From contig JAIVFI010000028.1 in assembly GCA_025558095.1 (NCBI GenBank), forward strand, positions 186,001 to 250,000: DNA of 64,000 nt, in the 5' to 3' direction. This DNA is from Hyaloraphidium curvatum. Lineage: Eukaryota > Monoblepharomycota > Hyaloraphidiomycetes > Hyaloraphidiales > Hyaloraphidiaceae. Made by a program: the position numbers and the translations under genes. The stretch's first letter is position 1; every line of letters starts with the position of its first letter. This document shows positions 1 through 64,000 of this stretch, piece by piece. Below the pieces are notes generated by a model. That model worked only from the letters and a program-made list of their open reading frames with translations, was not told the origin of the DNA and searched no databases.

Positions 1-1
1 G

Positions 2-406
2 GTGGGAATGAGGTCGCGGGAACTGGAAGTGCTCGACAGTCCGTGGTCCTTCGTCGCGAGGCTCGCGTGACGACTCCTCGCCATCACTATCTGAGTTCTC
101 AGATGAAGATGCCGTCGCATCGGCAATACAAGGAACCTCGATCTCGAACTCGTCACAATCAGCGAAGAACCAGACTTCCTCGGAAGCAGCCGCGTTGGGA
201 CCCTCAGATCGCGGCGCATTGTCCGGAAAGAGAGCGAAGAACGCGTTGATATCGTTCGTTAGTGTCTGCACGGTGGCCTCCAGCTTGGAGTGAACGTTGT
301 GTGACGACGCGGCCGCAGCAGCAGCGCGCCGGCGCCGCGCTTCATCATAGCGAGGTGTCTCCCGGAACGCGAAACTCCCAGTCGGATCGCGGCGGCAGCT
401 CCGCGT
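2..406 (-). CDS. Partial hypothetical acidic protein (left edge)
   Basis: The minus-strand frame stays open for about 135 codons from an in-frame TAG at 407-409 to the window edge. Its composition looks like protein: an Ala run, then a stretch ending in NDINAFFALFPD, then a Ser/Glu/Asp-rich region with SSSENSDSDGEESS. The plus-strand ORF opposite is Arg-rich, as expected of an antisense shadow. No in-frame Met was found, so a start exon or splice is missing. The 5' side faces the CoA-transferase start at 460, so the two would share a short divergent promoter. No domain is recognised. It could be the 5' part of a longer gene to the left, or a chance open frame in GC-rich DNA. Confidence 0.35.
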
Positions 407-459
407 CTATCGAGGTTCCTTTCCGGACACATTTGAGCGGTCAGGAACCAGGGCCAGCC

Positions 460-2650
460 ATGCCCCAGGGAACCGCCGTCGCCACCGAAGTGGCCCCGCC
501 CACGATTGGAAAGAAGCCTGCCAAGTACAAAGGCCATCCGTTCCCGAAGCTGCAGGCTCCCACGAGCCGGCCGCCGGAGCACGTCATCGAGGTCCGCGGG
601 GCGCCATCGGTCCGGGCCGAGGCGCGCAAGGCCGCCGCCCTGATTCTGAAGGAGCTTGGCTTCACGGACGTTGACACCCCCGGATCCGAGACTGCGCAAT
701 TGCTGCAGGCTGTGAAGCTGGAGGGGAACGATGTGCCGTACTTTCCGTCGGTGGTCAAGCTCACCGAGGGGATCTCTGGCGTTCACATCGCCCTCTCCGT
801 GGTGGCCAACAAGCTCACCAAGATGAAGATGGGAAAGTGGGTTCCAGGCAGGGACACTGTCTCCATATGGAAGACCTTATGCTCTCGATTCCTTGTTCGA
901 TTAGGTACCAAGACGTCTCTTTGAACACCGACCACGCGTTCCAGACCCTGAACTCTCAGTATGCCATCACCGTCAAAGGAATCGGCGGCATCAACCAGCT
1001 CATTACCTGCATTGAAGACGACGATGAGCTGCGCCCGCCGGACTACCACTTCAGGTGCGATTTACGACACAGCGTCTCTGATTCGAGGCTAATTTCCTCG
1101 TGCCAGGTACCTGTGGGGCAACATCTTCTCGACCAAGGACAACAATTTCATCTTCTTGAGCGCCAAGTTCGACAAGCCGGAGAAGCTGCTCGCCTCGACC
1201 GGCTTCGAGAAGGAGGAGATCAAGGAGCTCCTCCGCAGCGACGGCAAGATCATCCTGGACCCCAAGAAGCTCCTGGACGCCGTCGAGAAGAAGATTTCCA
1301 CGACGTGGAATGCGCTCGACATCGAGGATGCCATGACCAAGAAGCACCACTGCGCCGTGGTGCCCATGACCACCGAGGAATTCATGAAATCCGAGCAAGG
1401 CCGCGCTCTGTCCTCCAAGCCCGCCGTCGAGATCGACCCCATCCCGCACCCCGACATCACCCGCAACTGGCCCGCCGCCGGCCTACCCGACGTCCCCCAG
1501 ACCAGCCCGCCCCGCCTACTCCTCGGCGTCAAGATCATCGAGCTCACCCGGGTGCTCGCCGGGCCACGCGTCGGCACCTGCCTTGCCAGCTACGGGACCA
1601 CCAACACCAAGGTCTCCAGCGCCGACCTCGAGGACTTCCCGCACCTCGTTTACGACACCAACGTCGGCAAGCGCAGCATCTTCTTGGACCTCAAGAGCAA
1701 GGAGGGCAAGGCCAAGATGAGGGAGCTCGTTTCGCAGGCCGACATGATCATTTCCAAGTGGGTTCTTGTACTCGTTTTCTTTGGGGCACGCCGTGTCTGA
1801 CTTTGCGACCTGCTCGCAGCTACGCGTGGGGTGCCCTCGACCGCCTCGGTTTCGGCCCGCGCCAGTGCGCCGAGATCATCAAGGACCGCAACCGCGGCAT
1901 CATCTACGTCGAGACCAACGCCTTCGGCTTCCACGGACCCCAGGCCAAGAACCCCGGCTTCGACAAGCTGGCGCAGATGATCACCGGCGTGTGCTACGAG
2001 CAGGTGCAAACGATTGGCTACGGCTCGCACAACTGCGTGGACTGACTCGTCGATCGTCAGGGCAAGTACACCCTCTACGACCCCGCTCCGTCCAAGGTCA
2101 TCCCGACCAGCGTGCCAATGCCCTTCTGCGACATGACCACGGGCCACTTAGGCGCCCTGGGCGGCATGACGGCTCTGTACCGCCGCGCCGTCCACGGCGG
2201 CTCGTACCTCGTCCGCGCCAGCCTCACGCAGACGGCCATGTGGTACCAGCGCCTGGGCTACTACGCTCCCGAGGTCAGCCGGCAGCTCATGGCCGGCTAC
2301 CCGAAGCAGGAGGTCGACCCGCCGCTGTTCCCGCCGCGGATCGACAGCTTCCTCGCTTCGGAGATACTGCCCGTTTACAGGCCCGACGTGTACGAGGACA
2401 GGTTCTTCTTCACGAGCAGGGGGCCGTTCGGCGAGATCAGGACCGTGCGGCCGCCCGTCAAGATGTCGCTCACGCCGCTGCGCTACGTTCTTCCGGCGAG
2501 ACCCATCGGGTTCGATCCGGAGCAGAAGTTTTACACGGTGCGTGGACCGCCGAGCTCCTTTGCCCCTGCTGATCGGTTGCTGTTTCTTAGGAGGACGAGA
2601 AGATCGGCGCCGACATCGCCATCGAGGATTCCTCGAAGCCGCGGCTCTGA
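460..2650 (+). CDS. CaiB/BaiF-type class III CoA-transferase, two-domain form
   Basis: Class III CoA-transferases move CoA between carboxylic acids through an aspartyl intermediate. Six exons (460-836, 905-1054, 1107-1757, 1820-2003, 2061-2537, 2591-2650) give 632 residues exactly in frame. Two family domains are seen in series. The first ends in a region like GVHIALSVVANKL and lacks the usual catalytic Asp (VKLTEG where VADxTxG is expected). The second opens with GVKIIELTRVLAGPRVG, passes RSIFLDLKS, and keeps the likely nucleophile in PFCDMTTGHLGALGG. Start: ATG at 460 is chosen because the upstream in-frame sequence (262-459) is Arg/Ser-rich and not family-like. The intron at 2004-2060 has a GGACTGAC branch-like site; a 24-nt intron inside it was rejected. 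Substrate unknown; the family includes formyl-CoA, carnitine and methylacyl-CoA enzymes. Confidence 0.85.
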
Positions 2651-2651
2651 G

Positions 2652-2676
2652 CAAAACCCGTGTGTACACGGTTTTG
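2652..2676. repeat. Hairpin just after the CoA-transferase stop codon
   Basis: CAAAACC at 2652-2658 pairs with GGTTTTG at 2670-2676. After one unpaired C, GTGT pairs with ACAC around a two-base loop. It begins two bases after the TGA, so it would lie at the start of the 3' UTR. It could be an mRNA processing or stability element; function is unproven. Confidence 0.5.
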
Positions 2677-2832
2677 GAAAGTGGTTCGAATTCAGTCGTT
2701 CTTGGTCAACGCGTGCTCTCCCTTCTCTTCATTGTTCATTTTGCCACGGGGAATCTTTACATAGGGTATTGCAGAACTGGAATCGGCAACGCACACCCGA
2801 CAAACGCCCTCGAAACAGACCGGAAGTGGTAT

Positions 2833-4836
2833 CTACACGAGCAGAAGCCCCGCGATCGCGGCGACCGCGTGCAGCGCGAAGATCGCGGCTGCCGTCCGGC
2901 CCCCGGACGAGGGCACCGAGAACGTGGTGCTGCTCCTCGTCGACGTGGCCCGCGTCGTCGCCTCGGGCGCCGCCGACGCCGTGGTGGTTGCCGCGGGCGC
3001 CGCCGACGTCGCCGCCACAGTCGTCGCCGCCGCAGTCGTCGCCGCCGCCGTCGCGCTGGACCCTGCGGTCCGCGTGGCGGGCACGATCATGCTCCCGATC
3101 GCGTCCGTCGCCGACCTCGTCCGCGTGCTCTTGACCGACAGCGGCGCATCGCACTGCGCGTCCGACGGGAACTGCGGCGACGTGTCCATGGTCCTCGAGT
3201 CGTCCCACAGCGGCTTCTCGTACTCGTAGTACTGCTGCAGGCCGGCGTCCTTGCCACCGTAGGCGGGGAGCAGCAGCTCCTCCTTGGTCCTGGCCATCTG
3301 GCCGTCCATGGTGCCGACGGCGTACATGTTGAAGGTCGAGTCGACGCGGAGGCCGGAGCTGGTGTCGTCGGCGGTGGATCCGAAGCGGGAGCACCAGCGG
3401 GGCATGCCCTTGGGTACGTTGGTCCTGGATGGGGGCGGTCGTCAACTTGCAGCAAAAGCGGAGCCAGAGGCGATCTGCCCACCAGTCAAAGAGGCCGTCG
3501 TCCAGGGTGTGTACCACCTCGCACAGCAGCCAATCGCTGCCACCGAGCGGGGCCGAGTTGTAGTACAGCCGGATGGTGCCGTCGGGGTTGGTCTTGTTTA
3601 GCCCGTCGGGGTCCGTCCAGTAGGTCGCCCAGTTGGGGCCGACCTGCGTGGCCGCGAAGAAGACGTGCTCCTTGTAGGTCTGCAGGTCGGTCGGGTACTC
3701 GTCGCCCGTGCCGCCGTAGATCTTGGCCCAGGCGACGCTGCCGTCCTGCGGGTCGAGCTGCGCGAGGAAGATGTCCTGCCCACCGTGGTTGCGGTTGCCC
3801 TCGTCGCCGAAGGATCCCTTGGTCGCGCCGATGACGTAGAGGCGCTCCCGCCAGGGCTCGTAGGCGACCGAGATGGCCTCCTCGTCCGCGCCGGGGTCTC
3901 CGAGCTGGCGGACCCAGGCGATGTTGCCGTTGCCATCGAGCTTGGCGACAAAGGCGTCCGCGCTCGTTTTCGGCGCGCCGTTGGGGTCGTCGAAGGAGCC
4001 GAACGTGTTGCCGGCAACGAAGACGTTGCCTGCCAAGAGAAGCGACGAGTGAGCGGGCGAAAGAGGCGGCACGGAGCGGGCAACCCACCGTGCATGTCGA
4101 ACGCGATGGAGGATGATGTCGGCCTCACGCGCTCGTCCGCGGCGGTGCCGACGCCGCGGCACCACTTGTACGACAGGTCGTCGGGCGACATGCGGCACAC
4201 AAACACGTCCAGGCCGCCTTTGCCGCGCCAGCAGGAGCCGCCGTCGGGGGTCGCCAGGCCGTTCCAGTGGCCCGAGATGAAGAGGTCACCGTTCACGGGG
4301 TTGACCTTTGCGGCGCCGGGCAGTATGGAGTAGTCTGAGCCGTTGCCGATGAAGCGGGTGCCGTTGCGGCGGCCGTTTGCGGCGTCCAGCTTGAGCACGT
4401 ACGGCTGGGCGCCGGCGGGCCGCTGCGCGAAGGCGAGCACGAACACGCTCATGCCGTACGCGTCGGTGGCGACGGACACGGCGGCGTCGTCGACGGGCGA
4501 GCCGAGCGCGGCGCGCCACACGGTGGTGCCGTTGGCGGCCGTCACGCGGTGCACGAAGAGGTCGCTGCCGCCGCACGCGCGCGGCGTGCCGGGCGCCGCC
4601 GCGAAGCCCGCGCAGGCGCCGCCGGCGTAGGCCGCCGCGCCGGCCGAGTGGCCGACAATCACGGCGTGCGCGCCGAGGGCGTCGCTGTCGGCCGGCAGCA
4701 GCTCGATGGCCGAGGCGTAGTCGTCCGACGGCGACCCCCAGCTGCGCTCGTACCCCGGGATGTACGCCGCCGAAGGCCCCGCCGCAAGAAGCGCCGAGGC
4801 GCCGAGCACCAGCGCGGCGCGAACGGGGCCTCTCAT
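2833..4836 (-). CDS. Secreted beta-propeller protein with Ser/Thr/Ala stalk and GPI-like tail
   Basis: Three exons (4836-4089, 4029-3483, 3424-2833; introns 59 and 58 nt) give 628 residues exactly in frame. A signal peptide follows the start (MRGPVRAALVLGASALLAAG). The body repeats a pattern of the type GNGNIAWVRQLG, DIFLAQLDPQDGSVAW, and G-D-x-[YF] turns, as in SBBP-type seven-bladed propellers. Near the C terminus a long Ala/Thr/Ser-rich stalk leads to a hydrophobic tail (AAAIFALHAVAAIAGLLLV), typical of a GPI-anchor signal. NGT and NKT sequons fit an extracellular glycoprotein. It is probably a cell-surface or wall protein. No catalytic motif is seen and the ligand is unknown. The ORF upstream of the signal peptide (to 5010) is unlikely to be translated. 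Confidence 0.7.
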
Positions 4837-5168
4837 GGCCGGACGAGCTGGTTTTGCGTTTGTTTGGTGGACCCACTTGGGGTTGGGCGTATATGTGGCG
4901 GAGCCTGGCCCCGGGTGAGGACCACCCACCGCCAAAACTTCGCCGCCGTCAGCATAATGCGTTTGTTTCTCACGTTCTGCAGGGTCCGCGGTTGGAGATT
5001 CGCTTTGCATGCTCTCAAAAGCCGCTCCGAAACTCGGTTTCGGCTGGCCGGCACGGGTTGCATGGACCGACTTCCACTGTTTGCCCGCGACCTTTGCGCG
5101 TGTCGCTTCTATTAGAGTTCGATGGAATGCTCAATGCTGGGACGAGACGAGATTTTCAACTCGCCACG
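4837..5168. other. Intergenic region between two minus-strand loci
   Basis: About 330 bp upstream of the propeller gene and downstream of the MYND remnant. It should hold the propeller gene's promoter. No coding frame, repeat or RNA gene was recognised. Confidence 0.5.
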
Positions 5169-5949
5169 TCACTTGTCCGCCTTAGACCCGCACAGCAGCC
5201 TGTGCTCCGGCCCATGGGCCTTCTGGGCGGCACGCGGGCGAGCAGTAGCGCACCGACTTGCACCTCCCGCAGCGCTGCATCCCGCGACTCTTGTGCGTGG
5301 GGAACGACCAGCAAGCTGCGCAGAAGCTCCCTTCGGCCAAGCTGGCGCCACCGCCGAGCTTCCTGGCCTCGGCCGCCGCGCGCTTGCGGCAGGCCTGCTC
5401 TTCGCAGTGCGGAAACACGTCCGCGACCCAACCCCCCAGGGGCCCTGGATTCGGAGCCTCGGCAATGTAAGCACAGTACGAGTTGGAGCTCTTGCCGCAC
5501 GTGATGCAGTACCAATCGGTGGGTTTGCCGCCGAACGCCGGATCCAGGAGCTCCGCAAGACCTGCTTGACGCAGCCCTGCACCTTCTCCGGAAGGTCACC
5601 GTTTTCCCCCTTGAAGAAGGAGGGGGCATCCGGATGGTGCGCGATCGAGGGTGGTCCGTCCGCAGAGCGACGGCGATCTCCACGGAGCGATCGCGGTCCG
5701 TCGGATGGAAGGCGACCACGCGGGCCAACGCCTCCGCTTCCGGCAGCTCCGTCCCGGCGCAGGCCGACCTCGCGCACCGCAGACGACGACCACCGCGATC
5801 TTGTCGGTGTCGGCGCCGGGCGGCGGGGGGATGGTCGCGGCCGAAATCGCCGCGTCGACGAAGCCGTCCCCGCCGCAAGCCCAGCACTTCCAAGCGCGGG
5901 AAGCCAGCATGTCCGATTTCCAGGCAGCGACGTCCGGGAGAGCGCGCAT
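5169..5949 (-). pseudogene. Decayed MYND zinc-finger gene
   Basis: It is a paralogue of the intact MYND gene at 47557-48434, but its pieces lie in different frames. One frame has the start and SRAWKCWACGGDGFVD (matching SRSWKCGYCGAQSVGK). A second has ALARVVAFHPTDRDRSVEI. A third has FFKGENGDLPEKVQGCVKQV. The first frame returns with DWYCITCGKSS, VFPHCEEQACRK and the MYND core MQRCGRCKSVRYCSPAC. The closing His-Cys (QKAHGPEHRLLCG) needs another shift, ending at 5169. No GT-AG intron of normal size repairs these junctions, unlike the paralogue, whose single 56-nt intron restores the frame. Decay is the likeliest reading; several indel errors in the sequence are the alternative. MYND fingers bind proline-rich partner peptides. 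Confidence 0.6.
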
Positions 5950-6089
5950 GCACTATGGAGTTGTAGTTCGGGAGGAGGATCATGAGGGTGACACCGAGCT
6001 CCGCGGTCTTCGGCGGCCCAGGTTGGTATGGGCGTTCGTTCCTCTAGCAAGTCCATCTGCTCTACATCTATCGAATATCCTTGTAGTTC

Positions 6090-7221
6090 TCATAGCTTCG
6101 CCCGCTTCCCCTTCCAGATCGCCTCCAGCTCCCGGCCCATCGCTGCCGGCATCTCCGGGCCGAGCACCAGTCGCGTCTGCCTCATGAAAGCGACCAGCTC
6201 CCCGTTGGGCAGGTACAGCCGGGCCTCGGAGTAGGCGACGCTGGGGGTCTCCTTGGGCCAGCTGCCGCCCTCGACCGCGTCCCGGGGCATGTCCTCCGCT
6301 GGCATGTCCGAAATCATGAACATGTGCCGGGTGCCGGCGGGGATCGGCTTGTAGAATTGGAACGAGATCGAGGTGGTCACGGAGGGGATGTTGGGCCCGA
6401 GGGCCATGTGGAGGATCGTCGAGAGCGGGAAGTGGTCCGCGCAAAAGGCGGCGTAGGTCTCGTCGACGCCCTTGCCGTCCGGGTGTTCGATCAGCCTCGG
6501 CATGGCGTCGACAGCCTCCCAGCTCTCCCGCCGGACCGCTTCCGGGCCCTGGGCTATGACGCCGCGGATGTACTCGACCGCCTCCTTGGAGTGCGTGAGC
6601 CTCATGTACCTCGCGCTGTTTCGAAAGTCAGCAACACAAGTTCGACCACCCAAGAACGTTCACCGACCCTTGCCAATCCCTCGGTTTCGGCAGCCCCAGC
6701 GCCTTGGAAGTGACGTGGGACGACGACCCGACCCCCGCATCGTAGCTGACCAGCGACGGCGCCGCGCTCGTCGACGGCTCCAATCCATAGCGACCGATCA
6801 GCCGCGGCGCGACGCCGCCCAGCGGAGAAGGCTGCACCAAATGCCCACACGATGCCTGCGCCAGCAGAGCCACCGTATTCTTCGCCACGATCGTCGCGTC
6901 CATCCTGATAAAGAGCAACCGCCGCGACGCCCGCAGGATCGTCACATTAATGTCCACGTCCCCCGGCGGCACCGCGACCATCACGTCCAGCTGCATGCTC
7001 ATTAGATGGGGGTACCCGCGACCGTTGGCGACCTTGAGCGCCGCCCGCGTGGCCAGGGCCAGGAGGAAGCCGCCGTACATGCCGTTGTTCTGGCCGATGA
7101 GTTCGCGGGGGGCCACGGCGCGGAAGGCGAGCGAATCGCCATCGTTCGGGCCGAGCGGGCGCAGCTCGAATAGCTCGTCGAACGTCCGCGGCGGGGCGGA
7201 AGCGTCCTGGACGGACTCCAT
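6090..7221 (-). CDS. Hotdog-fold acyl-CoA thioesterase-like protein
   Basis: Two exons (7221-6668, 6615-6090; intron 52 nt) give 359 residues. The N-terminal half has the hotdog pattern: a GG-containing helix (LIGQNNGMYGGFLLALATRA), then LMSMQLDVMVAVPPGDVDI and a strand set ending ALLAQASCG. The second half repeats it (STILHMALGPNIPSVTTSIS, then VAYSEARLYLPNGELVAFM), giving the double-hotdog layout of TesB/4HBT_3 thioesterases that hydrolyse acyl-CoA to free acid. The gene is head-to-head with the PLP enzyme at 7363, with 141 bp between start codons. Exact chain-length preference cannot be told. A non-thioesterase hotdog dehydratase is less likely. Confidence 0.75.
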
Positions 7222-7362
7222 TGGCGGGAAAGAGCTTTGTGACGGGTAAACAATGGGCCGCTACGACGAAGCGCGCGCGTTCCTGCCCCGGCTTCCCGAG
7301 CTTGGAGCCGCAGGGAAAGCTCCTCCGCCTCTACATCGAAACGAAAAAGACGCGACGGAAAG

Positions 7363-8448
7363 ATGGCCGGAGACGATTCCCCCCTTCCGAGCCCCCGACT
7401 TCACCCGCCTCCCTTGGCTCGCTCCATCGTCGAGGCTATCGGCAACACCCCCCTCGTCGAGCTCTCCCGCCTCCCCGTCGCGCTCCCTGAGCTTCTTTTC
7501 GTCACCCCCTCCGGCGCCCGCATCCCCCCCACGCGCTTCCGCTTGCTGGCCAAGCTCGAGTACCTCCAGCCTGGGGGATCGAAGAAGGACCGAGTCGCGC
7601 TGCACCTCTTGCTGACGTCGCGCCGCTCGGGCGCCCTGAAACCCGGCCAACCCGTGATCGAGCTGACGAGCGGCAACACCGGCACCGGCCTCGCAATCGC
7701 CTGCCCCGCGCTGGGGCACCCGTTCACGGCCGTCATGAGCGAGGGCAACTCTGCCGAAAGGGCGAGGATGATGCGCGCGCTGGGGGCCGAGGTGGTGCTG
7801 GTCCCGCAAGCGCCCGGCGGGGTGAAGGGCAAGGTTTCCGGCAGGGATCTGGAGCTGGTGGAGGCAAGGGCGAGGGAGCTCGTCGCGGAGAGGGGCGCGT
7901 TCAGGGCGGACCAGTTCTCGCTCCCGGGGAGTTCCGAGGCCCACTATGTCGGCACGGGCCCCGAGATTTTGGAGCAGGCGGGGAGCGTGGACGTGTTCGC
8001 CGATTTCGTCGGGACGGGTGGATCCTTTGCGGGGGCGGCGAGGTGCTTCAAGGAGCGCGACCCGTTGTGCTTCTGCGCCGTCGCGGAACCCGAGCATTCC
8101 CGCGTGCTGGCGGGCATGCCGACCAGCGGCGACGGGGGCCACAAGGTCCAGGGAGGCGGCTACAGCTTCCCGGATTTAAAGCTGCTGGACAAGTCGCTCG
8201 CGGACGCGTTTGTAGGCGTGTCGGACGACGAAGCCGTCGCGTGCGCGCGGGCGCTGGCGACGGAGGAGGGCATTTTCGCCGGATTCAGCGCGGGGGCGAA
8301 CCTGGCCGCTGCTGCCAAGGCGCTCGGCCTGTGGTGGGAGCGGGAGGAGCGCGCAGGACGTCTGGACGGCGGCAAGGTGCCCACTGTCGTCTTTCTCGCG
8401 TGCGACACGGGGCTCAAGTACGTCTCGACGGATCTGTGGCCGAATTGA
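7363..8448 (+). CDS. Cysteine-synthase-like PLP enzyme
   Basis: A single exon of 361 residues in the fold-type II PLP family (O-acetylserine sulfhydrylase / cystathionine beta-synthase). Motifs in order: GNTPLVELSRL, the Schiff-base Lys in PGGSKKDR, the substrate loop TSGNTGTGLA, the phosphate-binding GTGGSFAGA, and the late GIFAGFSAGANLAAA. Length is slightly above the 310-340 of bacterial enzymes because of an insert after LSRLPVALPEL. The usual enzyme makes cysteine from O-acetylserine and sulfide; desulfurase or other beta-replacement roles are possible. It has no intron whereas several neighbours do, which permits (does not prove) bacterial origin. Confidence 0.8.
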   Translation: MAGDDSPLPSPRLHPPPLARSIVEAIGNTPLVELSRLPVALPELLFVTPSGARIPPTRFRLLAKLEYLQPGGSKKDRVALHLLLTSRRSGALKPGQPVIELTSGNTGTGLAIACPALGHPFTAVMSEGNSAERARMMRALGAEVVLVPQAPGGVKGKVSGRDLELVEARARELVAERGAFRADQFSLPGSSEAHYVGTGPEILEQAGSVDVFADFVGTGGSFAGAARCFKERDPLCFCAVAEPEHSRVLAGMPTSGDGGHKVQGGGYSFPDLKLLDKSLADAFVGVSDDEAVACARALATEEGIFAGFSAGANLAAAAKALGLWWEREERAGRLDGGKVPTVVFLACDTGLKYVSTDLWPN

Positions 8449-8462
8449 AGTTGGACACCGTC

Positions 8463-8996
8463 CTACTGCTGCTTCCTGCCATCGGGTCCGCTTTCCGCCC
8501 CTGTCCCAGCTCTTCGCCCCGTCTTCATGGCCGCCAGGATCTCATCCGCGTCCAGGAACCTCGCCAGAACATGCTGTGTCGGGAGAAGGCAGGCTTCCTC
8601 TTCCGCGATATCAGGAGCGGAAGTCCCCGCCACGTCCCGATGGAGTTCTTTCGTTCCCCAAAAGGTGTAGCGTGTCCGCGCAACCGCCGAATAGACGGCC
8701 TCGCGCACCGGCCGCGGGAAGCACAGTCCCGCCCTCCCCAGCGCGGGCCACCACCCCGACAGCCCGCAGGCCACCCTGAGCGCCGCATCCGAGCCCCGCC
8801 ACGCGTCCCCGCGCTCGTCGATCAGCAGGATCGACGTGAGCACGTCGTCCTTGGTCAGCCCGCAGCTTTCGAGGAGCGGCTCCGCCGCGCGGGATTGGAG
8901 GGCCGCGAACCGGAATCGGCCGGGCGCCGGGTCGCGGGCCACCACGAAGCGGACGACGGCATCGCAGAGGTTGCAGACGCCGTCGAAAATCAGCAC
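8463..8996 (-). CDS. DCC-family (DUF393) thiol-redox protein, start unresolved
   Basis: The family signature appears at once as DGVCNLCDAVVRFVVARD, with the redox-type CNLC motif, then RFAALQS and the ILLIDERGDAWRGSDA block typical of DUF393 proteins. At 177 residues it matches the usual 130-200. The open frame continues upstream of 8996 with plausible sequence (SAPTTADGEAAHPVLIF) to a stop near 9086 but without an ATG, so the true start lies in a missed exon or across a frameshift; 8996 marks only the beginning of the safe part. The gene is divergent from the membrane-protein gene at 9153. The biochemical role of the family is not established. Confidence 0.7.
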   Translation of the reverse strand: MLIFDGVCNLCDAVVRFVVARDPAPGRFRFAALQSRAAEPLLESCGLTKDDVLTSILLIDERGDAWRGSDAALRVACGLSGWWPALGRAGLCFPRPVREAVYSAVARTRYTFWGTKELHRDVAGTSAPDIAEEEACLLPTQHVLARFLDADEILAAMKTGRRAGTGAESGPDGRKQQ

Positions 8997-9152
8997 CGGA
9001 TGGGCTGCTTCGCCGTCTGCCGTGGTCGGCGCGGAGAGCTCGATCGCGCCGAGTGTGCGCGATTCGCCGCCGTCGTCCCGCCGCGCTGTCCCCCATTACA
9101 AACACAAGCCGAGGCGCGTGTGCTTCCCGGTTCTTTTGTCGAAGACGCGACG

Positions 9153-10667
9153 ATGTTGTCGCCCGCGGAGCTCCGCGCGGCGCTGCCGTTTGTGCCGTCG
9201 CCGCCGCCGGAATCGAGGAGCTCCCCTTTCGGAGACGACGATGCGGACCGCGTCGCAGAAACGCTGTGGGGGACGCTCGGCGAATCCGAACCCGACCCCC
9301 CGACCGCCGCGGAGCTGCTCGACGCCGCGTCGCGCACCTCGCCGCTGCTGGGCGCCGTCGCGCGCGGCTTCCTCCCTATTGAGCTGCTGATCCGCCATGG
9401 ATGGGTCATTGCCGTCCAGCCGCTCATGTCGGCCCTGCAGCTGGCCATCGTAGCCTCCTTCCCCGCACAGGCTGGGACGACAGCCCCCTTTGGAGCCGCC
9501 AACATCGCCGTCAGCTCGACCGCCATTGCCCTCGTCTGCCTCGCGCTGTTCTACCCCTTTTGGAAGCAGCTTGGCGGGATCTACCGCACCCAGGCGGACC
9601 TCCGCCGGCATCAACTCGCCCTCCTTTGGCGCTGGCAGGCGCTCGCGAACATGGCGGCTGCACAGAAGGACGGGGAGCGGCCGTCCACGCCAACGCCAAG
9701 CGAGACAAGGCTTCTCCGGCACGCTCCGGGGAACGCCGCGTGCCCTTGCCCTCTGCCTGAGTGTGCCGGATCCGTCGGCCGGCAGCAGGGGTTGCTGACT
9801 TTGGGCGACTTTATTGTCCGGGGCCTGATGCTCTGGGCATTTGGCGTCCACGTAACGCCGCTGTGGACGCCCATGGTCGCCGCCGGGGTTCTGTGGCGAA
9901 CGTGGTGGGGTGCGCTTCTCGGAACACTGTGCCTTGCCGTGATCCTGTTTTGGGCCGTCTGCAATATGGCGAGGGTGTTCAGGATCACTCGGCCGCCGGT
10001 CATGGGGCTTTCCAGCAGGCTCATCTGCCGCGCAGTCGCTCTGCAAGTGCGCGATGTGCTGGATCTCTATCGGCGCATCCCAGAACAACAAGGGCTCGGC
10101 CAAGAGATTGGCTACGTGGAATGGGATTCGCTGTACGCTATGCTGGACAACATTTCTCACGCCCTCGCGTCGAACCAAGCGGGCTCCGTGGCCGGCTTCC
10201 ACCTGATGCAAATCACCCCGCTCTCCCTGGTTCCTGCAGCCATAATGAACCTCGCCGCAGGCGGCTGTGTCCCCCTGTGGGAACTCGCGACGCTCCTGTG
10301 GTACCTGTACTTCACCGTGGACGCGCTGATGACCTACGCCGCCGCCAACGCCCGCATCGGCGCCGTCTCCGCCGTCCTCCGCGATGGCGCCGACGCCGCC
10401 CGCGCGCTCGCCATCCGCGCGGCGGACGCGGACGTCCGCCGCGGCGGGAACGGGGATCCCGCGCTGCGATCGGCTCTGGAGGGCCACGCGGCACGGCTGG
10501 AGGCCCGCGCGGGACGCTGGGCTCCGGCCAGGTTCGTGGGAGTGGAGGTGACCTACGGCACAGTGCGCGCGCTGGTTGCGACGCTGGTGACGGTGGCCTT
10601 TGCGATCTGGGGCATGCTCCGCGGCCTCGGCGTGACGGTTGTGCTCGAGTCTTACTGTTATGCGTGA
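9153..10667 (+). CDS. Multi-pass membrane protein, family not recognised
   Basis: A single exon of 504 residues. An acidic N terminus is followed by about seven hydrophobic stretches: WVIAVQPLMSALQLAIVASF, SSTAIALVCLALFYPF, IVRGLMLWAFGVHV, a pair around WWGALLGTLCLAVILFWAV, then LATLLWYLYFTVDALMTY, and a last one in ALVATLVTVAFAIWGMLRG. A long loop separates the second and third. The final block, TYGTVRALVATLVTVAFAIW, resembles the last helix of insect-chemoreceptor-like (GRL) proteins, which are known from some chytrids, but this is a faint resemblance. ATG 9153 is chosen because the upstream in-frame sequence overlaps the PLP and DCC genes. Transporter or channel are alternatives. Confidence 0.6.
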   Translation: MLSPAELRAALPFVPSPPPESRSSPFGDDDADRVAETLWGTLGESEPDPPTAAELLDAASRTSPLLGAVARGFLPIELLIRHGWVIAVQPLMSALQLAIVASFPAQAGTTAPFGAANIAVSSTAIALVCLALFYPFWKQLGGIYRTQADLRRHQLALLWRWQALANMAAAQKDGERPSTPTPSETRLLRHAPGNAACPCPLPECAGSVGRQQGLLTLGDFIVRGLMLWAFGVHVTPLWTPMVAAGVLWRTWWGALLGTLCLAVILFWAVCNMARVFRITRPPVMGLSSRLICRAVALQVRDVLDLYRRIPEQQGLGQEIGYVEWDSLYAMLDNISHALASNQAGSVAGFHLMQITPLSLVPAAIMNLAAGGCVPLWELATLLWYLYFTVDALMTYAAANARIGAVSAVLRDGADAARALAIRAADADVRRGGNGDPALRSALEGHAARLEARAGRWAPARFVGVEVTYGTVRALVATLVTVAFAIWGMLRGLGVTVVLESYCYA

Positions 10668-10776
10668 AAGTGGACGGCATGATGCAATTCGACCGCCCGG
10701 CCCAGTGCATCCTGACAGCAGATGCGCAATTTGGCACGCCTACAAAAGAACATCGCGTCCCGTGCCTTCCGCGGAC

Positions 10777-12256
10777 TCAGTACTTGAACGCCTTCTGCGC
10801 CGCTTCCCTCCCCGGCAACCCCTGCCTCGGAAAGACCCCGTCCCGCTGCATGCGCTCAAAGATGTTGCAGAATGACTCGTCCGTGTCGATGTACCCGTTG
10901 AAGCCCAGGCGGCGCACCTTGGTCATGGATTGGAAGATGTTGACCTCGATGGAGAAGACGATGTCGAGGAAACTGCGATACGGGGTGAGCAATGTCGGGC
11001 GCGCCGGTCCACCGGGACCCCACTTGAACGGCACCGCGGCCTTCCACGCATCCTCGACGAACCCCGGATCGTCCTTCCCCGGCCCGGATTTCTTGCATTC
11101 TGACCACGCTTTGGCCAGCATCTCCTCCGTGATCCGCTCGCCGAGCTTGAACGTCGGCATGCCCCGCTCGTGCGAGATGAGCTTGAGCATCTCCTCCTCG
11201 GGGGGAACCTCGCATCCGAAGAAGGCGCCGATCCGGTACCACTGGGTCCGGAATCAGCTGCCGATCGCGGGTAAGGCGTGGGCAATCGCGCAGCTCACCG
11301 CGAACTTCCACTGGTACACGTCGCCGTTGACCGCATTGAGTATCTCGTTCTCGCATTTCGCCTCCGTCGCCGCCCAGACGTTCAGCTCCGCCAAGAGCGC
11401 GGCGTCCGACCCGTCCATCACCGCGTTCCACGCCCGCACGTTGCCCGGAAAGACCAGCGGCATCCCCAGCAGCTTGTGCGCGTACGCCCACACCCCCAGC
11501 GACGTCGCGAGCGTCTGCGCGCACTGCCTCGTGGCTCCGTAGATGCACTGCGGGAGCGTGACGGTCCACGAGAAGCCGTGCTGCGGTGCGAGGGAGCGGG
11601 CGATGGAGAGCTGCGAGGCGTAGAAGGGGGCGATGGAGGGCTGCGGGTCGTCGAAGGTCTCGCGCTGGGGGAGCGCGGGGGTGGGATGGCGGGAGTACCA
11701 TTTCTCGCCGAGCTTGAGGAAGGCGGTTGTTTCGGGGTCAATGGAGGTGGCGGGCGAGGGAGCAATCCACCGACCTGGAGCAGCACGCGCTTGAGCTTCC
11801 CTTTGGTGACGGCCAGCGTCGCGCGCAAACACTGGTCAAACATCTTGGTGTTGAGGTCCAGCTCGCGCGGGGATCCCCATCCATCCCCGAGCAGGTACGC
11901 TCCCCAGAAGAGCACGCTGCACTGCCCTACGCCCGCTTTCCCGAACTTTTCCGCGAGCTGCTCCACGCTCTCCTCGTACAAATCGGCCGAGACCCATGTC
12001 AGTCTGCTGCCGAGGGCGCCCTCGGGGAGGTCCTTTTTGAGCCAATCCTCGTTTGGCGGGCGCCGCGAGGTGGCGACGATGCGGTCGAAGGGCGACTTGG
12101 GGTCGTTCAGGATGTGCTCTGACACGCGCCAGGTACGCGGAAGAAAGCAGGTCAGCGGTGGCCACTTCCGCCGGAGTGTAGTGGCGAACCGATGATGAAG
12201 CTGCCCGTGATCCCGTTCGCGCCGACGACGAACGCCGAGGGCCTGCCGGACGCCAT
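10777..12256 (-). CDS. PRISE-type NAD(P)-dependent enone reductase, copy 1
   Basis: Five exons (12256-12190, 12118-11775, 11712-11299, 11241-11024, 10972-10777) give 412 residues. The Rossmann start AFVVGANGITGSFII sits in exon 1. The family blocks follow: IVATSRRPP, SVLFWGAYL, VLLQLGEKWYS across intron 2, FSWTVTLPQCIYG, PLVFPGN and NAVNGDVYQWKFA. PRISE enzymes (progesterone 5-beta-reductase/iridoid synthase-like) reduce activated C=C bonds of enones. Intron 4 (51 nt) would also translate in frame if retained, but the same junction in copy 2 contains a stop, so it is treated as an intron. It lies downstream of a dehalogenase-like gene on the same strand. Substrate unknown. Confidence 0.8.
11711..12120 (-). 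repeat. Near-identical tract shared with PRISE copy 2 (arm 1)
   Basis: The 410-bp segment covering exon 2 and intron 2 of PRISE copy 1 matches 17087-17496 with only three differences seen by eye: one in the intron, two in the exon. Sequence on both sides diverges abruptly. Confidence 0.8.
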
Positions 12257-12503
12257 GAGCACGGCAGCCACGCGGGGGCAGAAGGGAGGGCTGCCGATGA
12301 GTTCGAGGGCGTCGAGCCGCGGGTGCTGACGCGTGTGCGGAGCGAGGTTCAGAGTGGGAGACAGATGTTGGAGCGCGCCAACGAAAGGGGCGGAGAGTTC
12401 AACGCCCTACGGACGGGCTGGCCATTTTGTGCAATCATGCGCTTCTGTCTATTGCGGTCGGTACATTGATGCTTTCGGATGTTACTCGCCGGCAGCGCGG
12501 AGA

Positions 12504-13591
12504 TTAGGCTGCGCCGGTCTTGGCCGAGTACTTGAGAAGGAGCGCCACGCACTCCTCCGGCGCCTCTTCCTGCGGGTAGTGCAGGCACGCGGCGATCCTG
12601 TCGAGCGTCGACCCCGGCACGTGCGCATGGATTTCCTTCGCCGTGCTCCATGGGAACAGCCCGTCATCCGCGCCGAACGCCACGTGCACGGGGATGCCAA
12701 GCTTGGGTATGGCGTCCCAGCAGCGCTGCTGCTCTGCCGCGTTTCCCAGCGCGGGTTCGGCGAACGGGAGGCAGTACGGGAAGCGGCGCGGGCCGGCCTT
12801 GGTCTTCTCGCCGTCGAAGGGTGCGTCGTAGGCCGCGGCGAGGGCTTCGGCGGTCTTGTCGGCCGTGAAGGCACGCTTGTGGTAGCCCGCGATGAGCTTG
12901 CCGCAGGGCATGTCGCCGCCGTTCTGGGCCGGGTCGGTGGCGGTCTCGCGCCACCAGAGGAGGCCGGGGGAGGGCTCGTAGCCCTCGTGGTGAAGCCATG
13001 AGTTGAGCCAGATCACGCGCTCGAAGCGGTCGGGCATGTCGACCACCTGGCGGAGGCCGGTGGGACCGCCCCAGTCCTTTGCGGCGGCGGGACGGTCAGT
13101 GTATGCATGCGAGATAGCGGATCGGACGGCGGCGCACCTGCACGACGATGGTGATGCGCTTGAGGTCCAGCGACTCGATCAGGTGCCGGATGCGCTGGGA
13201 GTGCTTCTCAATGTTGTACCAGTTGTCGTCCGTGGGCTTGTCCGAGCGGCCGAAGCCGACGTGGTCGGGGGCGACGAAACGGAAGCCGGCGGCGACGAGG
13301 GGGCCGACCCACTTGCGGTACAGCTGCCCGGGCGGCCGCGTCAGGGGCTTTCCCCACGTGGAAGCAAACGCGCTCGGTACTCACGTACGACCAGGTCGGC
13401 TCCCCGTGCAGGGCGAGCACGACCGGCGCGTCGTCACCCGCGCCTTCGGGCCTCTCATCGATGTGGTGCACCCTGAGGCCCTCGAAGTCAAGGTAGTGCG
13501 GCCGAAAAGGCCAATCCTTGAGGGCCTCGAAGGCGGCTTCGGACTGGCGGAAGACGCCCTCCTTGGGACCTGCAGCTGTCTGCAAGGCCAT
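12504..13591 (-). CDS. Haloalkane-dehalogenase-like alpha/beta hydrolase, copy 1
   Basis: Three exons (13591-13385, 13323-13138, 13076-12504; two introns of 61 nt) give 321 residues. Motifs: oxyanion region ALHGEPTWSY, then VAPDHVGFGRSDKP, the nucleophile Asp followed by Trp in VVQDWGGPTGL, the acid in AFGADDGLFP, and a C-terminal His in CLHYPQEEAPE. Asp as nucleophile plus the adjacent Trp is the haloalkane dehalogenase signature; related luciferase-like and epoxide-hydrolase-like enzymes cannot be excluded. The gene is divergent from the tandem CoA-transferase at 13782 (190 bp apart) and upstream of PRISE copy 1, which suggests a small catabolic cluster. Confidence 0.8.
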
Positions 13592-13781
13592 TGCGCAAGG
13601 TCGCGATGCGACGCGCGGGGCAGAGTGAGTGGGGGGCAGTTCTCGGCAGTCACTCAGGGGCCGGGGTCCCGCGGGCCAACCACGGAAACGCCGTCGCGAC
13701 CCCGCCCGGCTTGGCGCCATTCGTTCGGCACTACAAAAAGCCGGATCGCCGCCGCATTCCACTTTGCTTCAATCGTCCAGC

Positions 13782-16030
13782 ATGGATTCGCCTCTCCGCG
13801 GTTACTCGGTCGCCGTCGCGGGCGAGTCGCTGGCGTCGGCGCTCGCCGCGCGGCTGCTGCACGACCAGGGGGCGCGCGTCGCGCTCGTCGGCTTCGGCGG
13901 CACTGTCGACGCGGGCCTCGTGCCGCCGCCGGCGTACCTGACGCGGGACATCGATGCTGTCGCGTCGCTGCAGGCCGCGGGCGCGGTCGACGCGATCGTG
14001 GTCGACTTGCGCGCGGCGCCGCCCGCGGTGCTCGCGGCCGTCGAGGCGCTCTCTCCCGCCGGCAGCTGCGACAGCCCCGATCACGCGCACGTCGCCAACG
14101 GCACGGCCGCAGCGACCGTGGTGCGCATCGCCGCCTTCGCAGGCGACGACCCGCGCGGCCCGCACGCCTCCGAGGGCGAGCTCGGCGCCGCCACAGGCCT
14201 GCTCACCGACGTGCACTACGTCCGCGCGCGCATGGGCGCCGCGCCCGTCGGCACCGCGCTGCCGCTCGCCAGCGTGTACGGCGGCGTCTGGGCTGCGATC
14301 GGCTGCGCCGCCGCCCTGGTGCGCAGCCTCCGCGGCGGCGGGGCGTCGGCAATCGACGTGCCGCTGGCCGACGCGGCCATGTCGGCCCTGGGTGGGATCG
14401 CCTTCCGCGTGTGGGACGCCCCCGAAAAGTACCGCCTCATGCCCGACGAGCGCCCGGCGCCCCCCGACGATGCCCTGGTCGCACGCGTGCTGGCCAACAT
14501 GGACCGCCTGGGCACGCCGCTGTTTGCGAGCTACCCGTGCGCCGACGGCCGCCGCATCTTCTTCAACGGCGTCGACCACGCGCAGCACAGCGCCCTTCTG
14601 TTCCGCTCGCTGGGCCTCGAGGCGGACCTGCGCGCCCTGGGTATCGCCTTCTCGGGCGACCACTACGCCCCCTCGCAAACCACGCCGCCGATCGTATCCA
14701 ACTGGAACACGTGGAGCCCCGAGACCGTGTCCGCGGTGCGGGAGCTCCTCTCGGCCGCCTTCCTGTCGCGCCCCGCCGCCGAGTGGGAGGAGCTGCTTTG
14801 CTCCGCCGGCGTGCCCGCGGCCCTGGTCCGCACCACGGACGAGTACATGTGCATCCCCGCGCTGCGCGAGGCCGGGGTCACCGAGCCCGACGGGGACGGT
14901 GCGAGGCCGGGGACGTTCGTGGGGACGAGGAGGTTGCAGGACGATAGGGGGAAGTTGGAACTGCCGCCGCTGAAGAAAGAGGAACGGCCGCTCGCTGGGG
15001 TGGAGGTGATGGATGCAGCGTCGGTGATTGCGGGGCCGGTCGCGGCGAGGGTGCTGGCCGAGCTTGGAGCCAGAGGTGATCCTTCCGCATGCGTTGCATC
15101 CAGGCGATCCACTCACGCATGGCTTCCGCTTCCCTCGCTACACCAGTGGTCAGGATCGAGACGCCGGCTCCGGGCGTCGGCCCCCGCATGACCCTGTGGT
15201 GGGGCGTCGACCTCAACCGCGGCAAGCTTTCGCACGTCGCGGACCTCAAGACCCCCTCCGGCCGCGCGCGCGCGCTCTCCTTCTTCCCCCCCGGCGGCCC
15301 GCACGCCGTCATCCACAACAAGCTCCCGCAGGTCGCCGCCCGCCTCGGCCTCTCCCCCGCCGACCTCGCCGCCGGCGGCGCGCGCGCGGTGGCCCAGATC
15401 ACCGCCTTCGGCGGCCCCCGCCCCGGCCCGTGGTCGCACCGCCCCTCCTTCGACCCCGTGCTCCAGGCCGCGGGGGGCATCATGGCGCGGTACGGCACCC
15501 CCGAGGCGCCGCAGCTGCATGCCATCGCGAGCTGCATCGATTACCTGACGGGGTACCTGGCCGCGTTCGGGACCCTGTGCGGGCTCGCCGCGGCGCTGAG
15601 GGACGGGGGGGCGTGGCATGCGGAGACGTCGCTGGCGAGGGCGACGCTGTGCATCCAGGCGCCGTTCGCGACCGGCAGAGCAGGGGATGAGCCCGGGGGG
15701 CAGGATGCTGCCACGACGGGGTGGGGGGACCGGATGGAGAAGAAAGGAGACGGGTGGGTGCTGGTGACCGATGGTGGGAAGGAGGTGCGGGTCTTGGACC
15801 ATCATGCGCTGTTGGCCGAGCGAAGCTACGATCTGAAGGGCGGGAAGCCGCCGCCGGGGTCGGTGCGCATCCGGAAGGAGCAGCACCCGGTGCTGGGCCG
15901 GATCTCTACGGTGGATCCGACCTGGCTGAGGGCCGATTGGGAGGCGCCTGATTTGTGGATGATGCCGTGGCCGGGGCAGGACGACACACAGAAGCAGCCG
16001 TCGGGCTGGCCGGCAAGCCTGCCCCCTTGA
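13782..16030 (+). CDS. Tandem CaiB/BaiF class III CoA-transferase
   Basis: Two exons (13782-15075, 15147-16030; intron 71 nt) give 725 residues. Domain 1 (about 1-415) runs from GYSVAVAGESLASALAARLL to the C-terminal subdomain; the position of the catalytic Asp reads PLASVYGGVWAAIG, so Asp is replaced by Ser. Domain 2 starts at GVEVMDAASVIAGPVAAR, crosses the intron at ELGARVVRIETPAPG, and keeps Asp in SCIDYLTGYLAAFG. This layout, an inactive first and active second domain, resembles the DMSP CoA-transferase/lyase DddD, but no substrate can be assigned. Note that the reading frame across the junction restores the family motif exactly. Flanked by PRISE and dehalogenase genes. Confidence 0.8.
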
Positions 16031-16151
16031 CCTGCCCGTCGGTGGAGAAAAGTGGACGGCATTGGAGCACCGCGAGTTTCGCATATTGATATAGGGAACC
16101 AACGTGGTTTGCATGGATAAAAGTGACTGTCTGAGCACCTCGTCTGCAGCC

Positions 16152-17642
16152 TCAGTACTTGAACGCCTTCTGCGCCGCCTCCCTCCCCGGCAGCCCCTGT
16201 CTCGGAAACACCCCGTCCCGCTGCATGCGCTCGAAGATGTTGCAGAATGACTCGTCCGTGTCGATGTACCCGTTGAATCCCAGGCGGCGCAGCTTGGACA
16301 TAGAATGGAACATGTTGACCTCGATCGAGAAGACGATGTCGAGAACGCTGCGGCGCGTGGCTCAGCACGATGTGAACGGCGACGGTCCGACGGGGCTCAC
16401 TTGAGGGGCACCGCGGCCTTCCATCCGTTCTCATCGAATCCGGGGTCGTCCTTCCCCGGCCCCGAAGCCTTGCACTCGGCCCACGCCTTGGCCAGCGCCT
16501 CGTCCGTGACCTTTTCGCCGAGCTTGTAGGTCGGCTTGCCCGGCTCGTGCGAGATCAGCTCCAGCATCTGGTCCTCGGAGGGAACCTCGCATCCGAAGAA
16601 GGCGCCGATCCGGTACCACTGTGCCCGGATGAGCGGCCGATCGCGGATCCCTCGGCGCGAAAGAGATCGCTCACCGCGAACCTCCACTGAAACACGTCCC
16701 CGTTCACAGCGTTGAGTATCTCGTTCCCGCACTTCTCTTCCGTCGCCGCCCAGACGTTCAACTCCGCCAGGTGCACGGCGTCCGATCCGTCCAGGACCGC
16801 GTTCCACGCCTTGGCGTTCCCGGGGAAAACCAGCGGCTTCCCCATCAGCTTGTGCGCGTACACGAAAACCCCCAGCGACGTCGCGATGGTCTGCGCGCAC
16901 TGCCTCGTGGCTCCGTAGATGAACTGCGGGAGCGTGACGGTCCAGGAAAAGTCGTGCTGCGGCGCGAGCGAGCGGGCGATGGAGAGCTGGGATTCGTAGA
17001 AGGGGGCGATGGAGGGCCGCGGAGGGTCCGAAGTTTCGCGACGGGGGAGGGCGGGGACGGGGTTGCGGAAGTACCATTTCCCGCCCAGCTTGAGGAAGGC
17101 GGTTGTTTCGGGGTCAATGGAGGTGGCGGGCGAGGGAGCAATCCACTGACCTGGAGCAGCACGCGCTTGAGCTTCCCTTTGGTGACGGCCAGCGTCGCGC
17201 GCAAACACTGGTCAAACATCTTGGTGTTGAGGTCCAGCTCGCGCGGGGATCCCCATCCATCCCCGAGCAGGTACGCTCCCCAGAAGAGCACGCTGCACTG
17301 CCCTACGCCCGCTTTCCCGAACTTTTCCGCGAGCTGCTCCACGCTCTCCTCGTACAAATCGGCCGAGATCCATGTCAGCCTGCTGCCGAGGGCGCCCTCG
17401 GGGAGGTCCTTTTTGAGCCAATCCTCGTTTGGCGGGCGCCGCGAGGTGGCGACGATGCGGTCGAAGGGCGACTTGGGGTCGTTCAGGATGTGCTCTGCAC
17501 GTGCCAAGCGCGCATGAACGACCATGACGTGCGTCAGCAAGCGCAAATAATTCAAGAGCAAGCATATTGGCGAACCGATGATGAAGCTGCCGGTGATACC
17601 GTTGGCTCCCACGACGAACGCGGTGGCCTTGCCGGACGCCAT
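16152..17642 (-). CDS. PRISE-type NAD(P)-dependent enone reductase, copy 2
   Basis: Five exons (17642-17576, 17494-17151, 17088-16675, 16618-16401, 16347-16152) give 412 residues, with exon lengths identical to copy 1. The Rossmann motif is AFVVGANGITGSFII; the substrate-domain blocks FSWTVTLPQFIYG and NAVNGDVFQWRFA are kept. Intron 4 (53 nt) contains an in-frame stop, so splicing is required. Exon 2 and intron 2 are about 99 percent identical to copy 1 while exons 1 and 3 have diverged, pointing to gene conversion. It is convergent with the tandem CoA-transferase (121 bp between stop codons). Function as for copy 1; the two may differ in substrate. Confidence 0.8.
17087..17496 (-). repeat. 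Near-identical tract shared with PRISE copy 1 (arm 2)
   Basis: Direct-repeat partner of 11711-12120, in the same orientation about 5.4 kb away. It includes the 62-nt intron 2. Confidence 0.8.
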
Positions 17643-18580
17643 GGTGCCGCTGAGCCGGCGCCAACGCGGAAAGAAGAGCTGGCAATGGGTCGGAGAGCGG
17701 CCACGGCACCACCAACGCGTGGCGCTGAACGAGCTTCGAGTAAATGGGAGACGGAAGGACTCGAATGTCGCCGCCCCGCCCGCCTCGCCGCATGGGCCCT
17801 TGAGTGGCTGGCACTCGCCAAGACCGCACATCACAGGCTCCGAGTTGGCGGACCTTCCACAACGTGATGGCAAAGTAATGCGATGACCTTTAGCATCGCG
17901 GCATGTTTGCTTTCGGGCGCGTTGTTTTCTTTTCGCGGACGGTGGGCAATCCGTTCCGGTTTCTGAAAGACAGTCCTCTGGGCATGCTTGTCGGTCCAGA
18001 AGTGGGCCCACCAATGGGCACAGGCACGGCTATTGCAGTGAGCTGGCAAAAGAGGCAAAAGATGGATTCCGTATAGAAGTTTGCTTGGCCCTTTCGATTG
18101 ACTGAAGACCGTCCATGATTGACAGCGGCCAGCGGTCTTCCCCCGCGTTCCCCTTCAAGAAAACGTGTCGAGCCTAATCAGAACCCGTGTGATTAGCGCA
18201 AGTAAGACCCGAAGCGGTGCATGATGGGTAGTTGAGTCCAGATGGTCGCAGGTCTCCGAAGGACCTGGGTGGGGGGAAAGGGCGCTTGGCAGTCCCATTT
18301 CAGTGTCTCCATATATGCTTCGCTGCAGAACGAATCAAAGAGCAAGAAGACCACGAAGCTGAGGGGAAGCACATTGAGGGTGATGGAATATAGGGGCGCC
18401 GATGCAGAACAAGCTTTTCCGATTTTCCGAGTGAGTCGATCGGCGCGTGATGGGGACACTGTTCCGCTTCCGCACGGTCGCGCGAGGGATCGATCCATCC
18501 ACGTCAGGAGGCTCCCGAGGGACTGCCTCCCCCACGTGCGGGCGCCGCCGGGAGGACGGCATCGCTCTTCGGGAGCCGCG
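17643..18580. other. Long intergenic region
   Basis: About 940 bp between the divergent PRISE copy 2 and glycosyltransferase genes. It is less GC-rich than the genes. ORFs here lack family motifs and codon-like composition. An open frame from 18242 runs into the glycosyltransferase but looks like 5' UTR. Promoters of both genes are expected here; nothing more was recognised. Confidence 0.5.
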
Positions 18581-20182
18581 ATGGCGCGCGTGCGGCGGAC
18601 GTTCCTTATCGCGCTGCTCGTCGGCGTCGCGCTGTTCCTCAACCGCGACGGCTGGCTGGCGGGGCAGCTGTTCCCGCAGACCGGCGCGGACAGGGTGTAC
18701 GCGGCGGCGGCAGGCCAGGGCGGCGGCGAGAAGCAGCCCGCCGCCAAGCAGGAGCCCGCGCTGCGGCCGCGCGACACCGCGCCGGCGCCGCCGCCCCCGC
18801 CGCCCGCGCCCCCCCCGCCCCCGCCCCCGCCGGCCGCCGACGTGGCCCCCGCCGACCCGCCCGGCCCGCCGCCCGACCGCGAGCCGCCCAAGCTGCCGGT
18901 GGTGCCGCGCGAGGGCAACGCCTGCGTGCTCACGACCCTCGTGTGCCGCGGCGACCGCGGCCACTCGGACCAGCTGGTGTCCCTCACAAACCTGGTCGGC
19001 TTCGCCATGGCCGCGGGCTGCAAGATCATGCGGCCCAAGCTGTGCATCTCGCCGCACTACCGCCTCGAGAACCTGCCCATGCACAACTACTTTGTCAGCC
19101 GCGACGAGACCGCGGATCAGATCTGGATCGACAAGCTGCCCGCCTACGCAAACGCGTCCGCGCCCGTGCCGTGCTTCCTGTCGCCCGCGGACGTCGAGGC
19201 GCAGAAGGGCGGCGGCAGCAAGCGCCGCGTCAACTTCCGCCTCTTCCCGCCCTTTGACTGCCGCTTCCCGGCCGCCACGCTGCCCCAGAACAAGGACACG
19301 CTGGCCGAGACCATCCTGCCCGGCGGTGTGTACGGCATCCCGGAGCCGCACTTCATGGAGACCCCGCTGCTGGACCGCTGGGTCCTCGAGTACGCCAACA
19401 CCGAGTGGCTCGTGCCGCGCGAAGAGTTCTTCCACGTCATCCGGCAGATCCACGACAACCCCATGTTCTGGCGCGACAAGACGGACCGCCCCGAGGACAA
19501 GTGGTACTACTACAGCGCGCACGTGCGGCTCTCGGACCTCAAGATCTTCTGCGAGGTGACGGCATCGGCGGCCTCGGAGTGCGGCGTCGACATCGCCAAG
19601 GTGCCCGCCTTCCTCGCCGCCGAGATTGCCGCCATCGAGGGTCCCGGACGCAACTACTCGTCCCACATCTACATCGCCACCGACGCCTCGTCGCAGGAAA
19701 TCGCGCAGCTCGAGGACGCCTTTGCTGCGCTGGACCCCGCCCTCGTCGGCCCGGGATTGACTGTGACGATTTCGTCCGCGGATTGGTATAAAGCCCTGCT
19801 CTACGACGTGATGAAGCAGATCTACCCTGTCTACACGGTCGACCAGGGCGGGGCCAACTACACCACCTGGGAGCGCAACATGCGCCACGAGAAGATGATG
19901 ACGATCGTGCTGGACCAGCTGATGCTCGGGTGCGGCGAGCGCATGTGGGGCACGCGCGCGTCGGGGTTCTCCGAGCGGGCGTACCAGATGGGCGTGCACC
20001 CGTACAAGCTCGGCATGTGCGGGAGGAACATGCCCTGGGGGCAGAGGAGGAGGGCGAGGGACGAGAAGGAGAGGATGGGGTACCTGCCCGCGGTCAAGGA
20101 CTGGAAGAGGGAGCCGGATCCGGAGGCGTCGCCGACGACGGCGGCGGCGATGACCACCAACACGGCGATGGCGGGAAAGTGA
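18581..20182 (+). CDS. Type II membrane glycosyltransferase, O-fucosyltransferase-like
   Basis: A single exon of 533 residues. ATG 18581 is chosen because a short basic tail and signal anchor (TFLIALLVGVALFL) follow directly, as in Golgi type II enzymes; the in-frame ORF starts earlier (18242). A Pro-rich stem (residues about 65-105) precedes the lumenal domain. There, AHVRLSDLK stands where fucosyltransferases carry the GDP-binding HxRxxD loop, SHIYIATDASSQEI resembles the TD-containing strand, and MLGCGERMWGTRASGFSE resembles the closing S-x-FS motif. It probably transfers a sugar (perhaps fucose from GDP-fucose) to secreted proteins; the family call is tentative. Several NxS/T sequons are present. 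Confidence 0.6.
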   Translation: MARVRRTFLIALLVGVALFLNRDGWLAGQLFPQTGADRVYAAAAGQGGGEKQPAAKQEPALRPRDTAPAPPPPPPAPPPPPPPPAADVAPADPPGPPPDREPPKLPVVPREGNACVLTTLVCRGDRGHSDQLVSLTNLVGFAMAAGCKIMRPKLCISPHYRLENLPMHNYFVSRDETADQIWIDKLPAYANASAPVPCFLSPADVEAQKGGGSKRRVNFRLFPPFDCRFPAATLPQNKDTLAETILPGGVYGIPEPHFMETPLLDRWVLEYANTEWLVPREEFFHVIRQIHDNPMFWRDKTDRPEDKWYYYSAHVRLSDLKIFCEVTASAASECGVDIAKVPAFLAAEIAAIEGPGRNYSSHIYIATDASSQEIAQLEDAFAALDPALVGPGLTVTISSADWYKALLYDVMKQIYPVYTVDQGGANYTTWERNMRHEKMMTIVLDQLMLGCGERMWGTRASGFSERAYQMGVHPYKLGMCGRNMPWGQRRRARDEKERMGYLPAVKDWKREPDPEASPTTAAAMTTNTAMAGK

Positions 20183-20405
20183 GTTGCGGGGGACGGCGGG
20201 CGGGAAGCGAAGGTGGAAAAGAGCACTCTTTATCTCGGTTTACGTCCAAAAGAAGACTTGGACTCCGGATTTGCACTGGTTTGAGCGTTTGTTTCGAAGT
20301 GCGAGGAGAATGGGTTTCGGGCTACCGATCGATCACACCCTCCCAGTCACCGCGCGCCCACCCCCTCCACCGCTCCTCTAAACCGCGTCTTCCCGCTCCG
20401 CCGCG

Positions 20406-21821
20406 ATGCAGGCGTGCTCGGGAGGGTGCGGACACCATCACCCGCCGTTCGGTGCGGGGCACGGGGGCCCAGAGGGCCAGGGGGCGTCGCGCGACGCGAC
20501 CGGTGACGCGGACGGGGCGGGGAGCTCCACGCCGTCGGGAAACAAGAGCTCGGCCGGAAAACGCTCGAACAAGAAGGACGTCTCTGTATGGGACTCGGAC
20601 GGCGACTCGGAGATGGTCGACGCGGACGGGGAGGGTGCCACGGACCGCGCCGGTCGCGCCAGATCGCGGTCGCCGGACTTTCCGCTCAAGCGGCGCAAGC
20701 CCGGGCCGGCCGGGATGCCCGGGCTGCCGACGCCGATGCAGGATCTCCGCAATTGGAGGCCGGTTCCCGGATCGCCGACCCCGCTCAGGCACGAGGACAT
20801 GCTCGACTCGGACGACGAGGAAGATCAATGGCGCGTTCGTGACGGCACAGGAGGTGCGAGGTTTGCGCCGAGATCTGCGTCGGCATTGCTGACGAGGCCT
20901 GCACCAGGTTCCGCTGCGCAGGCAAGGGGATCGGGACCGGAGGTCGGCGACGTCGAGATGGGGGGCATGGAGGGCGACAAGGGTGGGCATTTCTCGTGCC
21001 TGGATCGTCTTTTCGCTGATTTGGATCCGGATCTGGCAGGTGCGACGGCTTCTGCTTTACAATCCGGATCGGGCGCGGCGGCTTCGGGCGACGGCGAGCC
21101 TCGATCCGAAGGCAAACCCGGGAAGAAGGGCAAAAAGGCGCTGAGGAAGGGGCAGAAGTACGAGGTCACGCCTGCGCTGGTTCAGGCAGACTCGGATTTC
21201 GTGTTCTTCCCGGGCCCCGACGAAACGGTCTACTTCGCGCCGCGGCCCGCCGCCGGGGGAGAGTTCAGCTGCCCGGGCTGCGCCAAGGTCATCGTGCCGC
21301 CCCCGAGCAAGGAGGGCCCATTGGGCCTGACGTGGGCAATGCGTCGGCACAGCCCAACGTGCACCGCGCTGGCCGGGAAGGCGCGGATGCTTGACCTGAC
21401 GCGGGAGGTGTTTGGGATCCATCCGCTGGACGTCTTTGCCCCGCAAGACGTCCGGACCAAGCGATTCTTTCGACACATCCAGGCCGCCGCCGTCACTGTC
21501 TCGAACCGCAGGAACAAGGTCGCAAAGATGGAAGCGAGTGTCGACCGGCAGCAGCAGTCGCGCATGGTTCAGGAGCGCGACATCCTGGACCGCATCGCCG
21601 AGACGCACGGTCTCGCGCGAGCTACGCTGCTGCCTCAGCACTGCAATGACTGGGAGTACAGCTGTTTCGGGCCCGGATGCCAGGAGGTGTCTGCTCAAGA
21701 AGTGGGTCTACACCGCCTCAGCCACAGCTCGCCGATGCTTTCGCCTTGGGAGCCATCTTCTGATCCCGTGCCGTCGAAATTAGATTGCTCGCCGGAACCG
21801 CCGGAGAATCTATCTCCATAA
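20406..21821 (+). CDS. Unknown nuclear-type protein with Cys/His cluster
   Basis: 471 residues, mostly low-complexity. The N-terminal half is rich in Gly/Asp/Ser with basic patches such as KRSNKK and PLKRRKPG that could be nuclear localisation signals. A possible zinc site follows: FSCPGCAKVIV and, about 25 residues on, MRRHSPTCTA. A helical region (RTKRFFRHIQAAAVTVSNRR) follows, then CNDWEYSCFGPGCQEV. A Cys-rich frame just downstream (21880-22030, with TCDVLCMHRRCKELG and TCKDCDLVL) may be a spliced continuation, in which case the last 45 residues here are intronic. No family recognised. Confidence 0.5.
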   Translation: MQACSGGCGHHHPPFGAGHGGPEGQGASRDATGDADGAGSSTPSGNKSSAGKRSNKKDVSVWDSDGDSEMVDADGEGATDRAGRARSRSPDFPLKRRKPGPAGMPGLPTPMQDLRNWRPVPGSPTPLRHEDMLDSDDEEDQWRVRDGTGGARFAPRSASALLTRPAPGSAAQARGSGPEVGDVEMGGMEGDKGGHFSCLDRLFADLDPDLAGATASALQSGSGAAASGDGEPRSEGKPGKKGKKALRKGQKYEVTPALVQADSDFVFFPGPDETVYFAPRPAAGGEFSCPGCAKVIVPPPSKEGPLGLTWAMRRHSPTCTALAGKARMLDLTREVFGIHPLDVFAPQDVRTKRFFRHIQAAAVTVSNRRNKVAKMEASVDRQQQSRMVQERDILDRIAETHGLARATLLPQHCNDWEYSCFGPGCQEVSAQEVGLHRLSHSSPMLSPWEPSSDPVPSKLDCSPEPPENLSP

Positions 21822-22423
21822 GGACAGTAGCCAAAAGGGGGAGCAGCCAGCATGGATCCTTTCCGCCCCAACGAGCCGGGTGTGCCGCCGCAGCGGCGCC
21901 TACACCTGCGATGTCCTCTGCATGCATCGGCGTTGCAAGGAGCTCGGGATCGATCCCCAAACCTGCAAAGACTGCGACCTCGTGCTGCTCGCCGTATGGA
22001 GTCCCTGTTCCACACGCTGCACTGGGAACGTGAGCGACGACGGCGGTCGTGCCGCAACTACGGTGGAGCTGCCCGACGCCTGTCATTCCGTGCAGGAAGG
22101 GGAGAAAGGATGGTTTACCGGGAGTTGGATGTGTTTGAGGCGCTGGAGGTGGACGACATGGGAAGGGCAAGCTTTGAGCTGCGGAAACGGCCTCGTTCTC
22201 GGGAGCCAGGCTCGGGAGGCCAAGTTTTGAGCTGCAATGCAATTAGAAGGAGGCCAGCACCGGAAAGCCTGCTTGTTGCGCCTCCGACGAAGCGAGGCTA
22301 ATCCGACGGCTCTTCTCATTTCCGAAGCCCGCAGTCGAGGCTAAATTCGTCGAACCACGCGGCTCAACCCCCGCCACTCACTTTTCCCCAACACACTTTC
22401 CGCCGTTCCCGGCACTCCCCGAG
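21822..22423. other. Region with Cys-rich frame and dehalogenase remnant
   Basis: About 600 bp between the unknown protein and the ABC transporter. The first part has a Cys-rich plus-strand frame without a clear start; the second holds the dehalogenase exon remnant (22055-22234). The last 190 bp should contain the transporter promoter. Confidence 0.45.
22055..22234 (+). pseudogene. Remnant of the last exon of a haloalkane dehalogenase-like gene
   Basis: It aligns with the last exon of the minus-strand gene at 33393-34683. VELPDACHSVQEG matches MELPDAGHFVQEW, then, after a one-base deletion, RMVYRELDVFEALEVDD matches RIIYRALDVFEALEVDG. After an extra segment of about 30 bp the 3' end is again similar. 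It lacks all upstream exons and cannot encode an enzyme. Confidence 0.7.
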
Positions 22424-25400
22424 ATGGCCGCCGCCCCGGTTCCGCCGGCGCTGGTGCCGGTTGGAGATTCCGATTCGCTCGGCTCGGCCTCGACCGCCGC
22501 CGTGGCGCCGCTGAAGGACTCGGTCGGCCCCGATCCTTCGTCATCCCACCTCGGCGGGCCCGAACGGATCCCCGTCGCGGCGCGACGGGTCTCCACAAGG
22601 GTCATTGCCAATCCTATGACTGTTACGCTCAAGGACCTGTCGGTCGAGGTGGAGCGGTCCAAGGGCATGGTCGGAGATATCGTGAAGAAGCTCGGCTTCG
22701 GGAAGAAGGCCAAGGTCACCGTCGAGCCGCAGAACGGCAAGACCGACGGCGTGGAAATGGTCCCTGTTCCCGATGGCGAAGCAGCAGCCAGCGAGGTGCC
22801 GGACGTCCTGCGCCTCGTGAAGAACGTGAACGCCGTCCTGCCTGCGGGCAAGGTCACGGCCATCATGGGAGCTTCCGGTAGGCTCTTTCAACGTTCAGTA
22901 TCTCGTTCCGCCTGACAGCGGTCCACCAGGTGCCGGAAAGACCACGCTTCTCAATGCCATCGCCTCTCGGCTCGTCGGCTCCGCGCGCGCCGTCGGATCG
23001 ATCTACTTCAACGATGTGGACATCGTGCCGCTGCAGAAAAAGGGCCGCGGCAAGCGTGCCTCATACGTGAAGCAGGAGGACACCTTGCTTCCCTATCTCA
23101 CCGTTCGCGAGACTTTGCGCTTCAACGCGGAGCTGCGGCTTCCCAACTCCATGAGCTCTGCGAGCAAGCACGCGCTCGTGGAGGAGGTCATCCTGGAGCT
23201 GAACCTGAAGGAGTGCGCTGATACCATGGTTGGCTCCGGGTCGTCGACTTCTTCTTCCTCCCGCGGCTGCTCGTCGGGAGAGCGGAGGCTCGTCTCCATC
23301 GCCATCCAGCTCCTGAGCTCCCCGCCGCTCCTCCTCCTGGACGAGCCCACTTCCTCCCTGGACTCCTTTACTTCCTATGCCCTGTGCCAGACGCTCAAGA
23401 ACATTGCGAACGACGGCCGCACCGTCATTCTGTCGGTGCACCAGCCCCGCTACAGCTCGTTCGAGCTCTTTGATCACCTGATTTTGCTCTGCAAAGGCGG
23501 CCACCTCGTGTACAACGGACCCGCCAACGAGGTCCGCGCCTACTTCGAAGGTTTGCTTGGCGTGGAAATGAACCACGAGGACAACGTGGCGGACTGGATC
23601 CTGGACGTGAGCAGCGTGGACTACAGCAGCCCGAGGAAGGAAAAGGAGAGCAAGGAGCGCTTGGAGATGCTGGCCGCCGCATGGAAAGGGCGCGCGCAGA
23701 AGGAAGTGGTGGCGCCGCTGCCCAAGGGCTCGCCTGCGGATCCCTCGGCAGGGGCTGCCAACGCTTTCTCCAGGTTCTTCACGGAACTCAGCACCCTGAC
23801 CCGGAGAGGGTACAAGAACACGCTTCGCGATCGCGGCTCCTTGTTCGGTGTCTTTGGCGAAACCCTATTCTTCGCTCTCGTGATGGGCTGGATCTTCTTC
23901 CAGCTTCCGAACGATTTGGCGTCCATTCGGTCGCGGCAGACCCTGTTCGTCATGTCAATCACGGCCAACAACTACTTGCTGGTGAGCTCGTCTGCCCGCA
24001 GACAATCGCTGTCCAGCTGCTGATGTCCTCTGCAGATGATCTTGTACCTTTGGCTGCTCTCGCGGGACGTCGAGCTTTTCGATTCGGACAAGGTCGAGGG
24101 CATCGCCGGCGTACCATCGTACGTCTTCAGCAGATTCCTCAGCTACTTCCCGTTCCTCGTGATTTGCCCGATCATCTTCTGTTGCAGTGAGTCCTCCTCT
24201 CTCGTTGTGGATGCCGTGGGCGAAACTGAGTTCATCGCCTTTAGTTGTCTACTTCATGGCGGGCTTGCGCGAAGGCCAGTTCGGATGGTATCTCGGCTCC
24301 GTTATGGTCTCCAACTGGGGTTACTGGTCGCAAGCTTTCCTCTGCGTCGGAATCGCCCGTCGTTTCGACGCCGCGTCGCTCATGGCGAACTCCCTGTCGA
24401 TCATCCCGTCCTTTGCTACGGGCTTCAACATGGCGATCTCCACCATTCCTGTCTGGCTCGGCTGGACCAAGTACCTCGTGAGTTGAGCTTTTTGCTTCGT
24501 CGGTCTTCACTCGATTGATCCGTTCCTTCCTCAGGTGACCACGTACTACGCCTACTCGACCGTCTACGTCTCGCAGTTCCGCGATGCCACTCTCGATTGC
24601 CCTTACCCGGCCGGCGACCCGAGGTGCGCCGCGTACGAGGGCAACAACATCATCCAGCAATCCGGCTTCGATCCCAACATGAACTTGGGTGCTCAGCTGG
24701 GCTTTGCGCTCTGCTCCGTCGTCGGCTTCGTGATTTTCGGTTCGCTGGCGCTCGCGTTCATCACCAAGGAGCCCGTCACGGCCGGAGCTGTTGCTAGCGA
24801 GAGCCATGCCGTTCGATTCGAGGAGGATCTGGAGGAGGCCGACGGATCGGCTGCGGCCGACGGGCAGGTTGTGATCAAGGTCCAGCAGCCCGCGGATCTC
24901 GGTCATCGGACGCTTGCGGAGGAGCACCAGATACACGTCATGGCCGACAACCTCGTCATGGACGTCGAAACCATCGGCATCACGCTCAAGACGCAGAAGA
25001 AGCGCATCCTCGCCAACATCAGCATGATGTTCGAGCCGTTCAAGGTCACGGTGATCATGGGCTCCGGAGGCAGCGGCAAGGTGTGGCCCGTGCGATGTGC
25101 CAGTGGTTCTTCTCCTGATTCGTTGCCGCGACAGACGAGCGTCCTCAACGCCATCTGCAGCGTCAAGCCCGGGCAGAGCCTCGCGAGCCAGACCAAGAAG
25201 GCCGGGAACGTCAGCTTCGGCACGGTCGTGAACCCCAGCACCGGCGTCGTTGTCAAGTACGCCAGCTACGTCCGCAAGGAGACGGATAACCTCTACCCGG
25301 CTCTCACGGTGCGGGAGACGCTGAACTTCAGCGCCCACCTGAGGCTCTACAAGATGACGGAAGCGGAGCGCCGCGCGCGCGTCGAGTCCGTGATCCGGAC

Positions 25401-27055
25401 GCTCGGCCTGTCGGACTGCGCGGATACTCTCGTCGGCGACGCAAACCTGAAGGGGATCAGCGGTGGCGAGATGCGCCGCGTTTGCATTGCTCTCGGTATC
25501 CTCGAGGAGGAGGTTGCAGTGCTTTGCCTCGACGAACCTTCGACTGGTCTGGACTCCAGCGCAGCGACAACGGTCATCACTGCTTTGCGGAGGATCGCCG
25601 ACACCGGAAGGACGGTGATCCTGACCTCGCAGCAGACCTCCCGCCCGGAAGCTTTCAACCAGTTCGACAACGTGCTGCTCCTGTCTCGTGGTGGAGAAGT
25701 GGCCTACGCCGGCCCGCGCGAACAGATGGTGCCGTTCTTCGAGAAGCTGGGCTACAAGATTCCCGAGTTTGTTCAGCCGGCGGACTACGTCATCGACCTC
25801 TCCAGCATCGACCTGCGCAACCACGCGGCCGAGACCGAATCCCGCGCCCGCGTAGCTGGAATCGTCGAGCAGTACAAGCTCACGGCCGCGGAGTCTTTCC
25901 GCGCCGAGGCGGAGAAGGCGCCGGCTGCTGGCGAAGCGCCGCACCAGGTGGAAAAAGCCGAGATCAAGAGCCGGACGCCCTTCTGGCAGGCCATCCCCGT
26001 GCTGTTTGCGCGGACGATGCGCAACTTCCGCCGCAAGCCTGCCGAGGCGATCGATTTCCTCGCGCTCCCCGGCGGCTTCGCCTTTGTCTCGCTCGTGTTC
26101 TACGAGAACAGCATCCGCGTGAGCAACTACTATTCCATTCAGGTGATTGCCGTCTCGTGCGGCCGCCCTCCAGCTCGCTCACCTGCATCTCTGCCAGAAC
26201 ACGCTCGGTCTCTTGTTCTCCATTCCCGGGCTCTTGTTCATGGGCTTGCTTCAGACGGCCGCCTACTATCCGCCTGACCGCGCGTTCTTCACGCGCGAGT
26301 TCCTGGACGGCATAACGAGCGTTGAGTGCGTTCGCATTCCGCCAATGGCGCCGCTTCCGTGCTTAATGGATTCGATCTCCGCAGGTCGTTCGTCGCCACG
26401 CAGGCCATTGTGCAGGTGCCTTTCACCATTATGGGAGCACTGATTTGGGTTCTGCGTGAGTCTCCGGTCTGCTTGCGACATCGCATGCCTTTCTCACACC
26501 CCTCCAAGTCGGCTGCACGGCTTTGGGCCTCCAAATCGGCTTCGGCGTCAACTTCTTGATCAACCTCTTGGTCACGACCTGCTTCCTCGTGGTCGGCACG
26601 AGCATCGGGCTCTCCATCCTCACCGTCGTCGACAACATCGGCCTCGGTCTGGTCGTTGCCAGCGCGCTGAACACGTGTGCCATCGTCATGTCGGGCGTGG
26701 GCGCGCAGAGCATCCCTGCGGTCCTATACTACATCAACGTGAGCTTGTGCGTGGTGTGCCGAGTCTTTCTCGTCGCTCATGCCGACGGCAGTACATCTCC
26801 CCGCTCCGATGGGGCATCGCCGTCCTCACCAACCTCGAGTTCACCGGACGGACCTTCTCCTGCACCTCGGCCCCGGACCAGTCGCTGCCGGACGGCACCT
26901 GCATCGTCTCTACGGGCGAGCAGGTCCTGCAGACTCTGAACCTGGAGTCGGTCAACATCGGCATGAACCTCGGCATCCTTGTGGCCATCACCGTCGCCTC
27001 GCGCTTCATCTACTACGGCCTGCTCAAATTCAAGATGTCGCGCATGATCTCGTAG
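22424..27055 (+). CDS. Full-size ABCG-type ABC transporter
   Basis: Ten exons (22424-22877, 22930-23981, 24036-24186, 24245-24477, 24535-25080, 25135-26142, 26198-26325, 26385-26455, 26509-26738, 26792-27055) give 1378 residues as NBD-TMD-NBD-TMD. NBD1: Walker A GASGAGKTTLLNA is split by intron 1, Q-loop VKQED, Walker B LLLLDEPTSSLD, H-loop SVHQPR, but an unusual signature (CSSGERR after a Ser run). NBD2: Walker A GSGGSGKTSVLNA, split by intron 5, canonical ISGGEMRR, Walker B VLCLDEPSTGLD; Q-loop Gln is Lys (YVRKETD) and H-loop His is Gln (LTSQQTS). So one composite ATP site looks competent and the other degenerate. It is probably a plasma-membrane exporter of lipophilic compounds. Confidence 0.9.
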
Positions 27056-27156
27056 GCCTGCTTGGGAATGCCAGCTAGACGTAGACGTAGAAATTGGAAT
27101 GACATTACACAGATGCCTATTAGATTTGGGCAGTTTCCACGTTCGTCGACGGTATC

Positions 27157-27720
27157 TCAATTTCTGACGATCAGCACGCTGCAAGGCGCGTTCACGGCGC
27201 AGTACTGCGACACCGAGCCCAAGACGGCGCGCTGCGGCCGCAGGGCGTCAACCCATCGCCTCGCGATCCCGTTCCGCGGCCCACCTTGAGCGCATTCAGC
27301 CCGCGGGTCCCCACGACGATGAGAGACGCGCCCGTCTCCTTGGCCTTGGCGCACAGCGCCTCCCCCGCGTTGCCGTCCGACTGCAGCTGGCATACGAACG
27401 TCGCCCCCTTGAGCTGCACGCCGAAGGTGTCCTGGACCGAGTCGGCAACGCGCGCCGCGAGCAGCTCGACCCTCCGAGCGATGTCGGCGACCCCCGCGGC
27501 GCTCGAGGGGAGGGTCAGGGATTTGGAGGCGCAGAGGAGGACGATGCGGTCTCCGGCTCGAGCGCTTTCCTGGCAGATGGCGTTTCCGTGAGGTTTCGTG
27601 CAGGTTTGCGGTTCCAGAACGGGCCACCTTCAGGGCCGCGCGGAGGACGGGGTTCGCCTTGACGTGCTCGTCTGCAACGTCGTCGAGGCCGACGACAATC
27701 GTCCGGCCGGCTGTGCTCAT
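27157..27720 (-). CDS. Universal stress protein (UspA-like)
   Basis: Three exons (27720-27628, 27569-27285, 27231-27157; introns 58 and 53 nt) give 150 residues, the usual single-domain length. It opens with TIVVGLDDVADEH, has a central DRIVLLCAS strand, and ends with the ATP-binding pattern: VVGTRGLNALKRAVLGS, then VSQYCAVNAPCSVLIV. The last motif is assembled only after removing the 53-nt intron. The family binds ATP and helps in stress survival; exact role unknown. It is head-to-head with the SDR gene (112 bp between starts) and convergent with the ABC transporter. Confidence 0.85.
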   Translation of the reverse strand: MSTAGRTIVVGLDDVADEHVKANPVLRAALKVARSGTANLHETSRKRHLPGKRSSRRPHRPPLRLQIPDPPLERRGGRRHRSEGRAARGARCRLGPGHLRRAAQGGDVRMPAAVGRQRGGGAVRQGQGDGRVSHRRGDPRAECAQGGPRNGIARRWVDALRPQRAVLGSVSQYCAVNAPCSVLIVRN

Positions 27721-27832
27721 TTTGGAAACAAGAAGAAAGAACAGAAGGCGGCACGGCGTCTGCGCGGTCGTGTCGAGTCACGGCCGGGTCTCTGAGACGG
27801 GTCGTTCGCGGGTTGCCTAGCGAAGTTGCGAG

Positions 27833-28711
27833 ATGGAGGGCCGCTTCTCGGGCAAGGTTGCCTTCGTCTCGGGCGCAGGCAGCGGCATCGGCCGGGCCAC
27901 GACCATCGCATTCGCCCGCGCTGGCGCCGCCGTCGCCGCGGTGGACATCTCCGAAACGGGTCTGCGGGAGACGCTCTCCGTTGTTGGGGCCCCCGCGGCC
28001 CGCGTCCTCACGATGCGCTGCGACGTAACAAAGTCCGCGGAGATCAAGGAGGCCCTGGAACGGACGGTCGCGGAGCTCGGCGGGCTCGACTTTGCCTTCA
28101 ACAATGTCCGTCTCTCCCCTCCTGTCACTGTCGTGCCGCTGAACCGCGGCAAACATCCCCATTCAGGCCGGCATCGAGCAGCCGGCGACGCCGCTGGCCG
28201 ACATCCCCGAGGAGCTGTTCGATCGCGTGATCAACGTCAACCTGAGGAGCGTCTTCCTCTGCATGAAGCACCAGATCCCGCTCATGCGCTTCCGCGGCGG
28301 CGGATCCATCGTCAACACCTCGTCCGGCGCCGGCGTGATGGCGATCCGGGGGCAATCTTGTTACTGCGCCTCCAAATCCGGCGTGGTCAGCATGTCCAAG
28401 GCCGCGGCGCTCGAGTACGCGAAGGAGGGCATCCGGGTCAACGCGCTGTGCCCCGGCATCATCGACACCCCCATGATCGAGCGGTACACGCTGGGCACGG
28501 AGGAGGGGCGGGCGAGGGTGGTGGCGCAGGAGCCGGTGGGGAGGATGGGGAGGCCGGAGGAGATCGCGGCGACGGTGCTTTGGCTGTGCTCGGACGAGGC
28601 GGGGTTCGTGACGGGCCACGCGATGGTGGTCGACGGTAGGGGCCGCGTTTGGTGGCGCTTGATAGCGTTTCTCATGCGGGATCGACAGGCGGACAGACTT
28701 CGGGGATTTGA
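27833..28711 (+). CDS. Short-chain dehydrogenase/reductase
   Basis: Three exons (27833-28105, 28167-28635, 28689-28711; introns 61 and 53 nt) give 254 residues, classical SDR length. Motifs: cofactor-binding SGAGSGIGRA, acidic residue after strand 2 (VAAVDIS) suggesting NAD(H), structural NNAG formed across intron 1, catalytic Ser in NTSSGAGVMA, YCASKSG with Tyr and Lys, and PGIIDTPM. The last exon supplies only a few residues and completes the usual ending VVDGGQTSGI. Without splicing the frame would run on into unrelated sequence to 28805. Substrate unknown. Confidence 0.9.
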
Positions 28712-29069
28712 AACGCCGAGTCTAAGTCTTCTTTTCCATCCCAGAGCAACCTTGTCTGCCTCCAGCATCTCGAGCGGTTCCACCGCTCACTTCAGACATG
28801 GTTAACTGCGACTGTTCAGTATTCGTTGTCTTCATGCCCGATGTTGAGCACAGCAGCTCGAACCCGCAGCCCGCATCACGTACCCTAGAGATCAACCGTG
28901 ACGCGTGATCGAGGACCTCAGAGATGGGTAGTGCTGACCCGAGAGGGTTGATGTTGACATAGTGCTGCACTAATCTACACGCTGTGGTCGAAGTAAACTG
29001 ATCGTCGACGCGGCTGTGACGCGAGGGCGCGGTCTTCGCGGGTGGCGTGCCCTCCTTGGCACACTCGCC
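28712..29069. other. Intergenic region
   Basis: About 360 bp, less GC-rich than its surroundings, between the SDR gene and the GTPase gene. A TTCGA-containing segment on the minus strand was tested as a tRNA and does not fold as one. It presumably holds the GTPase promoter. Confidence 0.5.
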
Positions 29070-32000
29070 ATGGCGCCGAATCAGAGCAAACGCGCCCGGA
29101 CGGACAGCAATGCCGCGCCACCGCCGGCGCTCGCGTCCGCGGCGCGCGGGCGGGAGCTGATGGCGGCGCTCGTGGCGGCCGCACCCCTCGAAACGCGTGT
29201 CACGTCCATTCGCGGCGACCGGAACTTCGTTCCTGCGCCGCGCTCCGAGGATGAGGAAACGGCCCTCCGCTGGGCAGGCAGGCTTCCTACGGGCGGGCGG
29301 CTCCACAGCCGCCAGTTTGCCTACCAGCTGGGAGACGACGGCACCAGGCATCCCCCGGAGAGTTCCATCACTCCGGACGCCATCGGGATGCTTGCGTCGG
29401 CCCTGAATCGGCGCGGGCTGATGCTCGGTGACTCATCGGAGGACGAGGGCGGGAAGCACCGGCGTTGGCTGTGGAAGTCGCTCTCGACCTTCCTCTTTCA
29501 CAACGAGGCGCGCTGGAAGGAGCTGCTCGAAGCCACGGTGTGCCACATCCAAGCACATCGGAAGGACTACGAGGTTCCCATTGCCAAGAGCTGGGCGCGC
29601 AACGTCCCTGCCGCTCGGTCCGGTGCCGGTCTCGATGCCTACCTTGGTGATCTTCTGGAGGCCCGAGTCGATCCTTTCTTCCCCGTTCTTCACGCCGTGG
29701 CTGAATGCTTGGACGTCGAGCTGAACGTCTGGACGTGGACCAAAACCACAGCAGAGGAGCGGGTTCTCTTTACGTTTACCGCGCGCGACACGACTCCGCG
29801 TCGCCGCCTCTACCTTGTCCGCCAAAGGCCCTCGCTCTCGGATCAAGCGGACTACCGGCCAATATTCCCGGCCAGCGTTTCGCCTCCGGAGTCGACCGCG
29901 TCGTTGAACCTTGTTCCGGAACCGGACATGGAGCAGGAGATCAAGCTTCCTGGCATGGGCCCGCAACCCGTTCGGCTCCTGCTCAACGAATGGTTCACAG
30001 TCGGGGATGGTGCCGACGGTCAGTTCATGCAGCTCACACGGGAGGGCGCCGTTTACAGGGTCCGCAAGTACAAAGGCCGCCGGCTTGAGCAACAAATCAT
30101 GGACGACCGCTTTCCTCAGGACTTTCCTGTTCGGATGGTGATGGTGCCAAGTGTCGCCGCCCCCCCCGACCGAGTCGCAGTGGATGTGCTTCCCGAGGAT
30201 TCTGGTGCTGGGCAGCACCAGGTTGTCGCGGACGTTCCCATGCTTCCGGTGGCCCGAGCCTGTGACCAGCGCGACCTCTCCCATCTTGCGCTCTTCCAAT
30301 GGCCGCTGGCCACCTTGCGGGACTTCATCAGCCGGACATTTGCTGCAAAATCCTCCTCGCAAAGGGGCCCGGCCGCCGATTTGGTCGCCCATCTCCTCAG
30401 CGAGAACTTGACCCGGAAAGAGGCCGCCCTTCACTCCCTTGAAGCAGATCTGGAATCGGCTGCGGGCGAATACGTCCGTCATGTCGTGCCCGTGCTCTTT
30501 GTTGGGGAAACCAAGGTCGGCAAGAGCACCACGATCAACACGATTGCCAGGGCCGATCTGGTATCGGAGTCTGACTGGCAGGCTTACTTGGCGGAGCATC
30601 CTTACGAGGATAGCGGCGTCGGGGAACCCTACGACGAACGCGATCCCAGATACGTCGACTACAACGTGAGTGGCCCGATGGTGGTTCCGCCAACCGCACT
30701 CATCCCGATTGCAATTGCAGGGTAGGGAGGTGGACATCCTGCCGTCCTCCACCCAGTCGACTACAACCCGCTTTGCCCAGACTATCGTCGCCTCCGACGG
30801 CGAAGTCGGCTTTACTGTCGAGTGCTGGACGCTCGAGGAGGTAGACGCGCAGCTCGAACTCGTGCGCAGTCTGTTCGAGACCGTCGCGCGTGATCGCGAT
30901 CAGCCCGCAGCAGGCGACGGGGGAGAAGGCGACGATGAGGAAGACGAAGACGAGGACGACGAAGACGACGAGGAGAAGGAGCCGCTGCCGGACGCCATCA
31001 AGAACGCCTTTCTGACCAGCAAGGACATATGGATCTCTGCACCGGAATTGTGCTCCATGCTCGACATCGGCTCCGAGAACGAACTTTTCGAGCTGGAACC
31101 GGATCGACTCGTTCTGCCGGAAGCGAAGCGTGTCTCGCTCGAGTCGATGCCGGCAACCAAGACGCTTCTCTTCCGCAAACCGACCCTCGATCAGAGCCTC
31201 GAGGCTTTGCGGAACGAGTACCTGCGTGCGACGGTGAATCCGCTGGAGCTTCACGGATTGTTGAAGAAGGCCACCGTCAGGCTGCCCTTCCGGCACCCGT
31301 TCAGCTTCATCGACGTGCCAGGCCTGCAGAAAGAGGACCCGTATGGCTATCAGATTGCGGTGGATGCCCTCAAGGGCAAGCACGGATCGTTCGATACTTT
31401 GGTGATGATCTTCAGGGAGAGCCTGCCGGCCGCGGACGTGACCAACGCTGTGCAGGATGCCCGTCTCGGGACGCGCATCCTGGAAACCGGACTTGAGCTC
31501 GTGGCTTTCACCCCCATTGACAAGTCCAATGATCTCGGGACACTTGAAGCGCAACAGGCCAAAGGTGGCGTCCGGATCGCAAAATACGTTTCGGAGAAGC
31601 CTGCTGCGAACGTCGCTTACCTCATGGACAAGCTCGTGAAGGACCGTTGGAGCGGCGTCGCGGCTAAAGCGCTGAAACTGGGAGAACAGGAGAACAAGAG
31701 GCGATTCGACGTGGTCAAGTCCAGGATCCACGCCCTTGCGGCCAACGTGCTTCTTAGGAACCCGGAACAGCCGTCCGTGGAAGATCTCGTGAAGCTCATT
31801 CTGGATGGAACTTCGGCACGCTGGCGCAACAATGCCGAGGTACGTCGCGTCAAACCAGATAGAATCGCCCGTTCCTTAGTTCCACCTCCATCTAGAACCT
31901 GCAACGTCAGCTGCTTGTCGAGATGTCGTCGGTCGCCCGTCTTTTGCACAACTTCGCGAGCTTCGACTCCCCGGATATGCTCGAAACGGTGCTTTTCCAC

Positions 32001-33325
32001 ACCAAGGATCTTGCCCAGCGCGTATGTGATGATGCAGGTTACTGGACGTGCCGGGCCCTGATCGCTTTGGCCACAGTGGGGGAGGCCAAATGTGGAAAAA
32101 TCGTTTCGAGACTTCATCGAGATGAACATGAACCTCATTTGGGACTCTGCCGAGGTCAAGAAAGTTGTGGACCCCATCGTCAACCTGTGTTCTGCGACTC
32201 GAATGATGGAGAACGACTACAAAGACCTGAGGGACAAATGTGGGTGGCCGTCGAATCTTGCGGGAATGAATGCGCTCACCGGTCTGTGCAGACCTCAAGC
32301 GCAACTCCAAGGTGCTCAACTCGGACCTGCGCAACCTACCGATCCCTTCCCGCGGCATGAACAACGCGACCGACTTCACCATCCGCCCCCTCCGGAACCT
32401 TCTCGTTCCGCAGCTCATCGACGTGATTTTGAGGCGCTTCTCGAGCGTCATGAAGTCGTTCTTTGCCACCAAGGAGGACGGGCCGCCGTCGCAGTCCGCG
32501 AGCCGGGGGAGCGGAAGCCGGTCAGAGCGGCTCGGCGCGGCTTCCATCCTCGAGATCATTGACGGCAACTTCGACGACCTGGAGCTCGACGATGCGGATC
32601 ACGAGCAGAAGCAGCTCGCCAAAAAGATCCTCCAGGACGAACGGAACAGGCTGATCGGTGCTCTTCGGAAAGCTTCTGACAAAGTTTTGGCGAATGCCCG
32701 GGTCGAAGCCTTGGCTTTGCTCGACGAAACTTTCAAGGACGAGGTGAACGAGGTGCTCGGAGGCGTCTTTCTCTCAACAAGGCTCGCCAAGAAGCAGGCC
32801 GGCAAGACCATTAACGAAACGCGGATGGACTACCTGGTCCACAACGCCAACCCGGTTGGTCAAGCCGGCTTCTTTTGCCGCCTGCGAGCCTGATTGCCTC
32901 TTCGCCAGGCCGCTGCCACCGTCGCGAAAGCCGTCGTCGATGCGGCCCAGAAGCTGGTTAAAGCGGCCTCGGGGCGAATGACGGATGCTCTACTCAGGGA
33001 GCTCAGGGTGTTCACCGCGCGATTCTCGTCAATGAGGCAGGAGGATGTGAAGCGCTATCTCGAGCAGGGCAGCCTGAACGCCCTTAGGGCGTGAGTCTCG
33101 CGAGCCGTTTGCCGACGTTAATGGTGATCCGCCCTCCTCCCACCTAGGAAAGCTGTCGACGCTTGCAGTGTACTCATCGGCCTCTGGGACAGCTACGTTA
33201 CCAGCTTTATCTCCGGCCAGGTCGGCGACGACGACTTGCCGATCCTGCTCGAAGGAGCGGACACGGTGGAAGAGCAAGCGGAGCTGCTCAACAGGTATCG
33301 AGAGTACGCAGCTGGCCCCGAATGA
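29070..33325 (+). CDS. Large dynamin-type GTPase with OTU-like N-terminal region
   Basis: Seven exons (29070-30665, 30721-31839, 31896-32021, 32077-32239, 32292-32854, 32909-33090, 33148-33325) give 1308 residues. Residues about 110-290 resemble an OTU domain (helical block LLEATVCHIQAHRKDY, then LDAYLGDLLEARVDPFFPVL and LDVELNVWTW), but the catalytic Cys block DGNCLF reads HRRWLWKS and no terminal His is evident, so it is probably inactive. Residues from about 490 hold the GTPase: P-loop GETKVGKSTTIN, G3 FIDVPGL, G4 AFTPIDKSND. A run of acidic residues (EGDDEEDEDEDDEDDEE) is inserted between G1 and G3. The C-terminal third is helical. It resembles nuclear GTPase SLIP-GC-type proteins more than classical dynamins. 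Cellular role unknown. Confidence 0.75.
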
Positions 33326-33392
33326 AGATGCACAGGCTTTGCTTTTTGCAATTCTTGGAAACACTCGTCAAATGCATTCATCTTTTACCCCT

Positions 33393-34683
33393 CTACAGCT
33401 TGCCCTTCTGAGCCGGGCTCCCCAGAACGACGCCGTCCACCTCCAGCGCCTCGAAGACGTCCAACGCCCGGTAGATGATCCTTTCTCCCCATTCCTGCAC
33501 GAAGTGACCCGCGTCTGGCAGCTCCATGGTCGCGACGGTCGAGGTGAGGAACCGATTGCGCAGGAAGTACATCACTGCAGTGCGTGCCAGCCCATCAGAC
33601 AAGATGAAGCGCGCAAGCCCATCGCTGACGAACCTCTGGGCTCGATCACGAGGTCCTTCATGCCAATCGCCATGAAAATCGGGATCTTGTTCCCCTCGCC
33701 CTTGCTCCAGAACTCGCCGGCCATTTTGCCCACGTCCACGCCCCCGTAGCTTTCGTCGAGAGGCACCATGTGCGGGAACTTGCATGCGCCCGCGGTGTGC
33801 TCGAAGGTCGGGTACGGCGCGTCATACGCCTCCTTCACGCCGGGCTCGTCCAGCGTCTGAGTGCTCTCGCGCATCATGAAGCTCATGGCTTTGCTGGCGA
33901 CGAAGGCGCCTTCCATCGTCTTGGTTCCGTACTCCTTCCACTCGAGGAAGCCTTGATGAAGTCAACCTGCTGCCTCGCCCGCACCGGCACGCGGCACGCA
34001 GCCCACCTTTGTTCGGCGGCAACCCCAACGGCAGCGCTGTGTCCATCACGATGTACCGCCTGAACCTCCCCGGCAGGTACTGAGGCAGGCAGAGCCCCAG
34101 CAGTCCGCCCCAATCCTGCACGAGCGCCGTCACCTCCCTCAGATCCAGCGCCAGCACCGCGTGGATCAGAGAATGCAGGTGGAACGCAAACCCGTAGTCC
34201 TCCATCCTCTTGGGCTTGTCCGAGCGCCCGAAGCCGAGGAGATCGAGCGCCACGGCGCGCCGACGGACGAGCTTCCTTGCGCGGCCGGGCAGAGGGTGCG
34301 GGCGGCCGGAAGATGACAGGATCGCGGGGATCATGTTGCGGTAGAGGAAGCTCCAGGCGGGTTCGCCGTGCAGGCAAAGCCAAACTTCCTCGTTGACGGG
34401 CACGCCGGCCGGGGGCGATGCCAGGGGTTTCCCGGTCGACAGGTCGATCACGGGCCCGCGTTCGTCGTAGTATGCCATCCTCAGGTGACCCCATTCGAGA
34501 TACTTGGGCTCGTACGGGAACAGGCTTCTCGTCTCGTGGAACGCCCTGGGCGGAAGACGTCCGTCGGCGACGCGCACCCAAGCTCCGGGGACGCGAAGCT
34601 CACGATTCCGGGGTCCGCAGCGCGACGATGGACGGGTCCGGAAGCGGCGGCGGCACGCGAATGTCTGTCTTAGGCGGCGGCAT
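33393..34683 (-). CDS. Haloalkane-dehalogenase-like alpha/beta hydrolase, copy 2
   Basis: Four exons (34683-34604, 34545-34007, 33951-33634, 33574-33393; introns 55-59 nt) give 372 residues. Splicing intron 1 joins VALRTPES to AFHETRSLFPYEPKYLEW, the typical N terminus of haloalkane dehalogenases, which supports ATG 34683. Further motifs: CLHGEPAWSFLY, LDLLGFGRSDKP, nucleophile Asp-Trp in ALVQDWGGLLGL, GMKDLVI, and catalytic His in ELPDAGHFVQEWGE. The enzymes split carbon-halogen bonds by an aspartyl ester; natural substrates in eukaryotes are unclear. It is convergent with the GTPase gene (67 bp between stop codons). Its last exon has a broken plus-strand copy near 22.1 kb. Confidence 0.85.
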
Positions 34684-34827
34684 GGTTGCACGCGAAAGAC
34701 AAGAACAGGACGGAGTAAACACAGATGCTCCGCCAAGGGGGCTGGCCGCACTGGGCGGCTAATCGTTCTTCGACGCGCCCTCGGCCGGCCACATTGAGAT
34801 CGTTCCTTCGTACAGCAAGATCAAACC

Positions 34828-36054
34828 CTATGTCGCCACTGCAAGGGATGTCAGCGTGGATCCGCTCTCCGCGAGCGCAAGCCTCACCTGGCGGTATGTC
34901 CGCGACTTGACTCGCGTACTGCCGATCATAAGCGAGAGCGATGCGCAGGCGGAGGTGGGACCCACCTTGTCGAACATCCACCTGTACTTCCACTCGTCCT
35001 TCGGCAGCCCCGGGCAGGCGAAGTTTGCCCTGTAAGCCTCCACCTCCTCCCTCGCTTTCGGGTCATCGACCCCTTTGCGGGTCCCGTTGAACAGGGTAAA
35101 CATGTTCATCGCCCACGCGCCCGCGATGTGCCAGATAAAGTCCCCCGGCCGCCACGGGTCCCTGTCGCGCTGGCAGTCGATCTCGACCGGATAGGCGTTG
35201 AACCTCTTCTGCGGGACCACGTATGTCCGCGAGCGCAGCTCTGCGTCCTCCCTGAGCAGCCGCACAAACTCGCCCTGCTCGTTGTCCCTGGGCGTGCGGG
35301 CCAGCAGGGTCGCGAACACGCGGCCGAGCAGGCCGAACATGTAGGGCGACGAGCGGACGAGGAAGGAGCCCGTGTTGGCCGAGTTGCAGTCCTCGGCCAC
35401 CACGAAATCCGGCAGGTGGTCCGGCCGCCCCCTCGTGTCGGCCTGCGCGGCCGCGGCGCCGCCGCACCCGTTCCCGAGCCCCGGGATCAGATCGTCGATC
35501 CGCGCGGTCATGTTCGTAATGAGCGTGTCGAGGTCCAACCACCACACGTAGGCGGCCGAGGGATACAGCTCCAGCGCCTCGATCAGAGCGCCGACCTTGA
35601 CCCAGTACCCGATGTAGCGCCCGTCGTGGCTCTTGTCGGGACGGTTCCAGCGCTTCCGGGCCATCCCGAACGGCGTCCGCGTGGGGTCCGGCGGCATCGC
35701 GTCCAGGGATTCCACGCCGCAGTCCGGCTCCCGCGGGTACAGCGCGGCGTCGCCGACGTCCACGAGGTGCGACCACGAAAACACGGGATGGAAGGCCACG
35801 CGGGGCCGGTGCAAGAGCGCGTATCGCTGCTTGTTGGCCAGCGAGCGGATCGCGTACGGCGCGTCCTTTGTCGCCGCCGTGACGATCACCACGAGCGGGC
35901 CGGGCGGCGGCGCGTCGGGGAGCGCTCCGGCGCGTAAGGCGGGCGCGGGCGCGCTCGGCGGGGCCGGCGCGGGCGGCGCGGGGCTGCGAAGCACCAGCGC
36001 CGCCGCGAACGCGCACGCGGCGAGGACGGCGCCGACGAACCACCGGCGCCGCAT
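34828..36054 (-). CDS. GMA12/MNN10-type galactosyl- or mannosyltransferase (GT34)
   Basis: ATG 36054 is followed by a signal anchor (WFVGAVLAACAFAAALVL) and a Pro/Ala stem, as in Golgi type II enzymes. The catalytic domain has WWLDLDTLITNM, the DxD metal/nucleotide-sugar site of GT34, then DFVVAEDCNSANTGSFLVR and PGDFIWHIAGAW, all characteristic of the family. These enzymes extend N-glycans or wall polysaccharides with galactose or mannose. The 3' end is ambiguous: read straight through it gives 408 residues, but two possible introns (47 and 49 nt, with branch-like sites) would shorten the C terminus after MFDK while ending at the same stop. Confidence 0.8.
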   Translation of the reverse strand: MRRRWFVGAVLAACAFAAALVLRSPAPPAPAPPSAPAPALRAGALPDAPPPGPLVVIVTAATKDAPYAIRSLANKQRYALLHRPRVAFHPVFSWSHLVDVGDAALYPREPDCGVESLDAMPPDPTRTPFGMARKRWNRPDKSHDGRYIGYWVKVGALIEALELYPSAAYVWWLDLDTLITNMTARIDDLIPGLGNGCGGAAAAQADTRGRPDHLPDFVVAEDCNSANTGSFLVRSSPYMFGLLGRVFATLLARTPRDNEQGEFVRLLREDAELRSRTYVVPQKRFNAYPVEIDCQRDRDPWRPGDFIWHIAGAWAMNMFTLFNGTRKGVDDPKAREEVEAYRANFACPGLPKDEWKYRWMFDKVGPTSACASLSLMIGSTRVKSRTYRQVRLALAESGSTLTSLAVAT

Positions 36055-36286
36055 GTGGGATGACTCGACCAGGGACGCAGTGCAAATTGATCGACGCCGC
36101 CCGGACAAACACAGATGTCCCTGGGCGGATTCCCCTTCCGATGGCCCATTCGTTGAAATCGTTCCCTTTGAACGGTGTGATGTATCTTCTCTACCGCATC
36201 GCGTGAGGAATGGGAGCCAGCTTCGCCACCCGCCGAACCATTCTTCCTTCGTGCTACATCGATCGCCCACCGCATCCGCCCCAGCC

Positions 36287-38521
36287 CTATTGGTTCTCCC
36301 CCCTCACCCGCCGCTGGTACCTCCACGCCCTCTCCCTCCACACCCTCTCCTCGTGCGCCGTCACCGGCCCCGCCACCCCCTCCCTGCTCCTCACCGCCCT
36401 CGCCACATCCACCACGGGGTCCACGGGCGCCCGCATCCTCCCCGCGCGGTCGAAATCGAACCGCGGCGCCTCCGCGGCCGGCTTCCCGGACTTTTCGGCG
36501 CGCCGGAGCTCGGCGGCCCGCGCCTCGGCCTCGAGCCGCGCGATCGTCTCCGCCGCGCGGGTCGGCATCCTCGCCGGCCGCGAACTGGGCTCCTCCAGGC
36601 CCTCGTTTCCCCCCCTCCCCGCGACGGCGGACGCGCGGTCGTACCGCTTGCCGCCCTCGGGATCGGTCGACAGGCTCAGGCGCTCCTTCCCGAGCAGGGC
36701 CAGGAGGGAAGCCGGGTCCGACGCGGCGTCGGGGGTCCGGCGGAGGGCGCGGGAAAAGGCGGGGATGTCGCGGGGCATGAGCGACAGCACGGGCTCGTGG
36801 AGGCCTGCCGCGCGGTGGGGTCAGCGACGCGACGATGGCGGGGGAGCAGGGAGGGACCGACCGAGCTCCCGGAAGATGACGCTGGCCTGGGGGGACCACT
36901 CGACCTTCCAGTAGGCGATGCCGACGGGGGTGAGGTTGTGCGCGCGCATCATCCTCAGGAAGGGCAGCGCGGCGATCCTTCGCGGGGGGGAGGGGAGGGG
37001 TCAGCGCCGGCCCCCGCGGCGGCCCCGAAGGCGGCGCAGGACGTACCTCTCCCTGATCCGATGCTTCTGCTCCCCCTCCCCGTCGTGGTCCCGAACCCAA
37101 GGCGACCTCCCCTCCACCCCCTCCACCTCCCTGCCCTCGGGCAACCGGATGTCCACCTCCCCCTCCTGCTCGCACACGACCGCCACCACCCTGTGCCACA
37201 GGTTCGGGCTCTGCTTGGCGGGGTGGGGGGGGAGGTAGGGCACGGCGCAGTGCGCGGGGTCGGCGAGGTCCAGGGTGAGGATGGGGCGCGGGGGGAGGTT
37301 GGTGTGCAGGGAGAGGAGGAGGGATTCGTACGAGGCCGTGTCGAGGCGGGGGTAGTCTGCGAAGGGGGGGGGGGGGGGGGCAAAAGCGGGGGCGACACGA
37401 TGGAGGGGAGGGTGAGAAGGGCGCGGGGGGAACGGGAGGCGCGCCGGGAGCCCACCGAGGTCCATGACGGCGACGGTCAGCAGCTTCTCCCTGCCCCGCG
37501 GCGCCGACCCGTCCGGGAAGCTCTCGATCTTGATCTTCGGGGGCGTGCGCCTGCACTCGGTGCCGTCGCCCTTGTACCTGCTGACCGGCGACATGTGCAG
37601 CGGGACGAGCGGCACGTCGGTCCGCCTGCTGAACCGCTCCGTGGCGATCCCCCGCTCCTTCTCGAACAGGGCCGTGACGGCGACCGACGGCTCGAACGCG
37701 TCGTGCAGCCCGAACAGGTCGACGAGCACCGCGTCCCGCGTCATGTGGTCCAGCAGGATGGGCAGCGTGATCTTCTGGAACACGTCCCTCTTGAGCGGCA
37801 GCAGCGCCTCGTCCTCGGGGTGCGTCCCGAACTCGCGCGCGTTGCGCGCGGGGAGCAGCTCCCTCAGCTGCGGGTCGGCGAATGCCAGCTCGTCGGCGCG
37901 GTTGCGCCTGCGCGCGGCCAGCAGCGCGCGGTCCGGGTCGGCGAGGTCCGGGTCTGCCAGGCGCGCGTCGAGCGAGGCCAGCTCGGCGCGGACCTTGGCG
38001 ACCTCTGCGTCGATCACGGCGAGGGCGAGGCGGTACGCGGCGTCTGCGGCGGATGGGGGCGGTGGTGCGGGCGCGGAGGGCGGCCCGGGTCGCGGGGCAT
38101 CGCGGGGCCCCGGTGCCTCGGAGGCCTCGCTTGCGGCGGCCGGCTGCTGTGCGGGTTCGGTGGAGTCGCCCTCGGTGGCGTGCGCCCGCCCGACGGGCCC
38201 CTCCGCCGCGATGGCGTCCGCCTTCCCCTCGGGCGCCGCGCCCTCCCGCGCGCCCTCCGCCGCCGGCACACCCGCATCCGCCGCGGCGCCCGCGGCCCCC
38301 GCCGCCCCCGCGCTTCCCTCCCCGCCCCCCGCGGCGTCCGGCCCGCCCGCGGCGAACCCGCGCGCGAACCGCGGCGCGGGGCGCGGGACCGCTCCCGCCC
38401 GCGGCGCCGCGCCCGCCCGCGGGGGGCCCGCACGCCGCGGCACCGCCGCGTGCGCGAGCAACGATAGTCGCCGGCCCGCCGCCGCGCGGAGCAGCGCGAG
38501 CGCGTCCGTGGGGGGCGCCAT
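36287..38521 (-). CDS. Mitochondrial large-ribosomal-subunit protein mL38 (MRPL35-like, PEBP fold)
   Basis: Four exons (38521-37456, 37356-37047, 36977-36862, 36804-36287) give 669 residues. The N terminus is Arg/Ala-rich without acidic residues for about 60 positions, as in a mitochondrial presequence, followed by a long Ala/Pro low-complexity region. The PEBP-fold core matches fungal mL38: DYPRLDTASYESLLLSLHTN formed across intron 1, CAVPYLPPHPAKQSPNLWHR, and FLRMMRAHNLTPVGIAYWKV in the small exon 3. The C-terminal part is charged. It would be a structural protein of the mitoribosome central protuberance. It is much longer than the yeast protein because of the low-complexity N terminus. Intron 1 carries a 17-base homopolymer. 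Confidence 0.8.
37364..37380. repeat. Run of 17 G (C on the coding strand)
   Basis: An uninterrupted homopolymer inside intron 1 of the mL38 gene, close to the 3' splice site at 37357, where it forms an extreme polypyrimidine tract. Confidence 0.95.
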
Positions 38522-38751
38522 CCGGACGCGGTTTTGTTGTCGACACGACGTCTGATCGCGGGCACATCCACCCAGCTCGCGACCGCTCGAACCCGAGACG
38601 GGAACGGATCCGGCATGGACGATGGACCATCGTTGCAGATCGGGACGTCGCCTTTGCCGCGGATGGGCCCCATGCTCCCTCGGGTCACCTCCTCGATCGC
38701 CCCCGCCCGATCTCGCCCCCTCCGCACCCGATCGTGGTCGCGGCACGCCGC

Positions 38752-39499
38752 CTAGTACACGCACGGCTCCACCTCGAGCCGCACCGCAAACTCCCTCTCC
38801 ACCGCCGCCGCCACCTCGACCCCCAGCAGCCACACGTCCGCGCCCGTCGCCCCGCCCCCGTTCAGCAGCCACAGCCCGTGCTTGTCCGACACCCTCGCCC
38901 CGCCCCTCCGGCGTCCTTTGAGCCCGCACCGCTCGATCATCCACCCCGCGTGCACCAGGGTCCCCTCGGAGGCGCCGATCTCGAGACGGGAGCAATCTGG
39001 GGCGCGGGCAAGCAGCGCTCGCAGCGCATCCCCACGCATCACCGGGTTCTTAAAGAAGCTCCCCGAGCTGCACCTGCCCTCCGGATCGGGGAACGACGCG
39101 CGGCGCACCTCTTCGACCCAACGTGCCACCTGCGCAGGGGTAGGCCGATCGCACGGGTCCCGCGCCGCTCGCGCCGCAAGGGCGGGGTACGAAAGCCGGG
39201 CTACCCATGCCCAGTCGGCCCGTGGCAGCGCGAATCGCACGCTGATGATCAGATATCGCCCCTTCTCGCTCTTGAATGCCGAGTCCCTGTGCCCAAATGC
39301 GCACCGTTCGGCGTCCCAGGTCTCGAGCTTCCCCAGATGAAGGTCCACCGCATCCAGGGAGCGGAAATGGTCCGACACGGACGCGCCGTACGCACCGACG
39401 TTCTGCACCGGCGCACCGCCGGCCGTGCCGGGGATCAGCGCGAGGTTCTCGAGCCCCCCAAGGTCCTGTCCGATCGTCCACCGGACAAAGGCGTCCCAC
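38752..39499 (-). repeat. Inverted-repeat arm 1 (MurB end of copy 1)
   Basis: The MurB-coding 3' end is essentially identical to 46533-47280 in inverted orientation: translations agree in all compared frames over about 620 bp (38882-39499), with one residue differing near the end. The similarity stops at the stop codons. Confidence 0.85.
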
Positions 39500-41118
39500 G
39501 GCTCCCCAGCACCGGCCTCCACGACCGCCTTGCCGTCTTCCGTCCCGCCAACCACCCTCCGCCCCGAGATCTCGACCCGAAGTACGGCACCTGGGAAATG
39601 ACCCCTGGGGAACAGCACGTTGCTCCCCCCGCCCAGCACCATCAGCGGCATCCGTCCCGCCAGCGCGCGGCCGGTGCGCAGGGCGTCGTCCGCGGTGCGG
39701 ATGGGGACCAGCAGGGCACAGGTGGCGGGGAGGTGCAGGGTGGTGAGCTCCGAGAGGTCGGCGTCGGCGATCGTGCCTTCCGGCAGCCCGTTCAGCACGG
39801 CATCAGGGAGAGTGCCGCACGCCGTGGCCCCGCGCAGCCGCACGACGTCCGCGCCCAGGCCCCGCAACTTGCCCTCCAGGTCCTCGTAGCCCCTGTCCAC
39901 CACGCCGGCCCTCGCGACCACCGTCGTCCCCGGCGCCGCCAGCGCCGCGATCAGCAGCGCCGCCGCGCCCCTCAGGTCCTTCCCCCTCACATGGGTCGCA
40001 CCCATCAGCACCTGCGTCCCCCGCACGTGCATATCTCCCCCTTTTGAGGAGATTTCGGCGCCCATGCGGGCGAGCTCGCCGGCGTGCGAGGTGCGCCGGG
40101 GGTACACCGCGTCTGACACGGTGCACTCGCGGCCGGGGGGGAGGAGGCAGCACAGGGCGGTGTAGGGCTGCTGCAGGTCAGTCAAGAAGGCGGGGTGGTC
40201 CCCCGCCGCAATGCTGGGCGGGGTTGGACGGACCGCGGGGGAGGTGGGTGACCGGATTCGGATGCCGTCGGGGAGGGAGTCGACGGTACATCCGGCGGCG
40301 CGGAGGGCATCGACGAGGGATTCCAGATGCTGGAGCTCGGCGCCTTGCACCAGCACGTCGCCGCCACATGCGGCCGCGGCGATCATGAAGGTGCCCGCCT
40401 CGGTGCGGTCGGGCATGACCGAGTGGGAGGCGCCGGCGAGGGTCTCGGCTCCGCGGATGCGGATGGTCCGCGTGCCGGCGCCCGAAATGGAGGCGCCCAT
40501 CTTTGTCAGGAGGGATGCGACGTCGGCCACCTCGGGGTCCAGCGCCGCGTTGTCGATAACACTCTCGCCAGGGGCCAGCGCGGCCAGCATCAGCGCGTTC
40601 ATGGTCCCCGTCACCGTCGGCCTGCGGAATTCGATGCGTGCGGCACTGATCGGCCCGCGGGCCTCGATCTCCCCGTCCTCGCCAGTGGCAACGACGGCGC
40701 CCATCTGCCGCAGCACGCCGACGTGCATGTCGAGCGGGCGCGGCCCGATGGCGCACCCCCCCGGCGGCGCGGGCAGGTGCGAGCGTCCGAGCCGTGCGGT
40801 GAGGCCGAGCAGCAGCACGGCGGCGCGGGACGCGGTGCACAGCGCCGGCGGCGGAGGCGGGGCAAGCCCCCGCGGGCACGGCCCCACGGCCACCGTCCCG
40901 TCCGGCAGCCGCCCGGCGGGGCACCCGATCGCCCGCAGCAGCCGCATCGCGCAGTCGACGTCGGCGATGCGCGGCACGTTGGCCAGCCGCGTCCTCGCGG
41001 AGCCCAGCGCCGCGGCGAACAGGCAGCCCAGCGCGGCGTTCTTGGAGCCCGCCACGGCCACCGCGCCGAGCAGCGGGCGGCCGCCGCGGACGACGAACGC
41101 GCCGCCGTCGTCGTCCAT
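38752..41118 (-). CDS. murA-murB fusion: MurA-MurB fusion, copy 1 (UDP-GlcNAc enolpyruvyltransferase / UDP-MurNAc dehydrogenase)
   Basis: A single exon of 788 residues. Residues 1 to about 440 are MurA: GSKNAALGCL (Lys-Asn pair binding UDP-GlcNAc), active-site Cys and Arg in PPGGCAIGPRPLDMH, TVTGTMNALMLAAL, catalytic Asp in AFLTDLQQPYTAL, DLRGAAALLIA and VDRGYEDLEGKL. From about 475 it is MurB: LGGGSNVLF (FAD loop), IPGTAGGAPVQNVGAYG, GHRDSAFKSEKGRY, catalytic Ser in SSGSFFKNPV and a C-terminal Glu region (REFAVRLEVEP). MurA adds enolpyruvate to UDP-GlcNAc; MurB reduces it to UDP-MurNAc with NADPH. The protein is probably cytosolic (no targeting signal). It is head-to-head with a glycosyltransferase gene at 41190. 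Bacterial origin is inferred. Confidence 0.92.
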   Translation of the reverse strand: MDDDGGAFVVRGGRPLLGAVAVAGSKNAALGCLFAAALGSARTRLANVPRIADVDCAMRLLRAIGCPAGRLPDGTVAVGPCPRGLAPPPPPALCTASRAAVLLLGLTARLGRSHLPAPPGGCAIGPRPLDMHVGVLRQMGAVVATGEDGEIEARGPISAARIEFRRPTVTGTMNALMLAALAPGESVIDNAALDPEVADVASLLTKMGASISGAGTRTIRIRGAETLAGASHSVMPDRTEAGTFMIAAAACGGDVLVQGAELQHLESLVDALRAAGCTVDSLPDGIRIRSPTSPAVRPTPPSIAAGDHPAFLTDLQQPYTALCCLLPPGRECTVSDAVYPRRTSHAGELARMGAEISSKGGDMHVRGTQVLMGATHVRGKDLRGAAALLIAALAAPGTTVVARAGVVDRGYEDLEGKLRGLGADVVRLRGATACGTLPDAVLNGLPEGTIADADLSELTTLHLPATCALLVPIRTADDALRTGRALAGRMPLMVLGGGSNVLFPRGHFPGAVLRVEISGRRVVGGTEDGKAVVEAGAGEPWDAFVRWTIGQDLGGLENLALIPGTAGGAPVQNVGAYGASVSDHFRSLDAVDLHLGKLETWDAERCAFGHRDSAFKSEKGRYLIISVRFALPRADWAWVARLSYPALAARAARDPCDRPTPAQVARWVEEVRRASFPDPEGRCSSGSFFKNPVMRGDALRALLARAPDCSRLEIGASEGTLVHAGWMIERCGLKGRRRGGARVSDKHGLWLLNGGGATGADVWLLGVEVAAAVEREFAVRLEVEPCVY

Positions 41119-41189
41119 CGGCCGGGGCCTTGGCCGGACGCGAGGACAGCCATGCGGACGCCGGAATTAAACAACCAACCGACGGCGGG
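41119..41189. promoter_or_regulatory. Bidirectional intergenic region of MurAB copy 1 and glycosyltransferase A
   Basis: Only 71 bp separate the two start codons (or 11 bp if the glycosyltransferase starts at 41130). Promoter elements for both genes must overlap here or lie inside the coding regions. No specific motif was recognised. Confidence 0.5.
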
Positions 41190-41981
41190 ATGGGCACCGT
41201 CCGCCGGCTGGCGCAGTCTTGCTCCACGGCCGCCGCGCTGCTGCTGCTGCTGCTCCTTCCCCGGGCCCGGCGGCCCGACGCCGGCCGGCCGCCGCGGCAC
41301 CCTCGCGGCGCCCCGCTCATCGCCAACGCGACCACCGCGATCGTCGTTTCCTACCGGTACGGCCACCTCGCGGCTCACGCCCTCGAGACGGCGCTGGCCC
41401 AGACCCGCCCCTTCGATTTCATCTGGTTCGCCGACGATGCCGCCGGCGACTGCGCGCACCTCCCCGCGCTCTACCCCGAGGTCTCGTTCTTCCTCCGGCG
41501 GGAACGCCTCGGCACGGTGGCCAACTTCCAGGACCTCCTGGACCGCGTGTCCACCGAGCGCTTCGCCTTCTTCGGCGCCGACAACTGGCTCCGCGAGGAC
41601 CTGCACGAACGCCTGGCGTCGCACGCCGCGGACGCGGTCAAGTACGACCTCGCGGTCGTCGGCGACCCCCGCGGCGAGTCGTACGCCGTCCGGCACCACG
41701 GCGGCCCGGCCCGCAGGCAGATGCGCCGCGAACCGGGCTGGTGGCACTGGGACATGTCGTCGCTGCACAGCGGGTCGATGCTCCTCCGGACCGCCGCCGT
41801 GCGCGCCGCGGGGGGGTACGCGGGGACCAGCCGCAGGGCCGGGATGGGGGCCGAAGCGCGGAGGACGGAGGAGGACAGGGACCTATACGCGGCGATGCTG
41901 GCGCGCAACGCCAGCGTGGTGCACGTGCCCGAGGCGCTGCTGTACTACCGCCGGCACAGGGCAAACCACAACCCGCCATGA
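41190..41981 (+). CDS. Membrane-anchored GT-A glycosyltransferase A (GT2-like)
   Basis: 263 residues from ATG 41190; an in-frame ATG at 41130 would add 20. A signal anchor (STAAALLLLLLLPRARR) leads to a compact GT-A-like domain: TTAIVVSYRYGHLAAHALE, PFDFIWFADDAAGD, LGTVANFQDLLDRVSTERF, then FFGADNWLREDL, where ADN probably serves as the metal-binding DxD. Later SSLHSGSMLLRTAAVRAAGGY and EALLYYRRHRANHNP are shared by all three local copies. An NATT sequon follows the stem. It would act in the ER/Golgi lumen or at the surface. The sugar donor is unknown; pairing with MurA-MurB suggests a muramic-type donor, which is inference. Confidence 0.7.
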   Translation: MGTVRRLAQSCSTAAALLLLLLLPRARRPDAGRPPRHPRGAPLIANATTAIVVSYRYGHLAAHALETALAQTRPFDFIWFADDAAGDCAHLPALYPEVSFFLRRERLGTVANFQDLLDRVSTERFAFFGADNWLREDLHERLASHAADAVKYDLAVVGDPRGESYAVRHHGGPARRQMRREPGWWHWDMSSLHSGSMLLRTAAVRAAGGYAGTSRRAGMGAEARRTEEDRDLYAAMLARNASVVHVPEALLYYRRHRANHNPP

Positions 41982-42560
41982 GAGGGAGGTGGGCCTCGCG
42001 GGCGTGGCCGGATCGGTTTCGCTGGGTCTCGATTCCTATTAGGCACTTCGCACGGTGGCGACTCAAGTTGTGTCGACCCCCCCGCACGTGGGACGACGGT
42101 CGGCCGGCCTCGCCGCCGCGGCTGGATGCCATCAAGTAGAAGGGCGAGGTCCACGCTCGTACCGTACCGCAGTCGTCGAAGCCACCACGCGCCAGCCTTG
42201 ACGCCGCCGCTGCAGAACCGAAAATGGATTCCCATGATCACGAATCCCGGCCGGGCTTTCTTGAGCACCGCTGGATGCCCGCAGCCGCGATTGCCGGGCA
42301 CGTCACGCGACGAACGTGCCGTTTTCGACCGGAAAGGGCAGCTGCAGAGGTGGTCTTAACCCCGGAAGCGGCCCTTTCGGAAACCACACGTGCCACGCTG
42401 CCGCTATCGGAACCGTCCCAGCGTCCGACCACCGGGAAGAATCTTGATCGGCCGTCGATGTACCGGACATTAATCGACGCAGGGTGCGGGCGATGCCCCG
42501 TTTTTCGGGACGCGTAAACAACCCGCCACCAATCGGGTCTTGGTGCGGACAAACGCCGAC
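41982..42560. other. Intergenic region between glycosyltransferases A and B
   Basis: About 580 bp with mixed base composition. No open frame with protein-like sequence, RNA gene or repeat was recognised. It should hold the promoter of copy B. Confidence 0.5.
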
Positions 42561-43397
42561 ATGGGCATCGACCGCCGGCTCGCGCCGCCAATCGCGGTAG
42601 CCGCGTGCCTGCTGACGGCCTGGGGTCCGTGGCATGCCGCTGCCCCCGCTCCGCCGGCCGCCCCCGGCGCGGCGGGCATTCCGGGCGCCGCATCGCCAGA
42701 GTGGCCGCCCCGCCACCCGCCGGGCGAGCCGCTCATCCCGAACGCCACGACGGCGATCTTTGCCTCGTTCAAATACGGCCACCTGGCGGCCCACGCCCTC
42801 GAGACGGCGCTCGCGCAGACCCGCCCCTTTGATTTCATATGGTTCGCCGACGACGCCGCGGGCGACTGCGCGCACCTCCCAGCGCTGTACCCCGAGGTCA
42901 CCTTCATCTTGCGCCCCGTGCGCCTCGGCACGGTTGCCAACTTCCAGGACCTGCTGGACCGCGTGGCCACGGAGCGGTACCTCTTCTTTGGCGCCGACAA
43001 CTGGCTACGCGAGGACCTACACGAGAAGCTGGCATCCGCCGACGCCGACGTCGTCAAGTACGACCGGACCGTCGTCGGCGACCCGCACGGGGAATCGGGG
43101 CTGGTGCGGCACCACGGCGGCCCCACCCGCAGGCAGATGCGCCGCAGCCCCGACGGGTGGCGCTGGGACATGGCCTCGCTGCACAGCGGGTCGATGCTCC
43201 TCCGGACCGCTGCCGTGCGTGCCGCGGCGGGTTACGCGGGGACCAGCAGCAGGGCGGGGATGGGCGCCGGGGCGCGGAGGGCCAACGAGGACGCGGACCT
43301 GTACGCGGCGCTGAGGGCGCGCAACGCGAGCGTGGTGCACGTGCCGGAGGCGCTGCTGTACTACAGGCGGCACAGGGCGAATTTCAATCCGTCGTGA
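42561..43397 (+). CDS. Membrane-anchored GT-A glycosyltransferase B (GT2-like)
   Basis: 278 residues from ATG 42561. A hydrophobic N terminus (APPIAVAACLLTAW) and a Pro/Ala stem precede the same domain as copy A: PFDFIWFADDAAGD, LGTVANFQDLLDRVATER, FFGADNWLREDLHEKL, ASLHSGSMLLRTAAVR and EALLYYRRHRANFNPS. It is a tandem duplicate of A in the same orientation, but several segments (ADADVVKYDR, VGDPHGES) are closer to C. This copy alone has no MurA-MurB partner next to it. Confidence 0.7.
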   Translation: MGIDRRLAPPIAVAACLLTAWGPWHAAAPAPPAAPGAAGIPGAASPEWPPRHPPGEPLIPNATTAIFASFKYGHLAAHALETALAQTRPFDFIWFADDAAGDCAHLPALYPEVTFILRPVRLGTVANFQDLLDRVATERYLFFGADNWLREDLHEKLASADADVVKYDRTVVGDPHGESGLVRHHGGPTRRQMRRSPDGWRWDMASLHSGSMLLRTAAVRAAAGYAGTSSRAGMGAGARRANEDADLYAALRARNASVVHVPEALLYYRRHRANFNPS

Positions 43398-43820
43398 GGC
43401 GGTGCCGGATGCGCGGGATCGGCTGTACAGTATCTCGTCGTTGGATATAACATGGGATCGGCCGCCGCCGCCCCAAACCCAGAGGGATATCGCAGCCCGC
43501 CGCGCCGGGCCTCCCCGCCCATCCCTCTCCAAGCCTGCCCGTCTTCCCCGCTGGCGGTTCCGACAGCGCCTCCGCGTCCCCGAGCGCGGAGCCCAGCCCC
43601 TTCGTGGCCGGCGGGCCGGGGGTGCACGGCGCCGGCCTTGCGACGGGGCACGGGCCGGCGACCCGGCCACGCACGGGGCCGGGTGGTGGCACTGCTCTGA
43701 CGAAGCTGTAACAGAAGCGTCGTTCGGGCGATGATGGATTCGGAGTGCGCCCAACGAGCGGTCCCAAATGATCGGGTCGCTGCTTTCCCATGCTGAGGCG
43801 CCGCGCCGATCGCCCCGCCC
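43398..43820. other. Intergenic region between convergent glycosyltransferases B and C
   Basis: About 420 bp of shared 3' flank. Several ORFs overlap here but none has family motifs. No RNA gene or repeat recognised. Confidence 0.5.
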
Positions 43821-44699
43821 TCACGACGGATTGAAGTTGGTCCTGTGCCGGCGGTAGTAGATCAGCGGCTCGGGCACGTGCACCACGGTCGCGTTGCGCC
43901 GGCGCAGCGCCTCGTACAGGTCTTGGTCCTCCGCGGTCTTCTGCACCGCGACGCCCGCCCCGGCCACGCGGGACGTTCCCTTGTACCCGCCCGCGGCGCG
44001 CACAGCCGCCGTACGGAGTAACATCGACCCGCTGTGCAGGAAGGTCATGTTCCAGTACCAGCCGTCCGCCGCGCGGGTGAGCTCCGGGCCGGCGTGGAAC
44101 TTCACCACCTCCGACGTCCCGTGGGGGTCCCCGACAATCGACCGGTCGTACTTGACCACGTCGGCGTCGGCGGATGCCAGCTTCTCGTGGAGGTCCTCGC
44201 GCAGCCAGTTGTCGGCACCGAGGAACAGGTAGCGCTCGGTCGCGACGCGGTCCAGCAGGTCCTGGAAGTTGGCCACCGTGCCGAGGCGTTCCCGCCGGAG
44301 GATGAAGGTGACCTCGGGGTAGAGCGCTGGGAGGTGCGCGCAGTCGCCCGCGGCGTCGTCGGCAAACCAGATGAAATCGAAGGGGCGGGTCTGCGAGAGA
44401 GCGGTTTCGAGGGCGTGCGCCGCCAGGTGGCCATATTTGAACGAGGCAAAGATCGCCGTCGTTGCGTTGGGGAGCAGCGGAGCGCCCGGCGGGTGCCGCG
44501 GCGGCCAGGCGGGGGGGTCGCTGTGCGCCGCGGTAGCCGGGGTTGCTGTGTCGCGTGGGGGCGCATCGTGGAGGCTAGCGGGTGGCGGCGTCGTTGTTGC
44601 CGCGGCGTTCCAGTGCATCGGGGCCGCCACGAGCAGCAACAGCGCGGCGGCGGCGGCAGCGGCAATGGGCAAGGCCCACCGGCGGGCCCCGGCGCCCAT
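43821..44699 (-). CDS. Membrane-anchored GT-A glycosyltransferase C (GT2-like)
   Basis: 292 residues from ATG 44699, chosen because a signal anchor (ALPIAAAAAAALLLLVAA) follows; the open frame extends upstream into the MurA-MurB gene on the other strand. The stem is longer than in A and B. The domain keeps PFDFIWFADDAAGD, LGTVANFQDLLDRVATER, FLGADNWLREDLHEKL, MTFLHSGSMLLRTAAVR and EPLIYYRRHRTNFNPS. The central part (VVKFHAGPELTRAADG) differs most from A and B and may set acceptor choice. It is head-to-head with MurA-MurB copy 2, mirroring copy A and copy 1. Confidence 0.7.
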   Translation of the reverse strand: MGAGARRWALPIAAAAAAALLLLVAAPMHWNAAATTTPPPASLHDAPPRDTATPATAAHSDPPAWPPRHPPGAPLLPNATTAIFASFKYGHLAAHALETALSQTRPFDFIWFADDAAGDCAHLPALYPEVTFILRRERLGTVANFQDLLDRVATERYLFLGADNWLREDLHEKLASADADVVKYDRSIVGDPHGTSEVVKFHAGPELTRAADGWYWNMTFLHSGSMLLRTAAVRAAGGYKGTSRVAGAGVAVQKTAEDQDLYEALRRRNATVVHVPEPLIYYRRHRTNFNPS

Positions 44700-44895
44700 C
44701 CCGGTTGCTGCTGAAGTAGAGGGCTTCCGGCACGGAGCAACAACGTCGATTATCGTCACCGCAGCCCCCGCCCGGGTATCCGTTTCGAGCGATGCAAACG
44801 AGAAAGGGACGGATGAAACAAGGGATGCCGGCGGCTTGCGGCCATCCGGCCACTCAATCGAGGGACGAAGAGCAACAAAACAAGGCACGCCCGGG
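44700..44895. promoter_or_regulatory. Bidirectional intergenic region of glycosyltransferase C and MurAB copy 2
   Basis: 196 bp between the two start codons. The MurA frame is open through it (an ORF reaches back to 44371), but conserved MurA sequence begins only at 44896. No specific promoter motif was recognised. Confidence 0.5.
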
Positions 44896-47280
44896 ATGGA
44901 GGACGACGGCGGCGCGTTTGCCGTACGCGGCGGCCGTCCGCTTTTCGGCACCGTCGCCGTGTCGGGCTCGAAAAACGCCGCGCTGGGTTGCCTCTTTGCC
45001 GCGTCCCTCGGGCGCGGCGAAACGCTCCTGGCCAACGTGCCGCGCATCGCCGACGTCGACGCGGCGATGGAGCTGCTGCGGGCCATCGGATGCCCCGCCG
45101 ACCGGTTGGCGGACGGCACGGTGGCGGCGGGGCCCATGGCCGGCCCCGGTCCGCGGGATCACCAAGCGGCGGCGGCCCCCCCAGCGGCCCTCTGCGCGCG
45201 ATTCCGGTACTCGATATTGCTGCTCGGCCTGACAACGCGCTTGGGACTCTCCTGCCTGCCCGCGCCGCCCGGGGGGTGCGCCATCGGGCCGCGCCCGCTC
45301 GACATGCACGTCGGCGTGCTGCGGGAGATGGGCGCAGTCGTTGCCATTGGCGAGGACGGGGAGATTGAGGCCCGCGGGCCGATCAGTCCCGCACGCATCG
45401 AATTCCGCAGGCCGACGGTGACGGGGACCATGAACGCGCTGATGCTGGCGGCTCTGGCCCCTGGCGAGAGTGTTATCGACAACGCGGCCGTCGACCCCGA
45501 GGTGGCCGACGTCGCATCCCTCCTGACAAAGATGGGCGCCTCCATTTCGGGCGCCGGCACGCGGACCATCCGCATCCGCGGAGCCGAGACCCTCGCCGGC
45601 GCCTCCCACTCGGTCATGCCCGACCGCACCGAGGCGGGCACCTTCATGATCGCCGCGGCCGCATGTGGCGGCGACGTGCTAGTGCAAGGCGCCGAGCTCC
45701 AGCATCTGGAATCCCTCGTCGATGCCCTCCGCGCCGCCGGATGCACCGTCGACCCCCTCCCCGACGGCATCCGAATCCGGTCACCCACCTCCCCCGCGGT
45801 CCGCCCAACCCCGCCCAGCATTGCGGCGGGGGACCACCCCGCCTTCTTGACTGACCTGCAGCAGCCCTACACCGCCCTTTGCTGCCTCCTCCCTCCCGGA
45901 AGCGCGTGCACAGTCTCAGACGGCGTGTACCCCCGGCGCACCGCGCACGCCGGCGAGCTCGCGCGGATGGGCGCCGACATCTCCTCAAAAGGGGGCACCA
46001 TGCACGTGCGCGGGACCAAGGCGCTGTTGGGCGCCACCCACGTGAGGGGGAGGGACCTGAGGGGCGCGGCGGCGCTGCTGATCGCCGCAATGGCGGCGCC
46101 GGGGACAACGGTGGTCGCGGGGGCGAGCGTGGCGGACAGGGGCTACGAGAATTTGGAGGGCAAGCTGCGCGGGCTGGGCGCGGACGTCGTTCGGCTGCGC
46201 GGGGCCACGGCGTTCGGCACTCTCCCTGATGCCGTCCTGCGCGGTCTTCCGGGCGGCACGATCGCCGACGCCGACCTCTCGGAGCTCACCACCCTGCACC
46301 TCCCCGCCACCTGCGCCCTGCTGGTCCCCATCCGCACCGCGGACGACGCCCTGCGCACCGGCCGCGCGCTGGCGGGACGGATGCCGCTGATGGTGCTGGG
46401 CGGGGGGAGCAACGTGCTGTTCCCCAGGGGTCATTTCCCAGGTGCCGTACTTCGGGTCGAGATCTCGAGGCGGAGGGTGGTTGGCGGGACGGAAGACGGC
46501 AAGGTGGTCGTGGAGGCCGGTGCTGGGGAGCCGTGGGACGCCTTTGTCCGGTGGACGATCGGACAGGGCCTTGGGGGGCTCGAGAACCTCGCGCTGATCC
46601 CCGGCACGGCCGGCGGTGCGCCGGTGCAGAACGTCGGTGCGTACGGCGCGTCCGTGTCGGACCATTTCCGCTCCCTGGATGCGGTGGACCTTCATCTGGG
46701 GAAGCTCGAGACCTGGGACGCCGAACGGTGCGCATTTGGGCACAGGGACTCGGCATTCAAGAGCGAGAAGGGGCGATATCTGATCATCAGCGTGCGATTC
46801 GCGCTGCCACGGGCCGACTGGGCATGGGTAGCCCGGCTTTCGTACCCCGCCCTTGCGGCGCGAGCGGCGCGGGACCCGTGCGATCGGCCTACCCCTGCGC
46901 AGGTGGCACGTTGGGTCGAAGAGGTGCGCCGCGCGTCGTTCCCCGATCCGGAGGGCAGGTGCAGCTCGGGGAGCTTCTTTAAGAACCCGGTGATGCGTGG
47001 GGATGCGCTGCGAGCGCTGCTTGCCCGCGCCCCAGATTGCTCCCGTCTCGAGATCGGCGCCTCCGAGGGGACCCTGGTGCACGCGGGGTGGATGATCGAG
47101 CGGTGCGGGCTCAAAGGACGCCGGAGGGGCGGGGCGAGGGTGTCGGACAAGCACGGGCTGTGGCTGCTGAACGGGGGCGGGGCGACGGGCGCGGACGTGT
47201 GGCTGCTGGGGGTCGAGGTGGCGGCGGCGGTGGAGAGGGAGTTTGGGGTGCGCCTCGAGGTCGAGCCGTGCGTGTACTAA
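44896..47280 (+). CDS. murA-murB fusion: MurA-MurB fusion, copy 2 (UDP-GlcNAc enolpyruvyltransferase / UDP-MurNAc dehydrogenase)
   Basis: A single exon of 794 residues, the inverted paralogue of 38752-41118. ATG 44896 matches the start of copy 1 (MEDDGGAFAVRGGRP against MDDDGGAFVVRGGRP). MurA part: GSKNAALGCL, PPGGCAIGPRPLDMH, AFLTDLQQPYTAL, ADRGYENLEGKL. MurB part: LGGGSNVLF, IPGTAGGAPVQNVGAYG, RDSAFKSEKGRY, SSGSFFKNPV. It differs most from copy 1 near residues 75-110, where it has a longer loop (GPMAGPGPRDHQAAAAPP), and at scattered sites between MurA and MurB. All catalytic residues seen in copy 1 are kept. It is head-to-head with glycosyltransferase C. Both copies are probably functional. 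Confidence 0.92.
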   Translation: MEDDGGAFAVRGGRPLFGTVAVSGSKNAALGCLFAASLGRGETLLANVPRIADVDAAMELLRAIGCPADRLADGTVAAGPMAGPGPRDHQAAAAPPAALCARFRYSILLLGLTTRLGLSCLPAPPGGCAIGPRPLDMHVGVLREMGAVVAIGEDGEIEARGPISPARIEFRRPTVTGTMNALMLAALAPGESVIDNAAVDPEVADVASLLTKMGASISGAGTRTIRIRGAETLAGASHSVMPDRTEAGTFMIAAAACGGDVLVQGAELQHLESLVDALRAAGCTVDPLPDGIRIRSPTSPAVRPTPPSIAAGDHPAFLTDLQQPYTALCCLLPPGSACTVSDGVYPRRTAHAGELARMGADISSKGGTMHVRGTKALLGATHVRGRDLRGAAALLIAAMAAPGTTVVAGASVADRGYENLEGKLRGLGADVVRLRGATAFGTLPDAVLRGLPGGTIADADLSELTTLHLPATCALLVPIRTADDALRTGRALAGRMPLMVLGGGSNVLFPRGHFPGAVLRVEISRRRVVGGTEDGKVVVEAGAGEPWDAFVRWTIGQGLGGLENLALIPGTAGGAPVQNVGAYGASVSDHFRSLDAVDLHLGKLETWDAERCAFGHRDSAFKSEKGRYLIISVRFALPRADWAWVARLSYPALAARAARDPCDRPTPAQVARWVEEVRRASFPDPEGRCSSGSFFKNPVMRGDALRALLARAPDCSRLEIGASEGTLVHAGWMIERCGLKGRRRGGARVSDKHGLWLLNGGGATGADVWLLGVEVAAAVEREFGVRLEVEPCVY
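46533..47280 (+). repeat. Inverted-repeat arm 2 (MurB end of copy 2)
   Basis: Partner of 38752-39499. Recombination between the arms would invert the roughly 7-kb segment that holds the three glycosyltransferase genes. Confidence 0.85.
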
Positions 47281-47556
47281 GCGGGGCAGGGTCGGGGAGG
47301 AGAGAGGGGCAGTGAGGCGTCGCGCAAAACGAGGCCGAACGCCGGCCGGGAACGCTCACCACTCCCCTCGTTTTCTTCATCGCCGGCGCCCCGTCCTCCG
47401 CGCCCCCAACCGCGACAGTGCCGGCGCCTTGACTGAAGCGACCAATCTTCCTTTTGTGTCCCGGAGCCGAAGAGCGACGAACGCCACGTCACGCACGCTG
47501 CCGCAAGGGAGGACCACAAAGTCGGCATCGTCGTCAACCAGCCCGAAGAGAAGCGC

Positions 47557-48434
47557 ATGGACTTCCACCGCGAATTCTGTCTCAGCCGGGGCTCGGTGGC
47601 GCGGGCCGTCAGCCGGGGTACGCTGGAGCCTGACCTCCCCGAGGTCGCCGAATGGAAAGCCCAGGCGGTGGACTCGCGCTCATGGAAGTGCGGATACTGC
47701 GGGGCTCAATCCGTGGGAAAAATCGAGATGGCACTCGCCGCCCCGGGTATCCCCAGCAGCCCGATGCCGGTGCTGATCGTGTTCTGCTACCCAGCTTGCG
47801 CCCGTGCGGGGTGCGCGGCGCAAGCGGCCTTAACTCCGATCCCCGGTCGATGCCCCTGCTGATGAGCGGCGTGCGAGCTCTGCTGGCAGAATCGGTCGAT
47901 GAGTTCGTTGCCATCTTCCTGTGGAGGGGCTCGGAAATCGCCGAAACGCAGTACCACCTCATCCGAACCGGGAACGCCGCGCCCCTGCCCCAGATGCTGG
48001 CTGTGATCAAAGCCATTTGCGGCAGAGTTCCCGATGCGCGGAAGGACCGCGCCGGGCGGGTCCTGCAGGACTGGCACTGCGTCGGCTGCGGCTCCGTCAG
48101 CTGCGCCTTCTTCCTCGCCGCCGACGCCGCCTCGCCGCCTCGCCGGGTCTCCTCCACCACCACGGTGAAATGGGACGGCCACGTTTTCCCCCACTGCGAC
48201 GCATCTTCGTGCCGCAAGCTCGCCTTGGCCAAGGCAACGGAACGGTCCAAAGGCGACCCCAACGCGCTGATCGATGGTGGCTTTTGTGCAGCGTGCCCGG
48301 CGATTTCCACGGACCGGGGCCGCGGGATGCAGCGCTGCGGGAGGTGCAGGGTGATGAGATACTGCTCAGCGGAATGCCACCGGAGGGACTGGCCGAAGCA
48401 CAAGGCGAAGTGTGCGCCGAGGGGAGGCCAGTGA
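47557..48434 (+). CDS. MYND zinc-finger protein
   Basis: Two exons (47557-47810, 47867-48434; intron 56 nt) give 273 residues exactly in frame. An N-terminal pair of Cys (SWKCGYCGAQS) and a middle pair (DWHCVGCGSVSC) frame a central region not assigned to a family. The C terminus is a complete MYND finger: CAACPAISTDRGRGMQRCGR, then CRVMRYCSAECHRRDW and PKHKAKC. MYND domains bind proline-rich peptides in partner proteins, often in chromatin or stress contexts. It is the intact relative of the decayed copy at 5169-5949 and more distantly of the gene at 49088-49800. Confidence 0.75.
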
Positions 48435-49087
48435 TCAGAGGGGGGCACCGAGGCTGCGGCGAGATCCCGGGGCTCGCGGTGGATTTCGTCGACCCGGCAC
48501 GCGGCGCTGGTAACGCTGTTCACGCTCTGCGTCGGACTGTGGACCGTGCTGAGGGATCGGGGGTGTTTGTGACAGTGGAGAGCGTGCCCGGGCGGGGCTT
48601 GAGCGGCGAAAAGAGCAAACTGCCCATCACCTCCATGCGCTCTTTCCGGTCACACCCTACTTCCGATCTCCCATCACGGCCGGGAATTCTACAGACCGTT
48701 GCTGACACATTTTGTTGCAAGTATGGAGCCTGCGGTCGAGCTGATGCACATGGGTTGCTTGCCGGCCGAGGAAGCGGGACGATCGGATGGAGGCGGCGAG
48801 GAGGTTCGCGGTCGAGCAGAGGCTCAGGCGGGAGGACAACCCGTACGCCCGAAGTCGGAGGAGGACGTGGTCGCGAGGGTGTTTCCGCGCGGAGAAGCGG
48901 GGCCGGAACGCAGGAGAAAGACAATTCCCATTCAAATCTCTGTAAGTCCGAAGGACTACATGTGACACCTGAAAAGGCGTATCAGGCGGTAAGGCATGCG
49001 GGGATGACGCACTAAGGCTGGCGGACCATGCTCAATTGGCCGGCCGCGGACCAGGATTGCACCGAGAAGATCTCCGCAGCAGCATCG
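48435..49087. other. Gene-poor stretch with a duplicated fragment and short ORFs
   Basis: About 650 bp downstream of the MYND gene. The first part holds a broken copy of sequence found at 51080-51210. Later there is a 52-codon basic ORF (48787-48945, MEAARRFAVEQRLRREDN onward) overlapping another of 80 codons in a different frame; neither can be confirmed. Confidence 0.4.
48485..48605 (+). pseudogene. Broken copy of the 50883-51209 ORF end
   Basis: STRHAALVTLFTLCVGLWTV in one frame and, one base shifted, GSGVFVTVES correspond to STPRTALVTLFTPCVGLWTV and GSGVFVTVES at 51080-51210. Same orientation. The one-base shift breaks the frame. Confidence 0.65.
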
Positions 49088-49800
49088 TCAGTCCAAGCTT
49101 TTCGACAGCACCCTGCACAAAGGCCTGCGCTTGTTCCAGTGCCTTGCTTGGCATTCGTGATCGCAGTGGAGCGCCTGGCGGCATCTCGAGCAGCGCTCCG
49201 GCCAGAAGGTGCAGACGAAGCCTTCGGCATCGTGCTCCCGGGTGAAACAACTTGTTCCAATCAATCCAGCTTGAAGCGGCGCTCGGGCAACTCCGGCAGC
49301 AGCGGGAGCTGTTCCCCTTCGACGTCCCCGACGTCCGAAATGCCCTCCCCGTCTCTCTGGCTCCCCCCGCCGTCCTCGTCCGCCGGGAAGCGGTATTGCT
49401 CTGCGCCGGCCGGCAGCGGGTCGCCCGGCCTCCGCAGGCCCACGAAAAGATCGCCGCCACCGTGCGGGCGCACGCGGCCGACGAGAAACGCGCCGGCGAC
49501 GACGCCGATGTCCGGCGCGGGCACACGGCCGCGCGAGAGCAGCATCCGCGGGTCCGCGCCGAGCAGCGCCGCGAGCCCGCCGGCGGAGCGCGGCGGCACG
49601 GCGCCGGGCTCCGCGCACGCGCGCAGCTCGAGCGCGCCGGCGTCGGCGGGCGACAGCCGCAGCACGTCGCCGACGGACATGCGCAGCGTCGCGCCGTCGT
49701 TGACAGCCAACCCCTGCGCCGTGCGCAGCGGCACCCGCACGAACGACTCGTCGGGCAGTACTCGGACCCACACGAAGGGCTCGTCGGGGGCGGGGGTCAT
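49088..49800 (-). CDS. MYND-type zinc-finger protein, second locus
   Basis: Two exons (49800-49292, 49250-49088) give 223 residues if a 41-nt intron with a GTTGCC donor is accepted; the total closes in frame. The first exon starts MTPAPDEPFVWVRVLPDESF, is Gly/Ala/Arg-rich in the middle and ends in EGEQLPLLPD. The second supplies CFTREHDAEGFVCTFW and then CSRCRQALHCDHECQARHW and NKRRPLC, the second half of a MYND finger; the first CxxC pair is not canonical. The unusual intron makes the model uncertain; a frameshifted gene is the alternative. Function unknown. Confidence 0.5.
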
Positions 49801-49915
49801 GGCGGTTTCGCCAACTCCCCCAGAGACCGGAGGTGAGATCGAGATGGGAGCACCGCACGCCGACCACGAACAAGCGAAAAAAAGTCTATTCAGCTTGTCA
49901 GGTAAAAGAAAAGCC

Positions 49916-50557
49916 TCAAAAGGTCTGGATCCACCTGCCAGCGACTGCCGGGCGCGTGAGGAGAAGCATGAAGACGACCAGGGTCAGGTACGTCACATCC
50001 GCGACCGTCGGTCCCCACGCCGCTCGAGCATCGGCGTATCGCGCACTGATTGGCACAAAAATCAAGGTGCGATACACGGCATGGCTGTTCATAGCGCTCT
50101 CGAATGAGCGGTTGGCGTTATACAGCGCTCCACGAGGCACGTCAACTTCACCACTTGCATCTGACTTCCCAGCGAACCCACCATAGCACCAGGACGTTGA
50201 TCCGAAGATCCAGGACCCCGCGACAACGCCCGTGAGCGCGTCTTCATCTGCCAGCACTTTTTCTTTGGCGAGAATAAACGCCACGCCGGCGTTGTCGGTC
50301 GGATGTTCCAGAACTGGCCTCGAGGGCAGCACCAGCGCCAAGCGACGGCCGCGGCGTCCATCGAGATTAAACACCGTCCTGACCGCAGCGTAGACATCGG
50401 CCCCGGTCCCTGCCGAGTTGACTTGCACAACTCGGATGGCTTCGTCGTTGGCCGCCCCGATGATTGAGATGTCGACCATGTTGGGAGGTGCAGGCGCTGC
50501 TACAGCCGCCGGCGCAGCCGATGGAGCCGCCGACACTTCGGGCACAGCGTCTGCCAT
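49916..50557 (-). CDS. Unknown protein with C-terminal membrane segment
   Basis: 213 residues from ATG 50557 (MADAVPEVSAAPSAAPAA); in-frame ATGs at 50608 and 50671 would add a basic N terminus. An Ala/Pro-rich start is followed by a mixed domain (NMVDISIIGAANDEAIRVVQ, GRRGRRLALVLPSRPVLEHP, SAMNSHAVYRTLIFVPISAR) and one C-terminal hydrophobic segment, VTYLTLVVFMLLL, near the end, as in a tail-anchored protein. No family recognised. Confidence 0.5.
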   Translation of the reverse strand: MADAVPEVSAAPSAAPAAVAAPAPPNMVDISIIGAANDEAIRVVQVNSAGTGADVYAAVRTVFNLDGRRGRRLALVLPSRPVLEHPTDNAGVAFILAKEKVLADEDALTGVVAGSWIFGSTSWCYGGFAGKSDASGEVDVPRGALYNANRSFESAMNSHAVYRTLIFVPISARYADARAAWGPTVADVTYLTLVVFMLLLTRPAVAGRWIQTF

Positions 50558-50882
50558 CGCATTTGTGCGGCGGCAACGGATTGGGAAAGGTTTTGGCTGA
50601 CGTGGCATTCGGGCCAAGCTATGTCCCAAACGCCCGCGGGTGGATGAGATGAATCCGAAGGAGAGATACATTCATCAATCCGAATGAGAGTCCACTCCAA
50701 CTGGCATCACCCGGTCAGGAAGTACACGGCGCTCACATTCACCTGCAGTCCCCCTTTCAGAGGTCGCGCTGCGAGGGAAAATGAGCTTCTGAGCTTTTCA
50801 AGGAACGCACCACCACCTCCACGTATGCCTTACCACAGCTTCTCCGGGTCGTGGTCCGGCACCCCACCTGGCGGACCTCGCC

Positions 50883-51209
50883 GTGCGCAACGGCACGGTC
50901 TCGGCCGTGACGGACGTGTACCGCTCTGCGCGGCGCGGGATCCGGGAGCTCCTCGTTCAGTGGGCCGCGTGCGCGCACTCCCCGGCCAGGGAACGACTCG
51001 AGCACGCGCTGCGAACGCACTCGGACCTGCTGGACTCGTACTGCGGCGCGGACGGGATGCGCGGGCGCATTCTCGGGTTCGCGGTGGATGCTTCGACCCC
51101 GCGCACGGCGCTGGTGACGTTGTTCACGCCCTGCGTCGGGCTGTGGACAGTGCTCAGGGGATCGGGCGTGTTTGTGACGGTGGAGAGCGCGTGCCCTGGC
51201 GGAGCGTGA
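50883..51209 (+). CDS. Hypothetical protein, start unresolved
   Basis: An open frame of about 108 residues with protein-like composition (SAVTDVYRSARRGIRELLVQ, LRTHSDLLDSYCGADGMRGR, then a hydrophobic TALVTLFTPCVGLWTVL). It begins at a GTG codon inside a longer open frame; no convincing ATG or upstream exon was found. The 3' part is duplicated at 48485-48605, where it is frameshifted. It may itself be a fragment of a larger gene. Confidence 0.35.
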   Translation: MRNGTVSAVTDVYRSARRGIRELLVQWAACAHSPARERLEHALRTHSDLLDSYCGADGMRGRILGFAVDASTPRTALVTLFTPCVGLWTVLRGSGVFVTVESACPGGA

Positions 51210-51295
51210 GCGATCAATCGACTGTATTCGGTGCATCCGACTGGCAGCCGCAACCTCCTTGGAATCGATCAATGCCCGTCGTGTCCTCCTGCCGA

Positions 51296-52608
51296 TCAAG
51301 CGCCCCATTCGTCGACCTCCTCCTCCGTCGCCCACTTGGCCCCGATCGAGTCCCAGAAGGCGATTTCGGGCCCTTCCAGGCGGCCGCGCCCGGTGGAGAC
51401 GACGATCTTTTGAAGCCCCCCGCTTGCAGGCGCTCCCGAATGCGGCGGAACAGGGCGTCGTCGCCCGGCTTCAACTCCGTCATGAGGAGGTACGACCTGA
51501 GGATGAGCCGCTCCACGCCGCGAGGGGTGCCTTTCGCATCCATCAGCCGCTGCAAGCTCTTGAACCAGTTCGTCCAGCTCGAGGCACCTGATACCCAGCC
51601 GCGCGACGGCGTCCCAGTCGAAGTTGTCGCAATGCCACGCGTGCACGGAGAGGTGAGGGATGCGAAGATCGGCAGGGTGCGCGAGACGAGCGACGGTGCC
51701 GAAGGAGCACTTGGCGATCCGGAAGAGCTTGTCGCGGACAGCCGGGCGGGAGGTCCAGGTTTGGTCCGCTAGAAGGTCGGTGCCGACGAGGTGGATCCGC
51801 TCGAGGTTGGGGGAGTGCTCCGAAATCGCATCCTTGAGGCCCGACGTGTCCGCCGTTCGCATCCGCTTCGCGTACCTGTCCCAGAAGGTGGAGACCGAGA
51901 CGGCAAAATCGCGCACCGAAGCGGGCAAGCCGTTCGTGCCGTCGATCCCGTCGGGCGCATCTTGGTGCAGGTCTAGCTTGAGATACGCGAGCTCGCGGGC
52001 CCCCTGCAGCATCTTCCAGATGGTCCCGGTGATCTTGGCCCCGTGCGACTCGTACTCGAACCTCTCGACCCGGGCCATCACTTTGCGCAGCATCTCGAGC
52101 CTCTTTGGCGACCACGAGATCCCGGGAGCGATTTTGAGCTTCCTGACGAGGCGCGGCGGGGGCTCCCCGGCGAGCCTGTACCCGTGCGCGAGCAGCTCCA
52201 GCTTCTCGGGGCCGTGGCGGTAGCCGGATCCGAGCACGAGGTCGCCCGCCAGTCGCGCAGGCCGAGGACGTAGCAGCGAGAATTGGCAAGCATGAAGGTG
52301 AGAAGGGTGCGTTTCCAGCCGCGGCGGCCCAGAATGACCATGACGGAGGAGAGGAACTCGTTCGGCAGCGGGGGAACGTTGGCGACGAGGGCGTCCGAGT
52401 CGGAGTCGGGAGGGGCGAGCTCGGGCTGGGCGTCGGTCTCCGCGGGAGCGGCCGCCGGTGGGGGCGCTGCAACAACTTCGGGGCTCTCTCCGCCTTCGCC
52501 GCGCGCGACCTCGTCCTCATGCGGTGCGACATCGCTAACGGGGACTGCGGTGAAGTCGGAAGTTGCGCGGGACGCGCGTCACCCACACTCGCGCTGGAGA
52601 CACCGCAT
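51296..52608 (-). CDS. F-box/LRR-like protein with frame breaks
   Basis: The likely model begins at 52608 with a 22-nt exon, then exon 2 (52544-52270) and a main exon from 52201; introns 42 and 68 nt. Exon 2 ends with an F-box-like block: PPLPNEFLSSVMVILGRRGW, then KRTLLTFMLANSRCY. The rest has leucine-rich segments such as LVRKLKIAPG, LAYLKLDLHQ and SPNLERIHLVGTDL. Near 51560 the reading must shift to another frame (QRLMDAKGTPRGVERLILRS) and near 51420 shift back to reach GPEIAFWDSIGAKWATEEEV and the stop. No introns fit, so there are two compensating indels, real or sequencing errors. F-box proteins recruit substrates to SCF ubiquitin ligases. The first exon overlaps a duplicated polymerase-gene fragment on the other strand. 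Confidence 0.45.
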
Positions 52609-52650
52609 CGAGATGGAGGCGGACGCCGACGAGCACTTATTCGTGGGCGC
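52561..52650 (+). pseudogene. Fragment of the 5' end of the DNA polymerase kappa gene
   Basis: Matches 55013-55120: the 5' leader AGTTG..CGGGACGCGCGTCAC and the coding start, where MEADADEHLF corresponds to MDEPDADEHFLPF. The frame ends after 28 codons. Same orientation as the intact gene 2.4 kb downstream. Confidence 0.6.
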
Positions 52651-53014
52651 CCATTCAACTGCATCAATCCTGCACGCAGACAACGAAGGGACACGATAGA
52701 TCTACCATAGTAGGTTCGAAGCACCGAGGGGAATGGGCGCGCGGGAGAGAGTTTGCTCTAGCTCTCTTGCCCGCCGCGGCTCCTCCTGCGCCGTGCCGGT
52801 TCGGAATAGACCACGATGAAGTGGGTGGCTACTTTTCCCTTCTGTGAAGAACCTCCGCACCGTTCTCTACTCTACGTTCAGAAGAGTGCCCGTATGAACC
52901 AGATCCGGATGCTATAGATGCGAAAGTTTCGCAACCTTGTAGGGACCCAACCTGTCGCCCACTGAGTCAATCCGCAGTTGGGACGCACTGCACGGCCCAC
53001 ATCCACCTCCCACG
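52651..53014. other. Intergenic region
   Basis: About 360 bp upstream of the coiled-coil membrane protein. No gene, RNA or repeat recognised; expected to carry its promoter. Confidence 0.45.
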
Positions 53015-54991
53015 ATGGAAGGAAATCGAAGCGTTCCGGTACCGGGACGGATGGCGAGGCGCAGCCGGGTTCCTGCGCCCGGGTTGCGGTCCGGGTCCGC
53101 TGCCGGCGCCACGTTCCTCCTGGCACTGGCGAACGCCAACTGCGCCTCCGCGGCCGGCGCAAGAGATACGGCGCACTCCACCATAGGAATGCTCGTCATT
53201 TTTTTCTACCTGCTGTGTGTGGTGGGAATTTTGTGCGGCAACGCCGAACTCCGCGAGCGGTCGAGGCTGGTGATCGTTACCGTGGCGTGCTGCGCCGGAT
53301 TGTTTTCATTCGGGTCTGCGCCCTCTGTGCCTGCTGACACCGCAATCAACGTGACGAAAGCCGCCGGGGCGGAACGGCTTCTGTGTGATGGCGATGATAT
53401 GCTGCTAGCGCGCATCAAAGATGCTGAACTTCTGCGGCAAGACGAACGGCTCGCAAGGATGCAGGCGCAATCGGCCCTTCAGGAGGCAGCCAAATCGCTG
53501 GATACCGCGACGGCCGAAAAGGACGAGTGCCTCGCCCGCATCGAGGACTGCGAGAACATGCTGAAGGAAGAGCAGCTCGCCAAAACGCAGGCAGAAGCAA
53601 CCCTGCAGCAGATGTCAAAATCCCTGGATACATTGCTGGGCAAGCTGGGACCCCTGCAGGCCGAGAGGGACGCATTGCTCTTGCGCAACAAGGACGCCGA
53701 GCTCCTGCTTAAGGACGAGCGATTCGCCAGGAAGAAAGCGTACTCAACTCTGCAGGAGACCGGAAGGTTGCTGGGGGAGTCCCGAAGGAACCGGGAGGCA
53801 TGCCAGGGCGATCTTTCCGCTGCCAAGCTCGAGTGCCGCAACCGAACCCGCATTGGATCTGCGTGCCCGATCGCAACGTTGCCGGACAGTGGCCTTACGA
53901 AAGCGCTAGCGAGTCTCGCATGGATGCTCGTCGCCGCCGGGGCCGGCGCCCTGGCTATGGCGATCGTACGGAGTGGTAACGAGCAGGGCCAAAACGCGCC
54001 GATGTCCGATCCATTTAGGAAAGACGCCGGCGTTCAAGCTTATCTTCCCCAGGAATCCGTGGAGGACACGGTGCGGGAGCCCCACCCATCCGCGGACTCG
54101 AACCACCTTGAGGAAGAGCTTGTGGTGCTGCATGCGCAAAGCCCCCCCTCCCCCCCCTATACCCCCGACCATATGAGTATGGTTGTCGGGAATGAATCCG
54201 GGGAACCCAACGATTCCTGCGTCGAAGATTCCGGCCGGGACCTTTCCAGTGAGGTGCCCGACGCTGCGCGTCTCGACGACGCCATCTTCTCCAACGAACC
54301 CAGTTCAAATGGCGAGCTTTTGGAAGCTCACACCATCGGAAGCTTCGCCGACTCGGCCCCAGCTCACGAAGAGCTGCCCACCGTTGCCCAAATGGAGTCG
54401 TTGCTTCTTGAAGTATCGACCAGGGAACACGAGGACTTCGTCTCGGAGCTGCAGGTGCGACTGGAGACCCTGGAAAGGAACATGGCCGATGCGTCTGCAA
54501 TGCAAGGTTGCGTAGCGGCCGAGAGCGAGGAGCTCCGAAAGGAAGTGCAGCGGCAGCGCGACTCTTCCAGCGCATCGGCTGCGCGGATCGCAAACCTGGA
54601 ATCGGAGCTCTTAAGTGCTCTTTCGCAATTGGAAAGGTGGGTTGACCAACGACGGGAGTCTTGTCGGAACCTGCTCAAAGGAACCTACCTCAGGTGCAAC
54701 GTCATGATTCCCAAAATCATGGACCGGATGCGTAACAAGCCCCAAGAGATCAGGGTGGTACCACGCAGCAAGACTGCACGCGCATCCAGCCCTGCGCCCG
54801 GCAAGGCCGGCAATCCGAGCGCCCCGAGCTGTCACCCTTCTGTTCTGAGCAATGAGGCGCTCCTCGCCGCGCTGGAGCAGGAAGTAGCGAATGCCGGCCA
54901 GCTAGAGCTCGACATCAGCGAGCGTTCACAAAGGACGGTGGCGGGAGATTTGATGAAGGCCATGTTCGGTGGCGCAAAGCACGCCAAGTAG
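53015..54991 (+). CDS. Coiled-coil membrane protein, unknown family
   Basis: A single exon of 658 residues. Two hydrophobic segments lie near the N terminus (IGMLVIFFYLLCVVGILCG and LVIVTVACCAGLFSFG) and a third near the middle (LAWMLVAAGAGALAMAIV). Between them a heptad-rich stretch repeats a motif of the type LLxKDERLARMQAQSALQEA, at least three times with about 60-residue spacing (LLARIKDAELLRQDERLA; LARIEDCENMLKEEQLA; LLLRNKDAELLLKDERFA). A second coiled coil spans about residues 455-550. No enzymatic motif is seen. It may be an organelle tether or scaffold. ATG 53015 is the first in the frame. Confidence 0.6.
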   Translation: MEGNRSVPVPGRMARRSRVPAPGLRSGSAAGATFLLALANANCASAAGARDTAHSTIGMLVIFFYLLCVVGILCGNAELRERSRLVIVTVACCAGLFSFGSAPSVPADTAINVTKAAGAERLLCDGDDMLLARIKDAELLRQDERLARMQAQSALQEAAKSLDTATAEKDECLARIEDCENMLKEEQLAKTQAEATLQQMSKSLDTLLGKLGPLQAERDALLLRNKDAELLLKDERFARKKAYSTLQETGRLLGESRRNREACQGDLSAAKLECRNRTRIGSACPIATLPDSGLTKALASLAWMLVAAGAGALAMAIVRSGNEQGQNAPMSDPFRKDAGVQAYLPQESVEDTVREPHPSADSNHLEEELVVLHAQSPPSPPYTPDHMSMVVGNESGEPNDSCVEDSGRDLSSEVPDAARLDDAIFSNEPSSNGELLEAHTIGSFADSAPAHEELPTVAQMESLLLEVSTREHEDFVSELQVRLETLERNMADASAMQGCVAAESEELRKEVQRQRDSSSASAARIANLESELLSALSQLERWVDQRRESCRNLLKGTYLRCNVMIPKIMDRMRNKPQEIRVVPRSKTARASSPAPGKAGNPSAPSCHPSVLSNEALLAALEQEVANAGQLELDISERSQRTVAGDLMKAMFGGAKHAK

Positions 54992-55065
54992 TGTTGATGT
55001 TCGCGAGCGGAAAAGTTGCTGCGGGACGCGCGTCACCGCACTCGGACCGACAGCGCGGACTTCCG

Positions 55066-57169
55066 ATGGACGAGCCGGACGCCGACGAGCACTTTCTCCC
55101 GTTCACCGACGACGACGACCTCGCGTCGTTCGACCCCGACGCGTTCGACGAAGGCGACTTCCCCGACTTCCCCGGCGACGACGCGCTGGGGGACGCCGAC
55201 GGCGGCTTCGACGGGACCGACCCGGACGACGCCGACGCCGCGGGCCGCCATGGAAAAGATGCTCCTGAAGGGCAACACCGCGGACAGCCGGCCAGCCCGC
55301 CTCAGCGGCGTGGTTCCGCCCCTCAAACACCCGCCAAGCCGGCCGCCCGCAGCGCCCCCCCTGCCCTCCAGTCGCCGTCCCGCGGGCGCGCCATGGCGCA
55401 GGCGGACGAGTCGGCAATGGGCCGCGTGTTCGCCGCCACAAAGAGCGGCATGACCGGCGAAGGCCTGCCGCTGGAGGAGCAGAAGCGCATCGTCTACGAG
55501 GCGACAAAGGACTCGGCCTTCTTCAAGCAGCAGCAGAAGCAGGACGCGAAAAACACGGAGCTCGTCACCGCGCTCAAGAAGAAGGTTACCGGGTTCACGG
55601 ACGCGCAGCTGGCCGCGTCCAAGAAGCACACGGACGCGCTGCTCGAGGAGCTCGAGGCCACGCGGGACCTGTCGCGGACCATCGTGCACATGGACGCCGA
55701 CGCCTTTTACTGCAGCGTCGAGGAGCGGGACGACCCCAGCCTCAAGAGCAAGCCTTTTGCCGTCGGCATGACGACCGCAAAGTGGGTTTTCGCGCCCGAC
55801 GATACCGGCCTCCCTTGACGGCCGTGCCAGCTACGTCGCGCGCCGGTACGGCGTCCGCTCGGGGATGGCCCCCTTCGTCGCCAAGGCCCTCTGCCCCGAC
55901 ATCATCATCCTGCACCAGGACATGCGCAAATATGTCGCCGCGAGCAACGAGATCAAGAAAGTGCTCCTCAAGTACCTTTCGGAGGAGACGGAGCTGTCCA
56001 TGGCATCCATCGGTGGGCTTCTTCCCCTCCCACGTGCTGCTTGCCCTCCCGCTGAACCCTGCCGCCCACCAGACGAAGCGTACCTAGATATCACGCGATA
56101 CATGCGCGAGCACAACCTCTCGGCCTCGGCCGTCGTGCAAAAGATCCGCGAGGACGTCTTTGCCACCACCGGCCTGACCTGCAGCGCCGGTGTCGCCCCC
56201 AACAGGAGCCTGGCCAAGGTCGCCAGCGACCTGCGCAAGCCCAACGGGCAGTTCGAGGTGCCCCCCGACCGCGACACGATCCTGCAGTTCTACCGCGCGC
56301 TGGGGATCCGCAAGGTGCAGGGGATCGGCAGCGTCAACGAGCGGTTCCTCCGCGAGGCCTTCTCCATCGAGACCATCGCCGACATCGGGCCCAAGCTCCC
56401 GCACCTGTTCCTCGCGTGGGGACGGGAACACATCGGCTTCTACGCCGGCGTCTACCTCGGGCTGGGCTCCAACGTGGTGGTGCAGCACCACGATACCAAG
56501 AGCGTGAGCAGCGAGACGACGTTCAGGGCGCTGGGGCAGGGGCAGGAGCTGCTGGATCTCCTGAGGGGGAGGTGCGAAGCGGTGGCGGGGGAGCTGAAGG
56601 AGAACAACTGGAAGGGGCGGTGTGTGACGCTGGTCTGCAAGGTGGGCGATCAGCAGGTCCTTGCGATCCGGCAACACGTAATGATAGGCCGTCCACAGAG
56701 GGCCGACTTCCAGCGCTTCTCGCGGCAGCAGAACCTCCTCGCCGACGTCTGCGAGGCCGACGACATCTTCGACGTCGTCCGCCGCCTTCTCGAGAAGGAG
56801 TTCCGCGCCGACCCCCGCCTGCGCCTCCGTCTGATCGGCGCGCGCGTGAACCGGCTCAGCGGCCCCGGCACCGACGGTGGCGCCGGGGAGGACGACGCCG
56901 GCGGGGTGCAAAAGCGGATCGTGGACTACGCCCCCGCGGAGCAGCCGGCGCAGCCGAAGGAGGCGGTCGCGTGTCCAGTGTGCGGGGCGACTTTCGAGGC
57001 TGGGACGGCGGACGTGGTGGTCTCGTCGCACGTGAACCGGTGCCTGGACAAGGGCGGGGAAAAGAGCCCGGCGGGGGGGAAGAGGCCGCGGTCCGGGGAT
57101 GCGGGGAGGGCGGGCGGGAAGAAGAGGGCGCCGGACGGGCAGCGGTCGATTCTGGGGTTCTTCCGCTGA
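55066..57169 (+). CDS. polK-like (DinB family): DNA polymerase kappa (Y-family translesion polymerase)
   Basis: Four exons (55066-55781, 55831-56012, 56073-56641, 56699-57169) give 645 residues. An acidic N terminus (about 1-100) is followed by the kappa-specific N-clasp (GMTGEGLPLEEQKRIVYEAT) and the Y-family core: metal-binding HMDADAFYCSVEERDDPSLK, YVARRYGVRSGM, SIDEAYLDIT (Asp-Glu pair, formed across intron 2), CSAGVAPNRSLAKVASDLRK and IRKVQGIGSV. The little-finger domain includes CKRADFQRFSRQQN across intron 3. The C terminus has a UBZ-type zinc finger (ACPVCGATFEAG, then SHVNRCLDKG) and a PCNA-binding motif, QRSILGFF, at the very end. It copies damaged DNA bypassing bulky lesions. A fragment of its 5' end is duplicated at 52.56 kb. 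Confidence 0.95.
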
Positions 57170-57258
57170 GCGGCCGCGTGGCATGCGCGGCGACAACTAC
57201 TGTCTTCGGGCTTTTGCGGCCCTTCTTTGGCTCTGGGCACTTGATCATGCTCTCTTTG

Positions 57259-60200
57259 TCACTCGTTGTGCAAATCGAACACTTCGATACCCTGCCCGAC
57301 AGCAACCAAAAGCTGATCGCCACTCGATTCCGCGGCCAGCAGCGCGCCTCCGTCCGCCACCACTGTGGCGCGCGAGGCAATGGGCTCCAGCGTGGCGAGG
57401 AACTCGTCGAGCTCCCAGAACCCCACGCGCCTGTCCGCCGTGAGCGCTGCCACTGAACGCTCGCCGACTAGCGCGACGCCCCGCACCGACGACTCCCCCG
57501 TGCCCCTGACCACGGTCCACTCGCGCTCCAGCTCCATGTCATCCAACCTGAACAGCGACAGCGTAATCTGCCCGTCGTCACCGCCCGTCGCCAGCGTCAG
57601 CTCGTCCGCGCGGACGCTAAGGGCCATGGCGTTGACCCCATTGCGGTGCAGGATCCAGTCCAGCAGCGGTTCTTCGGGGAGCAGCTTCACCGGGCCGATC
57701 TCGCCGGCCAGCGCGGCGCAGGGGCCGAGATCGAGGCACAGGATCCGTCCGTCCGTGGCTCCAGAGAAAGCGACAAGGGTTTCCGCGCCGGGTTCGCCGA
57801 CCTTTGCAAGTTGGCAGCTCAGCACGCACCGCTCGTGCAGATCGGTCCAGCAGACCTGGTCAAAGGCGCCGTCGCGGAACCGCCACAGGGCCACGATCCC
57901 GTCCGATCGCCCGACAAACACCGCCGCGCAGCCCGGCGCAACCTCGCGCGCCGATACGCAGGTGACACGCACGGGATCGCCCTCCCGCGGCGCCGTGGCG
58001 AGGCACACACCCGCGCGCAGGTCCCATGCGGAGAGCGAGCCCCGCTCACCGGCGGCGAATGCAATGCCGCCCGCGAGCGAGAGCCCGCGGACGGGACCGA
58101 GGGCGCGGTGCGAGGACAGAGGGAGGAGGCGACCGGGTGTGACGCAGGAGAGCCGGATGTCGCCGTCGTCGGCGCCCGTCGCAAGCAGGTCCGGGGGGAG
58201 GAACAGTGCCGCATTGGCCTTCATGGAGTGCAGTCCGGACCGCACAACGAGCTTCACAGCGCCGCCGTCCGCGTCGAGTTTCTGGATGTAGGTAAAGAGC
58301 GTTCCGGTCTTGAGGTAGCCAACATTCAGTTCCGTCCCGACAGCAGCGAGAGCGCATTGCCGATGCCTGCTGAGTCCGCCGGCGCGCTCCTCGAAGATGG
58401 TGCTCCCGGTAAAAGTGTCCTGGATCTGGAAACCCGAGGCGGGAAAGACCGCGGCGACGACCCGCCCGAGCGGTTCGGACAAATCCGAACGTAGCGAAAC
58501 GAAGCGATCGACCCGGCCGTCCAGCTTCTTGCCTCCCACGCATGCGAACGTGAGGTCCATATGCTCGTCCGGGTCGTCGTTCCCAATCTTCTCCGCGTGC
58601 AGCACTCGGGGACGTTCTCCGTCCTCATCGCCCGACTCTTTGTCCCCGTCCGCGGCATCGTTGGCCTTTCCGTCTCCAACCGCCCAAGCCCTCACCCACC
58701 CATCGCCACCTCCCGAGCACACGACCCCAATGTCCTGATCGAGCCAGCTCACAGCCTGCCCGCCATGCAGCCCGCGTACCACAAGCCGTGGTCCGGAATG
58801 GCCAGGGGCATACATGAGCAGATCGCCAGCTGCGTTGCCGACAAGAACGAGGTCACCATATGGCAGGAAGCACATGGGAAAGGAATGCGTGGATGGAGGG
58901 AGGAAGTTGTTCAGAAACTCGAGCGACGGCGGGTCAGTGCGGGATCGGAAAGTGGCAAAGGACCCAGAAACGGTATGTACGAAAGCTGTCAGCTGGCCGT
59001 CGACATCGCGCACGTGCAGTCCCGCAACTGGCGCGTCCAGGTCACATGAAGCACGGGCGGCGGAATACCAGGCGGTGTCAGACTCCGAGGGCAGCAAAAG
59101 CACGAGCTGTCCCGAATGGGAAGCCGCCAGCACTCCGCTCCCGCAAGCAGCGAGCCGCGCGTTGCCACCAAACAGGGCGTCGTGGCACACCATTGCCCAG
59201 TGCGAGTTCGCGGTTTGCCGAAAGAAAACGTAGCCGGCGTCGGTCGCGGCCACGACCTTGCCGCCGCCGAGCAAAGCAAAGCTCCGCACGGCATCAGGCC
59301 GCTTGTGCTCATGCCCAGCGACAGCGTAGCTCTCCCACGGCGGGAGAACGAAAGGATCCGGCTCCCTGGACCGGACGTCCAGTACACGCTTCACGTCCCA
59401 TACGCAGATTCCAGAGTCCGACCCGCCCGTCGCCAAAGTCCTGCCCGAAACGTCAACAGCAAGAGCCCAAACGTCGGGCTTGGCGTGTCCCGGCAGCACC
59501 GCCAGACACCGGCCGCCCGACAGAGAAGGATTCCAGATCCTGCAAGTCGCGTCCTCACCGGCCGAAGCCACGAGGTTCGGACCGAGGAAAGTGACCCTCC
59601 AAGCTCGGGACGGGTGCCCGTACATCGTCGCCTTGGGCTGGATTTCCTCCCCAATGTCGTCCACTTGTACGGGAATGTCGTAGCAGCGCACGGTACGGTC
59701 CTCCCCGCAAGACGCGAGGGCGGTTCCCGAAGCCGAAAAGGCCACCGAATGAACGGGGCCTTCGTGCCCCGACAGCTTCACCGGCGCCGCTTGCGAAGGC
59801 GACCACAAGAGGATTCCGTTGATGGCGGTACCCGCAGCGGCTCGTAGGTTGTCAAAAGCGGAGCCAAAGAGATGGCCGGAAAAGAGGAGACAAGGCTCCC
59901 CGCGCACGGTCCGCGTAACTTCCAGCGCGGAAGAGAGGAGGTGAATAGCATTGTGGGCGGTCAGAATGCCGATGCCATCATCCAAGAAGACAGCGTCGCA
60001 GATCCAGTCCTCCAATCTGGTGGCGTTCGTCGTCGGGAGGAGGGACGCGGGGTTCAAGGAGAGCGAGAAGAGGCGCAGGGCGCGTCCTCCGAAGACGACG
60101 AGCTCTCCAGCTGCCCTGCCGTCGCTCTGCCTTCCTCGAATACCGTGAACGCGGTCGGATGTGTCCGGAAACGCGTCGAATGAGCACAATGCCTCTTTGT

Positions 60201-60324
60201 CACCCGGAACGCGGAAAACCGAAACGAAGGAATCCTCCCCGGCGCATAAAGATCCGCCTTGACCATCGTCGAGAAAAGCTAATGCCGTTACTTGCGTTGC
60301 CGAAGCGCGCGGGACGAGCCTCAT
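57259..60324 (-). CDS. WDR6/TRM734-like: WDR6/Trm734-like WD40 protein (tRNA 2'-O-methylation cofactor)
   Basis: A single exon of 1021 residues made of WD40 repeats. Family-specific blocks at the N terminus are clear: VTALAFLDDGQGGSLCAGED, DRVHGIRG, EDWICDAVFLDDGIGILTAH, then LFSGHLFGSAFDNLRAAAG followed by TAINGILLW. Classical repeats follow: LSGHEGPVHSVAFSASG, LASCGEDRTVRCYD, LVASAGEDATCRIWNP. More repeats (ATGADDGDIRL, LATGGDDGQITLSLF) continue to the end, giving the tandem-propeller length of about 1000-1100 residues usual for the family. In yeast and humans the protein works with Trm7/FTSJ1 to methylate the ribose of tRNA position 34. It is convergent with polymerase kappa (89 bp between stop codons). 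Confidence 0.8.
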   Translation of the reverse strand: MRLVPRASATQVTALAFLDDGQGGSLCAGEDSFVSVFRVPGDKEALCSFDAFPDTSDRVHGIRGRQSDGRAAGELVVFGGRALRLFSLSLNPASLLPTTNATRLEDWICDAVFLDDGIGILTAHNAIHLLSSALEVTRTVRGEPCLLFSGHLFGSAFDNLRAAAGTAINGILLWSPSQAAPVKLSGHEGPVHSVAFSASGTALASCGEDRTVRCYDIPVQVDDIGEEIQPKATMYGHPSRAWRVTFLGPNLVASAGEDATCRIWNPSLSGGRCLAVLPGHAKPDVWALAVDVSGRTLATGGSDSGICVWDVKRVLDVRSREPDPFVLPPWESYAVAGHEHKRPDAVRSFALLGGGKVVAATDAGYVFFRQTANSHWAMVCHDALFGGNARLAACGSGVLAASHSGQLVLLLPSESDTAWYSAARASCDLDAPVAGLHVRDVDGQLTAFVHTVSGSFATFRSRTDPPSLEFLNNFLPPSTHSFPMCFLPYGDLVLVGNAAGDLLMYAPGHSGPRLVVRGLHGGQAVSWLDQDIGVVCSGGGDGWVRAWAVGDGKANDAADGDKESGDEDGERPRVLHAEKIGNDDPDEHMDLTFACVGGKKLDGRVDRFVSLRSDLSEPLGRVVAAVFPASGFQIQDTFTGSTIFEERAGGLSRHRQCALAAVGTELNVGYLKTGTLFTYIQKLDADGGAVKLVVRSGLHSMKANAALFLPPDLLATGADDGDIRLSCVTPGRLLPLSSHRALGPVRGLSLAGGIAFAAGERGSLSAWDLRAGVCLATAPREGDPVRVTCVSAREVAPGCAAVFVGRSDGIVALWRFRDGAFDQVCWTDLHERCVLSCQLAKVGEPGAETLVAFSGATDGRILCLDLGPCAALAGEIGPVKLLPEEPLLDWILHRNGVNAMALSVRADELTLATGGDDGQITLSLFRLDDMELEREWTVVRGTGESSVRGVALVGERSVAALTADRRVGFWELDEFLATLEPIASRATVVADGGALLAAESSGDQLLVAVGQGIEVFDLHNE

Positions 60325-60682
60325 TCAGATCGGACGAGAGGAGCGCGGCAGCGCGTTGCGCGCGGGAAGACCACGCAAACCCCGATCCCCGATAGCCGCG
60401 CCCGCAGCCGCGAGACGTGCGGCCGAGTAGGCGAGATTCGTTCTCTGAGAACGTTAGGCTACGCATCACTGATTCCGAGGACAGATTCAGTACTCCGGGG
60501 GCCCTCGAGAGGACTCGTCCCCCTCTGATCCGACACCCGCGATTCTGGCCCACAAGAGCTTTTTGCTGCGTCTAGGCGCCTCGTCGACCTTCTCTGCTAC
60601 CTCCTGGGCCTCGACGTCCCGCCGCTGTGCTCCCCCCACCGGCCGCAAGCCCCTGTCTCGCGCGTCGCTCGTCTCCGACGCG
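60325..60682. other. Divergent intergenic region
   Basis: About 360 bp between the WDR6-like start and the small acidic ORF. Promoters of both are expected. The ORF track through it is Arg/Ser-rich and not protein-like. No RNA gene recognised. Confidence 0.45.
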
Positions 60683-60952
60683 ATGGCAGACCGACCCCGC
60701 ATCGCTACGCCACTCCCCGACGACCCCGACGACGAAGTCTCCGACAACTTCGGTGCCATGAACGAGATACATCCGAAGCAGCCGCTCGAGCGACAGGACT
60801 CGCACAAGCTCGACTTTCTGAAGAGCCCTACCTCCCCTCGTCACGAGACGCTGCCTTCGCCGAAGAAGGACGATCCACAGAAAGAGTGCGAGGAAGGAGA
60901 AGGGGCCGATATGGTCGGACCGGAGGTGACTATGGAGGGCAAGGGGATGTGA
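60683..60952 (+). CDS. Small acidic hydrophilic protein, unknown
   Basis: 89 residues from ATG 60683 (MADRPRIATPLPDDPDDEVS). It is rich in Asp, Glu, Pro and Lys, with SP motifs (LKSPTSPRHETLPSPKK) that could be proline-directed phosphorylation sites, and appears disordered. The frame is open upstream to 60563, but that part is Ser/Arg-rich. No homologous family recognised; the composition supports a real protein, but proof is weak. Confidence 0.45.
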   Translation: MADRPRIATPLPDDPDDEVSDNFGAMNEIHPKQPLERQDSHKLDFLKSPTSPRHETLPSPKKDDPQKECEEGEGADMVGPEVTMEGKGM

Positions 60953-61256
60953 CGAGGTAGACGTTCTGGAGCTCCCAGCTGATGCCGGGCCTCCAACTGT
61001 ACAGGATCTTGGATGTCATTGGATGATCAATGTCTTCTGCTACATTGGCAGTCATTCCGTCGTCGAAGCTCGATAATTCCGCGGTAGATTTGCCTGGGCC
61101 GTCCTTGCGTGCTGCGGTCGACCTTGCTGGAGGACGCGTCGTCCGGTCACGACAACTCCGCCTCCCCGCACCATCGGCGGCCTCCTGCCGCGTCCTGCAA
61201 CGTCCGCGGTGCTCCCTCTTTAAGCGCAGCCGCGCTCCCCCCGTATCTCCGCCGCC
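60953..61256. other. Intergenic region upstream of the Ysc84-like gene
   Basis: About 300 bp with a drop in GC around 60,980-61,090. It should contain the promoter and 5' UTR of the next gene. Nothing else recognised. Confidence 0.45.
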
Positions 61257-63208
61257 ATGGTGCGTGCCGGGTCCTCGCCCCCGCGACCCGCCTGACCCGT
61301 CCCCAACCCCCCGCAGCCGCCCTTCCTCCCGTTCCCGAAGGACGTCGAGGGCGAGTGCCGGCGCGCCGCGCGGTATCTCTACAAGGTCGCGCAGCCGGCC
61401 GAGTTCCAGGGCGTCATGTCGAAGGTGTCGGAGAAGGTCACCATCCCGCCCAACATCCTGAAGAACGCAAAGGGCATCGCGGTGTTCAAGGTGCTCAAGG
61501 GCGGCTTCATCTGGTCGGGCAGGATGGGCGCGGGGCTGGCGGTCGCCAAGCTGCCCGACGGGCGGTGGTCGGTGGGTGTCCCCCGGCCCCGGTGCTGAGG
61601 ACGCCCTGATCTCCCTTCGGCGGCGCCAACAGGCCCCCGCGACGTACGGTTTGCTCGGTGTCGGTGTCGGAGGGCAGATCGGAGGGCAGATGACCTACCT
61701 CGGTGGGATCCTGGAGCTCTCCAGGACAACAGTTCGCGTATCTGACTCGCGAGGCAGTGCTCATCCTCAACACTGACGGCGCCGTCACGGCTTTCAAGAC
61801 TCCCGGCAACATCACGCTCGGCGCCGATGTAGCCAGTGGGTCACCGTGCTGCACTCTTGCCTGTTGTCAGTCTGACCCCGACGTCCAACAGTCGCTGCTG
61901 GCCCCGTCGGCCGAGACGCGTCCGTCAACGGCGCCGTCTACGGATTCGCTCCCATTTTCTCCTACTCCAAGTCTGCCGGTCTCTTCGCAGGCGTCTCGCT
62001 GGAAGGCACCGTGATCATTGGTCGTCGGGACGCGGACTCCAAGTTCTACGGTGGGTTGAAGGGCATCCGGACCATTTGGTTCGCCTCTAATTGTGCGTCC
62101 AGGCCGCAAGATCAGCGCTTCGGAGATCCTTTCGGGCAAGGTGGAGCCGCCCATGGCCGCGAAGCCCCTGTACGAGGCCATCGCTCGCATCACCGAGGGC
62201 AACATTGAGGACGTCGGCGGGGACTCGGACGACGACGACGTCGGGAAGAAGGAGTGGGAGAACAAACAGAAGGAAAAGGAGCTCAAGAACCCGGACTACA
62301 ACGACCCGTCGAGGCAGGCATACGAGGTGTACACGCCCGGCGGACCTCCAACGGACGTCGAGCCCCAGGGGAACAGCATGACCCGTGCCATGCACTCGGT
62401 CACGGGCATGTTTCATCACAACAAGTCGACTCCGCCCCCGAATTCGGAGCAAGGCTACCAGGCATACGAGGCCTACGCCCCTGCGCCCCCCAAAAGCGGA
62501 ACGAGCAAACGCCCGCCCGTCGCCCCTCCCGAGCCCGAGGAGGAGCCCGAGCCGGCGCCGCCGCCGGCCTACGCCCCCCCTACGCGTTCTTCAACCGTCT
62601 CCAGCAACCCCTACGGGTCCAAGGCGGGCACCACGAGCAGGCGGGACGACCTCTATGGCTCTTCGGGATCCGGCACCACCGGGCGCCGCGACGATCTCTA
62701 CGGCGCACCCACCTCGGCCGCTGCGACCAGCAGCTATGCTCCTCCTCCGAAAACCACCACCTCGGGCGGGTACCAGCCCAAGGCCCCCGTACCTGCCTCG
62801 GGATACCAGCCGAAGGCTCCCACCCTGGCTTCGTCTGGCACGTCCGGCAGCACGATGAAGAAGCCGCCGCCGCCGCCGCCCAAGAAGCCGGACGCGCTCA
62901 GGGACAAGAAGGAGTACGTCGTGGCGTTGTGTGGGTTCTGAGCAGGTGTTGTCAGGCGAACTAGTCTGACTCGCCTCTTCCCACGGAATCCCACAGATCC
63001 GTTCGAAGCCGTCCAACCCGGCGACCTCGAGCTCGAGATGGGCGAGACCTACGAGGTGCTGGAAAAGACGCCGAGCGCGGACGGATGGTGGAAGGGACGG
63101 GCAAAGGACGGGCGGGAAGGGCTGGTGAGCTCATTTTCGCTGTCCTTCCGTGCCCTCGCTGACAGATGCCATATGCAGTTCCCGGGCAACTACACGCGCC
63201 CTGCATGA
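61257..63208 (+). CDS. YSC84-like: Ysc84/Lsb3-like SYLF-SH3 protein
   Basis: Eight exons (61257-61259, 61317-61571, 61633-61702, 61758-61835, 61892-62050, 62103-62930, 62997-63124, 63179-63208) give 516 residues exactly in frame. The SYLF domain starts at once (PFLPFPKDVEGECRRAARYL; VKIP-like VTIPPNILKNAKGIAVFKVL; SGRMGAGLAVAKLPDGRWSA; GGQIGGQMTYLVLILNTDGA across intron 3; GPVGRDASVN; FSYSKSAGLFAGVSLEGTVI). A Pro/Ser/Tyr-rich linker holds repeated RRDDLYG and GGYQPKAP motifs and a poly-Pro run. The SH3 domain closes the protein (ALYPFEAVQPGDLELEMGET, WWKGRAKDGREGLFPGNY, assembled from three exons). Relatives bind phosphoinositides and F-actin at endocytic sites. The first coding exon is only the ATG. 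Confidence 0.9.
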
Positions 63209-63303
63209 GCATCACTGCGCCGCAACAAGACGGCAAGATGGAATGGATTGTGGGCCGGTGTGGGTATTGTCCAGTCGTTTTGACCAATACACAATTGCAT
63301 ACA

Positions 63304-64000
63304 TCACCATGCCTTAGTTCTCGAGAACGAAACTTCGAACGCCGTCCGGTCCGGGATCTCGCCGTACCCCGACAGCGGAGCCCTCTTCGTGACGCGGCGG
63401 TCCGTCACCTCCACTCCCTCCCTCTGGACGAGCCAGAGCATCGCCGGGACGGTATCCAGCTCGCCCCGCTCCGGGCCCGGAGCCGAGCCGGTGATCGACT
63501 CCAGCCTCGGAAAACGGGAACCGAGGAACGACGGGAGCAGGTGGAGGGTGGCCTCCTTGCCGAGGAGCTCGACCCGTTCCAGACGCTCGAGGGACAAGTC
63601 GGGAACGTACGGCTTCGGAATCGGAGGAAGCTTGTACCCGTATGCAGGGTCCTGCGCCGGGGTGACGCGCAGCGTGGCGGAGCGCAGGGAAGGAAGCGCC
63701 GCGAGGGAACGAAACACGGTGGGTCGGAACCCGGCGTCGCCGGCCGATAGATCCGGAAAGGTCCAATCGAGGCTGCTGATCTGCCATGGAGCACCGACGG
63801 AAGGAAGCGAGGCGAGATCCAGGATGTGCAAAATCGAAAGGGAGAGGCAACGCGGGAAGAGTTCGACGAGCAGGGAGGACGGGATGGGTTCCGAACTGAC
63901 GATGCTGGAGAGCTCGGTCCGCGAGCGCGAGCGATCCGATGGGACTGACTCGCACGCTAGCGAAAGCGAAGTGAGTTCCGTAAAGCGAGCAGGGATGCTG
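63304..64000 (-). CDS. LRR/F-box-like protein, partial (right edge)
   Basis: The minus-strand frame is open from the stop at 63304 to the window edge (about 230 residues). It shows leucine-rich spacing: RFTELTSLSLACES, LLVELFPRCLSLSILHILDL, LPSLRSATLRV, LERLERVELLGKEATLHLLP and RFPRLESITGS, ending with AFEVSFSRTKAW. The N terminus, where an F-box would be, lies outside the window. Similar in style to the F-box/LRR-like gene at 51296-52608, suggesting a local family. It is convergent with the Ysc84-like gene (95 bp between stop codons). Confidence 0.55.
   Translation of the reverse strand, partial: SIPARFTELTSLSLACESVPSDRSRSRTELSSIVSSEPIPSSLLVELFPRCLSLSILHILDLASLPSVGAPWQISSLDWTFPDLSAGDAGFRPTVFRSLAALPSLRSATLRVTPAQDPAYGYKLPPIPKPYVPDLSLERLERVELLGKEATLHLLPSFLGSRFPRLESITGSAPGPERGELDTVPAMLWLVQREGVEVTDRRVTKRAPLSGYGEIPDRTAFEVSFSRTKAW

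Follow-up and report, generated by a model that had tools for sequence, protein, structure and literature searches.

The 64,000-nucleotide window of Hyaloraphidium curvatum contig JAIVFI010000028.1 analyzed here contains two genes that each join MurA to MurB. In bacteria, these enzymes yield UDP-MurNAc, which is regarded as a hallmark of wall synthesis there, and muramic acid serves to trace bacterial material in soils and sediments. Copy A (38752..41118, minus strand) encodes 788 amino acids, with MurA at approximately residues 8-430 and MurB at approximately 450-788. Copy B (44896..47280, plus strand) encodes 794 amino acids from a start placed by homology with copy A, downstream of the start of the mechanical ORF. 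Each copy is one single frame without stops. In Pfam searches, PF00275 matched over its entire profile (1-417 of 417) at 215 bits in copy A and 212 bits in copy B, and both copies also contain FAD_binding_4 and MurB_C domains. These open frames and full-length domains confirm what a first-pass annotation of this DNA had proposed, namely, two intronless genes each encoding a complete MurA and a complete MurB, and all six of the MurA and MurB motifs that it quoted are found in the translations. The same span, 38752..47280, additionally contains three glycosyltransferase-like genes absent from that annotation.

Family models gave the same assignment. The MurA subfamily model PRK09369 was exceeded by copies A and B (390 and 385 bits; cut-off 297), as were the MurB models PRK00046 (298 bits for both; cut-off 277) and TIGR00179 (160 and 163 bits; cut-off 144.5). 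Against the stricter murA equivalog TIGR01072 (cut-off 392.7), the copies scored lower, at 365.5 and 360.8 bits. Domain scores this high exclude chance. An AlphaFold2 model of the whole fusion chain (pLDDT 84.2) superimposed on MurA 2z2c with a TM score of 0.95 and on MurB 4jay with a TM score of 0.92.

We compared both halves with bacterial and viral sequences. The top-scoring bacterial relatives are 44% identical to the MurA half and, among the matches listed, 40% identical to the MurB half. The MurB half falls within the type I clade (support of 100/99), and the fusion halves sit on long stems in both the MurA and the MurB trees. No fused MurA-MurB frame was present in the bacterial loci examined. 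Nine plasmid records matched at least 80% of the query; in all six that were examined (H21, H22, H24, H26, H28, and H29), MurA and MurB are two separate frames. The other three (H23, H25, and H27) were left out; across the murA-murB pair, H25 and H27 share 91% and 97% identity with a Rhizobium plasmid locus (L010, discussed below). A search for long MurB frames covered 395 genomes drawn from a single phylum, and among its listed matches, none of four such frames (G151, G298, G294, and G274) matched MurA; read by eye, the G151 frame looks like MurC-MurB. A viral origin was set aside, as two scans of viral contigs with few, narrow patterns confirmed no relative, and the listed 50 of 310 viral fold matches included, at an E value of ≤0.001, just general FAD-binding proteins. 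This negative result concerns the fusion only. Viral MurA relatives exist: PHROG 25097 matched at 332 bits, and phage collections yielded 60 records, each spanning less than 80% of the query.

The three additional genes lie between the two fusion copies. GT1 (41190..41981, plus strand) encodes a glycosyltransferase resembling family GT2 and passes the PF00535 cut-off of 23.3 (30.4 bits). Its paralogs score below that cut-off: the gene GT2 (42561..43397, plus strand; 20.4 bits) is 79% identical to GT1, and GT3 (43821..44699, minus strand; 21.5 bits) is 76% identical to GT2. GT1 stands head-to-head with copy A, with 71 bp between their starts, and GT3 stands head-to-head with copy B, with 196 bp between starts. 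With a dS of 0.54 between them, against 0.50 and 0.52, GT1 and GT3 are not the most similar two, and duplication of an enzyme-transferase pair as one unit is therefore not proved. Two further paralogs, on contigs C15 and C39, stand without MurB. A structure model of the transferase was set aside (pLDDT 38). Localization was judged from simple hydropathy scanning, and the N-terminal stretch of GT2 scored lower there (1.46) than the top internal window of the fusion protein (1.97). Outside this span, an open frame with a GT34 (GMA12/MNN10) domain (34831..36303, minus strand; PF05637, 82.8 bits) possibly belongs to the same glycan cluster.

We next considered the rest of the peptidoglycan pathway. 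In the 31.9-Mb genome, the Mur ligase domain of MurC-F (PF08245) had no match at an E value of ≤0.001; the same search produced matches in 12 of 14 control genomes. MraY and MurG likewise had no match. The D-Ala-D-Ala ligase model PF07478 gave four partial matches of 28 to 41 bits (cut-off 24), which did not separate from other ATP-grasp proteins. The EPSP synthase of this genome is part of a fused multienzyme shikimate gene. Because the later peptidoglycan enzymes were not found, the fusion product is not expected to be built into peptidoglycan. Two fusion copies, each beside a glycosyltransferase gene, and no other detected wall enzymes together suggest that a bacterial wall sugar has been put to another purpose.

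The account that we favor, at somewhat short of even confidence, is cytosolic synthesis of UDP-MurNAc that feeds a nonpeptidoglycan glycan through the linked glycosyltransferases. The fusion genes would encode a bifunctional cytosolic enzyme. Judging from family, residues, and fold, its MurA half would transfer the enolpyruvate of PEP to UDP-GlcNAc, and its FAD-dependent MurB half would use NADPH to reduce the MurA product to UDP-MurNAc. UDP-MurNAc, or a close lactyl-sugar nucleotide, would most likely be the donor for the head-to-head GT2-like transferases, which may put an acidic MurNAc-type sugar onto a surface or secreted glycan. The murA and murB genes would have been acquired from bacteria long ago and then fused, and the enzyme-transferase pair would later have duplicated in inverted orientation. 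In favor of this account, dN lies far under dS where gene conversion has not overwritten the two copies, and unrelated murA-murB-GT2 operons occur on alphaproteobacterial plasmids.

The residues of the active sites bear on which sugar is made. We aligned copy A to Enterobacter cloacae MurA and found that all 10 positions that we take to form the active site, in the numbering that we assume (Lys22, Asn23, Arg91, Cys115, Arg120, Asp305, Arg331, Asp369, Arg371, and Arg397), are kept; copy B, read through its alignment to copy A, also keeps 10 of 10. In the MurB half, the positions that we presume to correspond to Arg159, Tyr190, Ser229, Asn233, and Glu325 are kept, with Arg159, Ser229, and Glu325 being the catalytic ones. 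The position of Escherichia coli Lys217, in contrast, is Ser in both copies and Lys or Arg in all 16 other type I sequences of the alignment. The substrate may therefore differ. The fusion could then act on another UDP-sugar and yield, in place of UDP-MurNAc, a different lactyl or enolpyruvyl sugar, a reading with which the long stems in both trees and the loss of peptidoglycan constraint agree. We nevertheless consider it unlikely, since the remaining checked positions of both halves are kept and, across the 35 other MurB sequences of the set, the Lys217 position is variable too.

Less probable still is that a small secreted compound, antibacterial or signaling, rather than a glycan takes the UDP-MurNAc or enolpyruvyl precursor. 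The enolpyruvyl transferase NikO works in nikkomycin synthesis, and NikO is the best fold match to the fusion model beyond MurA and MurB; in addition, a Streptomyces plasmid carries murA, a serine hydrolase gene, and murB side by side. However, no secondary-metabolite enzymes were recognized next to the fusion genes, and the genes linked to them resemble glycosyltransferases. The presence of just the first two pathway steps could also mean that a bacterial endosymbiont completes the pathway with wall precursors supplied by the host. We regard this as very improbable: the data gave no sign of a symbiont, the linked glycosyltransferases would be left unexplained, and we know of no precedent for UDP-MurNAc export to bacteria.

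Even less credible is that the locus is a bacterial contaminant or a misjoined contig, despite its intronless bacterial-type genes and its local GC content (0.70 to 0.75, versus 0.58 to 0.73 in the rest of the window). Codon use of the fusion genes correlates with that of host stretches at 0.97 and 0.98, compared with 0.92 to 0.98 for left-out host stretches and 0.50 to 0.91 for seven bacterial mur genes. Copies A and B form an old inverted duplication (dS of ~0.45) partly overwritten through gene conversion, and these diverged copies flank glycosyltransferase genes with family members on two other contigs; the low identity to the top-scoring bacterial relatives also argues against contamination. 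The first-pass annotation had stated that neighboring genes have spliceosomal introns and that this is not a bacterial contig. The former is supported by a predicted 49-nt GT-AG intron (55782..55830, plus strand) in a neighboring Y-family DNA polymerase gene, which is context outside the system. It joins in frame two overlapping frames with Pfam IMS matches (54856-55815 and 55772-57166), and it was picked from 13 stop-free GT-AG joins by what we take to be the family resemblance of the joined residues. The latter is borne out by this intron, the host-like codon use, and the diverged inverted duplicate with gene conversion. The MurA-MurB locus is eukaryotic. Least credible of all is a plastid peptidoglycan pathway, remnant or working, of the kind that known eukaryotic MurA and MurB serve in glaucophytes and mosses (according to the parts of PMC6704402 and PMC12681378 available to us), which we rejected because neither Mur ligases, MraY, and MurG nor a light-harvesting protein or the RuBisCO large subunit turned up in the genome (an assembly that may omit organelle contigs), and the fusion has no N-terminal extension by domain bounds and hydropathy scan.

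Synthesis of a MurNAc-type sugar for a host glycan thus remains the favored account. That UDP-MurNAc or an enolpyruvyl sugar is made for a new purpose had been suggested at first pass; the new purpose holds as the likeliest reading, given the eukaryotic setting, the intact catalytic residues, the lack of a fusion in the bacteria examined, and the lack of detected Mur ligases, MraY, and MurG, while UDP-MurNAc production by the fusion is to be read as a prediction from homology. More tentatively, a eukaryote without a peptidoglycan pathway may produce UDP-MurNAc with a fused MurA-MurB and place MurNAc or a lactyl sugar in its own glycans through a linked glycosyltransferase. The best-ranked matches in the open-licence literature included no description of a MurA-MurB fusion (some searches were swamped by unrelated matches) and no eukaryotic use of UDP-MurNAc outside plastids, and to our knowledge, self-made MurNAc in a eukaryotic glycan outside plastids has not been reported. 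If true, a eukaryote that makes UDP-MurNAc outside a plastid would have given the first two Mur steps a new use, and muramic acid would be weakened as a bacterial marker. How such a eukaryote copes with a sugar that immune systems take for bacterial would then become a question.

Compared with known systems, the MurA half shares with bacterial MurA the full-length domain, the 10 active-site positions, and the fold, but it is joined to MurB, its identity to those found does not exceed 44%, and it scores below the TIGR01072 cut-off. The MurB half shares with type I MurB (the E. coli and Pseudomonas aeruginosa kind) the FAD-binding and C-terminal domains, the five positions, and the fold; it differs by its place behind MurA and by the Ser at the Lys217 position. 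Neighboring Mur steps are also covalently joined in the MurB/MurC fusion of Verrucomicrobium spinosum, which, in the portion of PMC4803751 available to us, has other partners, a bacterial host, and a role in peptidoglycan. Cyanophora and Physcomitrium likewise have eukaryotic MurA and MurB but, as far as the accessible text of PMC6704402 and PMC12681378 goes, encode them as separate genes in a full Mur set for plastid peptidoglycan. Accessory murA-murB-GT2 operons on Rhizobium and Qingshengfaniella plasmids (L010 and L092), one of them followed by a flippase gene, resemble this locus in linking MurA, MurB, and a GT2-family transferase, at a distance from other wall genes within the stretches examined. 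No kinship between the transferases of this locus and those GT2s was detectable in a profile comparison that was uninformative (probability, 1.3). The plasmid enzymes are separate proteins of other MurA and MurB clades, with MurBs outside the type I clade, and their MurAs, like that of the fusion, fall below the TIGR01072 cut-off.

The two MurA-MurB fusion genes each form a single frame: copy A (38752-41118, minus strand) encodes 788 aa and copy B (44896-47280, plus strand) 794 aa. In Pfam searches the MurA and MurB halves are full-length in both copies, and in NCBIfam both reach the cut-offs of the MurA subfamily and of two MurB equivalogs, while neither reaches that of the stricter murA equivalog TIGR01072. 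The first-pass annotation, which had proposed a complete MurA and a complete MurB in one chain for each gene, is thus supported by Pfam, NCBIfam, and the single frames. The MurB half is type I: its best model is PRK00046, the Tyr190 position is kept, and in the tree it groups within the type I clade (support 100/99).

We checked catalytic positions by alignment to solved structures. All 10 checked MurA positions are conserved, as are MurB Arg159, Tyr190, Ser229, Asn233, and Glu325. Two MurB positions are exceptions. Both copies carry Ser at the Lys217 position, where all 16 of the other type I rows have K or R and the 35 remaining rows vary. At the Gln288 position the fusion has His, which also occurs in 7 of the 16 other type I rows. 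An AlphaFold2 model of the whole fusion, built from 11 input sequences, had a mean pLDDT of 84.2 and a pTM of 0.61, and because of this pTM the mutual placement of the two halves is unreliable. In Foldseek, the model matched MurA 2z2c at a TM score of 0.95 and Pseudomonas aeruginosa MurB 4jay at 0.92 (both by target length).

On sequence evidence, the fusion locus is eukaryotic rather than a contaminant of the assembly (31.9 Mb, 55 contigs), in which the window covers positions 186001-250000 of contig C28. One neighboring gene encodes a Y-family DNA polymerase, its frame starting 7.6 kb from copy B, and contains a 49-nt GT-AG intron with an in-frame join (55782-55830), picked by reading from 13 stop-free joins; a weaker candidate intron lies in the gene adjoining copy A (37455-37357). 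Other neighboring frames have matches to the ABC transporter (with ABC2_membrane_7), MYND finger, WD40, and GT34 families. In codon use, copies A and B correlate with eight host stretches at 0.968 and 0.976; the host stretches themselves give 0.92-0.98 when each is left out, and seven bacterial mur genes give 0.50-0.91. Codon use alone is not decisive, since the top bacterial value (0.914) nearly reaches the bottom host value (0.923). Together, the intron and the host-like codon use bear out the annotation's view that the contig is not bacterial. GC content is 0.70-0.75 around the fusion genes versus 0.58-0.73 in the rest of the window. Elsewhere in the window, a direct repeat of ~1.5 kb (10768-12257 and 16143-17643; 86.7% identical) has CoA-transferase III matches nearby (13629-16027 and 1093-1797).

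Copies A and B are inverted and 92.9% identical across 2.4 kb, with unevenly distributed divergence. Along the alignment, dS is 0.46 and 0.44 in columns 1-160 (dN, 0.13 and 0.18), 0.06 and 0.05 in columns 161-320, 0.31 and 0.20 in columns 321-480, zero in columns 481-720, and 0.03 in columns 721-794. This mosaic reads as an old duplication later overwritten in part by gene conversion, with purifying selection acting.

Between the copies, and absent from the first-pass annotation, sit three paralogous genes resembling glycosyltransferase family GT2, here named GT1 (41190..41981, plus), GT2 (42561..43397, plus), and GT3 (43821..44699, minus). GT1 scores above the PF00535 cut-off, and GT2 and GT3 slightly under it. 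GT1 stands head-to-head with copy A, the two starts lying 71 bp apart, and GT3 is paired likewise with copy B at a distance of 196 bp. Pairwise dS among the three genes is 0.50-0.54, close to the unconverted dS of the fusion. The layout suggests that fusion and glycosyltransferase may have duplicated as one unit, although the dS between GT1 and GT3 is not the lowest of the three. In a simple hydropathy scan, GT1 and GT3 have N-terminal hydrophobic stretches (2.02 and 2.49), and that of GT2 is weaker (1.46); in the fusion the MurA domain begins at the very start, and the highest inner window is 1.97. MurB_C matched only the two fusion genes in the assembly. Two further glycosyltransferase paralogs, ~64% identical, are found on contigs C15 and C39 (L146:4593-5892 and L147:4684-5837), within stretches ~97% identical to each other that we interpret as a recent between-contig duplication. 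A few kilobases from the C39 paralog, L147:1123-2157 matches the Cys-loop ligand-gated ion channel domain PF02931 at 85 bits.

At the sensitivity of our own-genome search, which ignored introns and scored only first-look candidates, neither MraY nor MurG was found, nor was the middle domain of a Mur ligase; PF07478, the D-Ala-D-Ala ligase family, had four partial candidate matches above cut-off. Outside the fusion genes, EPSP synthase was found only in a gene on contig C11 (L148:1-2493), fused with shikimate kinase, 3-dehydroquinase, and a shikimate dehydrogenase N-terminal domain. The host looks non-photosynthetic, because neither a light-harvesting protein nor the RuBisCO large subunit was found in the assembly, from which organelle contigs may be missing.

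GTDB contigs yielded 103 confirmed relatives, of which 80 were retained; the best were MurAs with at most 43% identity, and searching 16 of their genomes in full raised the MurA maximum to 44%. The MurB half was matched in 378 of 395 genomes of one phylum, the best-scoring at 40% identity. No closer relative was among the matches listed from plasmid and phage collections. Gammaproteobacteria were represented solely by plasmid-collection records. The fusion pair has a stem of 0.93 and no resolved sister within type I in a careful MurB tree (53 rows), and a stem of 2.81, again with no resolved sister, in a quick MurA tree (93 rows) that carried long-branch warnings. MurA-MurB was therefore acquired either long ago or from a donor outside the sample. 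No frame of at least 150 aa matched both MurA and MurB in 150 of 163 loci, the 13 left out all being from the window's own genome. A bacterial 779-aa frame between MurG-like and Ddl-like genes (L159:1272-3611) resembles a MurC-MurB fusion when inspected by eye. Among other plasmid arrangements, Streptomyces mirabilis has consecutive murA, serine hydrolase, and murB genes (L091:11953-15419), with PIG-L deacetylase, GNAT, and phosphotransferase genes close by. On Salipiger and Sulfitobacter plasmids, a type I murB adjoins a group III truncated hemoglobin gene (L153:5399-6854; L154:5480-6855), the Sulfitobacter match underlying two annotated hypothetical proteins.

The fusion probably makes UDP-MurNAc from UDP-GlcNAc and PEP: the MurA half would form enolpyruvyl-UDP-GlcNAc, which the MurB half would reduce. 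More tentatively, the GT2-like enzymes might then perform transfer onto a glycan within the secretory pathway.

In Cyanophora (PMC6704402) and Physcomitrium (PMC12681378), murA and murB are named as separate genes in a full plastid-peptidoglycan set. The known Mur fusion in the literature searched, of which coverage was partial, is MurB/MurC of Verrucomicrobium (PMC4803751). Bacterial plasmids offer gene rows of similar content. A Qingshengfaniella plasmid has consecutive murA, murB, and GT2-family genes (L092:9962-13199), with no other mur genes annotated within 10 kb on each side. Downstream of its murA and murB, the Rhizobium gallicum R602 plasmid (L010:5899-10744) carries a GT2-family gene and then a polysaccharide flippase gene; the murA-murB stretch is full-length on five Rhizobium plasmids, R602 included, with downstream genes read in R602 alone. 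These rows are candidates for bacterial MurNAc-type polysaccharide synthesis. Like the fusion locus, they link MurA, MurB, and GT2-like genes, but because their MurAs and MurBs group in their own clades, separate from the fusion, they are an analog of it and not its source.
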